Source: Phycisphaerae bacterium
Lineage (GTDB): Bacteria; Planctomycetota; Phycisphaerae; Sedimentisphaerales; Anaerobacaceae
Direction of reading: 5' to 3'
Assembly (NCBI GenBank): GCA_030615025.1
Contig: JAUXAB010000008.1
Location: 1 to 64,000, forward strand
Length of the DNA: 64,000 nucleotides
This document shows, piece after piece, positions 1 to 64,000 of the stretch (position 1 is its first letter; each line of letters starts with the position of its first letter). A program made the translations under genes and the position numbers. Under the pieces are notes generated by a model. That model was not told where the DNA came from, made no database searches, and saw only the letters and a list, made by a program, of their open reading frames with translations.

Positions 1-10
1 AAAAGTTCGA

Positions 11-140
11 GGCCAAGGCGGCAGGCCAAAAATGCTCGGAGGCGTGGTTTTCTCCACGTTGAGAACGTTTTTGGCCGACAACGCGGGCATCGGGCTTTGC
101 AGCCGGCCGCAATAGAGCGGGTTATTTGGATAGGCTCTAA
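11..140 (+). repeat. Copy 1 of a ~130 bp dispersed structured repeat (copy 2 at 32028-32158)
   Basis: ggccaaggcggcagg.caaaaatgctcggaggcgtggttttctccacgttgagaacg...gcagccggccgcaatagagcgggttatt.ggataggctctaa is nearly identical in both places. Confidence 0.9.
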
Positions 141-163
141 GTGCTCGATGGGTAAATTACCTG

Positions 164-190
164 GACCCCAGAATGTGTTCATCTGGGGTC
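164..190. repeat. Hairpin GACCCCAGA-N9-TCTGGGGTC containing the stop codon of the flagellin-like ORF
   Basis: Perfect 9 bp stem; near-identical copy at 1000-1027. Confidence 0.85.
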
Positions 191-964
191 TGCGAGCAGA
201 TATAAACCCTCATCAGGTGTAAGTCTCATCAGGTTTGATTGGCTTTGAGAAGATATATATGGTTCATCTTCAATCTTGTCCGCCAGATAGCTCGCCATTT
301 TCTGTGCAATTTTCGCTCCAAAGTCGCTTGGTTCGATACCTGCGGCACCGGCTATCCTGCCCTCTATTATTGCCATTGCGTCTTGCAGACGTTTATTCTG
401 GCTGCTAAGGTACTCACTGTATTCGTTGGCCTGTTTTAGTTCGTTCTTGACAGCGGCCAGTGCTGCTTTAGCGTCCTTGGTTAAATCCAAATTTGTGATA
501 TCAAGAGCAATGTCCCTGGCGAAAAGATTAATAGTCTGGCCATTACCGAGTGGCCGCGATATGACCTGGCCGTTGGCGGTAAAGAGCTTGTTATTGTCGT
601 ATTCTGTATTATCAACTATATCATTAATGTCCTTAGCTAATTGTTCAAACTGTTTCTGCATAGAGGCTTTATCGGTGCTTGTGTAATAGCCGTTTGCGGC
701 TTCTTGAGCCAGTTGCTCCATTAGGGTCAGCTTATCACGGATGGTAACAGCAGCATCGACAAACATCTGGACCATCGAAGTGGCCGCATTAGCATTCTGG
801 GCACTGAGCCGAATATCGGAAATATTGCCCTGGAGAAACTCCCTGATTATCGCTATCTCACTGTCGTCATCCGGCACTCCATAAGTGCCGTCAGAGAAGT
901 TGTAATCCCCGCTAAAAACCCAGTTCCGAAAATAAGATTTGAATACACTTTCTATCTCAAGCAT
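179..964 (-). CDS. Flagellin-like / flagellin N-terminal-domain-like protein
   Basis: ISDIRLSAQNANAATSMVQMFVDAAVTIRDKLTLMEQLAQEAANGYYTSTDKASMQKQFEQLAKDINDIVDNTEYDNNKLF resembles the flagellin D1 helix (ANDGISxxQTAEGAL..RMxELAxQAANGT...EFNGxKL). Confidence 0.65.
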   Translation of the reverse strand: MLEIESVFKSYFRNWVFSGDYNFSDGTYGVPDDDSEIAIIREFLQGNISDIRLSAQNANAATSMVQMFVDAAVTIRDKLTLMEQLAQEAANGYYTSTDKASMQKQFEQLAKDINDIVDNTEYDNNKLFTANGQVISRPLGNGQTINLFARDIALDITNLDLTKDAKAALAAVKNELKQANEYSEYLSSQNKRLQDAMAIIEGRIAGAAGIEPSDFGAKIAQKMASYLADKIEDEPYISSQSQSNLMRLTPDEGLYLLADPR

Positions 965-999
965 TCTCGCCCTCCAACTCTGATAGAAAGTACCTCGCA

Positions 1000-1027
1000 G
1001 ACCCCCAGAATGTCTTTATCTGGGGTC
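1000..1027. repeat. Second copy of the GACCCC(C)AGA...TCTGGGGTC hairpin
   Basis: gacccccagaatgtctttatctggggtc compared with gaccccagaatgtgttcatctggggtc at 164-190. Confidence 0.85.
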
Positions 1028-1219
1028 CCTGCTCAAGTATAGTATAAGAAAAGTCTGTTATAAAAGCAAATGTGGCAGTCCTGAAACCACCACAAACTCA
1101 AGCACCGCTATTTTGTAGCCTGGTCACCGTTATTGTCAGCGTGCCGTTATTTTCAGACGGCTTTTCACCTCGCCTGGGAATGCTCTCTTTTAGAATTGCG
1201 AAAATCGCCGGCGCATGGG

Positions 1220-1252
1220 AAAAGGCCGAGCGGTGTTACCACTCGGCCTTTA
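1220..1252 (-). terminator. Rho-independent-like terminator downstream of the GH-like gene
   Basis: aaaaggccgag-cggtgttac-cactcggccttt stem-loop; minus-strand read ends in a T run. Confidence 0.6.
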
Positions 1253-1422
1253 TAAAAATTCTGGCAATCAGCAGCTCTAACCAGGAATATCAGAAACAAT
1301 TTTTAAACTCTGGCAAATTTTCTCTGCACGCCATAGCCGGTTGACGACCCCCACACTGGTTATTGGTTATTGGTGATTGGTTATTAGGCCGAATTTACCA
1401 TTTATCAGTCACCATAAGTCGC

Positions 1423-3720
1423 CTACCGCCCTATCCCGCTGTTGAGTGCAATCTCCACATCTTTCTTAACGTTTTCCAGAATCTTCATCCAATCGAGCAT
1501 TTGTGTTCGTGCGAGAAGCTGGGGCCGATAGAGTTTGCCTGCAACCGAGGCATAGTTCTCCCAATGCTTCTGGGCTTCGAGAAGATGCGTGATTGCCAGC
1601 GTCTTATTTTCTTGATTCTTTGACTTTTCGAACAAATGAAGCTCCACCGCACCGAGGATTTTCAAGGCATAATAGTTGCCCAGATGAGACATCGCCTCAA
1701 TATCTGCCAATGTCACCCGTAGTTCGCCGCTTGTATCTTTTACCTGACGCCGAATGGACACGAGCTGTTTCAACGACTCATCTGCATAATTGCGCAGCTC
1801 TTCCGCCACTTGAACCGGCGTCATCCCTGTCATAGGTTCATTGGCAAAATGCCTCTCCACGTATTCCGGGATTGACATCAGGCCGCTATCCTGCATTGGC
1901 TTGGTTTCGATGAAATCCCGCACCGTATGAAAACCTTTTCGCTGGTCAATACATCCTTCGACGGCCCACATAAAATCCCAATTACGCCAATGGAACCGGT
2001 TTACCAGAGGAATGATTTTCGACGCCGTCGCCCAGGTGTCATACACAGGTAAGCCCTGTGTCTCGGGAAACCGCCAAAGGAGAACTTTTTCAAAAAAGTC
2101 CCGTTTCAGATTAAGGTCGTAGCCCAATCGTCCCCAGAGCATAAACTTGTACCAGTGTTTTTTGATTTCCAGTGCACGCGGTGCCTGCGGCTCAAGACTG
2201 GTAAATTCCCTGCCCCATACGTATCCGTCCGAACCCATGTGATAGCCTGCGGTTTGTTCTTTTGGCGGAAGATTCGAGAGAAATGCTCGCACGTACTCCG
2301 GGTCGCCCCAGCGGAAATTGAAAATGTCGTCGTTGCGCAGGTTCCACCAGCACTTCACTTCGTACGGTTCCATTTCCTTTAGCAGCGACTTGCAGAAAGG
2401 AGGCTTGGTCGAGGAGTACATATGCGCCCTGGCATACTTGAAACTGATCTCAAAAGAATCCGGGTAGCTGGCTGCAAAATCGGCCATAATCTTGCCCAGG
2501 CCCGTATTCCAGACACGATGAATAAACCGTACCTTCCGGTTCGGCTGCTGTTTCTTTGCATCCAGAATTCCCATTCCGTACGTCTTCCACAGCCACTTCT
2601 CACGGTCAAATTCGTCGTTTCGGTTCTTCATATTCTCCCCCGCAGTGACACCAATGCCGGCAAGCAGCGGATAAGTTAACACGGTTTCGCGAACACATTC
2701 ACGCAAATAGGTAATCGTCCTGGGGTTGTCCTGCTCATTTGTAATGCCATATTTGCCTTCAACACTGTTCATAAGGACGTTCCATGTTATAAAATAAATA
2801 TCAATCCCACGGTCCTTCGCATACTCCATTACCTGCCGCCAGAATTTGATTTTCTCGTCAATCGTCATTTTCCTGACAACTTTAAGGTTCTTAAGGACCT
2901 CCGGCGAGACAAATTGAGGGTCCCTCCACGCACCGGATTTATAAGTCGGCTTCAACGTTGTTACACAAATGTCCTGCAAAGCTGCATCAGGATAGTTAGC
3001 CAGTTTGACAATCGATGGAAATGGATGAGGATTCCAGAGCGTCAAAGTGTTATAACGATAGTGGGCCATGTCGTCCATAAACTCTTTCCAAAATGCGAAA
3101 TTCCACATCTCCGCATAATTGTTTTGTGCCGCGTCCCCCGTGTCGTCATAGCTTGGTGTCCGGGCATCCAACGGTATATTGAATTTGATTCCACGCCGGG
3201 CAATAGAAGGGTTGTGAACATTATCGCTGACTTTATCGAGACCTCCTTCAATGCGAACAATCTCCGCTATATCCAGGCCCCCGTACATTGCTCCAACTTC
3301 ATCGGCACCAACAGCCCAGTACGTGGATTTCCCTGCTAAACGGATGGCATATCCCTGCGGTTCAAGCTCAGGAATAGGTTTTCCACCTTTGTCAAGCAAC
3401 CTTTTTTCCACGCTTTGTCTGCCTTTCACCGCCAGAATAATACGAACCGACTCGCCCTTTTTTGATAGCTGCTCGAAGGATTTCTCCGTAACGCCGAAAC
3501 CCTTTTCCTCCAACGCTTCACGAATCTCTTGTGCAGCAAACCCAATTGGCCCCACAGTCGGGTCACGATAGATGACAGCCCCCTGCTTGTTGCTGGCAGG
3601 GGCTGTCTTCATTTGGCAGGAGGACACGCCTATTACCAAAAACATCACGCAGTAAATTTTACCCCACATATAAATGTGGGGAATATTGTACATTCCATTT
3701 TGCATCTGCCACCTCTTCAT
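1423..3720 (-). CDS. Secreted glycoside hydrolase, alpha-glucuronidase (GH67)-like; lipoprotein
   Basis: Long ORF; lipobox-like VIGVSSCQ; ARRGIKFNIPLDARTPSYDD...MDDMAHYRYNTLTLWNPHPFPSIV is typical of a TIM-barrel GH. Start moved to ATG at 3720 (MKRWQMQ...). Confidence 0.6.
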   Translation of the reverse strand: MKRWQMQNGMYNIPHIYMWGKIYCVMFLVIGVSSCQMKTAPASNKQGAVIYRDPTVGPIGFAAQEIREALEEKGFGVTEKSFEQLSKKGESVRIILAVKGRQSVEKRLLDKGGKPIPELEPQGYAIRLAGKSTYWAVGADEVGAMYGGLDIAEIVRIEGGLDKVSDNVHNPSIARRGIKFNIPLDARTPSYDDTGDAAQNNYAEMWNFAFWKEFMDDMAHYRYNTLTLWNPHPFPSIVKLANYPDAALQDICVTTLKPTYKSGAWRDPQFVSPEVLKNLKVVRKMTIDEKIKFWRQVMEYAKDRGIDIYFITWNVLMNSVEGKYGITNEQDNPRTITYLRECVRETVLTYPLLAGIGVTAGENMKNRNDEFDREKWLWKTYGMGILDAKKQQPNRKVRFIHRVWNTGLGKIMADFAASYPDSFEISFKYARAHMYSSTKPPFCKSLLKEMEPYEVKCWWNLRNDDIFNFRWGDPEYVRAFLSNLPPKEQTAGYHMGSDGYVWGREFTSLEPQAPRALEIKKHWYKFMLWGRLGYDLNLKRDFFEKVLLWRFPETQGLPVYDTWATASKIIPLVNRFHWRNWDFMWAVEGCIDQRKGFHTVRDFIETKPMQDSGLMSIPEYVERHFANEPMTGMTPVQVAEELRNYADESLKQLVSIRRQVKDTSGELRVTLADIEAMSHLGNYYALKILGAVELHLFEKSKNQENKTLAITHLLEAQKHWENYASVAGKLYRPQLLARTQMLDWMKILENVKKDVEIALNSGIGR
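3662..3681. repeat. Palindrome CCCCACA-TATAAA-TGTGGGG inside the signal-peptide coding region
   Basis: Inverted repeat seen directly; related palindrome at 26234-26253. Confidence 0.75.
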
Positions 3721-4066
3721 TTTGTTACCTTGCTTTCCACCGGATTTCTCATTCGTATTCGTTAAGGACAACCACAAGTCCTTTCAACGCTGACACAAAG
3801 TGCCTGACCCATCTACATAGTATAACGCCGGCGAAAGTATGACCTATTCTATAAGATTTTAGACATTTAACCAGCAATTGTTTACAGAAGAAACCTGAAT
3901 GGGTTCCCGCCCGGCGGGGTCCCCCTTAAATACCGGATGCTTGTCGCGTTGAATAATAGCCAATTGGCGTCTATGACGAACAGCATTCATTTTCTGTCAG
4001 AACCCATCCTTGATGGATAAGCTTGACAAAATGTTCTTACTCAGGTACAAAAAATATAGAAAGATA

Positions 4067-4146
4067 ATTAACCACAGATTTCGCGGATTAACGCGGATTA
4101 AATATAGGTAAAAAAATCAGTGAGATTTGTGTAATCCGTGGTTAAA
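4067..4146. repeat. Intergenic repeat with inverted ends (attaaccacagatt ... aatccgtggttaa)
   Basis: Terminal inverted repeat; internal cgcggattaacgcggatta. Confidence 0.7.
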
Positions 4147-4193
4147 AGACAAAAACTCCTGGAGTTTGTGTTGTAAAAAGTGAGGCTTTTATT

Positions 4194-7100
4194 ATGGAAA
4201 GAACCGGGACAATGAAGACTTTACAAAAGATCGGATGCTTCTTCCTTGCGGCGACCATACTTGTAAGCTGTAGAACGCGAACTGAGTCCGGTGGAGACGG
4301 ACGGAAGCCAAAGCGGGCTTTAGCTTTGAGAGATTCTAAGGCAACTCTATCTGACTCTCTGGGCAAGGCACTTGCAGACTTTAATCGGGGCGCGGCTTTT
4401 CTTGAACAGTACAAGTATACTGAGGCAGCAAGGGCATTCGAGCGAGTTTGCGATGCTGCGCCGGATTGGACTGCAGCACGCTTCAACCTTGGGCTTGCTT
4501 ACTTCAATATGCAGGTTAAGCCCGGCGCGAAAAGTTATCTCAAACTTGCACAAGAGGCGTTTGAAACCGTATTACAGTCCAATCCTGACCACCTGCATGC
4601 GCGATTTTGTCTCGGACTATATTACCAGCACCTTGGGGAAAACGAAAAGGCTCTTGTTTGCCTTCGGAAAGTGTATGAAGGCGATAGCGAAGACCCCTAT
4701 GTGTTGTACAAGTACGCCGAGGCTCTTATTAACCTCGGCCTTACGGAAGACGGCACGAAGATGCTTGAAAAAGTTATTGCTCTCGACCCGGGCTTTATCT
4801 CCGCGGTGTATCGACTTGCGATCCAATACCAGCGCACGCAAAAACGCGACAAGGCAAAGTCTCTTTTTGCCCGTTTCACAAAACTTAAAGACACAGAACT
4901 GACCGGCGGGACCTTTACCGTCCTCAAGGTGTATGGAACGGTGGGAAAATACTATATGGCGCTTGGTGCGGACGGTCAACGCCCAGACTTACCGTCGGTA
5001 AAAACCCCTCTGCAAACACGTATTCTTTTTTCCCCTGAACTAAAGCCTTTAAACGCTGTTACTTCAGCCTGGAAATGCCCTGGCAGGACCGTAGCCCTTC
5101 CGGGAATTGCCGCCGGCGACGTGGATAACGATGGCGACCTCGATCTTTGTATTACCGCGTTTGGTGCCAATGGGAACGTATGGCTATGGCGCAACGATGG
5201 TGCCGGGGGATTTTCACACGATGCAACTTTGGCAAAGCTCGGTATCTCGCCCTGCTTCGGTGATGTGGATAATGACGGGGACCTTGATCTCTGGCTCGGC
5301 TGCGCGGGCCCGGACATCTATTTTGAAAATGATGGGAAGGGGAATTTCAGAAAAAGTGAAGTCTCTACAATTGCCGGCGGGGATTGGGTTACCCACTGTG
5401 CAAGGGTTCTTGATGCTGATAGCGACGGTGATCTGGATTTTCTGGCATTTCGCCTTGCACGCGGAAGGGTTCCAGCTATCGGGGCGTTCGAGCCTGCGGC
5501 CGGCAGCCTCTATAACAACAACAGGGACGGTACGTTTACTGACATTGCCGAAAAGCTTGGTCTGGCGATTGAGAAAACTCCTGTTGCCGCCGTGGTGTAT
5601 GATGATTTTGATAATGACCGCGATTTGGATTTGGTGGTCTTTTCCGCAGGTGGCGGAGAGGCGATTGGCTGGGTGAACGACCGCGCATGGAAATATCGGA
5701 TACTCGACGCCGAAACAACCGGCCTTTCGGTTCAAGGCGTTCTCAGTGCCACTTCCGGGGATCCTGACAAGGATGGGGACCGCGATCTTCTGGTTTTTAC
5801 CGATAAAGTCCGAGAGGACTCCATAGGAGGACTGCAGCTTTTTATAAATCAGGGTGGGTTCCGTTTTGCGCGTCACCAGGGCTTTGCGGATCGCTGTGGC
5901 CGGCTCGGTGGAACCGGTGGACAGTTTGCGGATATGGACAATGACGGCGATCTGGATATTGTGATTGCCGACGCGTTCAGGCGTGACGGCAGCCGAGGTC
6001 CTGCACTGCTTATTAACGATTGGCCTCGAGACCGTTTCATCAACGCGCTGGAAATTGATCCCGGAAATCTTCTTTCCGCCATCACTATCAAGGGCAACGC
6101 CAGTTGTGTGGTGGCGGATTTTACCGGTAATGGAAGATGCGATGTCCTTTTGGCTCCCACCGGCGAAAAACCTTTCCTGGTGGAAAACGTAACGCCGGGC
6201 GGCCATTGGATTGAAATCGACCTTCGTGGAACCCGTGAACAGGACAAGAAATCCCGCTCGAATAATTCAGCCATTGGCGCTCGCGTGGAGATCAAGACCG
6301 GTACCATCTTCCAACAATACGTGGTTGGGGCACCCTCAGGGCAGGTGGCCATGCCTCCGTATCGGATTCATGCCGGGTTAGGGGAATACGTTAAGGTGGA
6401 CTGGTTGCGCATAATGTGGCCCGATGCTGTTCTTCAAGCGGAGCTGGAACTGACTGCAGATCAGGTGATGACGATTACCGAGCTGCAGCGTAAGGTTTCT
6501 TCCTGCCCACATCTTTTCGCGTGGGACGGTTCGCATTTTGAGTTCGTATCCGATTTTGGAGGCATGGGAGGGATCGGGTACCTCGTGGCGCCAGATGTGT
6601 ATGCCAGGCCTGACCCCACGGAGTATTTACCTGTTCCGAATCTTAAACCACGTGACGGTGAATACGTCCTTCAGGTGCTGGAACCAATCGAGGAAGTCGT
6701 TTATTTTGATGAAGCCAAATTAATCGCGGTTGACCATCCGGTGGAGACGGAAGTTTATCCCCACGAGATGATGGCCGTTGGTGCCCCGCCTCCACCTTTT
6801 GAGCTTTTTTGCTTCAAAGACCCGATCGAACCGATACGTGCCATTGACCATTGCGGTGTCGATGTCACCGAGAAAATACGTACGGTTGACCGACGTTATG
6901 CCGGTGCGACCGCACCAGACCCCCGTTTCATAGGGTTTGCCGAAGAGCATTTTGTAGAGCTTGACTTCGGCGATCGCCTTCAGACGGTATCGCCTCAATC
7001 ACGGCTGGTGTTGTTCCTTCACGGATCGGTTGAGTACGCCTACTCTTCAACAAATTTCGCTGCGAGCCAGGCAGGTATGCGCCTCCGGGCTCCCAGTGTC

Positions 7101-7769
7101 TATGCCTTTCGCAACGGCACGTGGGTTGAGATTTTCCACGAGGTCGGATACCCAGGTGGTATCCGGCATATGATGACTCTCGATGTGACCGGAAAGGTGC
7201 TGCCCAGCGACCGGCGAATTCGCATCTCCAGTAATATGGAGCTGTACTGGGACCGGATATTCATGGCGCCTATCCTTAAGGACGCGGGGCTTTACGTCCG
7301 GGAAGTGTCAGTGAAAAGTGCAAATCTTCACTTCCTGGGTTATCCGCGGGAATACTCTCCTGATGGGCGGCATCCGAATCTTTACGATTACGGCAGTGTG
7401 GACGGGGCCGTTGCATGGAAAATTATGGAGGGCAGCTACACCCGCTATGGTGACGTAGCAGAACTTCTGGAAAAAGCGGACGACTGTTATGTCATTATGG
7501 GGCGAGGAGAGGAGCTTACACTGCGTTTTTCTGCAGACGCTTTGGCGCCAGTGTCCGCGGGATGCCGTCGTTCGTTTATTCTCAAAACCGACAGCTTCTG
7601 TAAGGACATGGACCTTTACTCGGCATATCCCGATACAGTAGAACCGCTTCCCTTTCATTCGATGAGTAACTATCCCTATGGCGTGAATGAAAAGTATCCC
7701 GATGATGAAAAACGGCGGAAATACCGGATGCGGTTTAACACCCGGCAGGTACTTGGCCCAAGCCGCTAA
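4194..7769 (+). CDS. Lipoprotein with N-terminal TPRs, central VCBS/FG-GAP repeats, ASPIC/UnbV-like domain and a large C-terminal extension
   Basis: ATILVSCRTR lipobox (alternative start 4212); TPR-like EAARAFERVCDAAPDWTAARFNLGLAYFNM; repeated GDVDNDGDLDL; GARVEIKTGTIFQQYVVGAPSGQ...HAGLGEYVKVDWLRIMWP. Confidence 0.85.
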   Translation: MERTGTMKTLQKIGCFFLAATILVSCRTRTESGGDGRKPKRALALRDSKATLSDSLGKALADFNRGAAFLEQYKYTEAARAFERVCDAAPDWTAARFNLGLAYFNMQVKPGAKSYLKLAQEAFETVLQSNPDHLHARFCLGLYYQHLGENEKALVCLRKVYEGDSEDPYVLYKYAEALINLGLTEDGTKMLEKVIALDPGFISAVYRLAIQYQRTQKRDKAKSLFARFTKLKDTELTGGTFTVLKVYGTVGKYYMALGADGQRPDLPSVKTPLQTRILFSPELKPLNAVTSAWKCPGRTVALPGIAAGDVDNDGDLDLCITAFGANGNVWLWRNDGAGGFSHDATLAKLGISPCFGDVDNDGDLDLWLGCAGPDIYFENDGKGNFRKSEVSTIAGGDWVTHCARVLDADSDGDLDFLAFRLARGRVPAIGAFEPAAGSLYNNNRDGTFTDIAEKLGLAIEKTPVAAVVYDDFDNDRDLDLVVFSAGGGEAIGWVNDRAWKYRILDAETTGLSVQGVLSATSGDPDKDGDRDLLVFTDKVREDSIGGLQLFINQGGFRFARHQGFADRCGRLGGTGGQFADMDNDGDLDIVIADAFRRDGSRGPALLINDWPRDRFINALEIDPGNLLSAITIKGNASCVVADFTGNGRCDVLLAPTGEKPFLVENVTPGGHWIEIDLRGTREQDKKSRSNNSAIGARVEIKTGTIFQQYVVGAPSGQVAMPPYRIHAGLGEYVKVDWLRIMWPDAVLQAELELTADQVMTITELQRKVSSCPHLFAWDGSHFEFVSDFGGMGGIGYLVAPDVYARPDPTEYLPVPNLKPRDGEYVLQVLEPIEEVVYFDEAKLIAVDHPVETEVYPHEMMAVGAPPPPFELFCFKDPIEPIRAIDHCGVDVTEKIRTVDRRYAGATAPDPRFIGFAEEHFVELDFGDRLQTVSPQSRLVLFLHGSVEYAYSSTNFAASQAGMRLRAPSVYAFRNGTWVEIFHEVGYPGGIRHMMTLDVTGKVLPSDRRIRISSNMELYWDRIFMAPILKDAGLYVREVSVKSANLHFLGYPREYSPDGRHPNLYDYGSVDGAVAWKIMEGSYTRYGDVAELLEKADDCYVIMGRGEELTLRFSADALAPVSAGCRRSFILKTDSFCKDMDLYSAYPDTVEPLPFHSMSNYPYGVNEKYPDDEKRRKYRMRFNTRQVLGPSR

Positions 7770-7828
7770 GTACTGATTTGCAGAGCAATTGCAACATTGG
7801 GCCGAGAAAATAATCGAACAGATGTACC

Positions 7829-7857
7829 TTGCGTTAGACCGGCTTTTTTGTTATCCT
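7829..7857 (+). promoter_or_regulatory. Putative promoter TTGCGT-N17-TATCCT (cassette 1)
   Basis: Same -35-like hexamer and 17 bp spacing as at 11247-11275 and 14823-14851. Confidence 0.5.
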
Positions 7858-7928
7858 TAAAGACAAACAGCGTGCAACGCAACCTTTACGTTCCAGATGC
7901 AAAGTCTTTCTTGCCGAAGCAATCTACA

Positions 7929-9383
7929 ATGAGAAAGCACAAGATAATGAGAGATCAGAAAAAGAAGACTTCTGAGCATTCACAAACACAGACCCTGGCT
8001 TCACGGAAACGGGTTACCCGCCCCTTCGTCCTTGGGCTGATTCTATGTCTAATTATTGCTGGTTTATATTGTGTGCTAACCTTAACCAACACGAAAAAAG
8101 AATCGCGAACGATGGAGCCGTCCATCGATTCTATGGAACAGGCATTGCGCAGGCCGGCTTCTCCAACACTTATTCCGGAAAAAGAATTTGCGAAACTGAA
8201 AGAAGAAGAAATGAAGTTAGCCCGGCGGGTACTGAAAGATTTTCCCGACAAGGATGATTCGAATGTGCTAATGGGAAATCTATATCGCAGGCATGGTAAT
8301 TCTGCAGAGGCCATCAAGTTTTGGGAAGGAAGCTTGAAAATAAATCCGAAGCGGGCCGATGTTTATCGGAGAATGGGAAAGCTCGCGCTGGACACGGGGG
8401 AGCTCGAAAAAGCCATCACCTTATGGAGAAAAGTCCTGGAGATAAAGCCTGACATGCCGGGTGTACGCAGTGATGTTGCCCGCGCGCTCATAGATTTGGG
8501 TAGATACAGCGAAGCTATCACAGAATTGGAGGAGGAAAGTAGGATTTCATCCGTCTCAATCCTTACTTGTTTTCTGTTCGCGCAGGCGCATCTGCAGCAG
8601 AATGAATATGATAAAGCAAGGCAGTACTACGAAGCGACGATTGGGCTTAAGCCCAATTTCACCCAAGCATATTACGGGCTATATACGCTGTGCGTGAGGT
8701 TAAAGCAGTGGAATAAGGCCCGAGAATACGAAGCTATCTTTAAGAAGCTCAAGGCCAAGGAACGGCACACCTATTTGGGCCGTGACCGAGACTCTCTTGC
8801 TGATCTCGCGTCACTCCAAAGAGGTGTAGCCAGAACATATTTAGATGCCGAGCGACTTTATCGCGAAAAAGGCGATATGCAAGAAGCAGAGAGACTTTTA
8901 CAAAGGGCGTCCGAGCTGGAACCTACGAACACCCGATGCCGGGAAAGACTGGCATCTTTGTACTATATGACCAGCCGGTTTCGAGAAGCGCTATATCAGT
9001 TCGAAAAAATTAGCCAAATCGATCCAAATGACCCATTCTGTTATTTGAACATTGGACAAGTATCAATCCGGTTGAAACTAATGGATAAGGCTGAAAAAGC
9101 TTACCGAAAGGCCATCAAGCTCTCACCTGAACAATCCGCTGGGTATCGCGAACTCGCACGTCTATACCTCAGGACGAACAAGAAACTCTCTGAGGCGAGA
9201 AAACTTGCAGAAAAGGCGGTGACCTTGGAAAAAATCGCAGACAACTACCATGTATTTGCGTGGGCTGCTGAGGTCAACGGTGATTCAGCAAGCGCGTTAC
9301 AAGCAATGGAACGAGCAATGAAGCTTGAACCGGCCAATCTGAAATACAGACAGATTTATGAACGTATCAAGACAAGGAATTGA
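7929..9383 (+). CDS. Membrane-anchored TPR protein (cassette 1)
   Basis: One TM segment (PFVLGLILCLIIAGLYCVL) followed by TPR repeats. ORF-track start 7797 is doubtful because the promoter-like element lies inside it; ATG 7929 (MRKHKIM) preferred. Confidence 0.8.
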   Translation: MRKHKIMRDQKKKTSEHSQTQTLASRKRVTRPFVLGLILCLIIAGLYCVLTLTNTKKESRTMEPSIDSMEQALRRPASPTLIPEKEFAKLKEEEMKLARRVLKDFPDKDDSNVLMGNLYRRHGNSAEAIKFWEGSLKINPKRADVYRRMGKLALDTGELEKAITLWRKVLEIKPDMPGVRSDVARALIDLGRYSEAITELEEESRISSVSILTCFLFAQAHLQQNEYDKARQYYEATIGLKPNFTQAYYGLYTLCVRLKQWNKAREYEAIFKKLKAKERHTYLGRDRDSLADLASLQRGVARTYLDAERLYREKGDMQEAERLLQRASELEPTNTRCRERLASLYYMTSRFREALYQFEKISQIDPNDPFCYLNIGQVSIRLKLMDKAEKAYRKAIKLSPEQSAGYRELARLYLRTNKKLSEARKLAEKAVTLEKIADNYHVFAWAAEVNGDSASALQAMERAMKLEPANLKYRQIYERIKTRN

Positions 9384-9384
9384 G

Positions 9385-11103
9385 GTGATAAACTTTGCGG
9401 ACGTTCAAGAGTGCGGCGTGTTTGTGAGCCGGCTATGTGCGGCGACGCTCGCGTTCCTGGGTTTGCTTTCCCAAGTGTGTGCCGGCGGCCCTATCGTGCT
9501 TCGGGACGTGACCAAGGAGACCGGAATTACTTTTAGACACACCGATGGCAGCAGCGGTCGGCGCTACATAATGGAGACTGTGACAGCGGGATTGGCAGTT
9601 TTTGACTATGATAATGACGGGGATATAGACATATACTTTTTAAATGGTGGGGCACTAAAAGCGGCTAAGCTTAAAATCCCACCCAGAAATGCGCTTTATC
9701 GTAACGAAGGTAACTGGAAATTTGCCGATGTAACAGAAAAGGCAGGCGCAGGCGACACAGGCTACGGATTAGGCGTTGCGGTTGGTGATTACGATAATGA
9801 CGGAGATTCGGATATTTACCTGAATAATCACGGACCAAACGTACTGTACCGCAACAATGGTGACGGCACGTTTACCGATGTGACCAAACAGGCAGGTGTA
9901 GAGAATGGGTCTTATACAGGGGCCGGAGCGTGTTTTCTCGACATGGACAAGGACGGCGACCTGGACCTATATGTCTCGAACTATCTTGAGTTTTCGCATG
10001 ACAAACACCTTACCACCACAGGAGATGGTTTTCCTGTTTATGTTGGCCCTGCTTTTTTTCCGCCCGTGCCGGACGCCCTGTATCGTAACAACGGCGACGG
10101 CACCTTTACCGATGTTAGTAAAGGTTCGGGCGTGGCAGACCATCCCAACTGGGGTATGGGAATGGTCTGTGGTGACTACGACAACGACGGGGATACGGAT
10201 ATTTATGTACTCAACGATGGTGCAGGTAATATTCTTTTTGAAAACGACGGTACGGGAAAGTTCAAAGAAGCAGGCCTGATGGCTGGTATCGCCTATGACA
10301 TCTACGGCGATGCGCAGGGCAGCATGGGTGTGGACTGCGGAGATTACGACAACGATGGGTTGTTGGATCTCTATGTTACTTCTTATCAGGGGCAGTTAGC
10401 GCTGCTGTATAGGAATCTGGGCAATGGAATGTTTGACGACATGACAAGATTGACCGGCGCTGGCGCCGGAACCGTCTCCAATGTGACGTGGGGAACCGGC
10501 TTTGTTGATTTCGATAACGACGGGGACCGTGACATCTTTGTTGCATGCGGTCACTTGCAGGACAATATTGAGCTCTGGGACGACAGATCCACATATTTCC
10601 AACATAATATACTTTATATGAACACCGGTGATGGAAAATTCGTCAATGTATCGGAAAAAAGCGGAGACGGTTTGAAAGTCAAGCTCAGCAGCCGCGGCGC
10701 GGGCTTCGACGATTTAGACAACGACGGAGATATAGATGTGGTCATCCTGAATTCCCGCCGGGAGCCTACTATTTTGAGAAACGACTCGCCGTCTAAAGGA
10801 CACTGGATTCAGGTTCGCTTACGAGGAACAAAAAGCAATCGGGACGGAGTGGGAGCGCGCGTCAAGGTTGTTGCCGGTGACCTGACGCTCATCGACGAGG
10901 TTCACAGTGGTCGTGGCTATCAGAGCCATTACGGCATGCGGCTGCACTTCGGATTGGGAAACCGTGAAAAGGTGGACCGTATCGAGGTACGATGGATCGG
11001 AGGCGGCGTGGATGTATTTAAGGACATCGCGGTGGACAGGCTTGTAACACTCACCGAAGATAGCTCGAAAGTCGAACCGAAATCAACCGAGGAGATTTTG
11101 TAA
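9385..11103 (+). CDS. CRTAC1-family secreted protein (VCBS/FG-GAP repeats + ASPIC/UnbV)
   Basis: Repeated DYDNDGDxD; GVGARVKVVAGDLTLIDEVHSGRGYQSHYGMRLHFGLGNREKVDRIEVRWIGG. Start likely GTG 9385, aligning with the paralog start at 16357. Confidence 0.88.
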   Translation: MINFADVQECGVFVSRLCAATLAFLGLLSQVCAGGPIVLRDVTKETGITFRHTDGSSGRRYIMETVTAGLAVFDYDNDGDIDIYFLNGGALKAAKLKIPPRNALYRNEGNWKFADVTEKAGAGDTGYGLGVAVGDYDNDGDSDIYLNNHGPNVLYRNNGDGTFTDVTKQAGVENGSYTGAGACFLDMDKDGDLDLYVSNYLEFSHDKHLTTTGDGFPVYVGPAFFPPVPDALYRNNGDGTFTDVSKGSGVADHPNWGMGMVCGDYDNDGDTDIYVLNDGAGNILFENDGTGKFKEAGLMAGIAYDIYGDAQGSMGVDCGDYDNDGLLDLYVTSYQGQLALLYRNLGNGMFDDMTRLTGAGAGTVSNVTWGTGFVDFDNDGDRDIFVACGHLQDNIELWDDRSTYFQHNILYMNTGDGKFVNVSEKSGDGLKVKLSSRGAGFDDLDNDGDIDVVILNSRREPTILRNDSPSKGHWIQVRLRGTKSNRDGVGARVKVVAGDLTLIDEVHSGRGYQSHYGMRLHFGLGNREKVDRIEVRWIGGGVDVFKDIAVDRLVTLTEDSSKVEPKSTEEIL

Positions 11104-11246
11104 ACGACAGTGAAAAACAGCACAGGGCCGGTACCAGAGGCGGTTTAATACCCGGCGGGTAGGTAGCCCCGGGAGCCGAACGGAGTCCGCAGCAGAATCT
11201 TCAGCACTTGACCGAGAAAATCGTTAGGCGGATCCGCCGAGGCGGA

Positions 11247-11275
11247 TTGCGTAAGAGTAACTTTTTTGGTATGAT
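11247..11275 (+). promoter_or_regulatory. Putative promoter TTGCGT-N17-TATGAT (cassette 2)
   Basis: ttgcgtaagagtaacttttttggtatgat, aligned to cassette 3 ttgcgtaatagtaactttttttgtataat. Confidence 0.6.
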
Positions 11276-11302
11276 CCAGGAAAAAGAGGCCGCTTTTTGC
11301 TT

Positions 11303-11376
11303 GGTAATTGGTAATCGGTTATTAGTGATTTGATTACCAATTACCGGTTACCAGTTACCAATTACCAGTTACCAAT
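11303..11376. repeat. ttggtaattggtaatc-type palindromic repeat in the cassette 2 5'UTR
   Basis: 14 bp perfect arms GGTAATTGGTAATC (11303-11316) and GATTACCAATTACC (11332-11345), then further ggttaccagttaccaattacc units up to the ATG at 11380. Confidence 0.85.
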
Positions 11377-11379
11377 TAT

Positions 11380-12819
11380 ATGGCAAAGCATAAAAAAAGA
11401 GGGGAACGGGAAACAAAAAATTCCGGACGTTCACCCAGCCCCTGTGAGGGGCGGGGTTCACAACCGTCCGCCCCGGCTGCTCCGAAATTCACTAAATGGC
11501 TATTCATCTTTGGCGTAATCGCATGTGTGGCAATTGCAGGTTTTTGGGGCATGAAGTCCTTCTTATGCAGTACCGAACAGCCGGAGCCTTCAACAGTACC
11601 ATCGAAACTTACTGTGGAACAAGAAGTTTCCGCTTTGAAAAAAGAGGAGATAGAGCTCGCCGAACAGCTGATGAGAGAATTTCCCAATAGCGAAGCTCCG
11701 TTAGTGTTGATGGGCAATGTGCGTAGAAAGCATGGTAATTCTGCCGAGGCGGTGAAATGCTGGGAAAAAGCGTTGGCTCAAAACCCCAGGCGTCCCGACG
11801 CATATAATGGTATGGGATGGATAGCCGTTGAAAAAGGAGAATACGAGAAGGCGATTGCCTTCTGGAGAAAAGCCCTGGAGATTAACCCCAAAATGCCCGG
11901 CGTACACAATAGTATCGCCCAAGCGCTCATGGCGCTGGGTAAATACAGCGAAATTATCGAAGAAGCCCAGGAGGAGCTAAAGATTTCACCCCAGTCCGAT
12001 CTTAGTTATTTTCTGCTCGGGCAGGGATATTTGAAACAGAAGGAGTATGATAAGGCAAAGAAGTACTACGAAACAGCCATCGAGCTTCAGCCCAATAATA
12101 TGAACGCGTATTATGGTCTTTTTACCGCGTGCTCGAGATTGAAGCTGCAAGACAAGGCCAGGGAGTACATGGCTACCTTTAAAGAATTGAAGGCTAAGGA
12201 CAGGAAGGTCTTAATGGATCGCAATAAGGCCTTTGATGATCTCGTTACGATAAGAAAAGGTCTGGCCGAGACATATAGGGATGCCGAACAACTCTATTGG
12301 AAGAAGGGGAATTTACAAAAAGCCGAAGAACTCCTGGAAAGGGCTGTAACACTGGACCCGAAAAACACTGAATACCTCATGAAGCTGGGGGAGCTATTTC
12401 AGAATCGTAACCGGCTACCGGATGCACTTCAGATGTACGAGAAAGTCAGGGAAATGGAACCAGATAATATGATTAATCACATGAATATAGGTGTTCTTTC
12501 AATGCAGCTCAAGCAGTTTGCTATTGCGGAGAAGGCCTTTCAAACAGCAATTACGCTTGCTCCGAAGTTCTCTGGTGGTTATCGCGAACTGGCACAGTTG
12601 TATTTAAAAACGGGGAGAAAATTTCCCGAAGCAATGAAACTTGCGAAAAAGGCGGCAGCATTGGAAGAAATAGCAGCTAACTATTTCATATTAAGCTGGG
12701 CCTATGACAAGAACGGAGATGTTGCCGGTGCACGTTCGGCTCTGAAACGAGCTACGGAGCTGGACCCAGGCAATTTAGAATACCAGCGGATGTATGAGTT
12801 AATTCAGAAGAGGGATTGA
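11380..12819 (+). CDS. Membrane-anchored TPR protein (cassette 2)
   Basis: MAKHKKRGERETKNS...; single TM; many TPRs; paralog of 7929-9383 and 14916-16355. Confidence 0.87.
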   Translation: MAKHKKRGERETKNSGRSPSPCEGRGSQPSAPAAPKFTKWLFIFGVIACVAIAGFWGMKSFLCSTEQPEPSTVPSKLTVEQEVSALKKEEIELAEQLMREFPNSEAPLVLMGNVRRKHGNSAEAVKCWEKALAQNPRRPDAYNGMGWIAVEKGEYEKAIAFWRKALEINPKMPGVHNSIAQALMALGKYSEIIEEAQEELKISPQSDLSYFLLGQGYLKQKEYDKAKKYYETAIELQPNNMNAYYGLFTACSRLKLQDKAREYMATFKELKAKDRKVLMDRNKAFDDLVTIRKGLAETYRDAEQLYWKKGNLQKAEELLERAVTLDPKNTEYLMKLGELFQNRNRLPDALQMYEKVREMEPDNMINHMNIGVLSMQLKQFAIAEKAFQTAITLAPKFSGGYRELAQLYLKTGRKFPEAMKLAKKAAALEEIAANYFILSWAYDKNGDVAGARSALKRATELDPGNLEYQRMYELIQKRD

Positions 12820-12820
12820 C

Positions 12821-14662
12821 GTGGTGGTTCTTAGAGGCGGTCGAGAACGTTGGACAGGCAGGAAAGTAAGGAAGCTCGAAGCACGAAACACGAAATTCGA
12901 AACGATATCGAATTACCAAAATTCAAATGACCAAAACGGTTTTGAACATTCGAAAATTCGAATTTTGAATTTGTTTCGGATTTCGATATTCGAATTTCGG
13001 ATTTCTACGCAGGGGGTGGTGATGCTGGTGTTATTATGTGCCCTTTGCCAGGTATGTGAGGGCGGTCCCATTGTGCTTCGCGATGTCACCGAAGAAACAG
13101 GAATTACTTTCACGCACACCGATGGGGGATGTGGCGAACGTTATGTAATGGAGACGGTCAGTGCAGGTTTGGCGCTTTTTGATTATGATAATGACGGGGA
13201 CATAGACGTCTATTTTCTCAATGGTGCGCCACTCAAGGGGGCAAAGGTTGACGTTGAACCTGCGAATGCACTTTATCGCAATGAAGGGAATTGGAAATTT
13301 ACCGATGTAACAGAAAAGGCAGGCGTAGGTGACACAGGTTACGGATTAGGCGTTGCGGTTGGTGATTACGATAATGACGGACATTCGGATATTTACCTGA
13401 ATAATCACGGACCAAACGTGCTGTATCGCAATAATGGCGATGGCACCTTTACCGATGTAACAGAAAAGGCCGGTGTAGACTGTGGGTTCCAAATGGGGGC
13501 CGGCGCCTGTTTTCTTGATATGGACAATGACGGCGACCTGGACCTTTACGTTTCAAACTATCTTGAGTTTTCTTATGAACAACATTCCACACATACAATA
13601 AACGGCATTCCCGTGTACGTAGGTCCCGGTTTTTATCCGTCTGCACCCGATATCATGTATCGTAACAACGGCGATGGCACCTTCACCGACGCCAGCGAGG
13701 TCCTGGGGGTGGGCGAGCACGGCGAACCGGGCATGGGGATGGTGTGTGGTGACTACGATAACGATGGGGACACGGATATCTTTGTAGCCAACGATATGAA
13801 AGGGAATTTCCTTTTTGAAAATGACGGCACCGGGAAATTTGAAGAGGTCGGGCTCATGACAGGGATTGCATACGATCTCAATGGCGAGGAGCACGGGAGT
13901 ATGGGAGTGGACTGCGGCGATTATGACAACGACGGACGGCTGGATTTCTATGTAACCTCTTACCAAACGCAGTGGGCCACGCTTTACAAAAATATGGGCG
14001 ATGGCGTATTTGAAGACGTGACGCCGGTAACCGGTGCGGGAGCGGGGACCCTTCCCTTTGTGACGTGGGGCAACAGCTTCGTCGATTTCGATAACGACGG
14101 GTTTCGTGACATCTTCATCGCATGTGGTCACCTGCAGGATAATATTGAACGTTATGACGATACCACCATGTATCTTGTACGAAACATACTCCTTATGAAC
14201 ACCGGTGACGGAAAATTCGTCAACGTATCGAACCAAAGCGGAGACGGCTTGAAAGTCAAGCTCAGCAGCCGCGGCGCGGGCTTCGACGATTTAGACAACG
14301 ACGGAGATATTGATGTGGTCATCCTGAATTCCCGCCGGGAGCCTACTATTTTGAGAAACGATTCGCCGTCTAAAGGACATTGGCTGCAAGTTCGTTTGCG
14401 GGGAGTTAAGAGCAACCGGGACGGGGTAGGAGCGCACGTCAAGGTTGTGGCTGGTGATATAACGCTCTTGGACGAGGTTCATAGCGGCCGTGGGTATCAG
14501 AGTCATTACGGCATGCGTCTTCACTATGGACTGGGAAACCGTGAGAAGGTGGATCGTATCGAGGTACGATGGATCGGCGGTGCAGTTGATGTTTTTAAGG
14601 ATATTGCGGTTGATCAGCTTTTGACAATCACTGAAGGAAGTTCGAGAGTCGAATCGAAATAA
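12821..14662 (+). CDS. CRTAC1-family secreted protein (cassette 2); N-terminus interrupted by a repeat, alternative start ATG 13021
   Basis: VCBS + ASPIC/UnbV as in paralogs; residues RKLEARNTKFETISNYQNSNDQNGFEHSKIRILNLFRISIFEFRIS are translated repeat DNA. Confidence 0.85.
   Translation: MVVLRGGRERWTGRKVRKLEARNTKFETISNYQNSNDQNGFEHSKIRILNLFRISIFEFRISTQGVVMLVLLCALCQVCEGGPIVLRDVTEETGITFTHTDGGCGERYVMETVSAGLALFDYDNDGDIDVYFLNGAPLKGAKVDVEPANALYRNEGNWKFTDVTEKAGVGDTGYGLGVAVGDYDNDGHSDIYLNNHGPNVLYRNNGDGTFTDVTEKAGVDCGFQMGAGACFLDMDNDGDLDLYVSNYLEFSYEQHSTHTINGIPVYVGPGFYPSAPDIMYRNNGDGTFTDASEVLGVGEHGEPGMGMVCGDYDNDGDTDIFVANDMKGNFLFENDGTGKFEEVGLMTGIAYDLNGEEHGSMGVDCGDYDNDGRLDFYVTSYQTQWATLYKNMGDGVFEDVTPVTGAGAGTLPFVTWGNSFVDFDNDGFRDIFIACGHLQDNIERYDDTTMYLVRNILLMNTGDGKFVNVSNQSGDGLKVKLSSRGAGFDDLDNDGDIDVVILNSRREPTILRNDSPSKGHWLQVRLRGVKSNRDGVGAHVKVVAGDITLLDEVHSGRGYQSHYGMRLHYGLGNREKVDRIEVRWIGGAVDVFKDIAVDQLLTITEGSSRVESK
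12861..13005. repeat. 'attcgaatttcg'-type palindromic low-complexity repeat inside the CRTAC1 5' end
   Basis: cgaagcacgaaacacgaaattcgaaacgatatcgaattaccaaaattcaaatgacc...cgaaaattcgaattttgaatttgtttcggatttcgatattcgaatttcgg; absent from paralogs at 9385 and 16357. Confidence 0.85.
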
Positions 14663-14822
14663 ACCGAGGGATCTTCGTAAACGGCAGCTGGAAAACGACT
14701 CGGGGGACCAATACTGAAGACGGGCCTAATACCCTGCAGGTAGGTGGCCTGGGGGGGACTAAACAGGGTCCGCGATAGAATCCTCAGCGTGGCATCAAGA
14801 GGACCGTCGCATGCAGGGTCTC

Positions 14823-14851
14823 TTGCGTAATAGTAACTTTTTTTGTATAAT
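14823..14851 (+). promoter_or_regulatory. Putative sigma70-like promoter TTGCGT-N17-TATAAT (cassette 3)
   Basis: 17 bp spacer and consensus -10; conserved in the other two cassettes. Confidence 0.65.
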
Positions 14852-14915
14852 CCAGCAAAAAAGGTGGTTATAGAGTGTTCTTACACAAAGTGAGAAGGCT
14901 CTAAGGCTATATTCG

Positions 14916-16355
14916 ATGGCAAAGCATAAAAAAAGAGGGAAACGGAAAACAAAGAATTCCAGTCGTTCACAACCACCTGTCTCGGCTACTGCGAAACGGC
15001 CTATGTGGGTGCTTGTACTGGCGGCAGTCGTATGCGTCGGCATTGCCGGTTTTTTCTGGTTGAAGTCTTTGTCTGGCCCGGAAGAAAAACCGCAGAAAAC
15101 TGAGACCCACTCCGATTCAATGGCAGGGCCGGGTGGTTCTGTGCTTACACAAAAAGAGAAAATTGCCGCGCTGAAAACCGAAGAGATGCTGCTAACTCAG
15201 CAACTATTGAGAGACTTTCCCGGAAGCGATGCTACACTCGCCTTTGTTGGCAGTGTCTACGGACAACACGGTAACAATACCGAGGGCGTCAAATTGTTGA
15301 ACAAAGCACTGGAACTGAATCCGAATCGGCCCGACGTGTACAACGCCCTGGGGTGGGTAGCCTTCACGAAAGGAGCCTATGAGGAGGGGATTACCTGCTG
15401 GAAAAGAGCTTTGAAAATCGATGCGAGACTGCCCGGCCTGCGCAGCTCCATCGCCTTTTCACTAATGGCGCTTGGCAGATACACGGAAGCTATAGAACAA
15501 CTCGAGAACAATGTTCAAATCTTCCCTAAGTCAGTCTACAGTCATTTCCTGCTCGGCCAGGCATATCTACAGAAAAAGGACTATGAGAACGCCAAAAAAC
15601 ATTACCAGACAGCGATAGGGCTCGATCAGAACTATGTGAACGCCTACTATGGGCTATTTACAGCTTATTCACGTTTAAAGCAGCAGGACAAAGCCCGCGA
15701 GTACATGGCCATCTTCAAGAAACTAAAGGCAGAGGAAATGAAGGCCTTAAAGGCTCGCGACAAGGTATACGATGACCTGGTCATAATGCGACGAACAGTG
15801 GCTCAAAATCAAGTTTTAGCCGCACGGATTTACCGGGCCGCGGGGCGGTCCGACAAAACCGAAGAACTGCTGCAAAAGGCGATAACACTTGTTCCCGAGA
15901 ACACAATATGCCTTACAGAATTGGCCGGTTTATATTCCATGACGAACCGTCCAGCCGAAGCTCTGAAGATGTATAACAGAATCAGTGAAATCGAACCTCA
16001 GAATCCTGCTTGTTTCTTGAACATAGGCGTAATCTCAGCCACGCTAAAGAGGTTCGATGACGCCGAAGAGGCCTTTCGTGAAGTAATCAAGCTGGCACCG
16101 GAAGACTCCAGCGGGTATCGTGAGCTTGCCTGGCTGTATCTAAACACAAAGAACTCTTACGACCAGGCCCGGAAGCTTGCCGAGAAAGCCGTAAAACTGG
16201 AGAAAACGGCGGCCAACTACTATCTGCTAACCTGCGCCTGCGACATGAACGGTGACCGAACGAACGCCCTAAAAGCGGCCGAGCAGGCAATACGGTTGGA
16301 CCCCGGCAATGTGGAATACAAACAGACCTATCAACTTATTAAAAACGGGAAATAA
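14916..16355 (+). CDS. Membrane-anchored TPR protein (cassette 3)
   Basis: MAKHKKRGKRKTKNS..., TM WVLVLAAVVCVGIAGFFWL, TPRs. Confidence 0.87.
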   Translation: MAKHKKRGKRKTKNSSRSQPPVSATAKRPMWVLVLAAVVCVGIAGFFWLKSLSGPEEKPQKTETHSDSMAGPGGSVLTQKEKIAALKTEEMLLTQQLLRDFPGSDATLAFVGSVYGQHGNNTEGVKLLNKALELNPNRPDVYNALGWVAFTKGAYEEGITCWKRALKIDARLPGLRSSIAFSLMALGRYTEAIEQLENNVQIFPKSVYSHFLLGQAYLQKKDYENAKKHYQTAIGLDQNYVNAYYGLFTAYSRLKQQDKAREYMAIFKKLKAEEMKALKARDKVYDDLVIMRRTVAQNQVLAARIYRAAGRSDKTEELLQKAITLVPENTICLTELAGLYSMTNRPAEALKMYNRISEIEPQNPACFLNIGVISATLKRFDDAEEAFREVIKLAPEDSSGYRELAWLYLNTKNSYDQARKLAEKAVKLEKTAANYYLLTCACDMNGDRTNALKAAEQAIRLDPGNVEYKQTYQLIKNGK

Positions 16356-16356
16356 G

Positions 16357-18051
16357 ATGGTTAAGCTCTCGCGCGTTCAAGAAGGCGGGCGGCGTGTTAG
16401 ACAGAGATTTTCGCTGGTGCTCGTCTTCCTGTGTGTCCTTTTCCAAATATGTGCCGGCGGTTCAATCGTGCTTCGTGACGTCACCAAAAAAACAGGAATT
16501 ACCTTCAGGCATACGGACGGAAGCAGCGGGAACCACTACGTAATGGAGACGGTCACTGCGGGATTGGCGCTTTTTGATTATGATAATGATGGCGATATCG
16601 ACATCTATTTTCTCAATGGGGCTCCGCTGAAAGGCAGGAAGTTTAAGACGCCGCCAATGAATGCCCTTTACCGCAACGATGGTGACTGGAAATTTACCGA
16701 CGTTACAAAAGAGGCCGGGGTGGATGACAGGGAGTATGGCTTAGGCGTTGCTGTTGGCGATTACGATAACGACGGAGATTTGGACGTCTACTTGAATAGC
16801 TACGGCCCGAATGTTTTGTACCGTAACAATGGTAACGGTACCTTCACGAATGTCGCAAAGCAGGCGGGCGTAACCAATGACTTCAAAGTCGGCGCGGGGG
16901 CTTGTTTCCTCGACGCGGACAAAGATGGAGATTTGGACCTTTACGTTTCAAATTACCTGGATTTCTCCTATGGCAAACATGTCCCCATCATGCAAAGAGG
17001 TATTCCCGCTTACGCAACCCCGCGTTACTTTTTGCCCTTACCCGATAATCTGTACCGTAACAACGGGGACGGCACGTTTAAAGATATTTCTGAAAGCTCG
17101 GGTGTGGGACTGCACGCCGGATGGGGGATGGGGATTGTGTGCGCTGACTACGATAATGACGGCGATACGGATGTCTTTATCGGCAACGACGTAGCGGAGA
17201 ACTTTCTGTTCCGAAATGACGGGACTGGAAAATTTGAAGAAATGGGGCTCGTGTCAGGCTGTGCTTATGACCTCCATGGTGATCAACATGGAAGCATGGG
17301 AGTTGATTGCGGGGATTATAATAACGACGGATTGTTTGACTTCTATGTGACCAGTTACGAGGACCAGTTGGCCACGCTATACAGGAACCTTGGTGATGGT
17401 ATGTTCGAAGATGTGACGATGCTCACCGGTGCCGGAGCAGGAACGCTGCCCCACGTAACCTGGGGCAACAGCTTTGTGGATTTCGATAACGATGGCGACC
17501 GTGACATCTTCGTCGCATGCGGCCACCTGCAGGATAACGTCGGGCTATACGACGATACGAAAACCTATTTGGCACGCAATATACTGCTTATGAACACCGG
17601 CGACGGCAAGTTCATCGATATTTCTGACAAAGCCGGCGACGGTATGAACGTAAAATTGAGCAGCCGGGGTGCCGGCTTTGACGACCTCGATAACGATGGT
17701 GATATTGATGTGGTGATACTCAATTCCCGCAGAGAGCCTACCATTTTGAGAAACGACTCGCCGTCTAAAGGGCACTGGATTCAAGTTCGCTTACGAGGAA
17801 TAAAAAGCAATCGGGACGGAGTGGGAGCGCACGTCAAGGTTGTGGCTGGTGATCTAACGCTCTTGGACGAGGTCCATAGCGGTCGTGGGTATCAGAGTCA
17901 TTACGGGATGCGTCTTCACTATGGACTGGGAAACCGCGAAAAGATAGACCGTATCGAGGTCCGCTGGATAGGTGGTGGAGTCGATACTTTTAAAGATATT
18001 GCAGTCGATCAGCTTTTGACAATCACTGAAGGAACCGGCCGCACGCAATAA
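16357..18051 (+). CDS. CRTAC1-family secreted protein (cassette 3)
   Basis: MVKLSRVQEGGRRVRQRFSLVLVFLCVLFQICAGG signal peptide; VCBS repeats; ASPIC/UnbV C-terminus. Confidence 0.88.
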   Translation: MVKLSRVQEGGRRVRQRFSLVLVFLCVLFQICAGGSIVLRDVTKKTGITFRHTDGSSGNHYVMETVTAGLALFDYDNDGDIDIYFLNGAPLKGRKFKTPPMNALYRNDGDWKFTDVTKEAGVDDREYGLGVAVGDYDNDGDLDVYLNSYGPNVLYRNNGNGTFTNVAKQAGVTNDFKVGAGACFLDADKDGDLDLYVSNYLDFSYGKHVPIMQRGIPAYATPRYFLPLPDNLYRNNGDGTFKDISESSGVGLHAGWGMGIVCADYDNDGDTDVFIGNDVAENFLFRNDGTGKFEEMGLVSGCAYDLHGDQHGSMGVDCGDYNNDGLFDFYVTSYEDQLATLYRNLGDGMFEDVTMLTGAGAGTLPHVTWGNSFVDFDNDGDRDIFVACGHLQDNVGLYDDTKTYLARNILLMNTGDGKFIDISDKAGDGMNVKLSSRGAGFDDLDNDGDIDVVILNSRREPTILRNDSPSKGHWIQVRLRGIKSNRDGVGAHVKVVAGDLTLLDEVHSGRGYQSHYGMRLHYGLGNREKIDRIEVRWIGGGVDTFKDIAVDQLLTITEGTGRTQ

Positions 18052-18090
18052 TGTGCGCGCGCGGAGCTATATTTTGCTGAAGAAAGGTAG

Positions 18091-19113
18091 ATGATGAGTT
18101 CCATCGATAGATTCTATGCAGCGGCATGTCAGCTTGACATGCCCAATCCGAAGCAACGCGACGAAATTACCGGCCGGGTCGAGCGGATGCTGGAGATGAT
18201 CGACCAGGCGGTAGCGGGCTACGAGCCGGTCTTCGACGTACGGCTCGTGGTGTTTCCGGAGTTTGCCCACGCGGCACCCATCTACCCTACCGTTGATGAG
18301 TTGCTTGACAACTTGGCCGTGCCCATCCCAAACGAACACACACAACGCTATCAAGAAAAAGCGAAACAGCTAAACATCTACATCCAGACCGGCACATTTC
18401 TGGAGGCGGACCCCCGCTGGCCCGGCCACGTGTTTAATACGACCTGTCTGATCGGTCCGGACGGCATCCTCTCGAAGTACCGCAAGGTGCACCCGTGGAC
18501 ACCTTGGGAAGTGCACACCAGCCCGCACGATTTGGCCGACTACGACGAGCCGATGTTTCCCGTGGCCGAGACCGAGATCGGTAAGATCGGCACCGCCATT
18601 TGCTACGACTGGCTGTTCCCCGAGGCAATTCGGCAGCTGAGTCTCGGCGGGGCCGAGCTGCTCGTGCGCGTCTCGGCGTATATGGACCCGTGGGGAACAA
18701 CCCCACCTCTGGATTGGTGGACGCTCGTCAACCGTGTGCGCGCGCTGGAGAACATGGCCTATGTGGTCGCAGCCAACCAGGCGGCCAGCCTGCAAAACTA
18801 TCCGCCGTTCAGCTGGCCCGGAGGCAGCATGATAGTTGACTACGATGGCCGCGTGCTCGCCCAGGCCGAGCAGGGAGCGGGGGAGAAGATCGTTGTCGGC
18901 CCGATTGATCTGGCCGCCTTGCGCGCCGAACGGCAGCGCCGTCGCGGACATCATATGCTGGCCCACCTGCGAACCGAAGCCTATCCGGCCTACCAACAGC
19001 CGATCTACCCAGCCGGCCGAGGCAGCAACGGCACGATTACCGTTGAGAGCAACGAGGTTTCGCTTCGTCAAGCCCGTGAGGCCCTGAAGCGGATATCACG
19101 CGGCCGGCCCTGA
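18091..19113 (+). CDS. Carbon-nitrogen hydrolase (nitrilase superfamily)
   Basis: Catalytic triad contexts VVFPEFA (E), SKYRKVHPW (K), GTAICYDWLFPE (C). Confidence 0.85.
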   Translation: MMSSIDRFYAAACQLDMPNPKQRDEITGRVERMLEMIDQAVAGYEPVFDVRLVVFPEFAHAAPIYPTVDELLDNLAVPIPNEHTQRYQEKAKQLNIYIQTGTFLEADPRWPGHVFNTTCLIGPDGILSKYRKVHPWTPWEVHTSPHDLADYDEPMFPVAETEIGKIGTAICYDWLFPEAIRQLSLGGAELLVRVSAYMDPWGTTPPLDWWTLVNRVRALENMAYVVAANQAASLQNYPPFSWPGGSMIVDYDGRVLAQAEQGAGEKIVVGPIDLAALRAERQRRRGHHMLAHLRTEAYPAYQQPIYPAGRGSNGTITVESNEVSLRQAREALKRISRGRP

Positions 19114-20374
19114 CCATACCAAGGCGGACGGTTCGGCTATTGCCTCCCAGCGCATCCCACTTGACGATCCCCGTTACGCCTGCCCACGGCGAGAGTTCCC
19201 TGACGGCGTCACGAATTCGTACGCGATTAAGCCCGGCCTTGCGTATGGCGGCAATCAAAAGGTTGACGGCGTCATAGGTGTGTGCGGCAAGGTAGTCCGG
19301 GCCATTTCCAAAGTGGGAAATGAATTTCTTTTCAAAGCTATCTCCGGCATACTGCTCGTGCAGTATGACGGACTTGCCTGGGGTTACCCCTGGAATATAA
19401 AGCAGGGGGAATATAACGCCCTCCGCCGCCTGACCGGCTTCTTCCAGAAAACGGCGGCGTCCCATACTTGGGCCTCCGAAGATACATCCCGTAAAGCCTT
19501 TTTTGCGAACGGCGGAAATGAGGCGCGCACTGTCTTGGGCGCCGGCGATAACGACCAGGGCATGAGCGCCCACCTTCACGATTTTTTCTACAAGCTCTGT
19601 GTAATCTTTACCACTATGTTTGAATTCAAAGTGATAGCTCGGCGCTATTTGCTGCCGGGTCAAGGACTTGTTGAGCTCAACTGTGAAAACATGGGAATCG
19701 TGATCGGTAGCCGATACAAGAAGAAATGGCTTTCGCCCAACGTGTAACGAGATAGCGCCAGCCAGGACCGGGGCCTGAAGGTGGTCGCCGGGAAGACAGG
19801 AAAACATCCACGGCACATTGGCGAGATTCACTGTCTTATCGGTGCATCCGGGGTTAAGCAGAGACAAGCGGGCCTTAGCGACGACCTGCTCGGCAAGGTG
19901 GGTTGACGGCCCGTCAATGCCCCCGATGAAAGCCCAGACTTTATCCACGTAGGCCATGCGAACTACCTTTGAGATGCCCGAACCCCAGGGGTTGTCCGAC
20001 CAACCCGCAACCAGACGAAACGGCAGGCCCTTGTACCCGCCTGACTGATTGGCTTCTTCAATGGCTAAGCACGCCGCACACCACATGTCGCCTGCTTCCG
20101 GGTGGGAAAGTGTGCTGGGGCCGAAGTATCCTATTAATACTTCCTTGATATCAGTGGGAGGACGTTTCTCACGTCCGGGCCCTGCGTAGTTTGTTTGGTG
20201 TTTTCTCGCATCAAAAAAGACTTTGCGAGAAGGCCGCTCCCTGGGGTACGTATCCCCGGCCCATACCACGAAGGATAAGACCAACAATGCTGCAAAGACG
20301 AGGGACGAGAGACGAAGGACGAGGGAATTGCGAATTGCGAAATTGAACTTCGAATTTCGAAATTCCTTGTTCAT
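19037..20374 (-). CDS. Branched-chain amino-acid-type periplasmic substrate-binding protein (PBP1 fold)
   Basis: EVLIGYFGPSTLSHPEAGDMWCAACLAIEEANQSGGYKGLPFRLVAG...; homologous to 20423-21910. Start ATG 20374 assumed. Confidence 0.8.
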   Translation of the reverse strand: MNKEFRNSKFNFAIRNSLVLRLSSLVFAALLVLSFVVWAGDTYPRERPSRKVFFDARKHQTNYAGPGREKRPPTDIKEVLIGYFGPSTLSHPEAGDMWCAACLAIEEANQSGGYKGLPFRLVAGWSDNPWGSGISKVVRMAYVDKVWAFIGGIDGPSTHLAEQVVAKARLSLLNPGCTDKTVNLANVPWMFSCLPGDHLQAPVLAGAISLHVGRKPFLLVSATDHDSHVFTVELNKSLTRQQIAPSYHFEFKHSGKDYTELVEKIVKVGAHALVVIAGAQDSARLISAVRKKGFTGCIFGGPSMGRRRFLEEAGQAAEGVIFPLLYIPGVTPGKSVILHEQYAGDSFEKKFISHFGNGPDYLAAHTYDAVNLLIAAIRKAGLNRVRIRDAVRELSPWAGVTGIVKWDALGGNSRTVRLGMVRAGRVISASGPHGLDEAKPRCSQR

Positions 20375-20390
20375 TATTCGATATTCATCA
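20296..20390. repeat. Composite repeat: 'gacgagggacgagagacgaaggacgag' plus 'cgaattgcgaaattgaacttcgaatttcgaaattcc'
   Basis: Low-complexity repeats overlapping the N-terminus of the 19037-20374 gene. Confidence 0.8.
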
Positions 20391-20422
20391 CCGGGCATTC
20401 TGTTTTATCCTGTAAATCCTGT

Positions 20423-21910
20423 CTAAAGCTTTGCCGGCGGCCTGCTGACCCTGTCTCGCCGGGGAATGTAGCCTCGAGGTATCTTAAGCTCTTCTCTGGA
20501 GTAGAAGTTCCATTTGCCTTTTTTTCGTTTTGCCAGGTACACATCGCCAACGTCATCGAGGCAGGAGCTTAGCATAATATCGCCCGTTACGCCGTTGAAG
20601 GGCCTAACTCTATATGCCAGCACATCGCGGATTTTCGCCCGGTTAAGACCTGCCACCTGTACGGCCCAGATAAGCATATTCATACCATCGTAGGCGTGAG
20701 CGGCGAATGTTTCCGGTTCTTCACCAAAGCGCTTCCTGAAGGCCTTGCGGAACTCTGTGAGTCTCTTGTTTTTACCTTTCGGATTCCATGGAGAGCTACA
20801 GATAACCCCCTCGGCATTTGCCCCGGCGATTCCGATGAACTCATCCGAAAGGCAGCGGTCGGAGGCGAAGTAGGGCTGCTTCATACCCATGGCACGCATC
20901 TGGTTTAGAATCTGTGCGCCTTCAACGGCGTCACCCCAGTGAACAATTGCCTCGAGATTTTCTCTCTTGAGACGCTCCAGTTGTAAAGAGAAGTCCTGTA
21001 TCCCCAAATCATAGGCCATTTCCAAAACAATTGGATTGCCGAGGCGCCGGCTTCCATCAAGGATTTCACGGACGCCGAAGCGGCCGTAACGGTTGCTCCC
21101 ACGTATGACTCCGACCCGTTTGAGGCCGAGCTTTCTATACAGGTAATCAACAAGGAGGTAACCTTGTTGCCGATCGTCGCTGATGCAGCGAAAAACCCAC
21201 GGGATGTTCGTCTCGATAAATGTTGGGTCGGTGTCGCCGGAGTTCATCATAACAATTTCGGCCTTGAGCGCGACCCGGATAGCAATGTGGCTGTTGGCAC
21301 CGTCAATGGTGCCGAGAATCACCCAGACTTTGTCCTTATAAGCCAATTTGATGATTTCATTACCAGAGGCGCCCCAGAGTCCGTTATCGTTACTGATAGC
21401 AAGTTCAAAGGGAATATTCCGCTTAAGATACCCTCCCCTAACGTTGGCTTCTTCGATGGCGAGCCGGACGCCTTGCAGCATCTTAATGCCCAACGTTTCC
21501 TCATGGCTCTTTCCGCCGGTAGCTACCGAAACGGTAGACATAATCGGGCCGATGAAGCCGAGCTTGACGGTCTCTACGTCGATCGGCTCGGGGATTGCTC
21601 GACCGGGCCCTGTGTACTCGATTTGGAGCAGGAAGTGCTCCTTAAACGGCGTCACATGCCGAAACGGCTCGACGTCCTGTGCGGTTTTCGCGTATACCTC
21701 ATCCTCTCGCAGCCCAAGGTCGGGAACTTCGTAGGCACTGACAGAGTTGATTTTCCGAAGGACTTCAAGCGTTTCGGGGTCAACGTCCGCCGAAAGGCGT
21801 CCTGCGGAGACAGAAGACTCCAAGCCCTCTGTTTTTGTTTCTTCCGGCCCGGCGCAAGACAGGGCACCCAGCACAAGGGCTGCGGAAAGTAGAATCATAT
21901 ATCGCTTCAT
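20423..21910 (-). CDS. Periplasmic substrate-binding lipoprotein (PBP1 fold)
   Basis: MKRYMILLSAALVLGALSCAGPEE lipobox; VKLGFIGPIMSTVSVATGGKSHEETLGIKMLQGVRLAIEEANVRGGY. Confidence 0.85.
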   Translation of the reverse strand: MKRYMILLSAALVLGALSCAGPEETKTEGLESSVSAGRLSADVDPETLEVLRKINSVSAYEVPDLGLREDEVYAKTAQDVEPFRHVTPFKEHFLLQIEYTGPGRAIPEPIDVETVKLGFIGPIMSTVSVATGGKSHEETLGIKMLQGVRLAIEEANVRGGYLKRNIPFELAISNDNGLWGASGNEIIKLAYKDKVWVILGTIDGANSHIAIRVALKAEIVMMNSGDTDPTFIETNIPWVFRCISDDRQQGYLLVDYLYRKLGLKRVGVIRGSNRYGRFGVREILDGSRRLGNPIVLEMAYDLGIQDFSLQLERLKRENLEAIVHWGDAVEGAQILNQMRAMGMKQPYFASDRCLSDEFIGIAGANAEGVICSSPWNPKGKNKRLTEFRKAFRKRFGEEPETFAAHAYDGMNMLIWAVQVAGLNRAKIRDVLAYRVRPFNGVTGDIMLSSCLDDVGDVYLAKRKKGKWNFYSREELKIPRGYIPRRDRVSRPPAKL

Positions 21911-21988
21911 AATGTTAACCTCCTCCCAATCCAAATTAAGCATCGCTAAAAATGAATACTCTTGGTTATTATTTTACCATATTTGTTT

Positions 21989-23179
21989 CTAATTTTCTGC
22001 CTTTATTTTCACAATTTTTGCCTTGTACACCGCCCTGTCCTTCAATCCTTTGTAGTATCCGGGGCCGATACCCCATCCAACTCCCTTTGAGGTCCCTACC
22101 CAGACGTCATTGCCGTCAATTTCCACCCAGAGTGCGTAATTGTGAGGAATGCTCTTTGGCATGTCGATGGCCTCAAGTACCTTTTGATTTTGACTGACGA
22201 CCGCCTTGCCCCTGTGTGTGTTAGGGTCCATGGTGTATGTGACCCAGGTATCTGACGGAAAATCGGCAAGCACGCCTAAGCCCTTATCGGTCGCAAACCA
22301 GGCTTCGTTGGCGCTGCGGCCTTTAACGGCGTTACCGAAGTCACTGGGCAAACCGGTTTCATGTTCGTAGAAGCCTCGCCAGTGCCGACCATCGTAGCGG
22401 TTCATACCGAAATAGGTTGACACCCATAAAATGCCGTCGATGTAACTGGTACCGGTACTGATTACGTGAACTATACCATCGTCACGATAGAGGTCGATTT
22501 CCATTTCACCGTCGGGGTCGAGATAGTCTTTCCACGTCTCCGTGGCCACGTCGAACTCCAGGACGCCGCTGCCCCAGATTCCGAGATAGACCTTTCCCGC
22601 GTCGTAGGAGACGCCGTAGTTCCAGATCTCCTCCATTGGCGAGTTTTTTTCCGTGTATATCGTCCATTCACCGGTAACGGTGTTATACCTGCTCGCACCG
22701 GCGGTTGTGGCCGCCCACACATTGTCGTTTTCAATCGCGACCCCATAGACTACATCGTTGACCAGTCCACTGTTGAGCTGGTGCCAATGGTCAAATCGGC
22801 CGCCGCTGAAGCGTGCAAGACCACCGCCAAACAGCCCAACCCAGAGCTCCCCGGTTTTGGGGTTGACGTCGAGGGCCGAGACCACCCGCCAGGGAAGGCC
22901 GTCCTTTTCTTTCCAGCTTTTAATCTTGCCGGTCCGCTTGTCGATACAGGCAAGACCGTTTTCGGTGCCCACCCAGACCTTCGGGCCATCGGCCTTGATT
23001 GCGAAAACATGGTCGTTGGGAAGACCGGTGTTGACGGTAAAGTGCTTCCATTCGGTATAAACATAAGGCAGCTTTTCCCGTGGCCCGTGACTCGTCGCGC
23101 GTGACCCGAGCGCCGAGCGCCGAGCGACGAGCAACGAGCACACCATCAGGATTTTTACTGCAATTATGAGATACTTCAT
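21989..23179 (-). CDS. Exported Reg_prop (two-component-regulator-type) beta-propeller protein
   Basis: VNTGLPNDHVFAIKADGPKVWVGTENGLACIDKRTGKIKSWKEKDGLPWRVVSALDVNPKTGELWVGLFGGGLARF propeller blades; no kinase domain. Confidence 0.75.
   Translation of the reverse strand: MKYLIIAVKILMVCSLLVARRSALGSRATSHGPREKLPYVYTEWKHFTVNTGLPNDHVFAIKADGPKVWVGTENGLACIDKRTGKIKSWKEKDGLPWRVVSALDVNPKTGELWVGLFGGGLARFSGGRFDHWHQLNSGLVNDVVYGVAIENDNVWAATTAGASRYNTVTGEWTIYTEKNSPMEEIWNYGVSYDAGKVYLGIWGSGVLEFDVATETWKDYLDPDGEMEIDLYRDDGIVHVISTGTSYIDGILWVSTYFGMNRYDGRHWRGFYEHETGLPSDFGNAVKGRSANEAWFATDKGLGVLADFPSDTWVTYTMDPNTHRGKAVVSQNQKVLEAIDMPKSIPHNYALWVEIDGNDVWVGTSKGVGWGIGPGYYKGLKDRAVYKAKIVKIKAEN
23080..23141. repeat. GC-rich 'gacgagcaacgagc / gcgccgagcgccgagc' repeat inside the N-terminus of 21989-23179
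   Basis: cccgtggcccgtgactcgtcgcgcgtgacccgagcgccgagcgccgagcgacgagcaacgagca; translated as VCSLLVARRSALGSRATSHGPRE. Confidence 0.8.
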
Positions 23180-23206
23180 AAATAATTCCTTTTCCTTCTA
23201 TTTTCT

Positions 23207-23290
23207 GCCACCAAGGCACCAAGACACGAAGAATTTTTTTGTTTTTTACTTATATCTAATTCTCTTTGTGACTTCGTGTCTTTGTGGCTA
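23207..23290. repeat. Intergenic repeat with inverted ends (ccaccaaggcaccaagacacgaag ... cttcgtgtctttgtggct)
   Basis: Arms share aagacacgaag / cttcgtgtctt. Confidence 0.75.
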
Positions 23291-23306
23291 ATTCCTTTGT
23301 CTTCAG

Positions 23307-26189
23307 CTACAATGTCTTGATGTACTCGATTAAATCGTTGAGCTGGTCTTTGGTCATATCGTTGGTAACGCCATGTTCGTCATCAGGATTATACCTTGTC
23401 CAGATCTCTTCCAGGGTCTCCGCGATTCCATTGTGCAGATAGGGAGCCGAGTCGTAGATGTTGTTAAGGTGCGGTGTGTCAAAATCCGATTCATGGTCAA
23501 GCCAGAGCTTTGTCCCGATATTGTGGCGGCGCCGGTCGGTGTAAAGCGGCGGAAGGTGACAGGTGGCGCACCTGTTTCCTTTCGGGATAATGCGACCATC
23601 ATTGGTCATGGTCCTTTCAAACATTTTTTTCCCACGGCGTTGTGCATCGGTAAGCTCCGCTCCCAGAGGACGGTAACGATTCGACGGGCGGGGAATGGTG
23701 CAAATGTAGTTGTCCAACGCAGAGAGCTCTTCGGGCGTAAATGGTTGAATACGGGTAAAGAAGACCGCAAGACGCGGTCCGCACTGCCTTTGCAGGCTTG
23801 GATTGGTCCCTTCCCATTTGAAGGGGGCCGTGTCGAGAATCCCGCGGAGTGTGCGGTTATCCACGGGACAGACTCCGATTCCGTCGGGCTCGATATCGTA
23901 GGTGAGACCATCAACGTGCCCGTCGGGATGGCATGAGTGACATGAAAACTGGCGATTGAAGGTGATGTTTGCGCTGTGGAAAAGGCGTTCGCCGTAACGC
24001 ACTTTCGTAATAACTTTAGGGCCTCCAAGGTCAATCCTCCCAACCGCGCAGAAACTATTGATATCGATTACCGTCAGCGAGTCATCCAGTGCATTTGCTG
24101 TGAAGGCGGTTTTTCCATCCGGCGCAATGAGTACCCCTCGCGGGCTGTCGCCGGTTCGGATATGGTCGATGACGAATTCCGTAGGTTTTCCCAGATGATT
24201 GCCGAACACATGCTCGCGTTCATAGGTAGAAGCGGCTTCGAGCATGGATATAAGCTTGGTGACGTCCACGACGGCGATGCGATTTGAGCCGGAACTTGTC
24301 ACCAGGGCCAGACGGCCATCGGGCGTGATCGCCACGTCAGTCGGGTCGGGAAAACACATACCGGGTTCGTCGAGGAGCACCTGGTCAACGCGGCCATCTT
24401 TGGGTTCCCCCCAGGGGGGGGCCCGCCACACAATTCCCAGGCCATTGGTAATCGTCCAACCCTGAAGCAAACGTGTCATGGGAACGAGGTTTTTCGTTCG
24501 GTTGAGGGTGATGAGGGCAAAATTTCCGCTTGGATGCCAGGCAATGCCCTGCATGAGGTTAGCGGCAGGGACCACGATACGGTCCTTTACGACCGCCTGG
24601 GACGTATCAATGACCGTAACTTCAGACACCGAGGGCGTGCGAAACTTGACAAACCGTGAGAGGTTATTGGTAACGTAGATGGCCGACCCGTCTGGAGAGC
24701 GTGACAATGACCAGGGGCTGCGACTTGCGCTAAGACGCTTGAGCTTTTTCAAAGTAGTCGTGTCAATAACAGAAATACTGTCCGCAGACGTATTCAGAAC
24801 GTATAGATGTTTACCTGAGCTATCGGTGAGCAAACCATGAGGTTCATCACCTACGGCAAGAGTGGCAATAACGTTCCGGGATAACACATCAATAACCGAG
24901 ACCGTATCATCCAGACGATTACTCACATATGCCCTTGCTCCGTCAGGGCTGAAAGTAACGTCTGTCGGGTGGTGGCCGACTGATATTTCCGCAACTTTTT
25001 GCCGCCTCTGTACGTTCACGACGATGACCGTGTGAGATGCCTCACAGGTTACATAGAGTTCTTTGCCGTCCGGACTGAGGGCCATGTTAAGCGGCGTTTT
25101 GTAGCGCGGCGCTTGCGAGACCGCGGGCGCGCGGGTCGGGTGAGCGATTTTTTTAACAGCCTCGTCAAAATCAAAGGGCTTGTCATGGGGATTTTCGTGA
25201 CACCGCAGGCAGGTCTCTCGATTTATCTCCCGGAGCCCGGCGGCCCTGGCCGCAGGCCGGTCTCTCATAACCGCTTCCGGATAATAGTGACTGCCGGCGC
25301 CGTGACAGGCCTCGCACCCAACGCCTTCATACAATGAGAAAAATTCGATTACACCTTCTGTAAGCTGATGATAAGCAGTAGTATGACACTTCAGGCACGC
25401 TATATTGGTTTGGGGATCACCTTTCAAACCCTGCTTTTTGGCAATTGCATACGCCTCAGGAGTAGCGAGAACCGCATACGCACGGGCATGGGCGCTCATA
25501 CGCCATTTACTGAACTGATAACCCATCATAGGGCCCTTGTGACAGGCGGCACAGATGAGAACGCCTATGTATTTACCTCTGCCTTTTTTCAAACCCGTTA
25601 CGTCCGGGAGTTGCGACATTGGCCCATATTTGAAGTCTCCGGGAGTCGGATGGGCAATATCCTTTAAGGCTTTTTTCATATCAAGCTTGGGTAGTTTGTG
25701 TACGGCAACGTGGGAGCCCTTCACCTGGTGACAGCCCATGCAGTCCGGTATCGTGGGCATAATCAGGCCTGCCTTCATAGCTGCCTGGCGGTCCATCATA
25801 ATAGCTGCGTCCGTGTATTCGCTTCCGGGGCCGTGGCATTTTTCGCATTGAACGCCGTCTTCGGTAAAGAATGTTTGGTCTTTTTCCCACGCTTCTGCAT
25901 GGGCGCCGGTTGCGTGGCATCCCAGACACATGGGCGATTCCTGGGGTTCCTGAGGAATACCGCTTAACTCAGCGATTTTTTTCGACTCCGGTTTGGCAAG
26001 GACCGCATAGGCTGTGGCGTGCTTGGAAGCCAGCCATCGGCTGAACTGATGGCCCATATCTTTTCCCTGGTGGCAGGTGGCGCATACCTTCGCCCCAACG
26101 TACACCGGATGTTTCCGCTGGCCTTCTGCTGCCCAAAGAGCGCCTGCTAACACTACGATGATTAATGTAATTAGAAGAGACCTTCGCAT
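23307..26189 (-). CDS. Deca-CxxCH multiheme cytochrome c: two tetraheme modules + YVTN-type propeller + MauG/diheme-peroxidase-like C-terminus
   Basis: CxxCH at CATCHQ, CLGCHA, CEKCHG, CMGCHQ, CAACHK, CLKCHT, CEACHG, CLRCHE, CHSCHP, CATCHL; propeller VTVIDT/VIDVLSRNVIATLAVGDEPHGL. Start ATG 26189 assumed. Confidence 0.88.
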   Translation of the reverse strand: MRRSLLITLIIVVLAGALWAAEGQRKHPVYVGAKVCATCHQGKDMGHQFSRWLASKHATAYAVLAKPESKKIAELSGIPQEPQESPMCLGCHATGAHAEAWEKDQTFFTEDGVQCEKCHGPGSEYTDAAIMMDRQAAMKAGLIMPTIPDCMGCHQVKGSHVAVHKLPKLDMKKALKDIAHPTPGDFKYGPMSQLPDVTGLKKGRGKYIGVLICAACHKGPMMGYQFSKWRMSAHARAYAVLATPEAYAIAKKQGLKGDPQTNIACLKCHTTAYHQLTEGVIEFFSLYEGVGCEACHGAGSHYYPEAVMRDRPAARAAGLREINRETCLRCHENPHDKPFDFDEAVKKIAHPTRAPAVSQAPRYKTPLNMALSPDGKELYVTCEASHTVIVVNVQRRQKVAEISVGHHPTDVTFSPDGARAYVSNRLDDTVSVIDVLSRNVIATLAVGDEPHGLLTDSSGKHLYVLNTSADSISVIDTTTLKKLKRLSASRSPWSLSRSPDGSAIYVTNNLSRFVKFRTPSVSEVTVIDTSQAVVKDRIVVPAANLMQGIAWHPSGNFALITLNRTKNLVPMTRLLQGWTITNGLGIVWRAPPWGEPKDGRVDQVLLDEPGMCFPDPTDVAITPDGRLALVTSSGSNRIAVVDVTKLISMLEAASTYEREHVFGNHLGKPTEFVIDHIRTGDSPRGVLIAPDGKTAFTANALDDSLTVIDINSFCAVGRIDLGGPKVITKVRYGERLFHSANITFNRQFSCHSCHPDGHVDGLTYDIEPDGIGVCPVDNRTLRGILDTAPFKWEGTNPSLQRQCGPRLAVFFTRIQPFTPEELSALDNYICTIPRPSNRYRPLGAELTDAQRRGKKMFERTMTNDGRIIPKGNRCATCHLPPLYTDRRRHNIGTKLWLDHESDFDTPHLNNIYDSAPYLHNGIAETLEEIWTRYNPDDEHGVTNDMTKDQLNDLIEYIKTL

Positions 26190-26210
26190 TGCATTACTAC
26201 TCCAATAATC

Positions 26211-26253
26211 CACACATTTACATGTGTGCTATTCCCCACACATAAGTGTGGGG
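26211..26253. repeat. Two adjacent palindromes CACACAT-TTAC-ATGTGTG and CCCCACAC-ATAA-GTGTGGGG
   Basis: Perfect inverted repeats in the short spacer between two operon genes. Confidence 0.8.
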
Positions 26254-27873
26254 TCAGTCTTGTATCACAGTTAGGACCTGGTTGGCCTTAACATCGGTTA
26301 GTTTCGTGGTTCGGCCATTCGGCCAACGAATTTCAACCACATCCGCGACTGCGCGCTTCCCGAGACCGAAATGGCACCTCGGGTCGGCCTGTGAGAGATA
26401 GCCCGTAACGGGAATGAGGTCCCGTATCCGGGTGAGCGAACCGGTCGTTACGGCAACGCGCGCGCCAACCGCATCGGATTTGCCGCCGGCTAATTTGGCT
26501 TCGATAATAAGCCAGTTGTTACTGTTGCCGCCATCGTTCCGTAAGAGCCTCGGAGTGTCGTTGAGGTTAATCACAAGAAGGTCGAGGTCGCCGTCGTTGT
26601 CGTAATCGCCGTAAGTGGCGCCGCGTCCGACGTATTTCTCTCTGAAGTAGGCCCCTGATTTATCCGCCACATCCACAAAACTTCCCGTACCGTCGTTCCG
26701 CATGAGCACATCTTCTTCCGTATATTCATGGTGGGCGTTGCCGTTGGCGACAAAGACATCCAGGTAGCCGTCACAGTCGTAATCAAATAGAAGCCCGCCC
26801 CAGCCGGTGTACTGGCCGCAGACAACGGCAAGCTTGGTCGGCGCTGTGCAATCTTCGAAATAGCCCTTTCTGTTCATTAGAAGACAGCCGTATCCCATAT
26901 CCGGAATGTAGATATCGAGCCAGCCGTCACGGTCAACATCACCTATCGCCGGTCCCATCGAAGAAACTCCCTGCCCGCCTTCGCCAAAAGCCAGCCCCAT
27001 CGTGAGGCCTTTGCTCTCGAACGTGCCCTTGCCCGTATTTCTAAAGTAGTAATTTTCCATTGCGTCATTGGTAATATAGAAATCCAGATACCCATCGTTA
27101 TTTAAGTCGGCAACTGTAGCACTCATGGCGCGTCCGTTTGGGTTAAATAGCCCCGCTTCCTTGGTGACATCAGTAAAAGTTCCGTCACCGTTGTTACGGT
27201 ACAGCGCATCCGGCTGTCCGCTGTAACTAAGGGGGCCCGGATAGCCTGCTGCGGGATAGTAGGACCGGAATTTACCGCTGTCGTATTCGAGATAGTTTGC
27301 GACATAGACATCGATATCTCCGTCGTTGTCATAATCAAACCATGGAGATGAAAGGCTCCAGTTGGAATTCGCAAGTCCTGACGCCTGGGATATGTCGGTA
27401 AAGGTCCCATCGCCATTGTTGCGGTAAAAAACGTTTGGCCCGTAATTGAGTACATAAAGGTCAAGGTCACCGTCGTTGTCAAAATCTGCGGCGGAGCAGC
27501 CGACCCCATAGCCTTTGTGGCCAACACCCGTTTCTTCAGTAACATCTGTGAACGTTCCGTCACCGTTGTTTCGATACAAGCAGTTGGCAAGCTTTCCTCT
27601 AAGTCTTCGGCCGCGATTATCGTTGACATTCTTGAGCCAGCAGCCATTTACAAAATATATGTCAAGCCACCCGTTACCATCATAGTCAAAGAACATCGCT
27701 CCCGCACCGGTACCCTCGACGATGTTAGTGAGGTCGAAATCTCCGTAGCTATGCTTGACGTTAATACCGGCTTCTTTAGTGACATCAGTAAAAATCGGTA
27801 ATGTTTCTGCATCGCCATAGCCCGCCGCAACTTGAAACACCAGTATAAATATCAAATATCTTAATAAGTTCAC
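26254..27873 (-). CDS. CRTAC1-family secreted protein (VCBS/FG-GAP + ASPIC/UnbV)
   Basis: TDVTKEAGINVKHSYGDFDLTNIVEGTGAGAMFFDYDGNGWLDIYFVNG; GARVAVTTGSLTRIRDLIPVTGYLSQADPRCHFGLGKRAVADVVEIRWPNG. Confidence 0.88.
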   Translation of the reverse strand: MNLLRYLIFILVFQVAAGYGDAETLPIFTDVTKEAGINVKHSYGDFDLTNIVEGTGAGAMFFDYDGNGWLDIYFVNGCWLKNVNDNRGRRLRGKLANCLYRNNGDGTFTDVTEETGVGHKGYGVGCSAADFDNDGDLDLYVLNYGPNVFYRNNGDGTFTDISQASGLANSNWSLSSPWFDYDNDGDIDVYVANYLEYDSGKFRSYYPAAGYPGPLSYSGQPDALYRNNGDGTFTDVTKEAGLFNPNGRAMSATVADLNNDGYLDFYITNDAMENYYFRNTGKGTFESKGLTMGLAFGEGGQGVSSMGPAIGDVDRDGWLDIYIPDMGYGCLLMNRKGYFEDCTAPTKLAVVCGQYTGWGGLLFDYDCDGYLDVFVANGNAHHEYTEEDVLMRNDGTGSFVDVADKSGAYFREKYVGRGATYGDYDNDGDLDLLVINLNDTPRLLRNDGGNSNNWLIIEAKLAGGKSDAVGARVAVTTGSLTRIRDLIPVTGYLSQADPRCHFGLGKRAVADVVEIRWPNGRTTKLTDVKANQVLTVIQD

Positions 27874-30017
27874 TTGTCACTTCCTCCACCGTTTTGTTTA
27901 TATCCGGGCAGATTATCCGGTCCCGGAATACCGTCCCAGAGTGCGCCCATGTCAATCCATTCCACAAAGGTTCGTCTTTCGTCCTCGGTCAGTGCCTGGG
28001 ATTCGCCCGGAGGCATACGCGGTATCTGTTTTTGTGAAAACATATTGTCCCATGGTCTTGAGGTGTTGCGCCCGAAGATGTGCCATATAAGGGGGCTGGT
28101 CCGCGCCCTACCCGCGTGAACATATTTCCCGCAGCCGGGTTGATTTCCCTCGGCAAGAAGGCTTTCATAGCTGCGATTAAAGTAGGCCTTTGGTTCCCGC
28201 TTTGCGGGGGCCCCTCCGGGACGGGTAACCAACGAAAGCTCGTGCGTAAGGCGAGGGGTAGAACCAGCTTTGTTATGGCACCGGACACATTTTTTCGCGA
28301 TGACCGGCATGATATCGCGTCGGAAATCAACGGTTCGCCTGCGCTGCGGAGGTAAAGTGAGCTTGATTGAGGGGCGAGTAAGGGCCTTGACCAAAATATT
28401 TTCCGGAGTGAGCTCCCTATCCTCGTGACAACCGATGCAACCTCTGGGTTCATGGTTCTTGGCCCAAATCCAACTACAGCTTCGCAGAGCCATACCGTCG
28501 GCGTCCAGCGTTTGAAGCTCAATGGCAGTGTTTGCCGGTATCTCAATATTGAAGGAGCCGTCCTGTTCCACGGCGATTTCACCAAGAATGCGTCTTTGCA
28601 CCAGCAGCGGGCCTGGGACATCGTCTGCCGACGAGATTCCTTCAAGGACGCGAAGTCTTTTTACTGTCCCGTGGGGCATCCATTCCAGCCTGTCAAGGTC
28701 AGAAATATAAACGTTCAAACAGTAAAATTTCCCATGAGGGTCCTTTTCCGTGACCACGCTCGACCGCCCATCCGGTTCGGGACGGGGATACACCATCTTC
28801 GCCTGTATATCATGATAGCGGGGGCTGTCAAAAATCAACTCAACTTGTCCGGTGGAAGGGTCGAGGCGATAGACGCCGTGCGTATCCATACCATCTGCTG
28901 ATCTTCGAGAGATAAGGAGCTTACCATCGGGAAGCGGTGAAGGAGAATGGAACAGACCGTCGGACTCCCGGGTTATTAGTCGATAAGAATGAAGCGGTCT
29001 TCGGAGCTGTACACACCCAACGCTGCCTGCACCGTCCCATGGAACGCTGTCAGCTTCGATAAATACGGCCAGGCCTTTTGTCGTAGTGCAAGGCATATGT
29101 TTTATTCGCTTGCCCTCGTCGGTGCAAAACGCCGCATAATCCGTACCATCAATGCTGATCCCGAACAAGGAAATACGTCCGAGCAGTCCCCGATTGAGCG
29201 TGTCCGTAAGGACTCCCAAGGAGGACCGCTGCCGGCTTGCAAAGAGCAGGCGCCCGTCGGGCATGATGAATGGATCCATATCGCTGGATAGGTTGAAGGT
29301 CAAGCGGCGTACCGCCGAGCCGTCGAGTTTACAGGAATATAGATTGGTGACTGTCGCGGCTCCGTATTCATTCAGGGCCCCCTTTTCTGATGCGACAAAA
29401 GTTAACTGGTACCAGGGCTTTGGAGAAACAATCGTGTACAGCGTTGCCTGGTAGCTTGGGCTTCGGCAGTTGCCAATTCCGTTGGTGATTTGTCTGACAC
29501 TTGAGCCGTCTATCCCCATTTCAAAGATGGTCCAGTTGTCCGTGGCCGTTCTTTTTCCCGCAAAAAGAATATGTGAGGCGTCGAATGAAATCTCCGGATC
29601 GCATGCGCTGTGAAAGCTGCGGCTCAGGACTTCTGTGGAGAAATCCGGGTATACCTTAACCAGGCGTGCTCCGTCACCGAAGTTTGCCCGCAACATACCA
29701 TCGGCTGCGGGTTCTTGTTGCTCAAGTGCCGTTCCGGCAGTCCGCTTGGGGACGCCTTGCGGCGGAAGTTGTGTGACAATAAAGGCATTTGCAATACTGG
29801 GACGCGAAGGTGACGGTGATTTTGGGGGCTCTACGCAAGCTGCAGTAACAATTGCGCGTAATGCAAGGGTAGCAAGAATGATAATAAGAAGATTTGCAAG
29901 GCGTCTCCCGCTATGTTCCTGACGTGCAAAACGGACTCTGTCCGATCGACCTCCCTTTCCTCTAAAACAGGAGAAGTACCTATTTCGGGAATTTGTCTTA
30001 GTGTTTTCCATTTCCAT
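27870..30017 (-). CDS. Exported PD40/TolB-like propeller with two CxxCH motifs, hydrazine-synthase-alpha-like
   Basis: CIGCHEDRELTPEN and CVRCHNKAGS; PD40-like blades ISFDASHILFAGKRTATDNWTIFEMGIDGSSVRQITNG. ATGA overlap with 26254-27873. Confidence 0.75.
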   Translation of the reverse strand: MEMENTKTNSRNRYFSCFRGKGGRSDRVRFARQEHSGRRLANLLIIILATLALRAIVTAACVEPPKSPSPSRPSIANAFIVTQLPPQGVPKRTAGTALEQQEPAADGMLRANFGDGARLVKVYPDFSTEVLSRSFHSACDPEISFDASHILFAGKRTATDNWTIFEMGIDGSSVRQITNGIGNCRSPSYQATLYTIVSPKPWYQLTFVASEKGALNEYGAATVTNLYSCKLDGSAVRRLTFNLSSDMDPFIMPDGRLLFASRQRSSLGVLTDTLNRGLLGRISLFGISIDGTDYAAFCTDEGKRIKHMPCTTTKGLAVFIEADSVPWDGAGSVGCVQLRRPLHSYRLITRESDGLFHSPSPLPDGKLLISRRSADGMDTHGVYRLDPSTGQVELIFDSPRYHDIQAKMVYPRPEPDGRSSVVTEKDPHGKFYCLNVYISDLDRLEWMPHGTVKRLRVLEGISSADDVPGPLLVQRRILGEIAVEQDGSFNIEIPANTAIELQTLDADGMALRSCSWIWAKNHEPRGCIGCHEDRELTPENILVKALTRPSIKLTLPPQRRRTVDFRRDIMPVIAKKCVRCHNKAGSTPRLTHELSLVTRPGGAPAKREPKAYFNRSYESLLAEGNQPGCGKYVHAGRARTSPLIWHIFGRNTSRPWDNMFSQKQIPRMPPGESQALTEDERRTFVEWIDMGALWDGIPGPDNLPGYKQNGGGSDK

Positions 30018-30264
30018 GAGATGAAAAATCTGGCACGTCCAGTGCTACAATGACTTCCGCAGACAACGTTTAGATATAACTATTTTACTATATAACAGCA
30101 AATCAGGCAAGCAAAATCCCTGTCTTAGAAAATAACCCGTAGAGGTGCGTTTGTGCCTCGGCCATCCTGGCCGTACTTTGAGTATGCAAGGCCGCTTATA
30201 CTTTGCAAGCAGCATTGTCTCTTTCTGTGACACGCACACGTTCCCACATCTTTGCGACAATTTT

Positions 30265-31413
30265 TTATTCTGTCCGAATCGCATCTACCTCAACCTCGAA
30301 TAGCAGTTCATCTCGGCAGACATCGTTTTCCACAATCACCACCGGGAAGCGTGGAAGGCTGTTCTGCGTCCTGTACTTCTCGAATATCGGTGCATCCTTG
30401 GCGTTTTTGAAATAGGCCAGCGCCCGTGTAACATCGCCCCAGTTCATGCCGCGCGACTCCAGAATCGCATACACTACTTTCATCGTTAGTTCCACCTGGC
30501 TTTCTGGATCGCCTATATGTACCGTCATGCCGTCCGGGCCCACGCTGGCCGTGCCGGAAACATACAATCGTCGATGATCCGGCAGGTCAAGTTCTACCGC
30601 CCGGCTGAATGAGCTGCCGTATTCAACAGCGGGAAACTGCAGCGGCGACCGCACTACAAAGGCCCGCACCCCTTCACTTTTGCCCTTCACTGCCAGCAGA
30701 CCGCTCACCAGCGCTGTCCCGGCCGCATTATGCCCACCTACGCCCGTACTGGCCGGAACCAGACCTTCATAAACCCGCTTTTTATGAAAGAAGCCGTCAC
30801 GAACCTTGTTGAAATCGCCGTACCAGTCCAGGATATTATCATTGTAAAACCATGTCCGCAGCACATGGCTGAATTCCATCCCGTTGGCCTGCAGCACCGC
30901 GTCCATCTGCTCGAATATCTCGGCTGCCTGTTCGCTCCGCGACCGCGAAGCATCTTTCGGCAGCAAACCACCCAGATGACAATACTGCGCGTGATCGTCC
31001 TCGAAGACGCTGCCCACTACTCTGCCGCCCAGTTCCAGTCGTTTAACCAGCGTTCCCGAAACCGCCCACAGGTGTGTACCGTAAAGATTCGTATTATGTT
31101 CATCCTCAAGCCATGTCACCGGTCCCTCGATCCCGCCCAAAGCATTCTTGAGCGCCCGCATGTTGCTCCCATCTTTGTCCGATATGCCGAATACTTCTTG
31201 TGAAACAATTTGCGCCTTTCTCTCACGAACAGCCCCGGCGGCTCTTTGAAACAGCGCTTCCGCAGACTCATTGCCCTCGGGAACCGATCTTATAAAATAT
31301 TCGTAGCATGACTCTCTGTGCAGCGTTATGACCTCCAGACCCGGCGACACACTTTTCTGCAGGTTTGCCGCACCTTTCGTTTCATTATTTCTCATATAGC
31401 TTCCTTCCTGCAT
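30265..31413 (-). CDS. RidA/YjgF-like protein of the chorismatase (FkbO/Hyg5-like) type
   Basis: C-terminal RidA-like RRLYVSGTASVGPDG...QVELTMKVVYAILESRGMNWGDVTRALAYFKN...PRFPVVIVENDVCRDELLFEVEVDAI. Confidence 0.6.
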   Translation of the reverse strand: MQEGSYMRNNETKGAANLQKSVSPGLEVITLHRESCYEYFIRSVPEGNESAEALFQRAAGAVRERKAQIVSQEVFGISDKDGSNMRALKNALGGIEGPVTWLEDEHNTNLYGTHLWAVSGTLVKRLELGGRVVGSVFEDDHAQYCHLGGLLPKDASRSRSEQAAEIFEQMDAVLQANGMEFSHVLRTWFYNDNILDWYGDFNKVRDGFFHKKRVYEGLVPASTGVGGHNAAGTALVSGLLAVKGKSEGVRAFVVRSPLQFPAVEYGSSFSRAVELDLPDHRRLYVSGTASVGPDGMTVHIGDPESQVELTMKVVYAILESRGMNWGDVTRALAYFKNAKDAPIFEKYRTQNSLPRFPVVIVENDVCRDELLFEVEVDAIRTE

Positions 31414-31881
31414 GGGTATCTATCGGTAATAACGGATTGTTACCTGTGAACATTTAGTCCGTTTTCCCTGTTGCAGGTACTTGGATACACCGCTGAGTCT
31501 CTCTATTTCACTTGAACCGATTTCAAAACCTACAATAAATCGAACTATCAGTATTGAAAAACGCTGTTTTGGCAGTTTGAAACACCTTTTAAGATACCAA
31601 ATCTGCCCGATATCTGCCACCCACTCGGAACTGAATTATGGGACAGCAGTTTCTGTGCGACAGGCGTGGTATGCCATCAAGGCAGGGATGCACAGCAGAT
31701 ATCTGCGAATCCCAGGGTAGGTTCTTAAACGTAAGCAACACAATTCTTGGTATTATTGGCCAATATTTCCAGTCCCCCTGAGTATCCCTCAGTATCCCCC
31801 AATACCCTGCCGATTTCGGCTTTTCACGCTAAAAACGCATTTTTGAGCTATGAGCAAAGGTTTTAAACCGGCAGAAAAGAA

Positions 31882-31924
31882 TTTCTAATCCGTAGGTCGC
31901 AGGTTCGAGTCCTGCCGGGCGTGG
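31882..31924 (+). pseudogene. 3' half of a tRNA-Arg(TCT)-like gene (anticodon loop to 3' end)
   Basis: tttctaatccgtaggtcgcaggttcgagtcctgccgggcgtg: T-arm GCAGG-TTCGAGT-CCTGC intact; no matching 5' half (no D-arm or pairing acceptor strand). Confidence 0.7.
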
Positions 31925-31967
31925 TCAAGTACTCCGTTGATTGGGCCGGTGGCTATACGCTAAACAC

Positions 31968-32158
31968 TAAGAGCTTATCCGAATCCCGATTTAATCGGGA
32001 TGAGGCCGAGTCCCGATATATCGGGAAGGCCAAGGCGGCAGGTCAAAAATGCTCGGAGGCGTGGTTTTCTCCACGTTGAGAACGTTTTTTCACCGACAAC
32101 GCAGGCATCGGGCTTTGCAGCCGGCCGCAATAGAGCGGGTTATTGGGATAGGCTCTAA
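31968..32158 (+). repeat. Copy 2 of the dispersed structured repeat, with imperfect terminal inverted repeats
   Basis: TAAGAGCTTATCC...GGATAGGCTCTAA ends; internal palindromes tcccgatttaatcggga and tcccgatatatcggga; core matches 11-140. Confidence 0.88.
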
Positions 32159-32484
32159 TTCCAGCGGTCTATTGCCGGAACCTCAAAAACCTGGCAAATG
32201 GACTTGGTGGGATAAAAGGCCGGATTTGGCTCCGGAATTTAGCTTTTTACGCAGCAAATCAACATCGCCGACCGGGCCCGGTGCGCCGGGGTTCTCGGCT
32301 TTAGCTGTCTTTGACATACAAGGTCTTCCATATTATTATGATTGTCGAACTTTTTAAGATTGCTGCAATAAAAGGCCGTGTGTTTGCGTCCTTATTGAAT
32401 AGATGTAAGTAGCTGTGTAATCAAACGTTAAGAATGGGAGTTAGTTAAACTGTAACTTTTTAACCTATTTTGGAGGATGCTTTT

Positions 32485-33183
32485 ATGAAAAAGTACCTAA
32501 CAATCCTCATTGCTCTGGTGGTTCTGCTGGCTGCTTACCCCATATTTGGGCAGCGCGAAGGAGGGACCACCGGACGTCGCGGCGGAGGTGCGGGGATGTT
32601 CATGCTCTCACCCGAACAACGAGAGAAATGGCGGGACATGTCTCAGGAGGAAAGACAAAAGATCATGGCCGAAATGCGAGAAAGATTCGGCGGCAGAGGC
32701 CGACGCTTAGGGCGTGAAGACCAGCTCAAAGCAATTGAAGCCGTTGAAAAGCAACTTGCGAACCTGAAAAAAGGCATCCAAGCCCGATCAACTGAGCGGA
32801 GGTCATTTCGAGACCTCCCGGAAGAAGAAAGAAACAAATTGAGAGAAGAGTTCACCAAAGCCCGTGAAGAACGAGACAAAGCATTTAAGGCGATTATAAC
32901 ACAAATTGCGAGTCTACAAGGTCAAAGGCAGCCGGCAGAAGGTGAGGAGCTGGTCATAGTAAATACCGGCGAGCTGAAGGCGATTCGTGAGCTGGCGGTG
33001 AAAGAAAAAGCCAGGGAAACGGCACAGCGGCTCGAAAGGCTTGGTAGAGGCCGGATGGGCTTTGGAGGCAGGCCGCGAACGGGAACGGGCACACGCATGA
33101 CAACTCCAACGCGTCCGACAAGGACTCCACCAACGCGTCGTCCGCCGAGTCCAGGCAGAGGCAGAGAAGAGAGGAGACGTTGA
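32485..33183 (+). CDS. Exported Arg/Glu-rich coiled-coil protein; truncated paralog of 33499-34737
   Basis: Signal peptide MKKYLTILIALVVLLAAYPIFGQ; GGRGRRLGREDQLKAIEAVEKQLANLKKGI shared with the next gene. Confidence 0.75.
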   Translation: MKKYLTILIALVVLLAAYPIFGQREGGTTGRRGGGAGMFMLSPEQREKWRDMSQEERQKIMAEMRERFGGRGRRLGREDQLKAIEAVEKQLANLKKGIQARSTERRSFRDLPEEERNKLREEFTKAREERDKAFKAIITQIASLQGQRQPAEGEELVIVNTGELKAIRELAVKEKARETAQRLERLGRGRMGFGGRPRTGTGTRMTTPTRPTRTPPTRRPPSPGRGREERRR

Positions 33184-33190
33184 GGATTGA

Positions 33191-33241
33191 GGCGCCGAAG
33201 CGCCAGAGTTTGCACTAAACAGCTTTGATGGCAAGGTGGAT
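33191..33241 (+). pseudogene. Relic of a redoxin domain start (GAEAPEFALNSFDGKVD) out of frame behind the truncated gene
   Basis: Frame 2 reads APEFALNSFDGK, matching KAQAFTLNTFDGKEISLSDYRGK of the intact paralog. Confidence 0.75.
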
Positions 33242-33498
33242 TATAGTAGCGAGATTGCAGTTATGTCAGGCGACCTGCTCCGGTATCTATCGGAGCACGT
33301 TCGCTGTGGCGCCAAGTAGGTTCAATATCCCAAGTTACAGCAAGTTTGACCCGCGTTGGGCAGGTAAGAGATGTCTCTGCGGTTTTTTGGTTTGCGTCCT
33401 TACCCGCTTAAGGTAAGTGGGTGTGTAATCACGTGCTAATTCCCACGGTGGGAGTTAGTTGAATTGTAACTTTTTAACTTGTTTTGGAGGACAGTATT

Positions 33499-34737
33499 AT
33501 GAACAGGTACCTAATTTCAGTCGTTACCATTGTGGTGGTTCTGGCCGCATCCTGGGGCGCATTTGCCCAGCGCGAAGGCAGAGAACGCAGACGCCCCGGC
33601 GAAGGCCGTGAAAGCAGAACAACGTCTCGGGACGTCTCTCCTGAAGAGAGAGCCAGAATGAGGGAAAGATTTCAGAATATGTCTGAGGAAGAAAGAGGAA
33701 AATTTAGGGCCCAAATGCGCGAAAGATGGGAGAAGATGTCTGAGGAGGAAAGAGAAAAGGCCAGGGCCCAAATGCGCCAAAGATTTGGCGGCAGAGGCCG
33801 ACGTTTAGGGCGTGAGGACCAACTGAAAGCCATTGAAGCCGTTGAAAAGCAACTTGCGAAGCTGAAAGCAGGCATAGAAGCGATGGGCGAGCGGAGGTCA
33901 TTTCGAGACCTCTCTGAGGAAGAAAGAACGAAGTTAAGAGAAAGGTTTGCGAAATCTCGTGAAGAACGACAGACAGCAACCAAAACAATTATAGCGCAAA
34001 TAGCAATGCTACAAGGTCAAAGGCAGCCGGCAGAAGGTGAGGAGCTGGTCACAGTAAATACCGGCGAGCTGAAGGCAATTCGCGAGCTGGCGGTGAAAGA
34101 AAAAGCCAAGGAAACGGCCCAGCGCCTCGAAAGGCTAATAGCCGGGCGGCGGGCAAGGCGTCAAAGACCCGGAACGTCGCGCACGGAGCAGCCCGTCAGG
34201 AGACCAACAGTTGTAGAACCGGAAGACGCCAGGAAAGCGCAGGCCTTTACACTAAATACTTTTGACGGCAAAGAGATAAGCCTTTCAGACTACAGGGGCA
34301 AAATTGTGGTGCTGGAGTGGTTCAATTTCGAGTGTCCGTATGTGATGCACCATTACGAAACGACGGATACGATGGTCGGGCTTGCGAACAAATACAAGAG
34401 CAGGAATGTCGTCTGGCTTGCCATGAACAGTACAAGCCATATAACGCCACAGGCCAACAAAGAGTTTACGCGGAAATATAACCTGCCGTTTCCGATACTC
34501 GATGACAGGCCGGGCAGGGTAGGTCACGCCTATGGTGCCAAGACAACGCCTCATATGTACATCATAAGCCCCCGCGGCAATATCCTCTATGAGGGCGCGA
34601 TTGATAATTCGCCGTTGGGCAGGAAGAAAGAAGGCGTAATTAACTATGTTGATAAGGCCCTGGCAGAGCTGACCGCCGGCAAAGCGGTAAGTACCCCGGA
34701 AAGCAAGCCTTATGGCTGCTCTGTAAAGTACCCATAA
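33499..34737 (+). CDS. Exported protein: coiled-coil repeat region fused to an AhpC/TSA redoxin domain
   Basis: AFTLNTFDGKEISLSDYRGKIVVLEWFNFECPYVMHHY...AYGAKTTPHMYIISPRGNILYEGAIDN. Confidence 0.85.
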   Translation: MNRYLISVVTIVVVLAASWGAFAQREGRERRRPGEGRESRTTSRDVSPEERARMRERFQNMSEEERGKFRAQMRERWEKMSEEEREKARAQMRQRFGGRGRRLGREDQLKAIEAVEKQLAKLKAGIEAMGERRSFRDLSEEERTKLRERFAKSREERQTATKTIIAQIAMLQGQRQPAEGEELVTVNTGELKAIRELAVKEKAKETAQRLERLIAGRRARRQRPGTSRTEQPVRRPTVVEPEDARKAQAFTLNTFDGKEISLSDYRGKIVVLEWFNFECPYVMHHYETTDTMVGLANKYKSRNVVWLAMNSTSHITPQANKEFTRKYNLPFPILDDRPGRVGHAYGAKTTPHMYIISPRGNILYEGAIDNSPLGRKKEGVINYVDKALAELTAGKAVSTPESKPYGCSVKYP

Positions 34738-34783
34738 TAGGGCCGGTTTTTTCCGAAAAGGAACTGAAAAATACGATGTAACT

Positions 34784-34822
34784 AAGGGCCGGTAGTAGCA
34801 CAGTACCGGCCCTTTCCTTTTT
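34784..34822 (+). terminator. Intrinsic terminator
   Basis: aagggccggta-gtagcacag-taccggcccttt followed by cctttttt-like T tract. Confidence 0.75.
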
Positions 34823-35036
34823 AACCGGCGCATTGCAAGGCACTGGATTCAATGACCGGTGCTTATATCCCTTGGATTGAAGATAGAGTAAGCACCATAC
34901 TGCAACCGTGATGTTGACGTGTCGGTCTTTCGTGCGATAATAGATGAGCCAATTTGGCTCGGTCAAGAGTAACTAAACGTTTGGCTAATTTAACGTTTGA
35001 AAGTGTGTCTTTAGATAGTTGGGATAAGCGAATATA

Positions 35037-35984
35037 GTGTATTGCCAAAGAACAAGTCGTCGCGAATTTCTCGGGCTTGTGGTTGGTTCGGTTGCGGTTG
35101 GCCTGGCGCCTGCATCACTTCAAAGCAAAGATAATTCTTTCCGGCTAAAGTATATTGTTGCATCAAGTATGTACGGCCGGATGAAGCTTTCGGAAATTCT
35201 GCCAGAGGTTCGCAGGGCCGGTGCTGAGTATATTGATATCTGGCCCGAGGGTCATGCTAACCAGCGTGAACAAATCGAAGAAATGGGCAATCAACAGTTC
35301 GCGGCAATGCTGAAGCAACACCGCATCAAACTCGGTATCCTGACGCGCTATGACCTTGGGCCGTTTAATCTGAAGAACGAAATACGGGTGGCCAAAAAGC
35401 TCGGCGGTTCCATGGTTATCTGCGGCAGCAGTGGGCCAGGAAATCTCAAAGGTGGTGCTTTGAAGGCGGCTGTCAGGAAGTTCCTCGAGAAAATGAAACC
35501 ACACGTTGCCGTTGCCGAGCGGATTGGTATTACCATTGGCATAGAAAACCACGGCAATAGTTTGATTCAGTCGCCCGACTCAATGAGGTGGTTCGCCGAG
35601 TTCGCCGATTCCAGGCATATAGGTATCGCGCTGGCTCCATACCATCTGCCGCAGGCCCCGGCACTGATTGCGCGGTTAATCGCAGACCTTAACAAGAGCC
35701 TCGTACATTTCTATGCGTGGCAGTATGGAATGGGTTGCCACAAGAAACTCCCCAAGGAGCAGGAATTGCTGCAAATGCCGGGACGCGGCAAACTGGATTT
35801 CGCACCTATTATATCCGCATTGAAGAAAATTAATTATAGTGGCTGGACCGAAATCTTTATGCATCCCGTACCGCGGGGAATCCCAATCCGACAAACTGCA
35901 ACACAGGTCACTGCTGAGATCAACCGCTCTCGCTTATACCTTGAGGCCTGCTTGACAAAGGTTTCGAATATGGAGGACAAATGA
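35037..35984 (+). CDS. Tat-exported sugar phosphate isomerase/epimerase (TIM barrel)
   Basis: TSRREFLGLVVGSVAVGLA Tat motif; TIM-barrel isomerase pattern (GAEYIDIWPEGHANQ, IGIENHGNSLIQ). Confidence 0.75.
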   Translation: MYCQRTSRREFLGLVVGSVAVGLAPASLQSKDNSFRLKYIVASSMYGRMKLSEILPEVRRAGAEYIDIWPEGHANQREQIEEMGNQQFAAMLKQHRIKLGILTRYDLGPFNLKNEIRVAKKLGGSMVICGSSGPGNLKGGALKAAVRKFLEKMKPHVAVAERIGITIGIENHGNSLIQSPDSMRWFAEFADSRHIGIALAPYHLPQAPALIARLIADLNKSLVHFYAWQYGMGCHKKLPKEQELLQMPGRGKLDFAPIISALKKINYSGWTEIFMHPVPRGIPIRQTATQVTAEINRSRLYLEACLTKVSNMEDK

Positions 35985-37573
35985 TGAGTGTAAAAGATGT
36001 TCTTAGGTTCTTATCTATAACTGTTCTAACTTTGCCAACAATAGTCCAGGCGGATATCCCCCTGAACATTAGCGACCAGAGACAGGTTTTCATCGATGGA
36101 CGTTTTGTCCGGGAATCCCACGGCGCCGAACTTCTCGTTCACAAACCCCGTAAGACCGGGCAAATTGTAATTGCGTGCGAAAAGCCGTGGGAGCAAAGGA
36201 TGGGCCAGTACCATTCGGTACTGTACGAAGGCGGCACTTATCATATATGGTACACCGTATACGGCGGAGCGGACAGCAACGCTGTGCCCGTAAGGAGCAT
36301 TGCCTACGCAAGGTCGTCCGACGGCATCAGGTGGGAAAAGCCCGACCTCGGCCTTGTGGAAATCTACGGCACCCGCAAGAATAACATCGTACTGGGTCAC
36401 GGTTTTGGTGGTATCAAGGGAGCAACACACGGATGCATGGTTTTTCTGGACCCTCATGCACCAGCTGACCAGAGATTTCGCCTCGTCTCAAATCCGCAGG
36501 AGCTTGGCAAATACCTGCATATATTCTCTTCCGGCGACGGCATACACTGGAAGCTGACGCACCGCAATGTTTTGAAGTTCCGCAGCGAAAAACATCACCT
36601 CGATTCACAGAACGTAATATTCTGGGACCAGCGCATTAACAGGTACGTTGCCTATGTCCGCCGCAATCTCCGTCCTCTCGGCTCACCGGGCCGCAGTGTG
36701 GCACGGGGCAAATCTAAAAACCTGTCCCGGTTCCCCGATGTCGAAGATTGCTCAGTTGTGCTGGGATTTGATGCTGATGACCCGGTCAATAAGGCAAAAA
36801 TCCAGGTAGCTGATTTTTATACAAATGGCACCTTCAAGTATCCATGGGCGCAGGACGCGTACTACATGTTTCCATCCGAGTATTTTCATTACATGATGTT
36901 TCTGAAGGACTTCCGCAAGGGCCAACCGGTTAACGCAGGCTCATTAGATGGCCGGTTCGCTGCGAGCCGCGACGGCATTGATTGGAAAAGATACGACAGG
37001 CGTGCCTTTGTAGAGTTGGGCATGAAGCACGAGTGGGATTCCAGGAGCATCTATATGGCTTATGGAGTTGTACCGGGTGATAATGAAAACGAGATGTTTA
37101 TGTACTACTATGGCAGTAACACGCTCCACGGCTGGGACAGAGAAGACCAGCACAGAGAACGAAACAAACGCTTGCTGCGTCGGATTGGAGGAGCGCCGGA
37201 GACCGAGATACATGCAATTGGCCGTTTGATTGTTCGCCGGGACGGGTTTGTCTCGATTAGGGCCGGTTATACCGGCGGCGAATTCCTGACCCCTGTCTTG
37301 AGTTTCAAGGGTGATGAGCTGGCACTGAACGTGGACACATCCGCAGTTGGCCTGTTGCAGGTCGAGATCTTGGACGAGGACAAAAAGCCAATAACCGGCT
37401 ACACACTCAAGGACTGCGACCAAATCTATACCGCCAATGAAATCAATCGCGTTGTGGAATGGAACAGCAAAAGCACGGTGGCCAAATTAGCCGGCAAACC
37501 GATTCGGCTGCGCTTCGTTATACGCGATGCTGATCTGTACGCGTTTCAGTTCAGGCACCGAGCAAAGCGTTGA
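35981..37573 (+). CDS. Exported protein with GH32/GH43-like five-bladed propeller signature
   Basis: QYHSVLYEGGTYHIWYTVYGGADSN...IAYARSSDGIRWEKPDLGLVEIYGTRKNNIVLG. Confidence 0.6.
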   Translation: MMSVKDVLRFLSITVLTLPTIVQADIPLNISDQRQVFIDGRFVRESHGAELLVHKPRKTGQIVIACEKPWEQRMGQYHSVLYEGGTYHIWYTVYGGADSNAVPVRSIAYARSSDGIRWEKPDLGLVEIYGTRKNNIVLGHGFGGIKGATHGCMVFLDPHAPADQRFRLVSNPQELGKYLHIFSSGDGIHWKLTHRNVLKFRSEKHHLDSQNVIFWDQRINRYVAYVRRNLRPLGSPGRSVARGKSKNLSRFPDVEDCSVVLGFDADDPVNKAKIQVADFYTNGTFKYPWAQDAYYMFPSEYFHYMMFLKDFRKGQPVNAGSLDGRFAASRDGIDWKRYDRRAFVELGMKHEWDSRSIYMAYGVVPGDNENEMFMYYYGSNTLHGWDREDQHRERNKRLLRRIGGAPETEIHAIGRLIVRRDGFVSIRAGYTGGEFLTPVLSFKGDELALNVDTSAVGLLQVEILDEDKKPITGYTLKDCDQIYTANEINRVVEWNSKSTVAKLAGKPIRLRFVIRDADLYAFQFRHRAKR

Positions 37574-37944
37574 TTAGTATTACTGGAATCAAATAAGCTC
37601 TGCCATTGTAGTGCTTGTTAAGTCGAGTAGATGTACTATAGTTCTTTTTATTTAGGCATACTTTATATCCCCTTTTTCTCAGCTTTTTTGGCTTGGTGTG
37701 ACTACAACCGCAATACAACTGTACAACCTCTTATCGACCAATTCGCCAAAAACGCCCAATTTATAAGTGCCGTAATATCAGTGAGTTACAAAAAAGTGAA
37801 AATTTAGCATAGGTTTCAATGACCAATGTGACCTCTTGTGACATTCGGTAGACCAAATATCGGTTAGTGAGTAGCTGTAAGGGAACCATATTGCATCTAA
37901 TCGACCGTTCACATGCCGCAGGTTTAAGCCGTGGTACCGCAACT

Positions 37945-37992
37945 AAAAAAGGGCTGCAAGTCCCGATGGCCTCGGGGATCACAGCCCTTTTG
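37945..37992 (-). terminator. Intrinsic terminator (bidirectional-looking)
   Basis: GGGCTG(37951-37956)...nested tcccga/tcgggga...CAGCCC(37982-37987) with A and T tracts. Confidence 0.7.
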
Positions 37993-38053
37993 TTTGAAAT
38001 TACCTTTGCAGCGTACAGCTATTCAACACCAGCTGGGAATGCGCAACGAAGCC

Positions 38054-39445
38054 TCAGTATTCCCGATTTTTAATGATGCCCGGCTGAGGAACGGGATATC
38101 TGCCGTCGGCGTCGGGCTGCAGGGGCGCAGGAGAATCCATCGTAAACTTGTCCAGGCCGGGCGCCATCTCGTGGTCGCTGTTGAGTATCTGGTCGTAGGT
38201 GGTTTCCTGGCCGGTGTGCGCGGCCATGCGGCCAAGGCTCGTCACGAGGCTGGTATTGACACCACTTTCGGTTTCGTTGTAGGGCTTGTCGTTGCGGATG
38301 GCGTCCATCAGGTCGTTCCATTCGTTTTGATATGGATTCCGCTCTTCCGGTTTGATTTTGGATTGCCAGATCATGTTCGAGCGCTCCGTTTTCTGGCCCC
38401 TGTAAGTGCTGGAAGGCATTCCACAGTCACCGTTCTTTGAGACGATCGCTATGCCTTTAGTGCCATGGGCGTAGCTGGAGTAAATGTTTGTGCAACCCGT
38501 GATGCAGCGTCCATCCATGAAGAATTTGCTGCCGTCGGCATACGTGTATTCCACTGAGTACGTATCGAAATTCTGGTCCACGTAAGTGATGCCTTCGGGA
38601 CTCTTGCGATAATGGCGACCGCCCACTGCCTGGGCCTTGATCGGCCAGGCGTTTTTCATCCAGCACAGATGATCGATGATGTGGATGTTAAAGTCGCTGA
38701 AATTCCCGCCGCTGGCCCAGATGAAACTGTGGAAGCGCTTTATTTGGTAAAGCAGGTCGCTGATACCGGGCGGTTTGGGCAGCGAGCGGAAGAATGCGGC
38801 CGGTCCATGCATCCGGTAGCCGCGCTGTAAAATGATGTCGCCGATTTCGCCGTCCTGGATGCGTTTAAACAGTTCCTGGAGCGCCCGGCTGTGACGTGAC
38901 ATCAATCCCACCCCTACTTTTAGGTTCTTCGCTGTTGCCTCTTTGCCGAGCTTGAACATCCGCCGACTCGTCGGGCCGTCCACGGTGACAGGCTTTTCCA
39001 TAAAAACATTGAGGCGTTTCTTGACTGCATAGGTGAAATGCACCCAGCGGAATGCCGGAGGCGTTGCGAAGATCGCGACATCGCCCGGCCCCAGGCAATC
39101 CATCGCCTTTTTGTAAGCGTCGAAGCCCACGAACCGGTGATCCTCGGGTACATCCACCTTGTCGGCGTGCTTTTTCTTTATATTATTGTAACTGCTTTTA
39201 AGGCGACTTTCGAAGACGTCGCCCATGGCAACGAGTTTCATCGGCCCGTTCTTTACTGACAGGGCGTTCGAGGCTGCGCCGGTGCCCCGGCCGCCGCAGC
39301 CGACCAGGGCCAGCTTAATAGTATTGTTCTCTCCTGCGTAAACGCGAGGAACGATACTTGCTGCCAGGGCCGAAGTCGCGGCGATTCGGCCGGTGTCCTT
39401 CAAGAACTCACGGCGTGACGTGCTCTTGTTAGTAATGTCGCTCAT
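38054..39445 (-). CDS. Tat-exported Gfo/Idh/MocA-family oxidoreductase
   Basis: TSRREFLKDTGRIAATSALAASIVPRVYA; IKLALVGCGGRGTGA Rossmann motif; NVFMEKPVTVDG. Confidence 0.88.
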   Translation of the reverse strand: MSDITNKSTSRREFLKDTGRIAATSALAASIVPRVYAGENNTIKLALVGCGGRGTGAASNALSVKNGPMKLVAMGDVFESRLKSSYNNIKKKHADKVDVPEDHRFVGFDAYKKAMDCLGPGDVAIFATPPAFRWVHFTYAVKKRLNVFMEKPVTVDGPTSRRMFKLGKEATAKNLKVGVGLMSRHSRALQELFKRIQDGEIGDIILQRGYRMHGPAAFFRSLPKPPGISDLLYQIKRFHSFIWASGGNFSDFNIHIIDHLCWMKNAWPIKAQAVGGRHYRKSPEGITYVDQNFDTYSVEYTYADGSKFFMDGRCITGCTNIYSSYAHGTKGIAIVSKNGDCGMPSSTYRGQKTERSNMIWQSKIKPEERNPYQNEWNDLMDAIRNDKPYNETESGVNTSLVTSLGRMAAHTGQETTYDQILNSDHEMAPGLDKFTMDSPAPLQPDADGRYPVPQPGIIKNREY

Positions 39446-39844
39446 AACGGTTTTCCTCCAAACTGAATGGTTTCAACTTCAAATACACATTTGCTCCGGG
39501 AATTGCTGTTTCCCTTCGGCCTAAACGTCGTATAGGCCACACTATGCACTATTATAGCAATCGCACAGCAACTTACAAGTGTGTTTTTTCACATCGTAGT
39601 ATGAAAGTGTATCCACCGATTCTCGGGGATTCCTTGGACCGGTCCCATCAGCCAATCAGCGTACTGGGCCGCGCAAGAAACACCCCGAAATAGCACCTTT
39701 TTCGTGAGTTGACTCCTACAACTTCGCTACAACTGGAATGCTCGTTATCTGACAATTCGATAAAAATTCGCATTTCATAAATTCTGTAGCAACAATTAGT
39801 TATAGAAAACATGAAATTTGTAAACATTTTCAGTGACCGAAAAG

Positions 39845-40735
39845 TCAAGCTGGGCCCACCCAGAATCTCTGCAGTATTATACCCCCCACAATCAAGACCA
39901 GGCCTATTACCGTCGAGAAAAGGATTTTTTCGCCAACCACAAAAGAAATCAAAACAAGGGCAAAAAACGGAACTAAATAGATTAGGTTCGCAACATGCAC
40001 CGTTGTCTTCGATAGTCTTAATGCCTTTAGCCACACCAAAAAAGTAATCCCCATTTCAAATAATCCAACATAAGCTGCGCCGAGAATGCCGTTACGATTT
40101 GGGATTTTCACCTCTGAAAAAAGTAAGATTGACAGAAATATAAAAACGGTCCCGAATGCAAAATTAACAAATAGCCTGACAGCCTCATCACGCTTATCCT
40201 TTACGTTATAAATCCAGAATAGCGCCCAGATTACCGAGCTGCCTGAAGCTAACAATACTCCCGCAGTGTTGGTAAACCTGAATCCTAAGATGTCTCCTTC
40301 TGTTGCAATTACAAACACGCCGATAAAGCTGATGACTATAGCAAGAATGCTCCTTGGCTTGATTCTCTGATGCAGTATCGGTATCGACAACAAAACAAGC
40401 ATAATCGGCCAAATGAAATTTAACGTTACTGCTTCCTGTGCCTTGAGTATTGAGTATGCGTTAATCAAGATAACGTAGTAAAGGAAAGGATTGAGAAAAC
40501 CCAGCAGAGCAGAACGCAAATAATCCCGGCTTGTGAAGGCTTTTAGTAGTTTTAGCTTTTTCAGAAACAGTAAATAAAGAAAAAGAAAAACAGATGCCAC
40601 AAATGAGGCGTAAAACAAAAGACTAAGAACATCTAAATAGCGTAAAGAAATCTTGAAGGCAGAAGCAATGGTAGACCATAACAAAACCGTAACGCAAGCA
40701 TAAAGATAAGCCCTCTTTTGTTTTTCCATGTTCAA
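39845..40735 (-). CDS. EamA/DMT-type transporter
   Basis: About ten hydrophobic helices with EamA-like repeats. Confidence 0.8.
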   Translation of the reverse strand: MNMEKQKRAYLYACVTVLLWSTIASAFKISLRYLDVLSLLFYASFVASVFLFLYLLFLKKLKLLKAFTSRDYLRSALLGFLNPFLYYVILINAYSILKAQEAVTLNFIWPIMLVLLSIPILHQRIKPRSILAIVISFIGVFVIATEGDILGFRFTNTAGVLLASGSSVIWALFWIYNVKDKRDEAVRLFVNFAFGTVFIFLSILLFSEVKIPNRNGILGAAYVGLFEMGITFLVWLKALRLSKTTVHVANLIYLVPFFALVLISFVVGEKILFSTVIGLVLIVGGIILQRFWVGPA

Positions 40736-40861
40736 GCAAATTATATGTTTACATCGTCAGTAAAATGGTAGTTTCGGGCGTGTTCTGTAAGGTGCATCTT
40801 CGGCTCCGGAGTTCCTGCAATTTGCCTATCTAACAGAGGTAAAGGACATCAGGGCCCCGGT

Positions 40862-41425
40862 TTAAAGCCCTAACTTTTCAGATATGCCCTGCATCGCGCA
40901 AACAACCGTTTCTATGTGCTCGTTCAACTCGACGCCGAGTTCCTCAGCCCCTCGCTCAATTATTTCCCTGTCCACGCCGGCGGCGAAAGATTTCTCCTTC
41001 CACTTCTTGACGACCGACCGGACCTTAACATCTGCCAGCTTCTTCGATGGTCGAACAAGCGCCACCGCTACAATCAGGCCGGTAAGCTCGTCGACGGCGT
41101 AAATGCACTTCTTCAGAGCCGTATCGCGGCTTGCACCGGTGTGTTCCGCGTGGGCCAAAATTGCCTCCGTCAAATCGTCACAGAATCCCTGTTCTTTCAG
41201 ATATGCTATGCCTTTGAATGGATGGTCGCCCAGGTCGGGATACTTTTCATAATCGAAGTCATGAAGAAGCCCGACGATACCCCACCTGTCCGGGTCCTCC
41301 CCGAATTTAGCGGCGTATGCTCTCATCGCTGCCTCAACAGCGTAGGCGTGTTTTCTGAGGTTCTTATTTGTCGTCCAATCCTCTAAAATCCGCTCTGCTT
41401 CGCTTCTGTCCGGCCAGTTACCCAT
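40862..41425 (-). CDS. HD-domain phosphohydrolase
   Basis: GIVGLLHDFDYEKYPDLGDHPFKGIAYLKEQG...AILAHAEHTG. Start ATG 41425. Confidence 0.8.
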   Translation of the reverse strand: MGNWPDRSEAERILEDWTTNKNLRKHAYAVEAAMRAYAAKFGEDPDRWGIVGLLHDFDYEKYPDLGDHPFKGIAYLKEQGFCDDLTEAILAHAEHTGASRDTALKKCIYAVDELTGLIVAVALVRPSKKLADVKVRSVVKKWKEKSFAAGVDREIIERGAEELGVELNEHIETVVCAMQGISEKLGL

Positions 41426-41610
41426 AATATGCCCCTTACCTTTCTTGTTCTTCAAAATAATGCAAGCTGCGATAATGCTACCGCACGAACGCACGGTTTA
41501 CAACCTAAAAAGCTGGATTCAAACACTCCTATCGGATAAGCTATGCAAAATAAAGATGAACATCACCGCCGGCTTCACACAACAGTCGACCCATATTAGC
41601 GAGACCTGCT

Positions 41611-43140
41611 ATGAGAATACTCTTTGTACGAACACCCAGATACGTTTGGCCGTTCAATAGCGAGACAAGTGCATTTTGGCAGCCTCTGGGTTTCATGTCG
41701 CTTGCCGGCCAGCTCGAAGCTGCGCGCCCGCACTTTTCCATCAAAATAATTGATTGTGCAGCAAGCAAAATCGGATGGAAAACACTCTTTTCCACTCTCA
41801 ACTCCGACTGGCCGGATGTAATCTGTCTCGGCGAAGAAACAGTTTCATCACATGAAGCGATGCGATTAGCCGGTTACGTCAAGAAACAACGCCCAGCCAC
41901 CATTGTTATCGCAGGCGGTGTATTTTTTAGCTATGCAGCAGAGCAGTCCATTAGAGCCGACTGCATAGATTACATCGTCCATGGCGAAGGTGAAATTACC
42001 CTGTTGGAGTTGCTCGCCGCAATTGTTGACCAGCGCGACATAAAAAGCGTCAGGGGTATATCTTACAGGCACAACGGCCAGCTCATCAGGACCGCTGACC
42101 GCCCGCCCATACCTGATATGGACACTTTACCAATGCCTGCATGGTCGAAAGTGCCGATGCATCTCTACGGCCTTGGGGCAAAAAACCACCCGGGGCTGGT
42201 TTCAATAGAACACAGTCGCGGCTGCACAGACAATTGCAGCTTCTGCACCCTCTGGAAGCACATGGGAAAGCTCTCCAGAGATGGCAAGACCATAAAACCT
42301 TACTATCGCACCAAGTCTGCCGAAAGGTCTCTGGATGAGGTCGCAAGGCTTGTCCGCGATTTCGACAGGTCAACCTTTGGCTGGGTCGATCCGACCTGGA
42401 ATGCCGACCCAAAGTGGACCGACGAATTTTGCGATGCTTTATTAAAGCGTAATATAAAAATACGACAAACCGCCTGGCTCAGGGCCGATTGCGTCGTTCG
42501 GGACGAAGAGCTTGGCATCCTCGAAAAGGCCGTTCGCGCAGGACTCTTCCAGGTTATGATCGGCGTTGAAAGGCCGGACGAGCCTGGTCTGAAAGAATTG
42601 AACAAGCACTCAAACGGCCCCGATATAACCGCCAAGGCCTTCGAGATATTCCGTAAAAAATACCCAGGCGTTTTTACCATCGGCTCGGTCATATTCGGGC
42701 TTTGGGATGAAACTAAAAAATCACTTGGTGAGCTTTCAAGATACCAGTATAAAGTGGGCATGGACTACTGCTTCTTCATCCCGCTGACACCGAATCCGGG
42801 CACAAAAGTCTATGAAGATGCTCGCAAACGCGGAATAATAGAAGTTACCGACCGCCGTGCTTACAATTTTCACACGCCGGTTATGCGGACCAGGCGGTTC
42901 TCGGCCAGGCATCTCGAAACACTTTATTTCAAACTACTATATAAGGTAAGTTTCGATAGAATCGTTTACCTTTTGAGGGAATTTCTTGCTCTGCGAGACA
43001 GGCGGCGAAAAAGAGTCTTCAAGTCATTGTGCAAGTATGGACTACAGATCACAACAAGATACATCGCCGGTAGATTACGACACCCCTTTAGCAATAAGCC
43101 GACGATATATTCCCGTAAACCTAAATGGTATGACTCATGA
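41611..43140 (+). CDS. B12-binding-domain radical SAM protein
   Basis: Radical SAM CTDNCSFC; N-terminal B12-binding-like region with GEETVSSHEAMRLAGYVKK and VIAGGVFFSYAAEQSI. Confidence 0.85.
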   Translation: MRILFVRTPRYVWPFNSETSAFWQPLGFMSLAGQLEAARPHFSIKIIDCAASKIGWKTLFSTLNSDWPDVICLGEETVSSHEAMRLAGYVKKQRPATIVIAGGVFFSYAAEQSIRADCIDYIVHGEGEITLLELLAAIVDQRDIKSVRGISYRHNGQLIRTADRPPIPDMDTLPMPAWSKVPMHLYGLGAKNHPGLVSIEHSRGCTDNCSFCTLWKHMGKLSRDGKTIKPYYRTKSAERSLDEVARLVRDFDRSTFGWVDPTWNADPKWTDEFCDALLKRNIKIRQTAWLRADCVVRDEELGILEKAVRAGLFQVMIGVERPDEPGLKELNKHSNGPDITAKAFEIFRKKYPGVFTIGSVIFGLWDETKKSLGELSRYQYKVGMDYCFFIPLTPNPGTKVYEDARKRGIIEVTDRRAYNFHTPVMRTRRFSARHLETLYFKLLYKVSFDRIVYLLREFLALRDRRRKRVFKSLCKYGLQITTRYIAGRLRHPFSNKPTIYSRKPKWYDS

Positions 43141-43721
43141 GTGTCATCAGTTACGTATTTTCGTTTTTGTGCAGCCAGGATGCATCACGGTCCTTTGCAA
43201 TCGGCGGCCACTTGCTGCCTTTTTGCCAGAGGTGCACAGGCGTATATCTGGGTTTGGGAATCAGTTTTGTTTATTTACTTGCAAGTCGCCATTATAAAAA
43301 AGGTCTGCCGCCACGAAGCATCATTTATGTAAACATTGCAAGTTTACTGATAATGCCTGTATTCGGCTTTCATTTTCTTGACCCCGGCTCCGCGTGGCGG
43401 TTCTGGAGCGGCCTTATTTTTGGAAACGCCATCGCCTCTCTACTCCTGCCCGCTGCTTCAATAATATGTAACCGGGGCAGGACTTTCGGCCAATACACAA
43501 AAGTTTCAACATCTTCGTTTTTTGTACTTTTTGCCTTCTTAAATACGATACCGCTCTGGTTCCCGATACAGTCCCGGTTCTTTTATTATGCTGTACTTAC
43601 ATTGGCATTCACAGGATTGCTCTGCGTTCTATTTTGTATCGTGGCAGTAATAGTCTTTTTGATAAAAAGAAAGATGGTCTCATTAATTTCGACCCTGATT
43701 TCTCTCGTGCAAAACAAATAA
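43137..43721 (+). CDS. DUF2085-like membrane protein
   Basis: CSQDASRSFAIGGHLLPFCQRCTGVYLGLGI; several TM segments; ATGA overlap with upstream gene. Confidence 0.75.
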   Translation: MSVISYVFSFLCSQDASRSFAIGGHLLPFCQRCTGVYLGLGISFVYLLASRHYKKGLPPRSIIYVNIASLLIMPVFGFHFLDPGSAWRFWSGLIFGNAIASLLLPAASIICNRGRTFGQYTKVSTSSFFVLFAFLNTIPLWFPIQSRFFYYAVLTLAFTGLLCVLFCIVAVIVFLIKRKMVSLISTLISLVQNK

Positions 43722-43894
43722 AATTTGTTAGAATAGAGCGTGGCGAAGAAATAAAAAAGCCTGAAAGTATTTGGGGCTCAAGTTCCATAAAAAGGGGCAC
43801 AGTTCCAAAAAACCCGAACTATTTGAATCAGATTAGCAAAACAAATCTGCAAAGCCAAGACGGAGTTGCTTGTTTAAGCTGGAATGATCATCGA

Positions 43895-45319
43895 CTAACC
43901 TAACTCTGAAGGACGTAGCCACTCGTCAATTTTTTCTGTGATTTGGCGTGCCTTTGTGTCGTCTATTCCAATGACATATACGCGGCAGAGCTTTGGTTTC
44001 AAGCGACTCATATAATGCAAAACACTGCTTTTATCTGCAAGCAAATTCGTTATTTCGCCGGATCTTTTCTTTACCTTCACCAACTCTCTGAGCACCTGTT
44101 CTTTGCTGTCATAGAGCTTTCCGGCCTCAGCCAAGCTCATAAACGGATGTACTTTTTCAAACTCAGGTCCCTTAATATCCTTGAAAATCCACCGGTCTTC
44201 AGGTATCCCAATATTTGCGTCCTTTGCAAACTCCTTGACCTTATCGCTCCATCCCCTCCTTAATACAGCGTATTCTCCGCTGGGATTACTATCATTGAAC
44301 GTGAGCTCGGAAATCTCATAGACAAGTTTTGGGGGCTTACGCAATTTAACTGCCCTGCACAAAGCGGCGAGCGTCTTATCCGTCCTGTCGTTCGCGTGCT
44401 TGTCGATGAGTTTATCCAAATATCCATCGTCGAAAGCTAAAAACTCATCGGAATCAGCCCGGGCCATTTTCTCAATGTCCTCACCGGACTTATATATCTT
44501 GCCTTTCTCCCAAAGTATAAAAACAATCTTCCTGATCATCTCTTCGAAAGCAAATACTGTTTTATGCATGTAAACAGTGTTGAACATGAAATAACGACCC
44601 ATTAGCATATGCTCAATTGAACTTCTCGCCTTTGCGCGGACGACTATCTCCTTGTCAATTAGCTCAAGGTTGTTCACGATGTAGTTGAGGTCAACCCTGC
44701 CGTAAGGAAGGCCTGTATTAAAAGAATCTCGCACCAGATAATCCAGTCTGTCTACATCCAGGCTTGCATTGAGCAGGGGAGGGATTTCTATATGTTCACC
44801 TCTGACAATAGCTACGATGTCCTTCGGGTCAATGTCGTTTCCTTTCAGTTTTTCCCTTATGTCTTTTCGTTCGGTAATAACGATCTCTCCCAGCCTATCG
44901 TGTTTCGGATACTCCTTGGGTTGAGAAGCATCTTCTACTTCGCTTTGACCTTTTTTGCGCATGTACTTTTGTTCTGAGCCCCAGTAAATTTTTTCCATAA
45001 GATGAGAGTAAGGGTAATGGCCGATATCATGCAATAAGGCTGCTATGCGCTGTTTGCGGAAGTCCTCCTCAGATACAACATTTTTGTCTTTGCTCTGAAA
45101 AGATTCGAGGATGCGGCTCATTATGTGCATAACGCCCAAGGAGTGTTCAAAACGACTGTGTCTGGCATTGGGATATACCATATAGGCGAATCCAAGCTGC
45201 TTAATACCTCTCAGTCGTTGGAAAGTAGGTGTGTCAATAAGTTCGGTTTCTAATTTACTTAGGCCAATATCGCCGTGTACTGGATCAATAATTATCTTAT
45301 GGCGGAATTTATCTTCCAT
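43895..45319 (-). CDS. HD-domain dNTPase/SAMHD1-like phosphohydrolase (YwfO-like)
   Basis: IDPVHGDIGLSKLETELIDTPTFQRLRGIKQLGFAYMVYPNARHSRFEHSLGVMH; ALLHDIGHYPYSHLME. Confidence 0.85.
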   Translation of the reverse strand: MEDKFRHKIIIDPVHGDIGLSKLETELIDTPTFQRLRGIKQLGFAYMVYPNARHSRFEHSLGVMHIMSRILESFQSKDKNVVSEEDFRKQRIAALLHDIGHYPYSHLMEKIYWGSEQKYMRKKGQSEVEDASQPKEYPKHDRLGEIVITERKDIREKLKGNDIDPKDIVAIVRGEHIEIPPLLNASLDVDRLDYLVRDSFNTGLPYGRVDLNYIVNNLELIDKEIVVRAKARSSIEHMLMGRYFMFNTVYMHKTVFAFEEMIRKIVFILWEKGKIYKSGEDIEKMARADSDEFLAFDDGYLDKLIDKHANDRTDKTLAALCRAVKLRKPPKLVYEISELTFNDSNPSGEYAVLRRGWSDKVKEFAKDANIGIPEDRWIFKDIKGPEFEKVHPFMSLAEAGKLYDSKEQVLRELVKVKKRSGEITNLLADKSSVLHYMSRLKPKLCRVYVIGIDDTKARQITEKIDEWLRPSELG

Positions 45320-45339
45320 AAGGCCTTTTCAATGTGGAC

Positions 45340-45867
45340 TTACTCTAACGTTTTCTTCCTCACAAGTCCGACATCATCGAGCCTTTCCCAAGCAACTTTG
45401 GCCAACTTTTTCTTGCCCGCGAGATGCGGCTTTGACTCCCCGAGCTTCTGAAAAACCTCTTCAAATTCCGGGTTATCTTTTCCGCTCCAATAGGCGATGT
45501 GTTTAAGATAGTGCAGTGAAGCTACAAGCTCAAGCCACTCAGCTTCATTTATTTGAGGAGTATCCGGCAGACTGGCAATTTTATTCAATTTGTCGAACTT
45601 ACTATTAGTTTTGGAATTAAGTTCATAATTATTGAACTCATCATCATATCTGATTTCGTCTCTAAGAGTGAAAGTGTCATTAGCAAAGGCAGGACAATAC
45701 GGCCCATAAAGATACCAGTTGTAACGATAGCCCAAGTCGATGCCCATAAGTTGTAGAAGATAGATTTTTTTTTGTAAGATTTTCCTCGCAGTGAAATTCT
45801 CTATTTGTAGATTGCCGAATCCAATTTTGTCCAGCACAAGCTTTAACAGTATGTGATCTTTGTTCAC
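45340..45867 (-). CDS. YwgA-like protein of unknown function
   Basis: RKILQKKIYLLQLMGIDLGYRYNWYLYGPYCPAFANDTF; directly upstream of the HD gene on the same strand. Confidence 0.6.
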   Translation of the reverse strand: MNKDHILLKLVLDKIGFGNLQIENFTARKILQKKIYLLQLMGIDLGYRYNWYLYGPYCPAFANDTFTLRDEIRYDDEFNNYELNSKTNSKFDKLNKIASLPDTPQINEAEWLELVASLHYLKHIAYWSGKDNPEFEEVFQKLGESKPHLAGKKKLAKVAWERLDDVGLVRKKTLE

Positions 45868-46594
45868 TTTACACCTCCTTTAAGGAATCCTACATCCACT
45901 TTTTCATATGCACAGGTTCCTAATTACCGAATTTGATATGATACAAAATACATCGTCAAACAAAGCTATTTCTGTTCAGAGTTTTTTTCGCGTATATAAC
46001 TTCTTGTCAAAACACAGCTTACATAAGGCCTAAATTCCGCATGCTCTGAATTACACACATTAAAGTTGTGAAATCTTAATGCGGTCGACAAACACGAAAG
46101 TATTAACTTGAGAAAAGGCCCTTGTCATTTGCCCTCCCGCTTCATCACCATTTGATTGTTCTGAGGACCCTTACTTCAGAAAGAACCATTAGAAATCATA
46201 TCACAACTTCGCCAGCAAAGCAAGAAATATATTTCTTCTAAATGACTTCTCTACGTGCGTGCACATTATATTAACAGAACTATACAACTCAAAACCTCCA
46301 TTAGCATCAAATCAATTGTTACTTCTAACCACGTGCTTTTTTGCATATTTTAGCGAATTTTTTCCAATTCTTGTCAATTTTTCCGCAAGTACTGCATTTT
46401 CAATTGGGGTAATTAAAGGTGTCCGCCTGCACCCTCAGGTGGTACTTTTCCACGTTGAATCGCTTCGGATTCTCTCCGGAATTTCCACTACCGATACAAG
46501 TTGTTTCCTCTTTTTTACCCGCCACACAGTAAGGCGGGTTTACTTAAACAGTCCTTCTCGTATCGAAAACTTGTCCGCCTCAGGCGGATCCCTC

Positions 46595-46801
46595 TTCCCC
46601 TGATGTCCAGCAACCTGATACTCTGATATCCTGATATCCACTTCCTGTTTACCTGATTGCCTGATATCCACATCCTGATACCCTGTTTACCTGATATCCT
46701 TCTGTGCCTTTTCGCGGCTAAAACTCCTGTTATCCTGTTCCCCTGATGTCCAGCAACCTGATACTCTGATATCCTGATATCCACTTCCTGTTTACCTGAT
46801 T
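46595..46801. repeat. Low-complexity 'ctgatatcctgatatcc' repeat block with a 64 bp exact direct repeat
   Basis: 46595-46658 and 46738-46801 identical (ttcccctgatgtccagcaacctgatactctgatatcctgatatccacttcctgtttacctgatt). Confidence 0.9.
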
Positions 46802-47082
46802 ACCTGATAAACTTTTTTCTCTCAGCATCTAATAAAAGTCCAATATTTTTAATTATTTACTTTACATCTAACATTTCCTATCGTATAATATTTATCAAAC
46901 TAAATATAGTTCTATTGATACACGCAAAAATAAGTTCAAATTCAAAGGAAACTACGAACTATGAACAATGAACTACTCAAAAGCATCGATAATCCAACTT
47001 TAGCTCACTTTAGGCACTTTAGCTCACTTTTCACTAACTTTTCCTCTACATCTGTAGAGAATCCTCTACAAATCAGCTCTTT

Positions 47083-47400
47083 TTATGCAAAACGAACCCA
47101 ATTTGCTGGATGCTCAAATGAACGTAAATAAAGTATTAACAAAGAATTATGAAAATAAGACACTTGGTCAAAGTGGGAAAAACGAACCCAAAACGAACCC
47201 AATACGAACCCAAACGAACCCAATCAAAGCCAATTTCCAAAAAGCCCAAATGTTCGTAACTACTATCCGGACAAAGGATTATGGAAATATATCTAATTGT
47301 TCGCTTGCTGAAAACAAACCCAATACAAAGCCAAACAAAGCCAATCAAACCCAATTTTCCCGCCCTACGTGGCGAAACAAATCCGAACAAAGCCAATTTC
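47083..47400 (+). repeat. NEPN-type in-frame repeat block (132 bp / 44 codon period)
   Basis: caaatg.acgtaa...acaaagaattatgaaaata... at 47115 recurs at 47247; acgaacccaa reiterated. Confidence 0.8.
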
Positions 47401-47510
47401 AGAGGCAAAAAAATGCTGCTCTCCACCTTTTTGCTGTGGGATATCTAAGGAAAAAATGATATATTATATAATCGTTTGAAAAGAAAATATCATTTTGAAA
47501 GGGTTTAGTA

Positions 47511-49166
47511 ATGGATACGCAAAAAACTAAAAAAGCAGGTCTCAGTAAAGCTCTGATAGCTCTGACAGCGGCGGTTTCTTGCCTGGTAATCTATATCTTA
47601 GCTTGTGTCTTATCACCTGTGACGTGGTCGCCGGATTCATCCAAAATCGCGCTGCTCGTTACTCCTATGGACGATGACCCGGACATGTACGCAATCTTCA
47701 CCTACGATATCGCAACGGACCAGCGCCTCTTATTGGATGAGGTTAAACCAGATGGAGTCCTCTCTGCTCCCGCATGGTCACCGGATGGCAACTGGATAGC
47801 GTATTATAAAGTCGACTCCTCCCCACCGGAAGAACCTGCACCACCGCCTCAGGCTGACCCCAACGCGAAAGAACAAACAAGCGAAAAGACAACTGCTGAA
47901 GAGCTGTTCAGCGAAGAAAACAAAATGTTGCCATCTTTTCTGTTAGATATTGTTAAGGAAAAGTTGGAGGAAGAAGAAGACATCGAGACTTTCGATGTGA
48001 AGTTGATGGCTGTCAGACCGGATGGCAAGGGAAAAAAGGTCCTGCGAGTTCTAAAGTTCGTGGGCGACGAAGATGCACGTAAGGGCCTGCCGGCTATTAA
48101 GCCGGAATGGTCTCCAGATTCTGAGTCTCTTTTTTATGTCCGCACAATAGGCGACATACACTATATTGCCAGTTTAAGTATAGATACTGGTGAAGCATAC
48201 GTACATCTGTTCAGCTTGGGCGGTATGCCACTCGTATCGCCGGATGGAAATTGGGTCGCCTCTTTGCTCGAAGACACGCTAATGTTGGGCCGTGTCGACG
48301 GCACAATGTCTAAATATCTAAAAGTAGATGAGCTCGAATATTCGTTCGCTGCCTGGTCCCCGGATTCAAAAAAGCTTCTTCTCACAGCGAAAAATGTGTT
48401 CGTGCTGATTGATACTAACACCGGCGACAAAAAGCTCATCCGTGACCCTGGCGCTGAGCTTCTTGGCTTTGGCTGCTTCTCCCCGCCAGGCGATAGCATA
48501 TACTATCTCGCTGGCTACGAAAGCGACGACCCCAATTCACCTGAGCCCGGGTTTGGCATCAAGTCTATGAACTTAAACGACAAAAAAACAACCGTTCTAT
48601 TCACAATCCCGGAGCAAATTCGAGTTATCCTTGACGGTGACACGCTGGCGCAATTTTCCGTTTCGCCTAACGGCAGGATGTTTTTGGCAAGAGCCATCAA
48701 AGAGGATGATTCCGGCGAGGGAAAATCAATACTGCTTTTCTGGGACGGCAAAACCCAAAAAATTGTCGAAACAGACCCCTGGCTGGTAAAAATCCTCTTC
48801 ACTGACAAGGATTTGATCTTTGAAGAAAAGCTCATAGGCAAATGGAAAGGTAAGGACGGCGCAACCTTAATCTCCGAACGCGCACAGGAAAATACATATA
48901 AGCTCACATTAATCGAACAAAACGATGAAAAACAAATCTACACGGCAAGTCTATACAAGCAAAAAAATATGATGTTCCTGTATGTACGTTCCGAGCAGAA
49001 GGATGAAAGTATTTATGTAAAAGTTGACCGGATAGAGCCGAAACTGCTGCTGCGAGAAGAAATGGATCACGATGAAGTTGCCGAAATGCTGAGCAAGCCC
49101 CCAGAATCGCTGAAGCAAGAAGCCGACAAGGTTGATTACACATTTGAAGGGACTCGCATACAGTAA
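47511..49166 (+). CDS. Membrane-anchored TolB/PD40-like propeller protein
   Basis: N-terminal TM LIALTAAVSCLVIYILACVL; PD40-like WSPDSSKIAL, WSPDGNWIAYY, WSPDSESLFYV, WSPDSKKLLL. Confidence 0.8.
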   Translation: MDTQKTKKAGLSKALIALTAAVSCLVIYILACVLSPVTWSPDSSKIALLVTPMDDDPDMYAIFTYDIATDQRLLLDEVKPDGVLSAPAWSPDGNWIAYYKVDSSPPEEPAPPPQADPNAKEQTSEKTTAEELFSEENKMLPSFLLDIVKEKLEEEEDIETFDVKLMAVRPDGKGKKVLRVLKFVGDEDARKGLPAIKPEWSPDSESLFYVRTIGDIHYIASLSIDTGEAYVHLFSLGGMPLVSPDGNWVASLLEDTLMLGRVDGTMSKYLKVDELEYSFAAWSPDSKKLLLTAKNVFVLIDTNTGDKKLIRDPGAELLGFGCFSPPGDSIYYLAGYESDDPNSPEPGFGIKSMNLNDKKTTVLFTIPEQIRVILDGDTLAQFSVSPNGRMFLARAIKEDDSGEGKSILLFWDGKTQKIVETDPWLVKILFTDKDLIFEEKLIGKWKGKDGATLISERAQENTYKLTLIEQNDEKQIYTASLYKQKNMMFLYVRSEQKDESIYVKVDRIEPKLLLREEMDHDEVAEMLSKPPESLKQEADKVDYTFEGTRIQ

Positions 49167-49229
49167 AAGAACTCCGAGGCAAAGCAGGTATCATTGTGCA
49201 GCTTCTGTTGATTTCGTTTTTTAAGACCG

Positions 49230-50327
49230 CTAACGGAGTATATGAACGTTGCCTAATCGCACACGTTTTAGCCCCTCCGCCCTGGCAGCCACAAGACACT
49301 CCTCCGCCTGGCTCCGTGATGTCAGCGGCAGGTCTGTCATAAGAAAATCTGCATGAAAACCAAGAAGGGCATAGGGAATGTTGGCGTCCAGCTCAGCAAT
49401 GAACGACGCTATCGCCTTGACCTCCTGCTCATCGATGTAACCCGGCACAAGCAGCGTGCTGGCAACAAGTGGGGGCGGCTCAGGCCTTTGGGGTATACGC
49501 TTCGCTGCCGCCGCAAAGTTTTCCAGGGTCCGGCTGTTATCAACACCGCAAAGCGCATAATGGATGTTTTTATTTATAGCTTTCAAATCGAACTTTACAC
49601 ACCCGCCGCTTTCCAGAGACAAACTCATCGCCTCCTGAAGCAGCTCCGGACTCATAGACCCGTTCGTCTCCCAGCAGATGCGCAAGATTCGCTCCTTGTT
49701 TTGTCTGCGTGCCAATCTCGCAGCAGCCAGCGCATGGGGCAGCTGAGGCGTCGGGTCACCACCGAAAAAGCAGATGCAGGAAGTGCTCGCAGTTACGCTT
49801 TCCGCAAGCTCCGCAGCAGTATGCGTTTGACTCGTCATCGAATGCTCCCGATAGTGCCAGTTCTGGCAGAACAGGCAGTCAAATGTGCACGCCTTATAGA
49901 ACACAGCCAGGTTCACGTAGCCCTGTTCCGCTCCGCGTTGGTATGCCCATTGCGGATATCCGGCCCCGCTGCCCCCTGCACATACCCAGTCAGCCACGCA
50001 GTTAGTTGGCAGCGGGTCATAGTACCATGACACCGCTGCCTCTTCGGCACTGCCACCTTTCAAATGCCCTTGCTCATTTCTTCGCACACCGCAGTAGCCC
50101 CGCCCGCCCGCCGGGATTTTGCACTTGTTTTGACACAGGCCACATCGGACACCCCCCACAGCCGATGGCGGAAAAGCAGCAAGGCCAAACCTCTCGCGAC
50201 TTCGGGCATGAATCTCTTTAAACTCCGCCAGACATTCGTCGTCACCTTTGCGAACACATTCGGCGCAAAGCGACAAGACTTTTGCTACTTCCGGGAAACT
50301 CTTCTTGCACTTTTTGCACCTGGCCAT
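49230..50327 (-). CDS. Radical SAM protein, PFL-activase/AmrS-like
   Basis: CTFDCLFCQNWHYRE; N-terminal Cys-rich CGLCQNKCKIPAGGRGYCGVR. Confidence 0.85.
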   Translation of the reverse strand: MARCKKCKKSFPEVAKVLSLCAECVRKGDDECLAEFKEIHARSRERFGLAAFPPSAVGGVRCGLCQNKCKIPAGGRGYCGVRRNEQGHLKGGSAEEAAVSWYYDPLPTNCVADWVCAGGSGAGYPQWAYQRGAEQGYVNLAVFYKACTFDCLFCQNWHYREHSMTSQTHTAAELAESVTASTSCICFFGGDPTPQLPHALAAARLARRQNKERILRICWETNGSMSPELLQEAMSLSLESGGCVKFDLKAINKNIHYALCGVDNSRTLENFAAAAKRIPQRPEPPPLVASTLLVPGYIDEQEVKAIASFIAELDANIPYALLGFHADFLMTDLPLTSRSQAEECLVAARAEGLKRVRLGNVHILR

Positions 50328-50428
50328 AATAAACCAGCCTCATTAGCCAAAAACTTTGAACCTATCAAATAGGGCCTGAGATGTTACCTTTCTTTTGGGG
50401 TCCCGTCAGACCATAGTTATTTCCTGCT

Positions 50429-50818
50429 TCAAAGTACCCTCTCAGCACTCCCAATGTTGGGCGTCCCTACCACTATGTAAGTTTTTCCCCCGCCATCGCC
50501 CGTGCTGCCGTACACAAAGCTCACATTGATCTTTCTTGCAGCCAGCTTGCCTGCTGCCTTGGCCAGTGCCCCAACCTTGTTCGGCAGATCAACCAAAAGC
50601 ACATCTGTTTCGGCACACGTCAACGGGCCGCACTCAGCAATTGCTTTCAAAGCAGCCGAGGGCTTATCAACGACCATCCTTACAACGCCTTGCTCAGTTG
50701 TTTCAGCAACCGAGATAGCAATTATATTGATTTTTCTTTTCGCCAGGTATTGGCAAAAACGCGCTAAACGGCCGGGCTTATTCTCTAAACTCACTGATAT
50801 TTGTTTCGCCTTTCTCAT
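50429..50818 (-). CDS. ACT-domain protein
   Basis: KQISVSLENKPGRLARFCQYLAKRKINIIAISVAE; second ACT-like DLPNKVGALAKAAGKLAARKINVSFVYG. Confidence 0.82.
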   Translation of the reverse strand: MRKAKQISVSLENKPGRLARFCQYLAKRKINIIAISVAETTEQGVVRMVVDKPSAALKAIAECGPLTCAETDVLLVDLPNKVGALAKAAGKLAARKINVSFVYGSTGDGGGKTYIVVGTPNIGSAERVL

Positions 50819-50996
50819 TTTTGCTTCCTTTCAATTCGATTGAATTTACTCTTTTCCATTTGCTTTTCACTGTCAAACAGCCCTGCAATACTATTTAGCA
50901 TAACTATATGGCCTTCTCGAGTCAAATAGCAAAACAGCAATCCGTTGCCGAAAAAAACCTTAAATTCCAAGCTCTTGTTTTGTAAGATGTAACAAA

Positions 50997-51024
50997 GGCA
51001 TGGGTTCAAATCCCACCCTCTCTG
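50997..51024 (+). pseudogene. tRNA 3'-end-like fragment
   Basis: ggcatgggttcaaatcccaccctctctg: T-loop TTCAAAT with GGG/CCC stem; antisense reads ERVGFEP, a usual hallmark of translated tRNA 3' ends. No complete cloverleaf found. Confidence 0.45.
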
Positions 51025-51043
51025 TTGCTTTCAGAGCTGTGAA

Positions 51044-52030
51044 ATGAAAAGGATTATTTCGGTATCGCGCAGAACAGATGTCCCGGCCTTTTACGGCGAT
51101 TGGTTTATGGGCCGACTGGCTGAAGGCTTTGTGGGCATAGTGCATCCATTTGGCGGACAGAGATATATTGTCTCGCTTATGCCCGAAGACGTTGTTTGTT
51201 TTGTGTTCTGGTCCAAAAACTTTGGCCCCTTTATTGAAAACTTGAAAATCATCGACCGTTTAGGGTACAAATTTTATTTTAACTATACCGTTACCGGCCT
51301 GCCGCATGTCTTTGAAAGTAAGGTAGAAAAGGAAGCGGCAATTGAAACCTTGAAGCAGTTGAGCAAACTCTATTCGCCAAAGCACATAAACTGGCGGTTC
51401 GACCCCATCATTATATCAAGTATCTGCGACCGCGATTTTTACATTAGAGCCTTTGAAGAGCTTGCCTCCGAGTTCGCAGGATTCGTTCAGCGCTGTTATT
51501 TCAGCTTCGTTGTGAATTACGGCAAAGTCATTCGCAATTTTGCCGAATTTGAAAAGTCGCACGGCCTAAAAATCTTCGATTGCAGCAGTGATTTCAAGGT
51601 CGAGCTGGCAAACGAATTGGCAGCCATCGCAGCCCGTTACGGAATCCAGATGTTTTCATGCTGCGGCGATTATTTAGTTGGAGAAAAAATTAAAAAAGCC
51701 CATTGCATTGATGGCTGCATCATTCAAGAGTTGTTTTTCCCCAGTGGCTTCTCCTACAATACGAAGCCGACGAGGAACGAGTGCGGCTGCACGGAAAGTA
51801 CCGATATTGGTACTTATGATACGTGTCCGCATGGCTGCGTATACTGCTATGCAAATACGAACAAGCGCAAAGCCTACAACGCCTTCAGAAATCACGATAA
51901 AACCAGCGCCTTTTTGGGCTATAGCAAATCCGACTCAGACCGCTGGCTCGTAGAAATTAAGAACGCCAAAACACAAAAAGAGTCTGAGCAATTGAGAATA
52001 CTTGGTCCGAGAAATAATAAATCATTCTAA
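51044..52030 (+). CDS. DUF1848-family (radical-SAM-like) protein
   Basis: IISVSRRTDVPAFYGDWFMGRL; C-terminal CGCTESTDIGTYDTCPHGCVYCYAN. Confidence 0.85.
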   Translation: MKRIISVSRRTDVPAFYGDWFMGRLAEGFVGIVHPFGGQRYIVSLMPEDVVCFVFWSKNFGPFIENLKIIDRLGYKFYFNYTVTGLPHVFESKVEKEAAIETLKQLSKLYSPKHINWRFDPIIISSICDRDFYIRAFEELASEFAGFVQRCYFSFVVNYGKVIRNFAEFEKSHGLKIFDCSSDFKVELANELAAIAARYGIQMFSCCGDYLVGEKIKKAHCIDGCIIQELFFPSGFSYNTKPTRNECGCTESTDIGTYDTCPHGCVYCYANTNKRKAYNAFRNHDKTSAFLGYSKSDSDRWLVEIKNAKTQKESEQLRILGPRNNKSF

Positions 52031-52320
52031 ACACGTCAAAATCAGTCCTATAATCCCTTCAATAAGGCACCTATGCTGTTTAGAAGCTGACGGTATAGGC
52101 ATTCGCAAAGTTTAGTTTTACCTTAGACAAAGTACCAGTTTACTTATGCCGATATTTTAATGTGATTCTCTCTTAAAAAGGGGTGGCCATAGGCATCAGG
52201 CAAAGACGTTAGGACAATCATTTGGTCTGACCAGCACTATTATGAAAGTCTCTTTGTTTGCATGGGGACCCTGCCGCCGTGCTGCGCCGAAGGGCTTCGC
52301 CCCGGCGAGCCTGATGAGAG

Positions 52321-52608
52321 GATGGTTTTAAGGCCCTTAAATATTACAGAGGACATCCTATTGAGGCAGGCGAAATTATTGCTAAATATTACGATACAAC
52401 ACCCAAACAGTATAGAGAACAGGTTTCGGGCCTTAAATGGGATGATTATGAAAAACAGATTATGGCAGGAGAAATCGAGAAGTGGATTGAAACCTTCAGC
52501 GTTGTCTCCGAGATTAAATTTGCCAATGGAAGAATATCTAAGAAACCAGACGCAGACAAGAGCATAAATACAACATTGCTTGGGAGCCTTTATGAAAATA
52601 GCCAATAA
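52321..52608 (+). pseudogene. 5'-truncated substrate-binding-protein C-terminus (NMT1/SsuA-like)
   Basis: Frame 1 open from 52321 to TAA 52606-52608: DGFKALKYYRGHPIEAGEIIAKYYDTTPKQYREQVSGLKWDDYEKQIMAGEIEKWIETFSVVSEIKFANGRISKKPDADKSINTTLLGSLYENSQ*. Not in the ORF track. Confidence 0.7.
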
Positions 52609-55471
52609 GATAAACCTTTCATTCTCTATAGTAGTGGTGATTCTTGTGGGCATTTCACTGGTCACTTTCTACGCTATTGCGAAAACCAATCTGGAAAAAG
52701 CTATCTACGCGCATTTAAGCACAACCGCCCAGTCAAGGGCTCACCATATTGAGGAACATCTGGAAGAAGATAAACACAGAATGAAAATAATGGCTGAATC
52801 GAATTTAATAGAAACTGCCCTTAAGGCAAGCATACGTAATGACGCAAATTCCAAAGAACTTATAAACAAGATGAAGTTACAATTAAATGAGTATCTTGAG
52901 ACAGAAAAAGACGTTTATGAAATGTTCATCATAAATTCGGATGGGCAGATTGTCCTTTCTACTGATGAAAGCAATATCGGCCTTGATAAATCAAAAGACC
53001 TCTATTTTTTAGGAGCTAAAACCGCCACTTACATTAAGGACGCCTACTACTCTCAAACAACAAAAAAGAAGGGAATCGCCATCTCTGTCCCAATAACAGA
53101 TGATGAAACAAAAAAACTTCTGGGCGTGTTTGTTGCCAGATTTGAATTGGCTGGTTTGAATAAAATAACCACTGAAAGAACCGGCCTGGGCGAGACAGGA
53201 GAGCTCTATATTGTTAATAAACACGGCTATATGATAACACCTTCAAGATTTAATAAGGACACCTTCTTAAAACAAAAAGTTGATACAGCCAATTTTAGAA
53301 ATTGTTCAATGCATAAAGATGAAAAACATGTGCTTAGTCAGGGAAAAATAGTAAGTGTTTTTCCGGATTATAGAGGCGTCAGGGCTTTGGGGACACATGG
53401 ATATATACCAGAAATGCAATGGTCTCTTTTGGCAGAAATCGATGAGAAAGAGGCATTGGCGCCTCTGGCTATGATAAAACTTATCTTCATTATTATACTC
53501 TGTGCTGTGCCAGTTACGGTGTGGACAGTTGGCATGTTGGTTTCAAGGGCTATAACCGCACCGATTCATAAGCTCCATAGGGGCACTGAAATAATAGCCG
53601 AGGGTGATCTTGATTATAAAGTAGGAACAGATGCGAAAGACGAAATCGGCCAGCTTTCACGGGCATTTGATGAGATGACCTATAAATTAAAAGATTATCA
53701 CGCAAACCTTGAGAAAAAAGTGCAGGGGCGCACAGCAGAATTAAGAGACGAAGTTAGCCAGCGCACATCGGCCAAGAAGGTATTAGAGCAGCGTATTAAG
53801 GAAATCAACTGTCTATATGGTCTGTCAAAACTCATTGAGCGGCCTCAAATTTCATTAGAGCAAATACTTGAGGAGACTACCGAGCTGATTCGCAGCACGT
53901 ACCAGCATCCTGATATCACCTGCGTAAGAATCACTTTCGAGGGGATGCAATATAAAACAGATAATTTCGAAAAAACTGAATTGAGCCAGTACACCACGAT
54001 CAAAATTCGTGGAAATAAAGCTGGGACTATTGAGGTTTACTATCTTGAAGAGAAAGCGGAAAGCGACGGAGGCCCATTTCTTAGAGAAGAACGTGATTTG
54101 TTAGATGCGGTTGCTGAGCATCTCAGCAGGATCGCAGAACGCAAACAGACCGGAGAGAAGCTGGAATTATTTCGAAATCTAACAGACCGGTCAAATGACT
54201 GTATTTTTGTCATAGAGCCTAAATGGGGCCGTTTTCTTGATGTAAACGACAGAGCATGTGCCAGTCTTGGATATACGCGGGAAGAATTACTTGATATGAC
54301 CCTTAAAGACATCGATGAGTCTATACCGGATGATTCCTTATGGCAGGAGCGTATTAAAGAGCTCAAACTCAAGACAGATTTAGTTATACAAGGCCGGCAT
54401 AAGCGCAAGGACGGAACGACATTTTTTGTGGAGGCAAGCCTGAAGCTCTTAAGTCAAAAGAAACAGGACTACATAATAGCAGTCGCGCGTGATATCACCG
54501 AGCGAAAGCAAGCGGAAGAAGCCACACGCCTCGCTTATAAAAAACTCGAACAAGCCAACATTGAGTTAAAAGAGATGCAGTCACAAATGGTTCAGAGTGA
54601 GAAACTGGCTTCCATCGGCCAGCTCGCTGCCGGTGTCGCACATGAGATGAACACTCCGGTGGGTTTTGTTGCAAGCAATTTCCAGACGCTGGAAAGTTAT
54701 GTGAAGAAGTTCAGGGACCTGCTCGAAATGCATGACGAGCTCATCGGGAAAATTAAAACTTCAGAAAAAAAGGAGCTACTGAACAAAGTAGATGACATAA
54801 GCCAAGCCCGGGATGTTATGGAAATGGATTTTATCCTCGAAGACATCCAGGGGCTGTTCGATGATTCGAGAGAAAGCCTGGACAGGGTCACCAATATCAT
54901 CCAGAATCTCAGGGACTTCTCGCGAATAGACCAGCCAGGAAGCTTCGACAAATACAATCTCAATGACGGCATTGGGGCCACCCTCGTCGTGGCGAAGAAT
55001 GAAATTAAGTACGATGCCGAACTCAAGACGGACCTTTCCGAACTGCCCCCGATCTTGTGCAACGCGGGCCAGATAAACCAGGTGTTCCTCAATATACTCA
55101 TAAACGCGGCTCAGGCAGTCAAATCTCAGGAAAGGGAGAACCAGGGAACTATCACAATCAGGACATATGCGACGGATGACCAGGTAGTCTGCGAAATCTC
55201 CGACGATGGTTGCGGGATTGCCCCTGAAAACTTGCCGAAAGTTTTTGACCCCTTCTTTACCACCAAGTCTGTCGGCAAGGGTACAGGCCTGGGACTGAGT
55301 GTGTCGTACGACATCATCGTGAATAAGCACAACGGCGAAATCCTCGTCGATAGTACCGTCGGTGAGGGGTCGAAATTCACAATAAAGCTGCCGATTAAAA
55401 GAAAAAATCCAGATTATGAAGAGGCGACAGAGAACAGTGAAAAAAAGAACAGTGTTATTTGTGGACGATGA
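52592..55471 (+). CDS. Sensor histidine kinase: Cache + HAMP + GAF-like + PAS + HisKA + HATPase
   Basis: HAMP SRAITAPIHKLHRGTEIIAEGDLDYKV; PAS FLDVNDRACASLGYTREELL; HisKA LASIGQLAAGVAHEMNTPVGF; HATPase GKGTGLGLSVSYDIIV. Confidence 0.9.
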   Translation: MKIANKINLSFSIVVVILVGISLVTFYAIAKTNLEKAIYAHLSTTAQSRAHHIEEHLEEDKHRMKIMAESNLIETALKASIRNDANSKELINKMKLQLNEYLETEKDVYEMFIINSDGQIVLSTDESNIGLDKSKDLYFLGAKTATYIKDAYYSQTTKKKGIAISVPITDDETKKLLGVFVARFELAGLNKITTERTGLGETGELYIVNKHGYMITPSRFNKDTFLKQKVDTANFRNCSMHKDEKHVLSQGKIVSVFPDYRGVRALGTHGYIPEMQWSLLAEIDEKEALAPLAMIKLIFIIILCAVPVTVWTVGMLVSRAITAPIHKLHRGTEIIAEGDLDYKVGTDAKDEIGQLSRAFDEMTYKLKDYHANLEKKVQGRTAELRDEVSQRTSAKKVLEQRIKEINCLYGLSKLIERPQISLEQILEETTELIRSTYQHPDITCVRITFEGMQYKTDNFEKTELSQYTTIKIRGNKAGTIEVYYLEEKAESDGGPFLREERDLLDAVAEHLSRIAERKQTGEKLELFRNLTDRSNDCIFVIEPKWGRFLDVNDRACASLGYTREELLDMTLKDIDESIPDDSLWQERIKELKLKTDLVIQGRHKRKDGTTFFVEASLKLLSQKKQDYIIAVARDITERKQAEEATRLAYKKLEQANIELKEMQSQMVQSEKLASIGQLAAGVAHEMNTPVGFVASNFQTLESYVKKFRDLLEMHDELIGKIKTSEKKELLNKVDDISQARDVMEMDFILEDIQGLFDDSRESLDRVTNIIQNLRDFSRIDQPGSFDKYNLNDGIGATLVVAKNEIKYDAELKTDLSELPPILCNAGQINQVFLNILINAAQAVKSQERENQGTITIRTYATDDQVVCEISDDGCGIAPENLPKVFDPFFTTKSVGKGTGLGLSVSYDIIVNKHNGEILVDSTVGEGSKFTIKLPIKRKNPDYEEATENSEKKNSVICGR

Positions 55472-55883
55472 GGAAAAATTCCTCAGCTCTATCAAGAGGG
55501 CTTTTCTTGGTGAACCATACGAAACCCTTTTTGCCAATAGTGGGAAAGGGGCCATTGAAATCCTCAGGCAAAATGAAGTGCATGTAATCGTAACCGACAT
55601 GCGCATGCCTGAGATGTCCGGACTTGAGCTTCTTAGAATCGTCAAAGAGGAGTATCCCCACATCATCAGGATGGTTCTCTCGGGATATACGCATGTAAGC
55701 ACCCTGCTCAGCGCGGTTAACGAAGAAGATGTTTTCAGGTTCATTACCAAGTCATCTGGATTCACGGAAGAGCTTAAACCGGCTGTCCGGGAGGCGGTAG
55801 ATTATTACAACCGCTACAATAAACGCGACAAGCTGGTAGAGCGGTTGGAACAGTATGACCCCAACATTGGAGAGAAGGTATAG
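55437..55883 (+). CDS. Response regulator receiver protein 1 (GTG start likely)
   Basis: VKKRTVLFVDDEEKFLSSIKRAFL...VIVTDMRMPEMSG...ITKSSGF; GTG 55437 aligns with MEKRTVLFVDDE of the paralogs. Confidence 0.88.
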   Translation: MKKRTVLFVDDEEKFLSSIKRAFLGEPYETLFANSGKGAIEILRQNEVHVIVTDMRMPEMSGLELLRIVKEEYPHIIRMVLSGYTHVSTLLSAVNEEDVFRFITKSSGFTEELKPAVREAVDYYNRYNKRDKLVERLEQYDPNIGEKV

Positions 55884-55927
55884 AAAAGGAGATAACGAAC
55901 GATGGAGAAAAGAACAGTACTATTTGT
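55814..55927 (+). repeat. 114 bp exact direct repeat (second copy 56273-56386) spanning the RR gene junctions
   Basis: ctacaataaacgcgacaagctgg...gagaaaagaacagtactatttgt identical, offset 459 bp. Confidence 0.95.
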
Positions 55928-56342
55928 AGACGATGAGGAAAAATCCCTTAGCTCTATCAAGAGAGCTTTTCTTGGTGAACGATACGAAACCCTTTTCACC
56001 AATAGTGCGAAAGAGGCCATTGAAATCCTCAAGCAGAATGAAGTGCATGTACTCGTAACCGACATGCGCATGCCTGAGATGTCCGGAGATGAGCTTCTTA
56101 AAATCGTCAAAGAGGAGTACCCACACATCGTCAGGATGGCTTTCTCGGCGTATATAAGCACCCTGTTCAGCGCCGTTCACAAGCAAGAAGTCTTCAGGTT
56201 CATTACCAAGTCATCTGGATTCACGGCAGAGCTCAAAGCGGCTGTCCGGGAGGCGTTAGATTATTACAACCACTACAATAAACGCGACAAGCTGGTAGAG
56301 CGGTTGGAACAGTATGACCCCAACATTGGAGAGAAGGTATAG
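55902..56342 (+). CDS. Response regulator receiver protein 2
   Basis: MEKRTVLFVDDEEKSLSSIKRAF...VLVTDMRMPEMSG. Confidence 0.9.
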   Translation: MEKRTVLFVDDEEKSLSSIKRAFLGERYETLFTNSAKEAIEILKQNEVHVLVTDMRMPEMSGDELLKIVKEEYPHIVRMAFSAYISTLFSAVHKQEVFRFITKSSGFTAELKAAVREALDYYNHYNKRDKLVERLEQYDPNIGEKV

Positions 56343-56360
56343 AAAAGGAGATAACGAACG

Positions 56361-56807
56361 ATGGAGAAAAGAACAGTACTATTTGTGGACGATGAGCAAA
56401 AAATCCTGAGGTCTCTCAAAAGGGGTCTTCTGGCTGAACCATACAAAACCCTTTTCGCAAACAGCGGGAAAGAAGCGCTTGAAATCCTCCAGAACAATGA
56501 AGTGCATGTGATTGTAACCGATATGCGCATGCCCAAGATGACCGGACTCGAGCTTCTTAGAACCGTCAAAAAGGAGTATCCCCACATCGTCAGGATGGTA
56601 CTCTCGGGATATACCCAGATAACCACCCTGCTGACGGCGATTAACCAGGGAGAGATTTACAAGTTCATCACCAAGCCCTGGAAACTCGAGGAAGAGTTCA
56701 AACCGGCTGTCCGGCAGGCGATAGATTATTACGACCTCCATAATGAACGCGACAGGCTGTTAGCAGAATTGGAGGAGTACAAACTTAAGACCGGAGAGAA
56801 GGTATAA
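56361..56807 (+). CDS. Response regulator receiver protein 3
   Basis: MEKRTVLFVDDEQKILRSLKRGL...VIVTDMRMPKMTG...LSGYTQITTLLTAIN...ITKPWK. Confidence 0.9.
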   Translation: MEKRTVLFVDDEQKILRSLKRGLLAEPYKTLFANSGKEALEILQNNEVHVIVTDMRMPKMTGLELLRTVKKEYPHIVRMVLSGYTQITTLLTAINQGEIYKFITKPWKLEEEFKPAVRQAIDYYDLHNERDRLLAELEEYKLKTGEKV

Positions 56808-56896
56808 AAAAGTAGCAAACAGCTCCTCCGGATGGCAAAGCAGGCGGAGATAGGGAAACCCACCTATCCGGTTGTCCATAACTTGAATGTTGCGCT

Positions 56897-57916
56897 TCAA
56901 CGTGCATTAGAACCAGTGGCTAATTTTAGTACCAATTGTTCTATTGCTACCCGAGCTTTTGTTCTGCCGGTCTTTATTGCATAATCAGTCGCAGCTAATT
57001 GCTGTAAGTTCTCACCGACTTGTTTCAAAGTCATTTTTCGCAGTTGTGCAAAAAAGCTGTCCCTGTTGCCCCATATTCGCAGTCTTCTCACAATTTCCGG
57101 AGTATTAAGGCCTTCCTCGAGTAAAACTTTGGCGTTGAACATCCTGCGCAGATGGAATGCAAAGGCGCCGACAACCTTGAACTCCGTCGATTTGTCCGAT
57201 GCGAACATATTCCTTAGCCGGTCCACCGCCTGGCCAGCATCGCCGGCTAAACACGCATCAATCACCGCAAAGGCATTGTAAAACCGATTATGCCCTATTA
57301 GTTTCTCAACGTGCTCCGTTGTTACCGTCTTTTCGGAATCTGCAAACAACGCCAATTTGTCGATTTCGCCGTACAGCCGCACAAGGTCATCACCGGCCAG
57401 CTCGATCAGAAGTTGGGCCGCGTCTTTACTCAAGTTTTTCGAGTGTGCGTCTGCTGTATATTGGATAAGACGCTGCGGCAGTTGCCAGGCTTTGGGCTGC
57501 GCCACGCTGATTAGTTTGCCCACCCTGGAGAGCTTCTTAGCTAATTTGGTGTTATTAGGCCAACTGTTTACAGTCAATATAAGTATGCCGGTGGGGCAGG
57601 GATTATCGAAATACTTTTCCAGTATCTCGCGGTTCTTGGATATGAAATCGTCGGCGCCTTTTATAACAACAACTCGCTTGTCAGTTAAGAACGGAGCGGT
57701 TCGCAGCTCATCCAGAACGTCACGGACTGAAACTTCGCTGGGGTCAGCATTAAAAAGCCCCGTTGCTCTTTGCGACGGCTCTAATAGCTCATCGAGGAGC
57801 TCCCGGCACCGGGCGTTCACAAGGTAATCTTCTTTGCCGACGATTACATAAATTAGCTCGTGTCTTTTCTTTGACCCGGAGTTACTCATCGGCCGTCTTT
57901 TCTCATACCACCACAA
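56897..57916 (-). CDS. holA: DNA polymerase III subunit delta
   Basis: YVIVGKEDYLVNARCRELLDELL...RVVVIKGADDF...LIELAGDDLVRLYGEIDKLALF; start may be 57889. Confidence 0.82.
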   Translation of the reverse strand: MWWYEKRRPMSNSGSKKRHELIYVIVGKEDYLVNARCRELLDELLEPSQRATGLFNADPSEVSVRDVLDELRTAPFLTDKRVVVIKGADDFISKNREILEKYFDNPCPTGILILTVNSWPNNTKLAKKLSRVGKLISVAQPKAWQLPQRLIQYTADAHSKNLSKDAAQLLIELAGDDLVRLYGEIDKLALFADSEKTVTTEHVEKLIGHNRFYNAFAVIDACLAGDAGQAVDRLRNMFASDKSTEFKVVGAFAFHLRRMFNAKVLLEEGLNTPEIVRRLRIWGNRDSFFAQLRKMTLKQVGENLQQLAATDYAIKTGRTKARVAIEQLVLKLATGSNAR

Positions 57917-57928
57917 TGCAGCAACGTG

Positions 57929-60739
57929 CTACTTCGATTTGCGAGTTTTTTTGCCGCTCTTTTTCCTGCGTGCAGGTTTTGATTTGGATTTAGGCCTGGC
58001 TTTAGCTTTCACCTCTGGTTTCGGCTTCGGTTCAGATTTCGGTTTCTGGTCACTGCTGGATTTTTCTTTTTGATTATTTGCCCCGTTAGAAGCCTGCGCT
58101 GACACTGGTGCAGTCCCCTTTGCTGACTTACTTCTAACGGGGTTTGCGTTTTCGTATGCTATTTTTTCAGCAGCAACGAGCTTATCGTCGCCCTTGAGCT
58201 TGATTAACCGCACACCCTGCGTGTTTCTGCCAATCGAGCGGATTTCGTCCAGGCCGGTGCGAATAATCATCCCGTTTGCCGTTATCAGCATCAGCTCGTC
58301 CCGGTACTGCACGGCTTTGAGCGCCACCACCTTGCCGTTTCGGGCGGTTGTTTTTATGTTGATAAGGCCTACTCCGCCACGGTTCTGCGTTCGGTAATTG
58401 TCAAGGCTCGTTCGCTTGCCGTAGCCGTTTTCGCAAACCGTAAGCAGCGAGGCTTTTTCTTCCGCAACCACCATATCAACCACCGAGTCGCCGGCACGCA
58501 GCTTTATGCCTTTAACGCCCCGCGACACTCTGCCCATCGAACGAACCTGCTTTTCGTCGAAGCGTATTGTCATACCGTCCCGCGTGCCCAGTACAATCTG
58601 GTCGCTGCCTGTTGTCAATGCCACCCCAATCACATCATCGTTAGGTTCGAGCTTGATGGCAATCACCCCGACCGTTCTCGGGTTGCTGTAGGCCGACAGT
58701 TTAGTCTTTTTTACCAGGCCGTTTTTCGTAGCCATAACAAGCTGGCGCTGCCCGGCCTCCGCGCCCTCGTCATCAAACCTGCGCACGTTGATTATGGATG
58801 CTACTTTTTGGTCTCTCAGCTTCAGCAGGTTCACGATATTTCTGCCTTTGCTCTGTCGTGACATGCTCGGAACGTCGTAAACCTTCAGCCAGTAGCATTT
58901 GCCGCGATTGGTAAATATAAGCAGATAATCGTGCGTGGAAGCAGTGAAGAGGTGCTCTATGAAATCGCCCTTTTTCGTATCTGAGCCGATAATCCCTTTG
59001 CCGCCCCTGCCTTGCTTGTGGTACGTGTCGAGCGGCATTCGTTTTACATATCCGCTGTGACTTACCGTAACAATCACTTCCTCTTCAGCGATCAGGTCCT
59101 CGATATCGAACTGCTCAACCTGGGCGGTAATTTGCGTCCGCCTTTTGTCACTGTATTTCTCCTTTATTTCGTAGATGTCTTCGCGAACGATATCCAGCAG
59201 AATCTCCTCCTTAGCTAATACTGCTTCGTAGCCCTCTATCTGCTCGGTAAGGTCGGCGTATTCTTTGGCGAGCTTTCTCGTCTCCAGGCCGGTCAATCTT
59301 TGCAGCTGCATGCCTAAAATCGCATCGGCTTGTGGGCCTGTGAGGAAGTGCTTCGATTTACTTTTTTCTTTAACAAAAGCCTTCGGCAGGATTTCTCGAA
59401 GCGTAGCCGACTCGGTCAATCGCAGCGGCTTTTTCATCAGGTTCAGCTTCGCCGTCGGAGCATCGGGCGATTTCTTTATCAGCTTTATGATGTCGTCGAT
59501 GTCACTAACCGCCAGGATAAGGCCTTCTAAAATATGCGCCCTGTTTCTGCATCTTCTCAACAGGTATCTGCTTCGCCGCCGCACGACCGTTTTGCGATGC
59601 TCAATGAAGCAATCGAGCATCTGCCTGATATTGAGCGTTTCAGGTCTGTTATTAACCAGCGCGATATTGGCAATGGCGAACGTGGTCTGCAAAGACGTGT
59701 AACGGTACAGCTTGTTCAATACGATTTCACTATCGGTGTCTCTTTTCAGGTCCACGACAATCCGCAGCCCATGGCGGTCCGATTCGTCCCTGACGTCGGC
59801 AATTTCCGCTATTGTGCCATTGTGGACACAATTTGCGATTTTCGAGACAATTGTGGTTTTGACAACCATATACGGTATTTCGGTTATTACTATACTTTCC
59901 CTGCCCCTCCCGGTTGTTTCGATTTCTACTTGTCCCCGCACTGTCAAATGCCCTCTGCCGCTCATATAAGCATCCACAATGCCCTTTCTGCCGCAGATGA
60001 TTCCGCCTGTGGGAAAGTCCGGACCCGGCAGACGCTTGATAATATCCTTGAATCCGCACCGGGGCTCTTTGATGACCAGCAGCAAGGCGTTGCAAACCTC
60101 ACCAATATTGTGCGGCGGGATGTTGGTCGCCATACCAACGGCAATTCCGGTACAGCCGTTGACTAATAGATTCGGAAATTTCGCGGGCAACACCGTCGGC
60201 TCATTGCGCGTCTCGTCATAGTTCGGCACAAAATCCACAGTATCATGGTTAATATCTTCGAGTATCTCCATAGCCGGTGCGGCCATCCTTGCCTCGGTAT
60301 ATCGCATAGCAGCCGCCGGGTCAGCATCGATACTGCCGAAGTTGCCCTGCGGGTCAATCAGCGGATACCGCATATTCCATTCCTGGCCCAAGCGTACGAG
60401 CGTGTCGTAGATGGCCTGGTCACCGTGCGGATGGTAGTTGCCGCCGGTATCGCCGACGATTTTGGCACACTTGCGGTGCCTGCTTCGCGGCCCAAGATTC
60501 AAATCGTTCATCGCAACCAGTATTCGTCTTTGCGATGGTTTTAACCCGTCCCGAACGTCCGGCAGGGCACGCGAAACGATTACGCTCATCGCATAGTTCA
60601 GGTATGATTTCTTCAGCTCGTCGAGGATACGCATTTCCTCGACACCCCTCCTGCTTTCCACAGCCGTCTCGGCCACCGCCTCTGGCTCGGACTCTTTCCG
60701 CGGTTTCTCTTGCGCCTTCTTGGATTTCTTCTTTTTCAT
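57929..60739 (-). CDS. gyrA: DNA gyrase subunit A with Lys-rich C-terminal tail
   Basis: YAMSVIVSRALPDVRDGLKPSQRRIL; NYHPHGDQAIYDTLVR; AAAMRYTEARMA; GyrA-box-like QSKGRNIVNLL. Confidence 0.95.
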   Translation of the reverse strand: MKKKKSKKAQEKPRKESEPEAVAETAVESRRGVEEMRILDELKKSYLNYAMSVIVSRALPDVRDGLKPSQRRILVAMNDLNLGPRSRHRKCAKIVGDTGGNYHPHGDQAIYDTLVRLGQEWNMRYPLIDPQGNFGSIDADPAAAMRYTEARMAAPAMEILEDINHDTVDFVPNYDETRNEPTVLPAKFPNLLVNGCTGIAVGMATNIPPHNIGEVCNALLLVIKEPRCGFKDIIKRLPGPDFPTGGIICGRKGIVDAYMSGRGHLTVRGQVEIETTGRGRESIVITEIPYMVVKTTIVSKIANCVHNGTIAEIADVRDESDRHGLRIVVDLKRDTDSEIVLNKLYRYTSLQTTFAIANIALVNNRPETLNIRQMLDCFIEHRKTVVRRRSRYLLRRCRNRAHILEGLILAVSDIDDIIKLIKKSPDAPTAKLNLMKKPLRLTESATLREILPKAFVKEKSKSKHFLTGPQADAILGMQLQRLTGLETRKLAKEYADLTEQIEGYEAVLAKEEILLDIVREDIYEIKEKYSDKRRTQITAQVEQFDIEDLIAEEEVIVTVSHSGYVKRMPLDTYHKQGRGGKGIIGSDTKKGDFIEHLFTASTHDYLLIFTNRGKCYWLKVYDVPSMSRQSKGRNIVNLLKLRDQKVASIINVRRFDDEGAEAGQRQLVMATKNGLVKKTKLSAYSNPRTVGVIAIKLEPNDDVIGVALTTGSDQIVLGTRDGMTIRFDEKQVRSMGRVSRGVKGIKLRAGDSVVDMVVAEEKASLLTVCENGYGKRTSLDNYRTQNRGGVGLINIKTTARNGKVVALKAVQYRDELMLITANGMIIRTGLDEIRSIGRNTQGVRLIKLKGDDKLVAAEKIAYENANPVRSKSAKGTAPVSAQASNGANNQKEKSSSDQKPKSEPKPKPEVKAKARPKSKSKPARRKKSGKKTRKSK

Positions 60740-60841
60740 GAGACTTTTCTGCTGTCCTTAAATCAGATTTTCTACGCAATAAAATAACCGCAACCAGCAA
60801 AAAAGTCAAGAAATTGCAAGACCAAAATGCCCGCAAACCCA

Positions 60842-60877
60842 ATAAAAAAAGGCCGCAAGTCCAATACTCACGGCCTG
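60842..60877 (-). terminator. Intrinsic terminator after the M56/BlaR1-like gene
   Basis: Minus strand AGGCCG-tgagtattggacttg-CGGCCTTTTTTTATT. Confidence 0.8.
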
Positions 60878-60907
60878 TAAACACGGCATCAGATTCTAAC
60901 AAACTAC

Positions 60908-63832
60908 TTAGGGCGGTGGGACTCCAGTCGTGAAGCTCCAGACATCGCCTGTGCATGGATCACCACTACAAGGGATCATGGGGTTGCGGCCCGTGACCTC
61001 ATCAATCCGCCAGAAGTACTTGGTGGATAATTCGAGCGGTCCGGGGTCATAGGTGATAGTGACAGCACTTTGGTAGCCCTTGTATACGCCTCCCACGGCG
61101 GTGGTGCAAACGGCGTTGTTCACATCGTCAAAATCGGTCCCGAAGTAAACATCGTGGAAATCCACATCGAAACCTGCGCCCCAGCTAACGTCTGCATTCG
61201 GGTCGACATATTCGGCCTTATCAGCCGGGTCGGGGTTAAACGCCTTAAAGCCCCGAACAGTAAATTCCCAGATATCGCCGTAGAAGACATTGCCCAGGTC
61301 ATCCTCTTCATCGATAGCCCAGAAGTAAGTCGTTCCTCGAACAAGAGATTCATTAAACGGTGGAGGGACGTCATTACCATCAGGCCAACCAGGAGCATAC
61401 GTTAGGTATGGCCAGAAGGGCGGTTGTCCCATGTTCGCGTCCTGGACGCGGTTCGCCACATCGGCCTTATTTTCGCTGAAGTAGCCGGTGTGCTTGACCG
61501 CAGTCGGTCCCGGCTGGTAGCTAAGCGGCACATATATGTTGGGAGGCATATCCTCGTAGCCATCGATTACGCCACCATCAGCCGGGTCGGGGGAATAGGC
61601 CTGTCCGGATACAGCAGTAAAGCTCCACAAAACGCCTGGCCACTTGCCGGGGGGTGGGCCGGCATCATTGACCTCATCAATCCGCCAGTAGTAAGTCGTG
61701 CTTCGAATAAGGTCTTCGGGAGGGTCGTAGCTGTCCTGTCCTACCGGCTGCGTGGCAACAAGAGGCAGAGCACACGGATCACTGCCGAAGTACACTTCGT
61801 GCAAAGCGGCCCCATCTCCCGGCTTCCAGCTCAAATCAGCGTCTATATCGATGCCTGTAGCGTCATCGGCCGGATTGGGATTACTCGCCTGCCTCGTACT
61901 TAACAGCCAGTTTTCAGCAAAAACACCCACGTCCTTAAAATCTATTATCCCGTCGCCCAAAGGTGGCGGAGCAATGTCAACTAAGAATTCTCCTTGCCAC
62001 CAGTATTGAGCAAGTATCGAAAAATCTTTGAAGTCCACCTTTCCGTCCCGGTTGAAGTCGGCTATAATAGCCCTCATCGGCCGGACTCGCACCTGCCATA
62101 GGTCGGAACCGCCAGATCCGCCGGGCCGGAGGGAATGGAAGTAGAGGGTAGAACCATCGGCCGAGATGGAGGGGCCACCATCATAAGCCAAGGAGTTGAC
62201 CACCGGCCCGAGATTCAGCGGGGCGCCCCAGGAGTGGGATGTCGTTTCCCGCGTCGTCATCCATATATCGCCGGTGCCGGACCCGCCGGGCCGGTCGGAG
62301 GTAAAGTAGAGCGACAGACCGTCAGCCGAGATGCACGGCCTACCATCGCGAGACAAACTGTTGACAGTCGGCCCAAGATTCGCCGGCGTACTCCAGGCGC
62401 CGCCTACAGCTTCCCGCGTTGTTACCCACATGTCGCTACCGCCGTACCCGCCGGGCCGAAAGACCGACCATTCGCTAAAGTAGAGCGACAGGCCGTCGGA
62501 CGAGATGCTCGGGAACATCTCGTCACCCGAACTGTTGACAGTTGGCCCGAGATTCTCCGGGGTGCCCCATTCGTCGTCTATCGTTGCCCGCGTTGTTACC
62601 CACAGGTCCACCCGACCGTACCCGCCGGGCCGGTTGGAATAGAAGAAGAGCGACAGGCCGTCGGCCGAGATGCTCGGACCAGCGTCGATAGAGGAACTGT
62701 TGACCGTTGGGCCAAGGTTTACAGGGTCGGACCAGTCGTCTTCTGTCGTTGCCCGTGTCGCCACATATATATCCGCATAACCGCCTAGCCGTTGGGACGT
62801 AAAGAACAGCTCCAGGCCGTCGGCCGAGAGGCTCGGGCAATAGTCGTCAGACGAACTGTTTATAGTCAGCCCAAGATTTACAGGAGTGCCGAAGATGAAG
62901 GGCGGGGCCGAATAGGCGTCGGTCAAAGTGATGCAAGCCAGCGTTGCAAGGACAAGTACCGCCGCGACCGACCGTTTGCGTGGGGCCCTTTTGAATTTTG
63001 CAATCATTTTAATCCTCCTTTCAAGTTTAGATGAATCTTCCAATATGCCCGCTATTGAGGGCACGTAACTTACCTGGGAAAATCTTTCGAAAAGATTAAG
63101 AATCGTCCGGCCATATCTGGGTGGTTCGTCTGCCCCCATCCTCGAAACGGCTAATCCGTCGCACGCTAATTCACGGTCTACCCGCATCCGATGGAAAGCA
63201 AACCACATCAGCGGATTAAACCAGTGCACAATCTGCAGCAGCGCCATCAGCCAGCCTAAATATATATCACGCTGCTTAAAATGGGCTAATTCGTGGATAA
63301 AAACGTAGCGCAGCTCTTCAAGACCGTATGTTTCGAGAATACCCTGGGGCAGCAGCAGCCGCGGCCGAATAAAACCGAAAAGGACCGGGCTCTTAACTCT
63401 GTCGCTTACAACCACGCCCACGATTGTCTGGACATTCATCTCCATCTTGCAGTCTTCTAACAAATCGAGAATCTCCCGGTCGGTAATAGGCCGCTCGCGT
63501 TTGACGGTCCTCCAGAGAGTGAAGTTTCGTGCGCCAACGATACCGGCCATAACCAGAGCGCCTAACAGCCACAGCAAGGGTAATATATACACTGGCCCCA
63601 ATTGAAGCGATTCCGGTATAAAGTTAAAGATGCTGAACCTGCTCTGGGGCAGCCGGGGCGCTGCCAGGCGTACAAGTAACAGCAGCCAGAGAAAGTAATG
63701 CCAGCGAATCGGCAGCCTGCCTCGCAGGACTATCTGGACCAGGAGTATCAAACCAATCAGCACGCTGCCTTGAATGGTGGTCTTCAGGAGCCATTCAAAT
63801 AATGGCAATAACTGTACATTTAAGGCTTCCAT
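60908..63832 (-). CDS. BlaR1/M56-type membrane metallopeptidase fused to PD40 propeller, dockerin-like repeats and FnIII-like repeats
   Basis: VFIHELAHFKQRD zinc motif, N-terminal TMs; six ADGLSLYFxSxRPGG blades; DFNRDGKVDFKDFSILAQYWW / GDGIIDFKDVGVFAENWL dockerin-like. Confidence 0.82.
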   Translation of the reverse strand: MEALNVQLLPLFEWLLKTTIQGSVLIGLILLVQIVLRGRLPIRWHYFLWLLLLVRLAAPRLPQSRFSIFNFIPESLQLGPVYILPLLWLLGALVMAGIVGARNFTLWRTVKRERPITDREILDLLEDCKMEMNVQTIVGVVVSDRVKSPVLFGFIRPRLLLPQGILETYGLEELRYVFIHELAHFKQRDIYLGWLMALLQIVHWFNPLMWFAFHRMRVDRELACDGLAVSRMGADEPPRYGRTILNLFERFSQVSYVPSIAGILEDSSKLERRIKMIAKFKRAPRKRSVAAVLVLATLACITLTDAYSAPPFIFGTPVNLGLTINSSSDDYCPSLSADGLELFFTSQRLGGYADIYVATRATTEDDWSDPVNLGPTVNSSSIDAGPSISADGLSLFFYSNRPGGYGRVDLWVTTRATIDDEWGTPENLGPTVNSSGDEMFPSISSDGLSLYFSEWSVFRPGGYGGSDMWVTTREAVGGAWSTPANLGPTVNSLSRDGRPCISADGLSLYFTSDRPGGSGTGDIWMTTRETTSHSWGAPLNLGPVVNSLAYDGGPSISADGSTLYFHSLRPGGSGGSDLWQVRVRPMRAIIADFNRDGKVDFKDFSILAQYWWQGEFLVDIAPPPLGDGIIDFKDVGVFAENWLLSTRQASNPNPADDATGIDIDADLSWKPGDGAALHEVYFGSDPCALPLVATQPVGQDSYDPPEDLIRSTTYYWRIDEVNDAGPPPGKWPGVLWSFTAVSGQAYSPDPADGGVIDGYEDMPPNIYVPLSYQPGPTAVKHTGYFSENKADVANRVQDANMGQPPFWPYLTYAPGWPDGNDVPPPFNESLVRGTTYFWAIDEEDDLGNVFYGDIWEFTVRGFKAFNPDPADKAEYVDPNADVSWGAGFDVDFHDVYFGTDFDDVNNAVCTTAVGGVYKGYQSAVTITYDPGPLELSTKYFWRIDEVTGRNPMIPCSGDPCTGDVWSFTTGVPPP

Positions 63833-63864
63833 TTTTAGCCCTTCCGCTATCGCAACCTGTTTAT

Positions 63865-64000
63865 TTATTTCTTATCTTCATCACCGGCTTCCGCCTCATC
63901 GAGAATGCGTTTTAGTCTGGCAATCTTCTCATCGGATAGTTTTTCTTCCTCGACAAAAGATGTCAGCATTGGTTCAATCGAGCCGCCGTGGACCCGCTTG
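63865..64000 (-). CDS. BlaI/MecI-family repressor C-terminus (cut by window edge)
   Basis: KRVHGGSIEPMLTSFVEEEKLSDEKIARLKRILDEAEAGDEDKK*, directly upstream of the BlaR1-like gene. Confidence 0.7.
   Translation of the reverse strand, partial: KRVHGGSIEPMLTSFVEEEKLSDEKIARLKRILDEAEAGDEDKK

Follow-up and report, generated by a model that had tools for sequence, protein, structure and literature searches.

Three TPR-CRTAC1 cassettes and the element upstream of each

The window, which is the whole 64-kb stretch of DNA that was analysed, contains three head-to-tail gene pairs, each with a TPR gene followed by an FG-GAP/UnbV gene, as found from the ORF list and Pfam. An earlier note on this DNA had described three cassettes of a TM-anchored TPR gene and a CRTAC1-type gene, and their positions are borne out by the ORFs, Pfam matches and TM segments. 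The features of the array are listed below; the promoter-like elements come from motif search and alignment, the genes from ORFs and Pfam, with TM prediction for the TPR genes and an AF2 model for CR3.

7829..7857, + strand, promoter-like element of cassette 1, TTGCGT-N17-TATCCT
7929..9383, + strand, TPR1, TM-anchored TPR protein, 484 aa
9385..11103, + strand, CR1, exported CRTAC1-type seven-motif propeller with UnbV
11247..11275, + strand, promoter-like element of cassette 2, TTGCGT-N17-TATGAT, with a TGG extended -10
11380..12819, + strand, TPR2, TM-anchored TPR protein, 479 aa
12821..14662, + strand, CR2, CRTAC1-type propeller with UnbV; a dispersed repeat is inserted in-frame at the N-terminus
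14823..14851, + strand, promoter-like element of cassette 3, TTGCGT-N17-TATAAT
14916..16355, + strand, TPR3, TM-anchored TPR protein, 479 aa
16357..18051, + strand, CR3, CRTAC1-type propeller with UnbV

CR1-CR3 are members of the UnbV_ASPIC family (E 2e-17 to 2e-18; 63-71 bits against a curated cut-off of 23.4) and match FG-GAP_3 (E 2e-50 to 2e-53; 169-180 bits). Each contains seven Dx[DN]xDG loops, which are putative calcium-binding motifs. TPR1-TPR3 matched many TPR models in Pfam, and a TM-like segment is located at each N-terminus. A possible CRTAC1 start lies 1 nt past the TPR stop in all three cassettes, and in cassettes 1 and 3 further CRTAC1 starts are available within the TPR gene. 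In CR2, a palindromic repeat of about 130 bp (12868-13012) lies in-frame in the n-region of the signal peptide, so that the working start may be near 13019. This repeat has 38 matches in the source genome at E <= 1e-5, and the CR2 orthologues in two relatives, G004 and G002, do not carry it. An Rfam search of the window matched no RNA element.

The pattern TTGCGT-N17-TATNNT, which the earlier note had placed before each cassette, was found in the window at 7829, 11247 and 14823 only (3 observed against 0.10 expected; 0 of 100 shuffles reached 3). In an alignment of eight cassette upstream regions, the mean column conservation of the 29-bp element was 0.82, compared with 0.49 upstream and 0.53 downstream, a value that is partly given by construction because most of the aligned sites were chosen by TTG and TAnnnT. 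The spacer (A, A, CTTTT) was likewise conserved, and a TGn extended -10 was present in most copies. The element is thus conserved upstream of most related cassettes, as the proposal of a promoter before each cassette implied. Among the upstream regions searched, it was not found before cassette 3 of G004 or in PL23b (L062), where the previous gene ends about 30-50 nt before the cassettes. The pairs may be transcribed independently, as the earlier note proposed, though the layout in PL23b makes this less certain. A genome-wide regulon was ruled out by the occurrence of only 12 sites across the 3.92-Mb assembly, and outside the cassettes the longer element was about as frequent as its backwards control. 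These low counts suggest that the element was inherited along with the cassettes, and it is probably a sigma-70-type promoter. Head-to-tail TTACC-type 7-mers were also observed at 11303-11380, between the promoter-like site and the TPR2 start codon (six pattern matches, 0.02 expected).

Pairing and co-inheritance of the partners

The source genome has seven PF07593 genes, five of which belong to TPR-CRTAC1 pairs: the three in the window array, one on contig C108 and one on C109. The two others are a fused gene at 4194-7769 and CR4 at 26254-27873. In G004, a genome of the same genus, an array of three cassettes adjoins the same fused gene and three more pairs are present; G002 has three pairs. 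Measured against cassette 3, identity is 66-82% for the CRTAC1 partners and 36-50% for the TPR partners. Between orthologues, the dN of the TPR gene is 1.2-2.9 times that of its CRTAC1 partner. The TPR partner of G004 cassette 1 (L047 7820-8839) is shorter, at 339 aa versus about 480, with 6 repeats detected versus 10, alongside an intact CRTAC1 partner.

When public genome contigs were searched with the CRTAC1 alignment, 80 loci were obtained. A same-strand TPR gene was located directly upstream of 41 of 93 CRTAC1 genes, compared with 18 of 403 background genes, i.e., other genes within the same loci (Fisher p 1.8e-20), and a TPR gene was found downstream of 12 of 90. The true upstream fraction is probably higher, given that the TPR detector was home-made, and these fractions are not a census because the loci were selected by CRTAC1 similarity. 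The 45 pairs collected come from Planctomycetota (Sedimentisphaerales, Pirellulales), Poribacteria and Acidobacteriota, and two pairs stand in tandem in the cultured planctomycete Roseimaritima sediminicola (L114) and in KatS3mg111. The stop-to-start distance is at most about 25 nt in most pairs, with a 4-nt overlap in six. The earlier note had proposed a gene-neighbourhood search across Planctomycetota, and by this measure the TPR-then-CRTAC1 pairing is conserved in at least three phyla. The neighbours of the pairs elsewhere differ and include laminin-G-like proteins, the pseudopilin DUF1559, a TonB-type receptor and a sulfatase-modifying factor. Laminin-G-like proteins (PF13385 in the tested representative) were observed near CRTAC1 genes at 21 loci, which is a raw count (L044-L125 grouped).

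The TPR and CRTAC1 trees of the 45 pairs agreed with r 0.93. Because this value includes species phylogeny, partners were shuffled within multi-pair genomes only, and the observed r was reached in 1 of 20,000 shuffles for 21 pairs and in 3 of 20,000 for 15 pairs. Cassette 3 of the window groups with cassette 1 of G004 and cassette 1 of B3_Pla, cassette 2 with cassette 2 of G004 and one G002 pair, and cassette 1 with cassette 2 of B3_Pla. These groupings across arrays indicate that cassettes move and are reordered as units. Co-inheritance is no proof of binding, since linkage alone could yield it. Taken with the natural fusion described below, it leads us to infer that the TPR and CRTAC1 proteins may bind each other physically.

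A slot beside a hydrazine-synthase-like cluster and mosaic CRTAC1 genes

Two aspects of the locus were missed in the earlier reading. One is the slot between the fused gene (FUS) and a hydrazine-synthase-like (HZS-like) cluster, related to the anammox enzyme; the other is that the 3' ends of the CRTAC1 genes have undergone gene conversion. The features flanking the array are as follows; the nitrilase, PBP1, PBP2 and REG come from Pfam and locus comparison, and HZSa from a profile match and locus comparison.

4194..7769, + strand, FUS, lipoprotein-type signal, TPR, FG-GAP propeller, UnbV and C-terminus in one chain
18091..19113, + strand, nitrilase-superfamily (CN_hydrolase) gene closing the slot
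19037..20398, - strand, PBP1, Peripla_BP_6 protein of the HZS-like cluster
20423..21943, - strand, PBP2, Peripla_BP_6 protein of the HZS-like cluster
21989..23179, - strand, REG, Reg_prop propeller protein of the HZS-like cluster
23307..26213, - strand, HZSbg, HZS-beta-gamma-like multihaem protein, 10 CxxCH (8 N-terminal and 2 C-terminal)
26254..27873, - strand, CR4, CRTAC1-family protein of the HZS-like cluster, of a subfamily different from CR1-3
27870..30017, - strand, HZSa, HZS-alpha-like protein

FUS lies directly upstream of the cassettes and is 64-82% identical beside cassettes in four genomes, with its TPR part at about residues 50-236. Its C-terminal region of about 420 aa (6504-7769) has no Pfam match and is predicted to be beta-rich; of 199 Planctomycetota genomes, 68 have a match to these 421 residues, mostly a single one. 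In two other families FUS adjoins a nitrilase. The order of the slot is FUS-[TPR-CRTAC1]n-(nitrilase) facing PBP1-PBP2-REG-HZSbg-CR4-HZSa, where n is 3 in the source genome (G000), 3 in G004, 2 in B3_Pla and 2 in PL23b. The PL23b slot is without the nitrilase, another ORF replaces REG, and a third pair lies beyond HZSa. The closed genome G214, which belongs to another family, has FUS adjoining the cluster with no cassettes between, and the contig of G336 that carries the cluster holds neither FUS nor cassettes. Cassettes stand beside four of the six full-length beta-gamma homologues.

HZS-like clusters in non-anammox bacteria (clades I-III), with a CRTAC1 gene included, have been reported previously (PMC12758564), so the presence of CRTAC1 beside HZS-like genes is already published. 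In that report, the clade I beta-gamma protein has eight extra N-terminal haem motifs, two substrate-binding genes lie downstream of the cluster, and TPR genes are not mentioned. The cluster of the window is similar to clade I in its gene order (alpha-like, CRTAC1, fused beta-gamma-like), in the eight extra N-terminal CxxCH motifs (8 + 2) and in the two substrate-binding proteins. It differs from the published clusters in that a TPR-CRTAC1 fusion, two to three cassettes (three in the window) and a nitrilase adjoin it, and from hydrazine synthase proper in that beta-gamma is one fused gene.

The pairs are not confined to this setting. Unlinked loci of the source genome and its relatives also carry TPR-CRTAC1 pairs, and the Pirellulales-type pairs L066, L069, L072 and L114 are in genomes without any HZS_alpha match. 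These observations indicate that the module is not dependent on the HZS-like complex, and HZS_alpha linkage as a general property of all pairs was rejected. In G004:C75 and G002:C400, weak HZSa relatives lie 13-17 kb away from pairs, a proximity that is compatible with chance because related genomes carry as many as 22-26 genes of the HZS_alpha family each.

The CRTAC1 genes have a mosaic history. Over the first ~430 codons, dS between orthologues was 0.4-0.9, compared with 1.2 to saturation between copies within an array (dS 1.2-2.7); the exception is cassette 1 of the window, which is near saturation against its B3_Pla orthologue. Over the last ~133 codons, covering the propeller end and UnbV, the within-array dS was 0.57-1.30, compared with 1.0-1.9 or saturation between orthologues, and the cassette CRTAC1 3' ends share 80-86% DNA identity. 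Clustering by array was rejected for the 5' part (delta lnL 700, AU 3.5e-4), and the orthologue tree was rejected for the 3' part (delta lnL 120, AU 1.7e-41). The simplest reading is that neighbouring cassettes exchange CRTAC1 3' ends by gene conversion. A fully array-wise tree was also rejected for the 3' part (delta lnL 59, AU 1.5e-3), indicating that conversion was partial (G4a1 escaped). Selection for a common UnbV interface may maintain this conversion.

Predicted folds and the role of the pairs

The AlphaFold2 model of CR3, built from a 42-sequence alignment, had a pLDDT of 92 and a pTM of 0.90. Its best PDB match was murine CRTAC1 (9etn; TM 0.74/0.76, E 1.6e-32); behind it came PVL-type lectins of fungi, which bind GlcNAc, and integrin alpha headpieces or propellers. 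The predicted model thus has the CRTAC1 fold over the whole chain, with the same seven-motif calcium-type FG-GAP propeller and UnbV as CRTAC1/ASPIC-UnbV. CR3 differs from murine CRTAC1 in being bacterial and exported, with about 19% identity in the structural alignment, and this subfamily differs from the CRTAC1 family in being mostly encoded behind a TM-anchored TPR partner. The model of FUS (pLDDT 81, pTM 0.65) was less well predicted than that of CR3, and places a MamA-like TPR and a CRTAC1 fold within one chain.

An N-terminal TM-like segment was detected in 36 of the 45 TPR partners, and in 31 of these 36 the net charge was more positive before than after the segment. This bias fits an N-in anchor with a periplasmic TPR and is consistent with the anchored TPR and exported propeller proposed in the earlier note. 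In our judgement there is little doubt that both partners are extracytoplasmic.

For two of the three cassette TPRs, the TPR family model with the highest bit score is that of the magnetosome scaffold MamA, whose fold also closely resembles the TPR part of FUS. Assignment of TPR1-TPR3 as MamA was rejected at the NCBIfam cut-off (110-132 versus 200 bits), and they differ from MamA in having an N-terminal TM anchor and no magnetosome context.

The cassette anatomy, pairing, co-inheritance, promoter footprint, slot and gene conversion are established at the level of sequence, and the CRTAC1 propeller is a predicted fold. On this basis, each cassette may be a two-gene, presumably co-transcribed, unit whose products form an extracytoplasmic complex. 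Its first gene would give a TPR superhelix facing the periplasm, with one N-terminal helix in the inner membrane, and the second an exported, calcium-stabilised, seven-bladed CRTAC1-type propeller with a C-terminal UnbV. Each TPR partner would hold or position its own propeller, and the partners would have been duplicated, moved and inherited jointly. The unit would have multiplied in a slot between its single-chain version (4194-7769) and a CRTAC1-containing HZS-like cluster, with the cassettes sharing a common UnbV surface and the TPR and propeller diverging. Their likeliest role would be to serve the periplasmic cytochrome complex, or its substrate-binding proteins, as accessory scaffolds or docking modules. 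That TPR and CRTAC1 form a module with a joint function is very likely in our judgement. We consider the whole explanation, paired envelope modules most probably accessory to the HZS-like complex, to be about evenly poised. The part in which the cassettes serve the neighbouring complex, based on the fixed slot and on the regular presence of CRTAC1 in such clusters, is tentative and a little short of an even chance, because pairs are also unlinked and occur in genomes without HZS_alpha.

Those genomes would also agree with the pair being an envelope or surface module in its own right, such as a propeller that binds a ligand or glycan and is displayed by a membrane TPR, whose array beside the HZS-like cluster is accidental. 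The very different neighbours, including the grouped laminin-G-like lectin folds and the pseudopilins, and the PVL-type lectins and integrin alpha propellers as the closest folds after CRTAC1 point in the same direction. However, four genomes keep two or three cassettes in an identical slot though orthologues and order differ, which exceeds what one chance insertion would suggest, and we regard an accidental array as rather unlikely. An expansion of paralogues without joint function, in which two common families co-travel through adjacency only, would likewise produce matching trees by linkage alone. Such families are certainly common: UnbV genes are found in 139 of 199 Planctomycetota genomes, with at least 28 in one, and TPR genes are abundant. 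This expansion is improbable, given the recurrence in three phyla of the TPR-then-CRTAC1 order with overlap or near-overlap, the single-protein fusion across Planctomycetota, the conserved promoter element, and dN well below dS in both genes.

The similarity of the CRTAC1 3' ends in DNA might point to a recent amplification, or to an artefact of assembly, as the origin of the tandem copies. Yet cassettes 1-3 fall into separate orthologue groups common to other genomes, which refutes a recent amplification; 5' synonymous sites are near saturation between copies, and G004 and B3_Pla, separate assemblies, have the same layout. This explanation is hardly credible. Within the preferred reading of paired envelope modules accessory to the HZS-like complex, a more specific and quite improbable version treats the cassettes as docking or specificity subunits of that periplasmic complex, interchangeable and each with its own promoter. 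Their constant UnbV end, kept uniform within each array by gene conversion, would bind shared machinery, and the diverging TPR and propeller parts would select different partners.

In the literature searched, no description was found of the TPR-CRTAC1 pairing, the tandem array or the mosaic evolution, nor of a function for bacterial CRTAC1-like exported proteins. In Poribacteria and Acidobacteria, UnbV/FG-GAP genes are similarly multi-copy or paralogous; unlike here, a pairing with TPR genes is not reported in the parts of those accounts consulted (PMC3909097, PMC3174227). The TPR partner, the single-chain fusion and the fixed slot on the HZS side offer a testable handle on the function of CRTAC1-like proteins, and the mosaic, with its constant and variable parts, suggests where in the propeller protein the shared interface lies.
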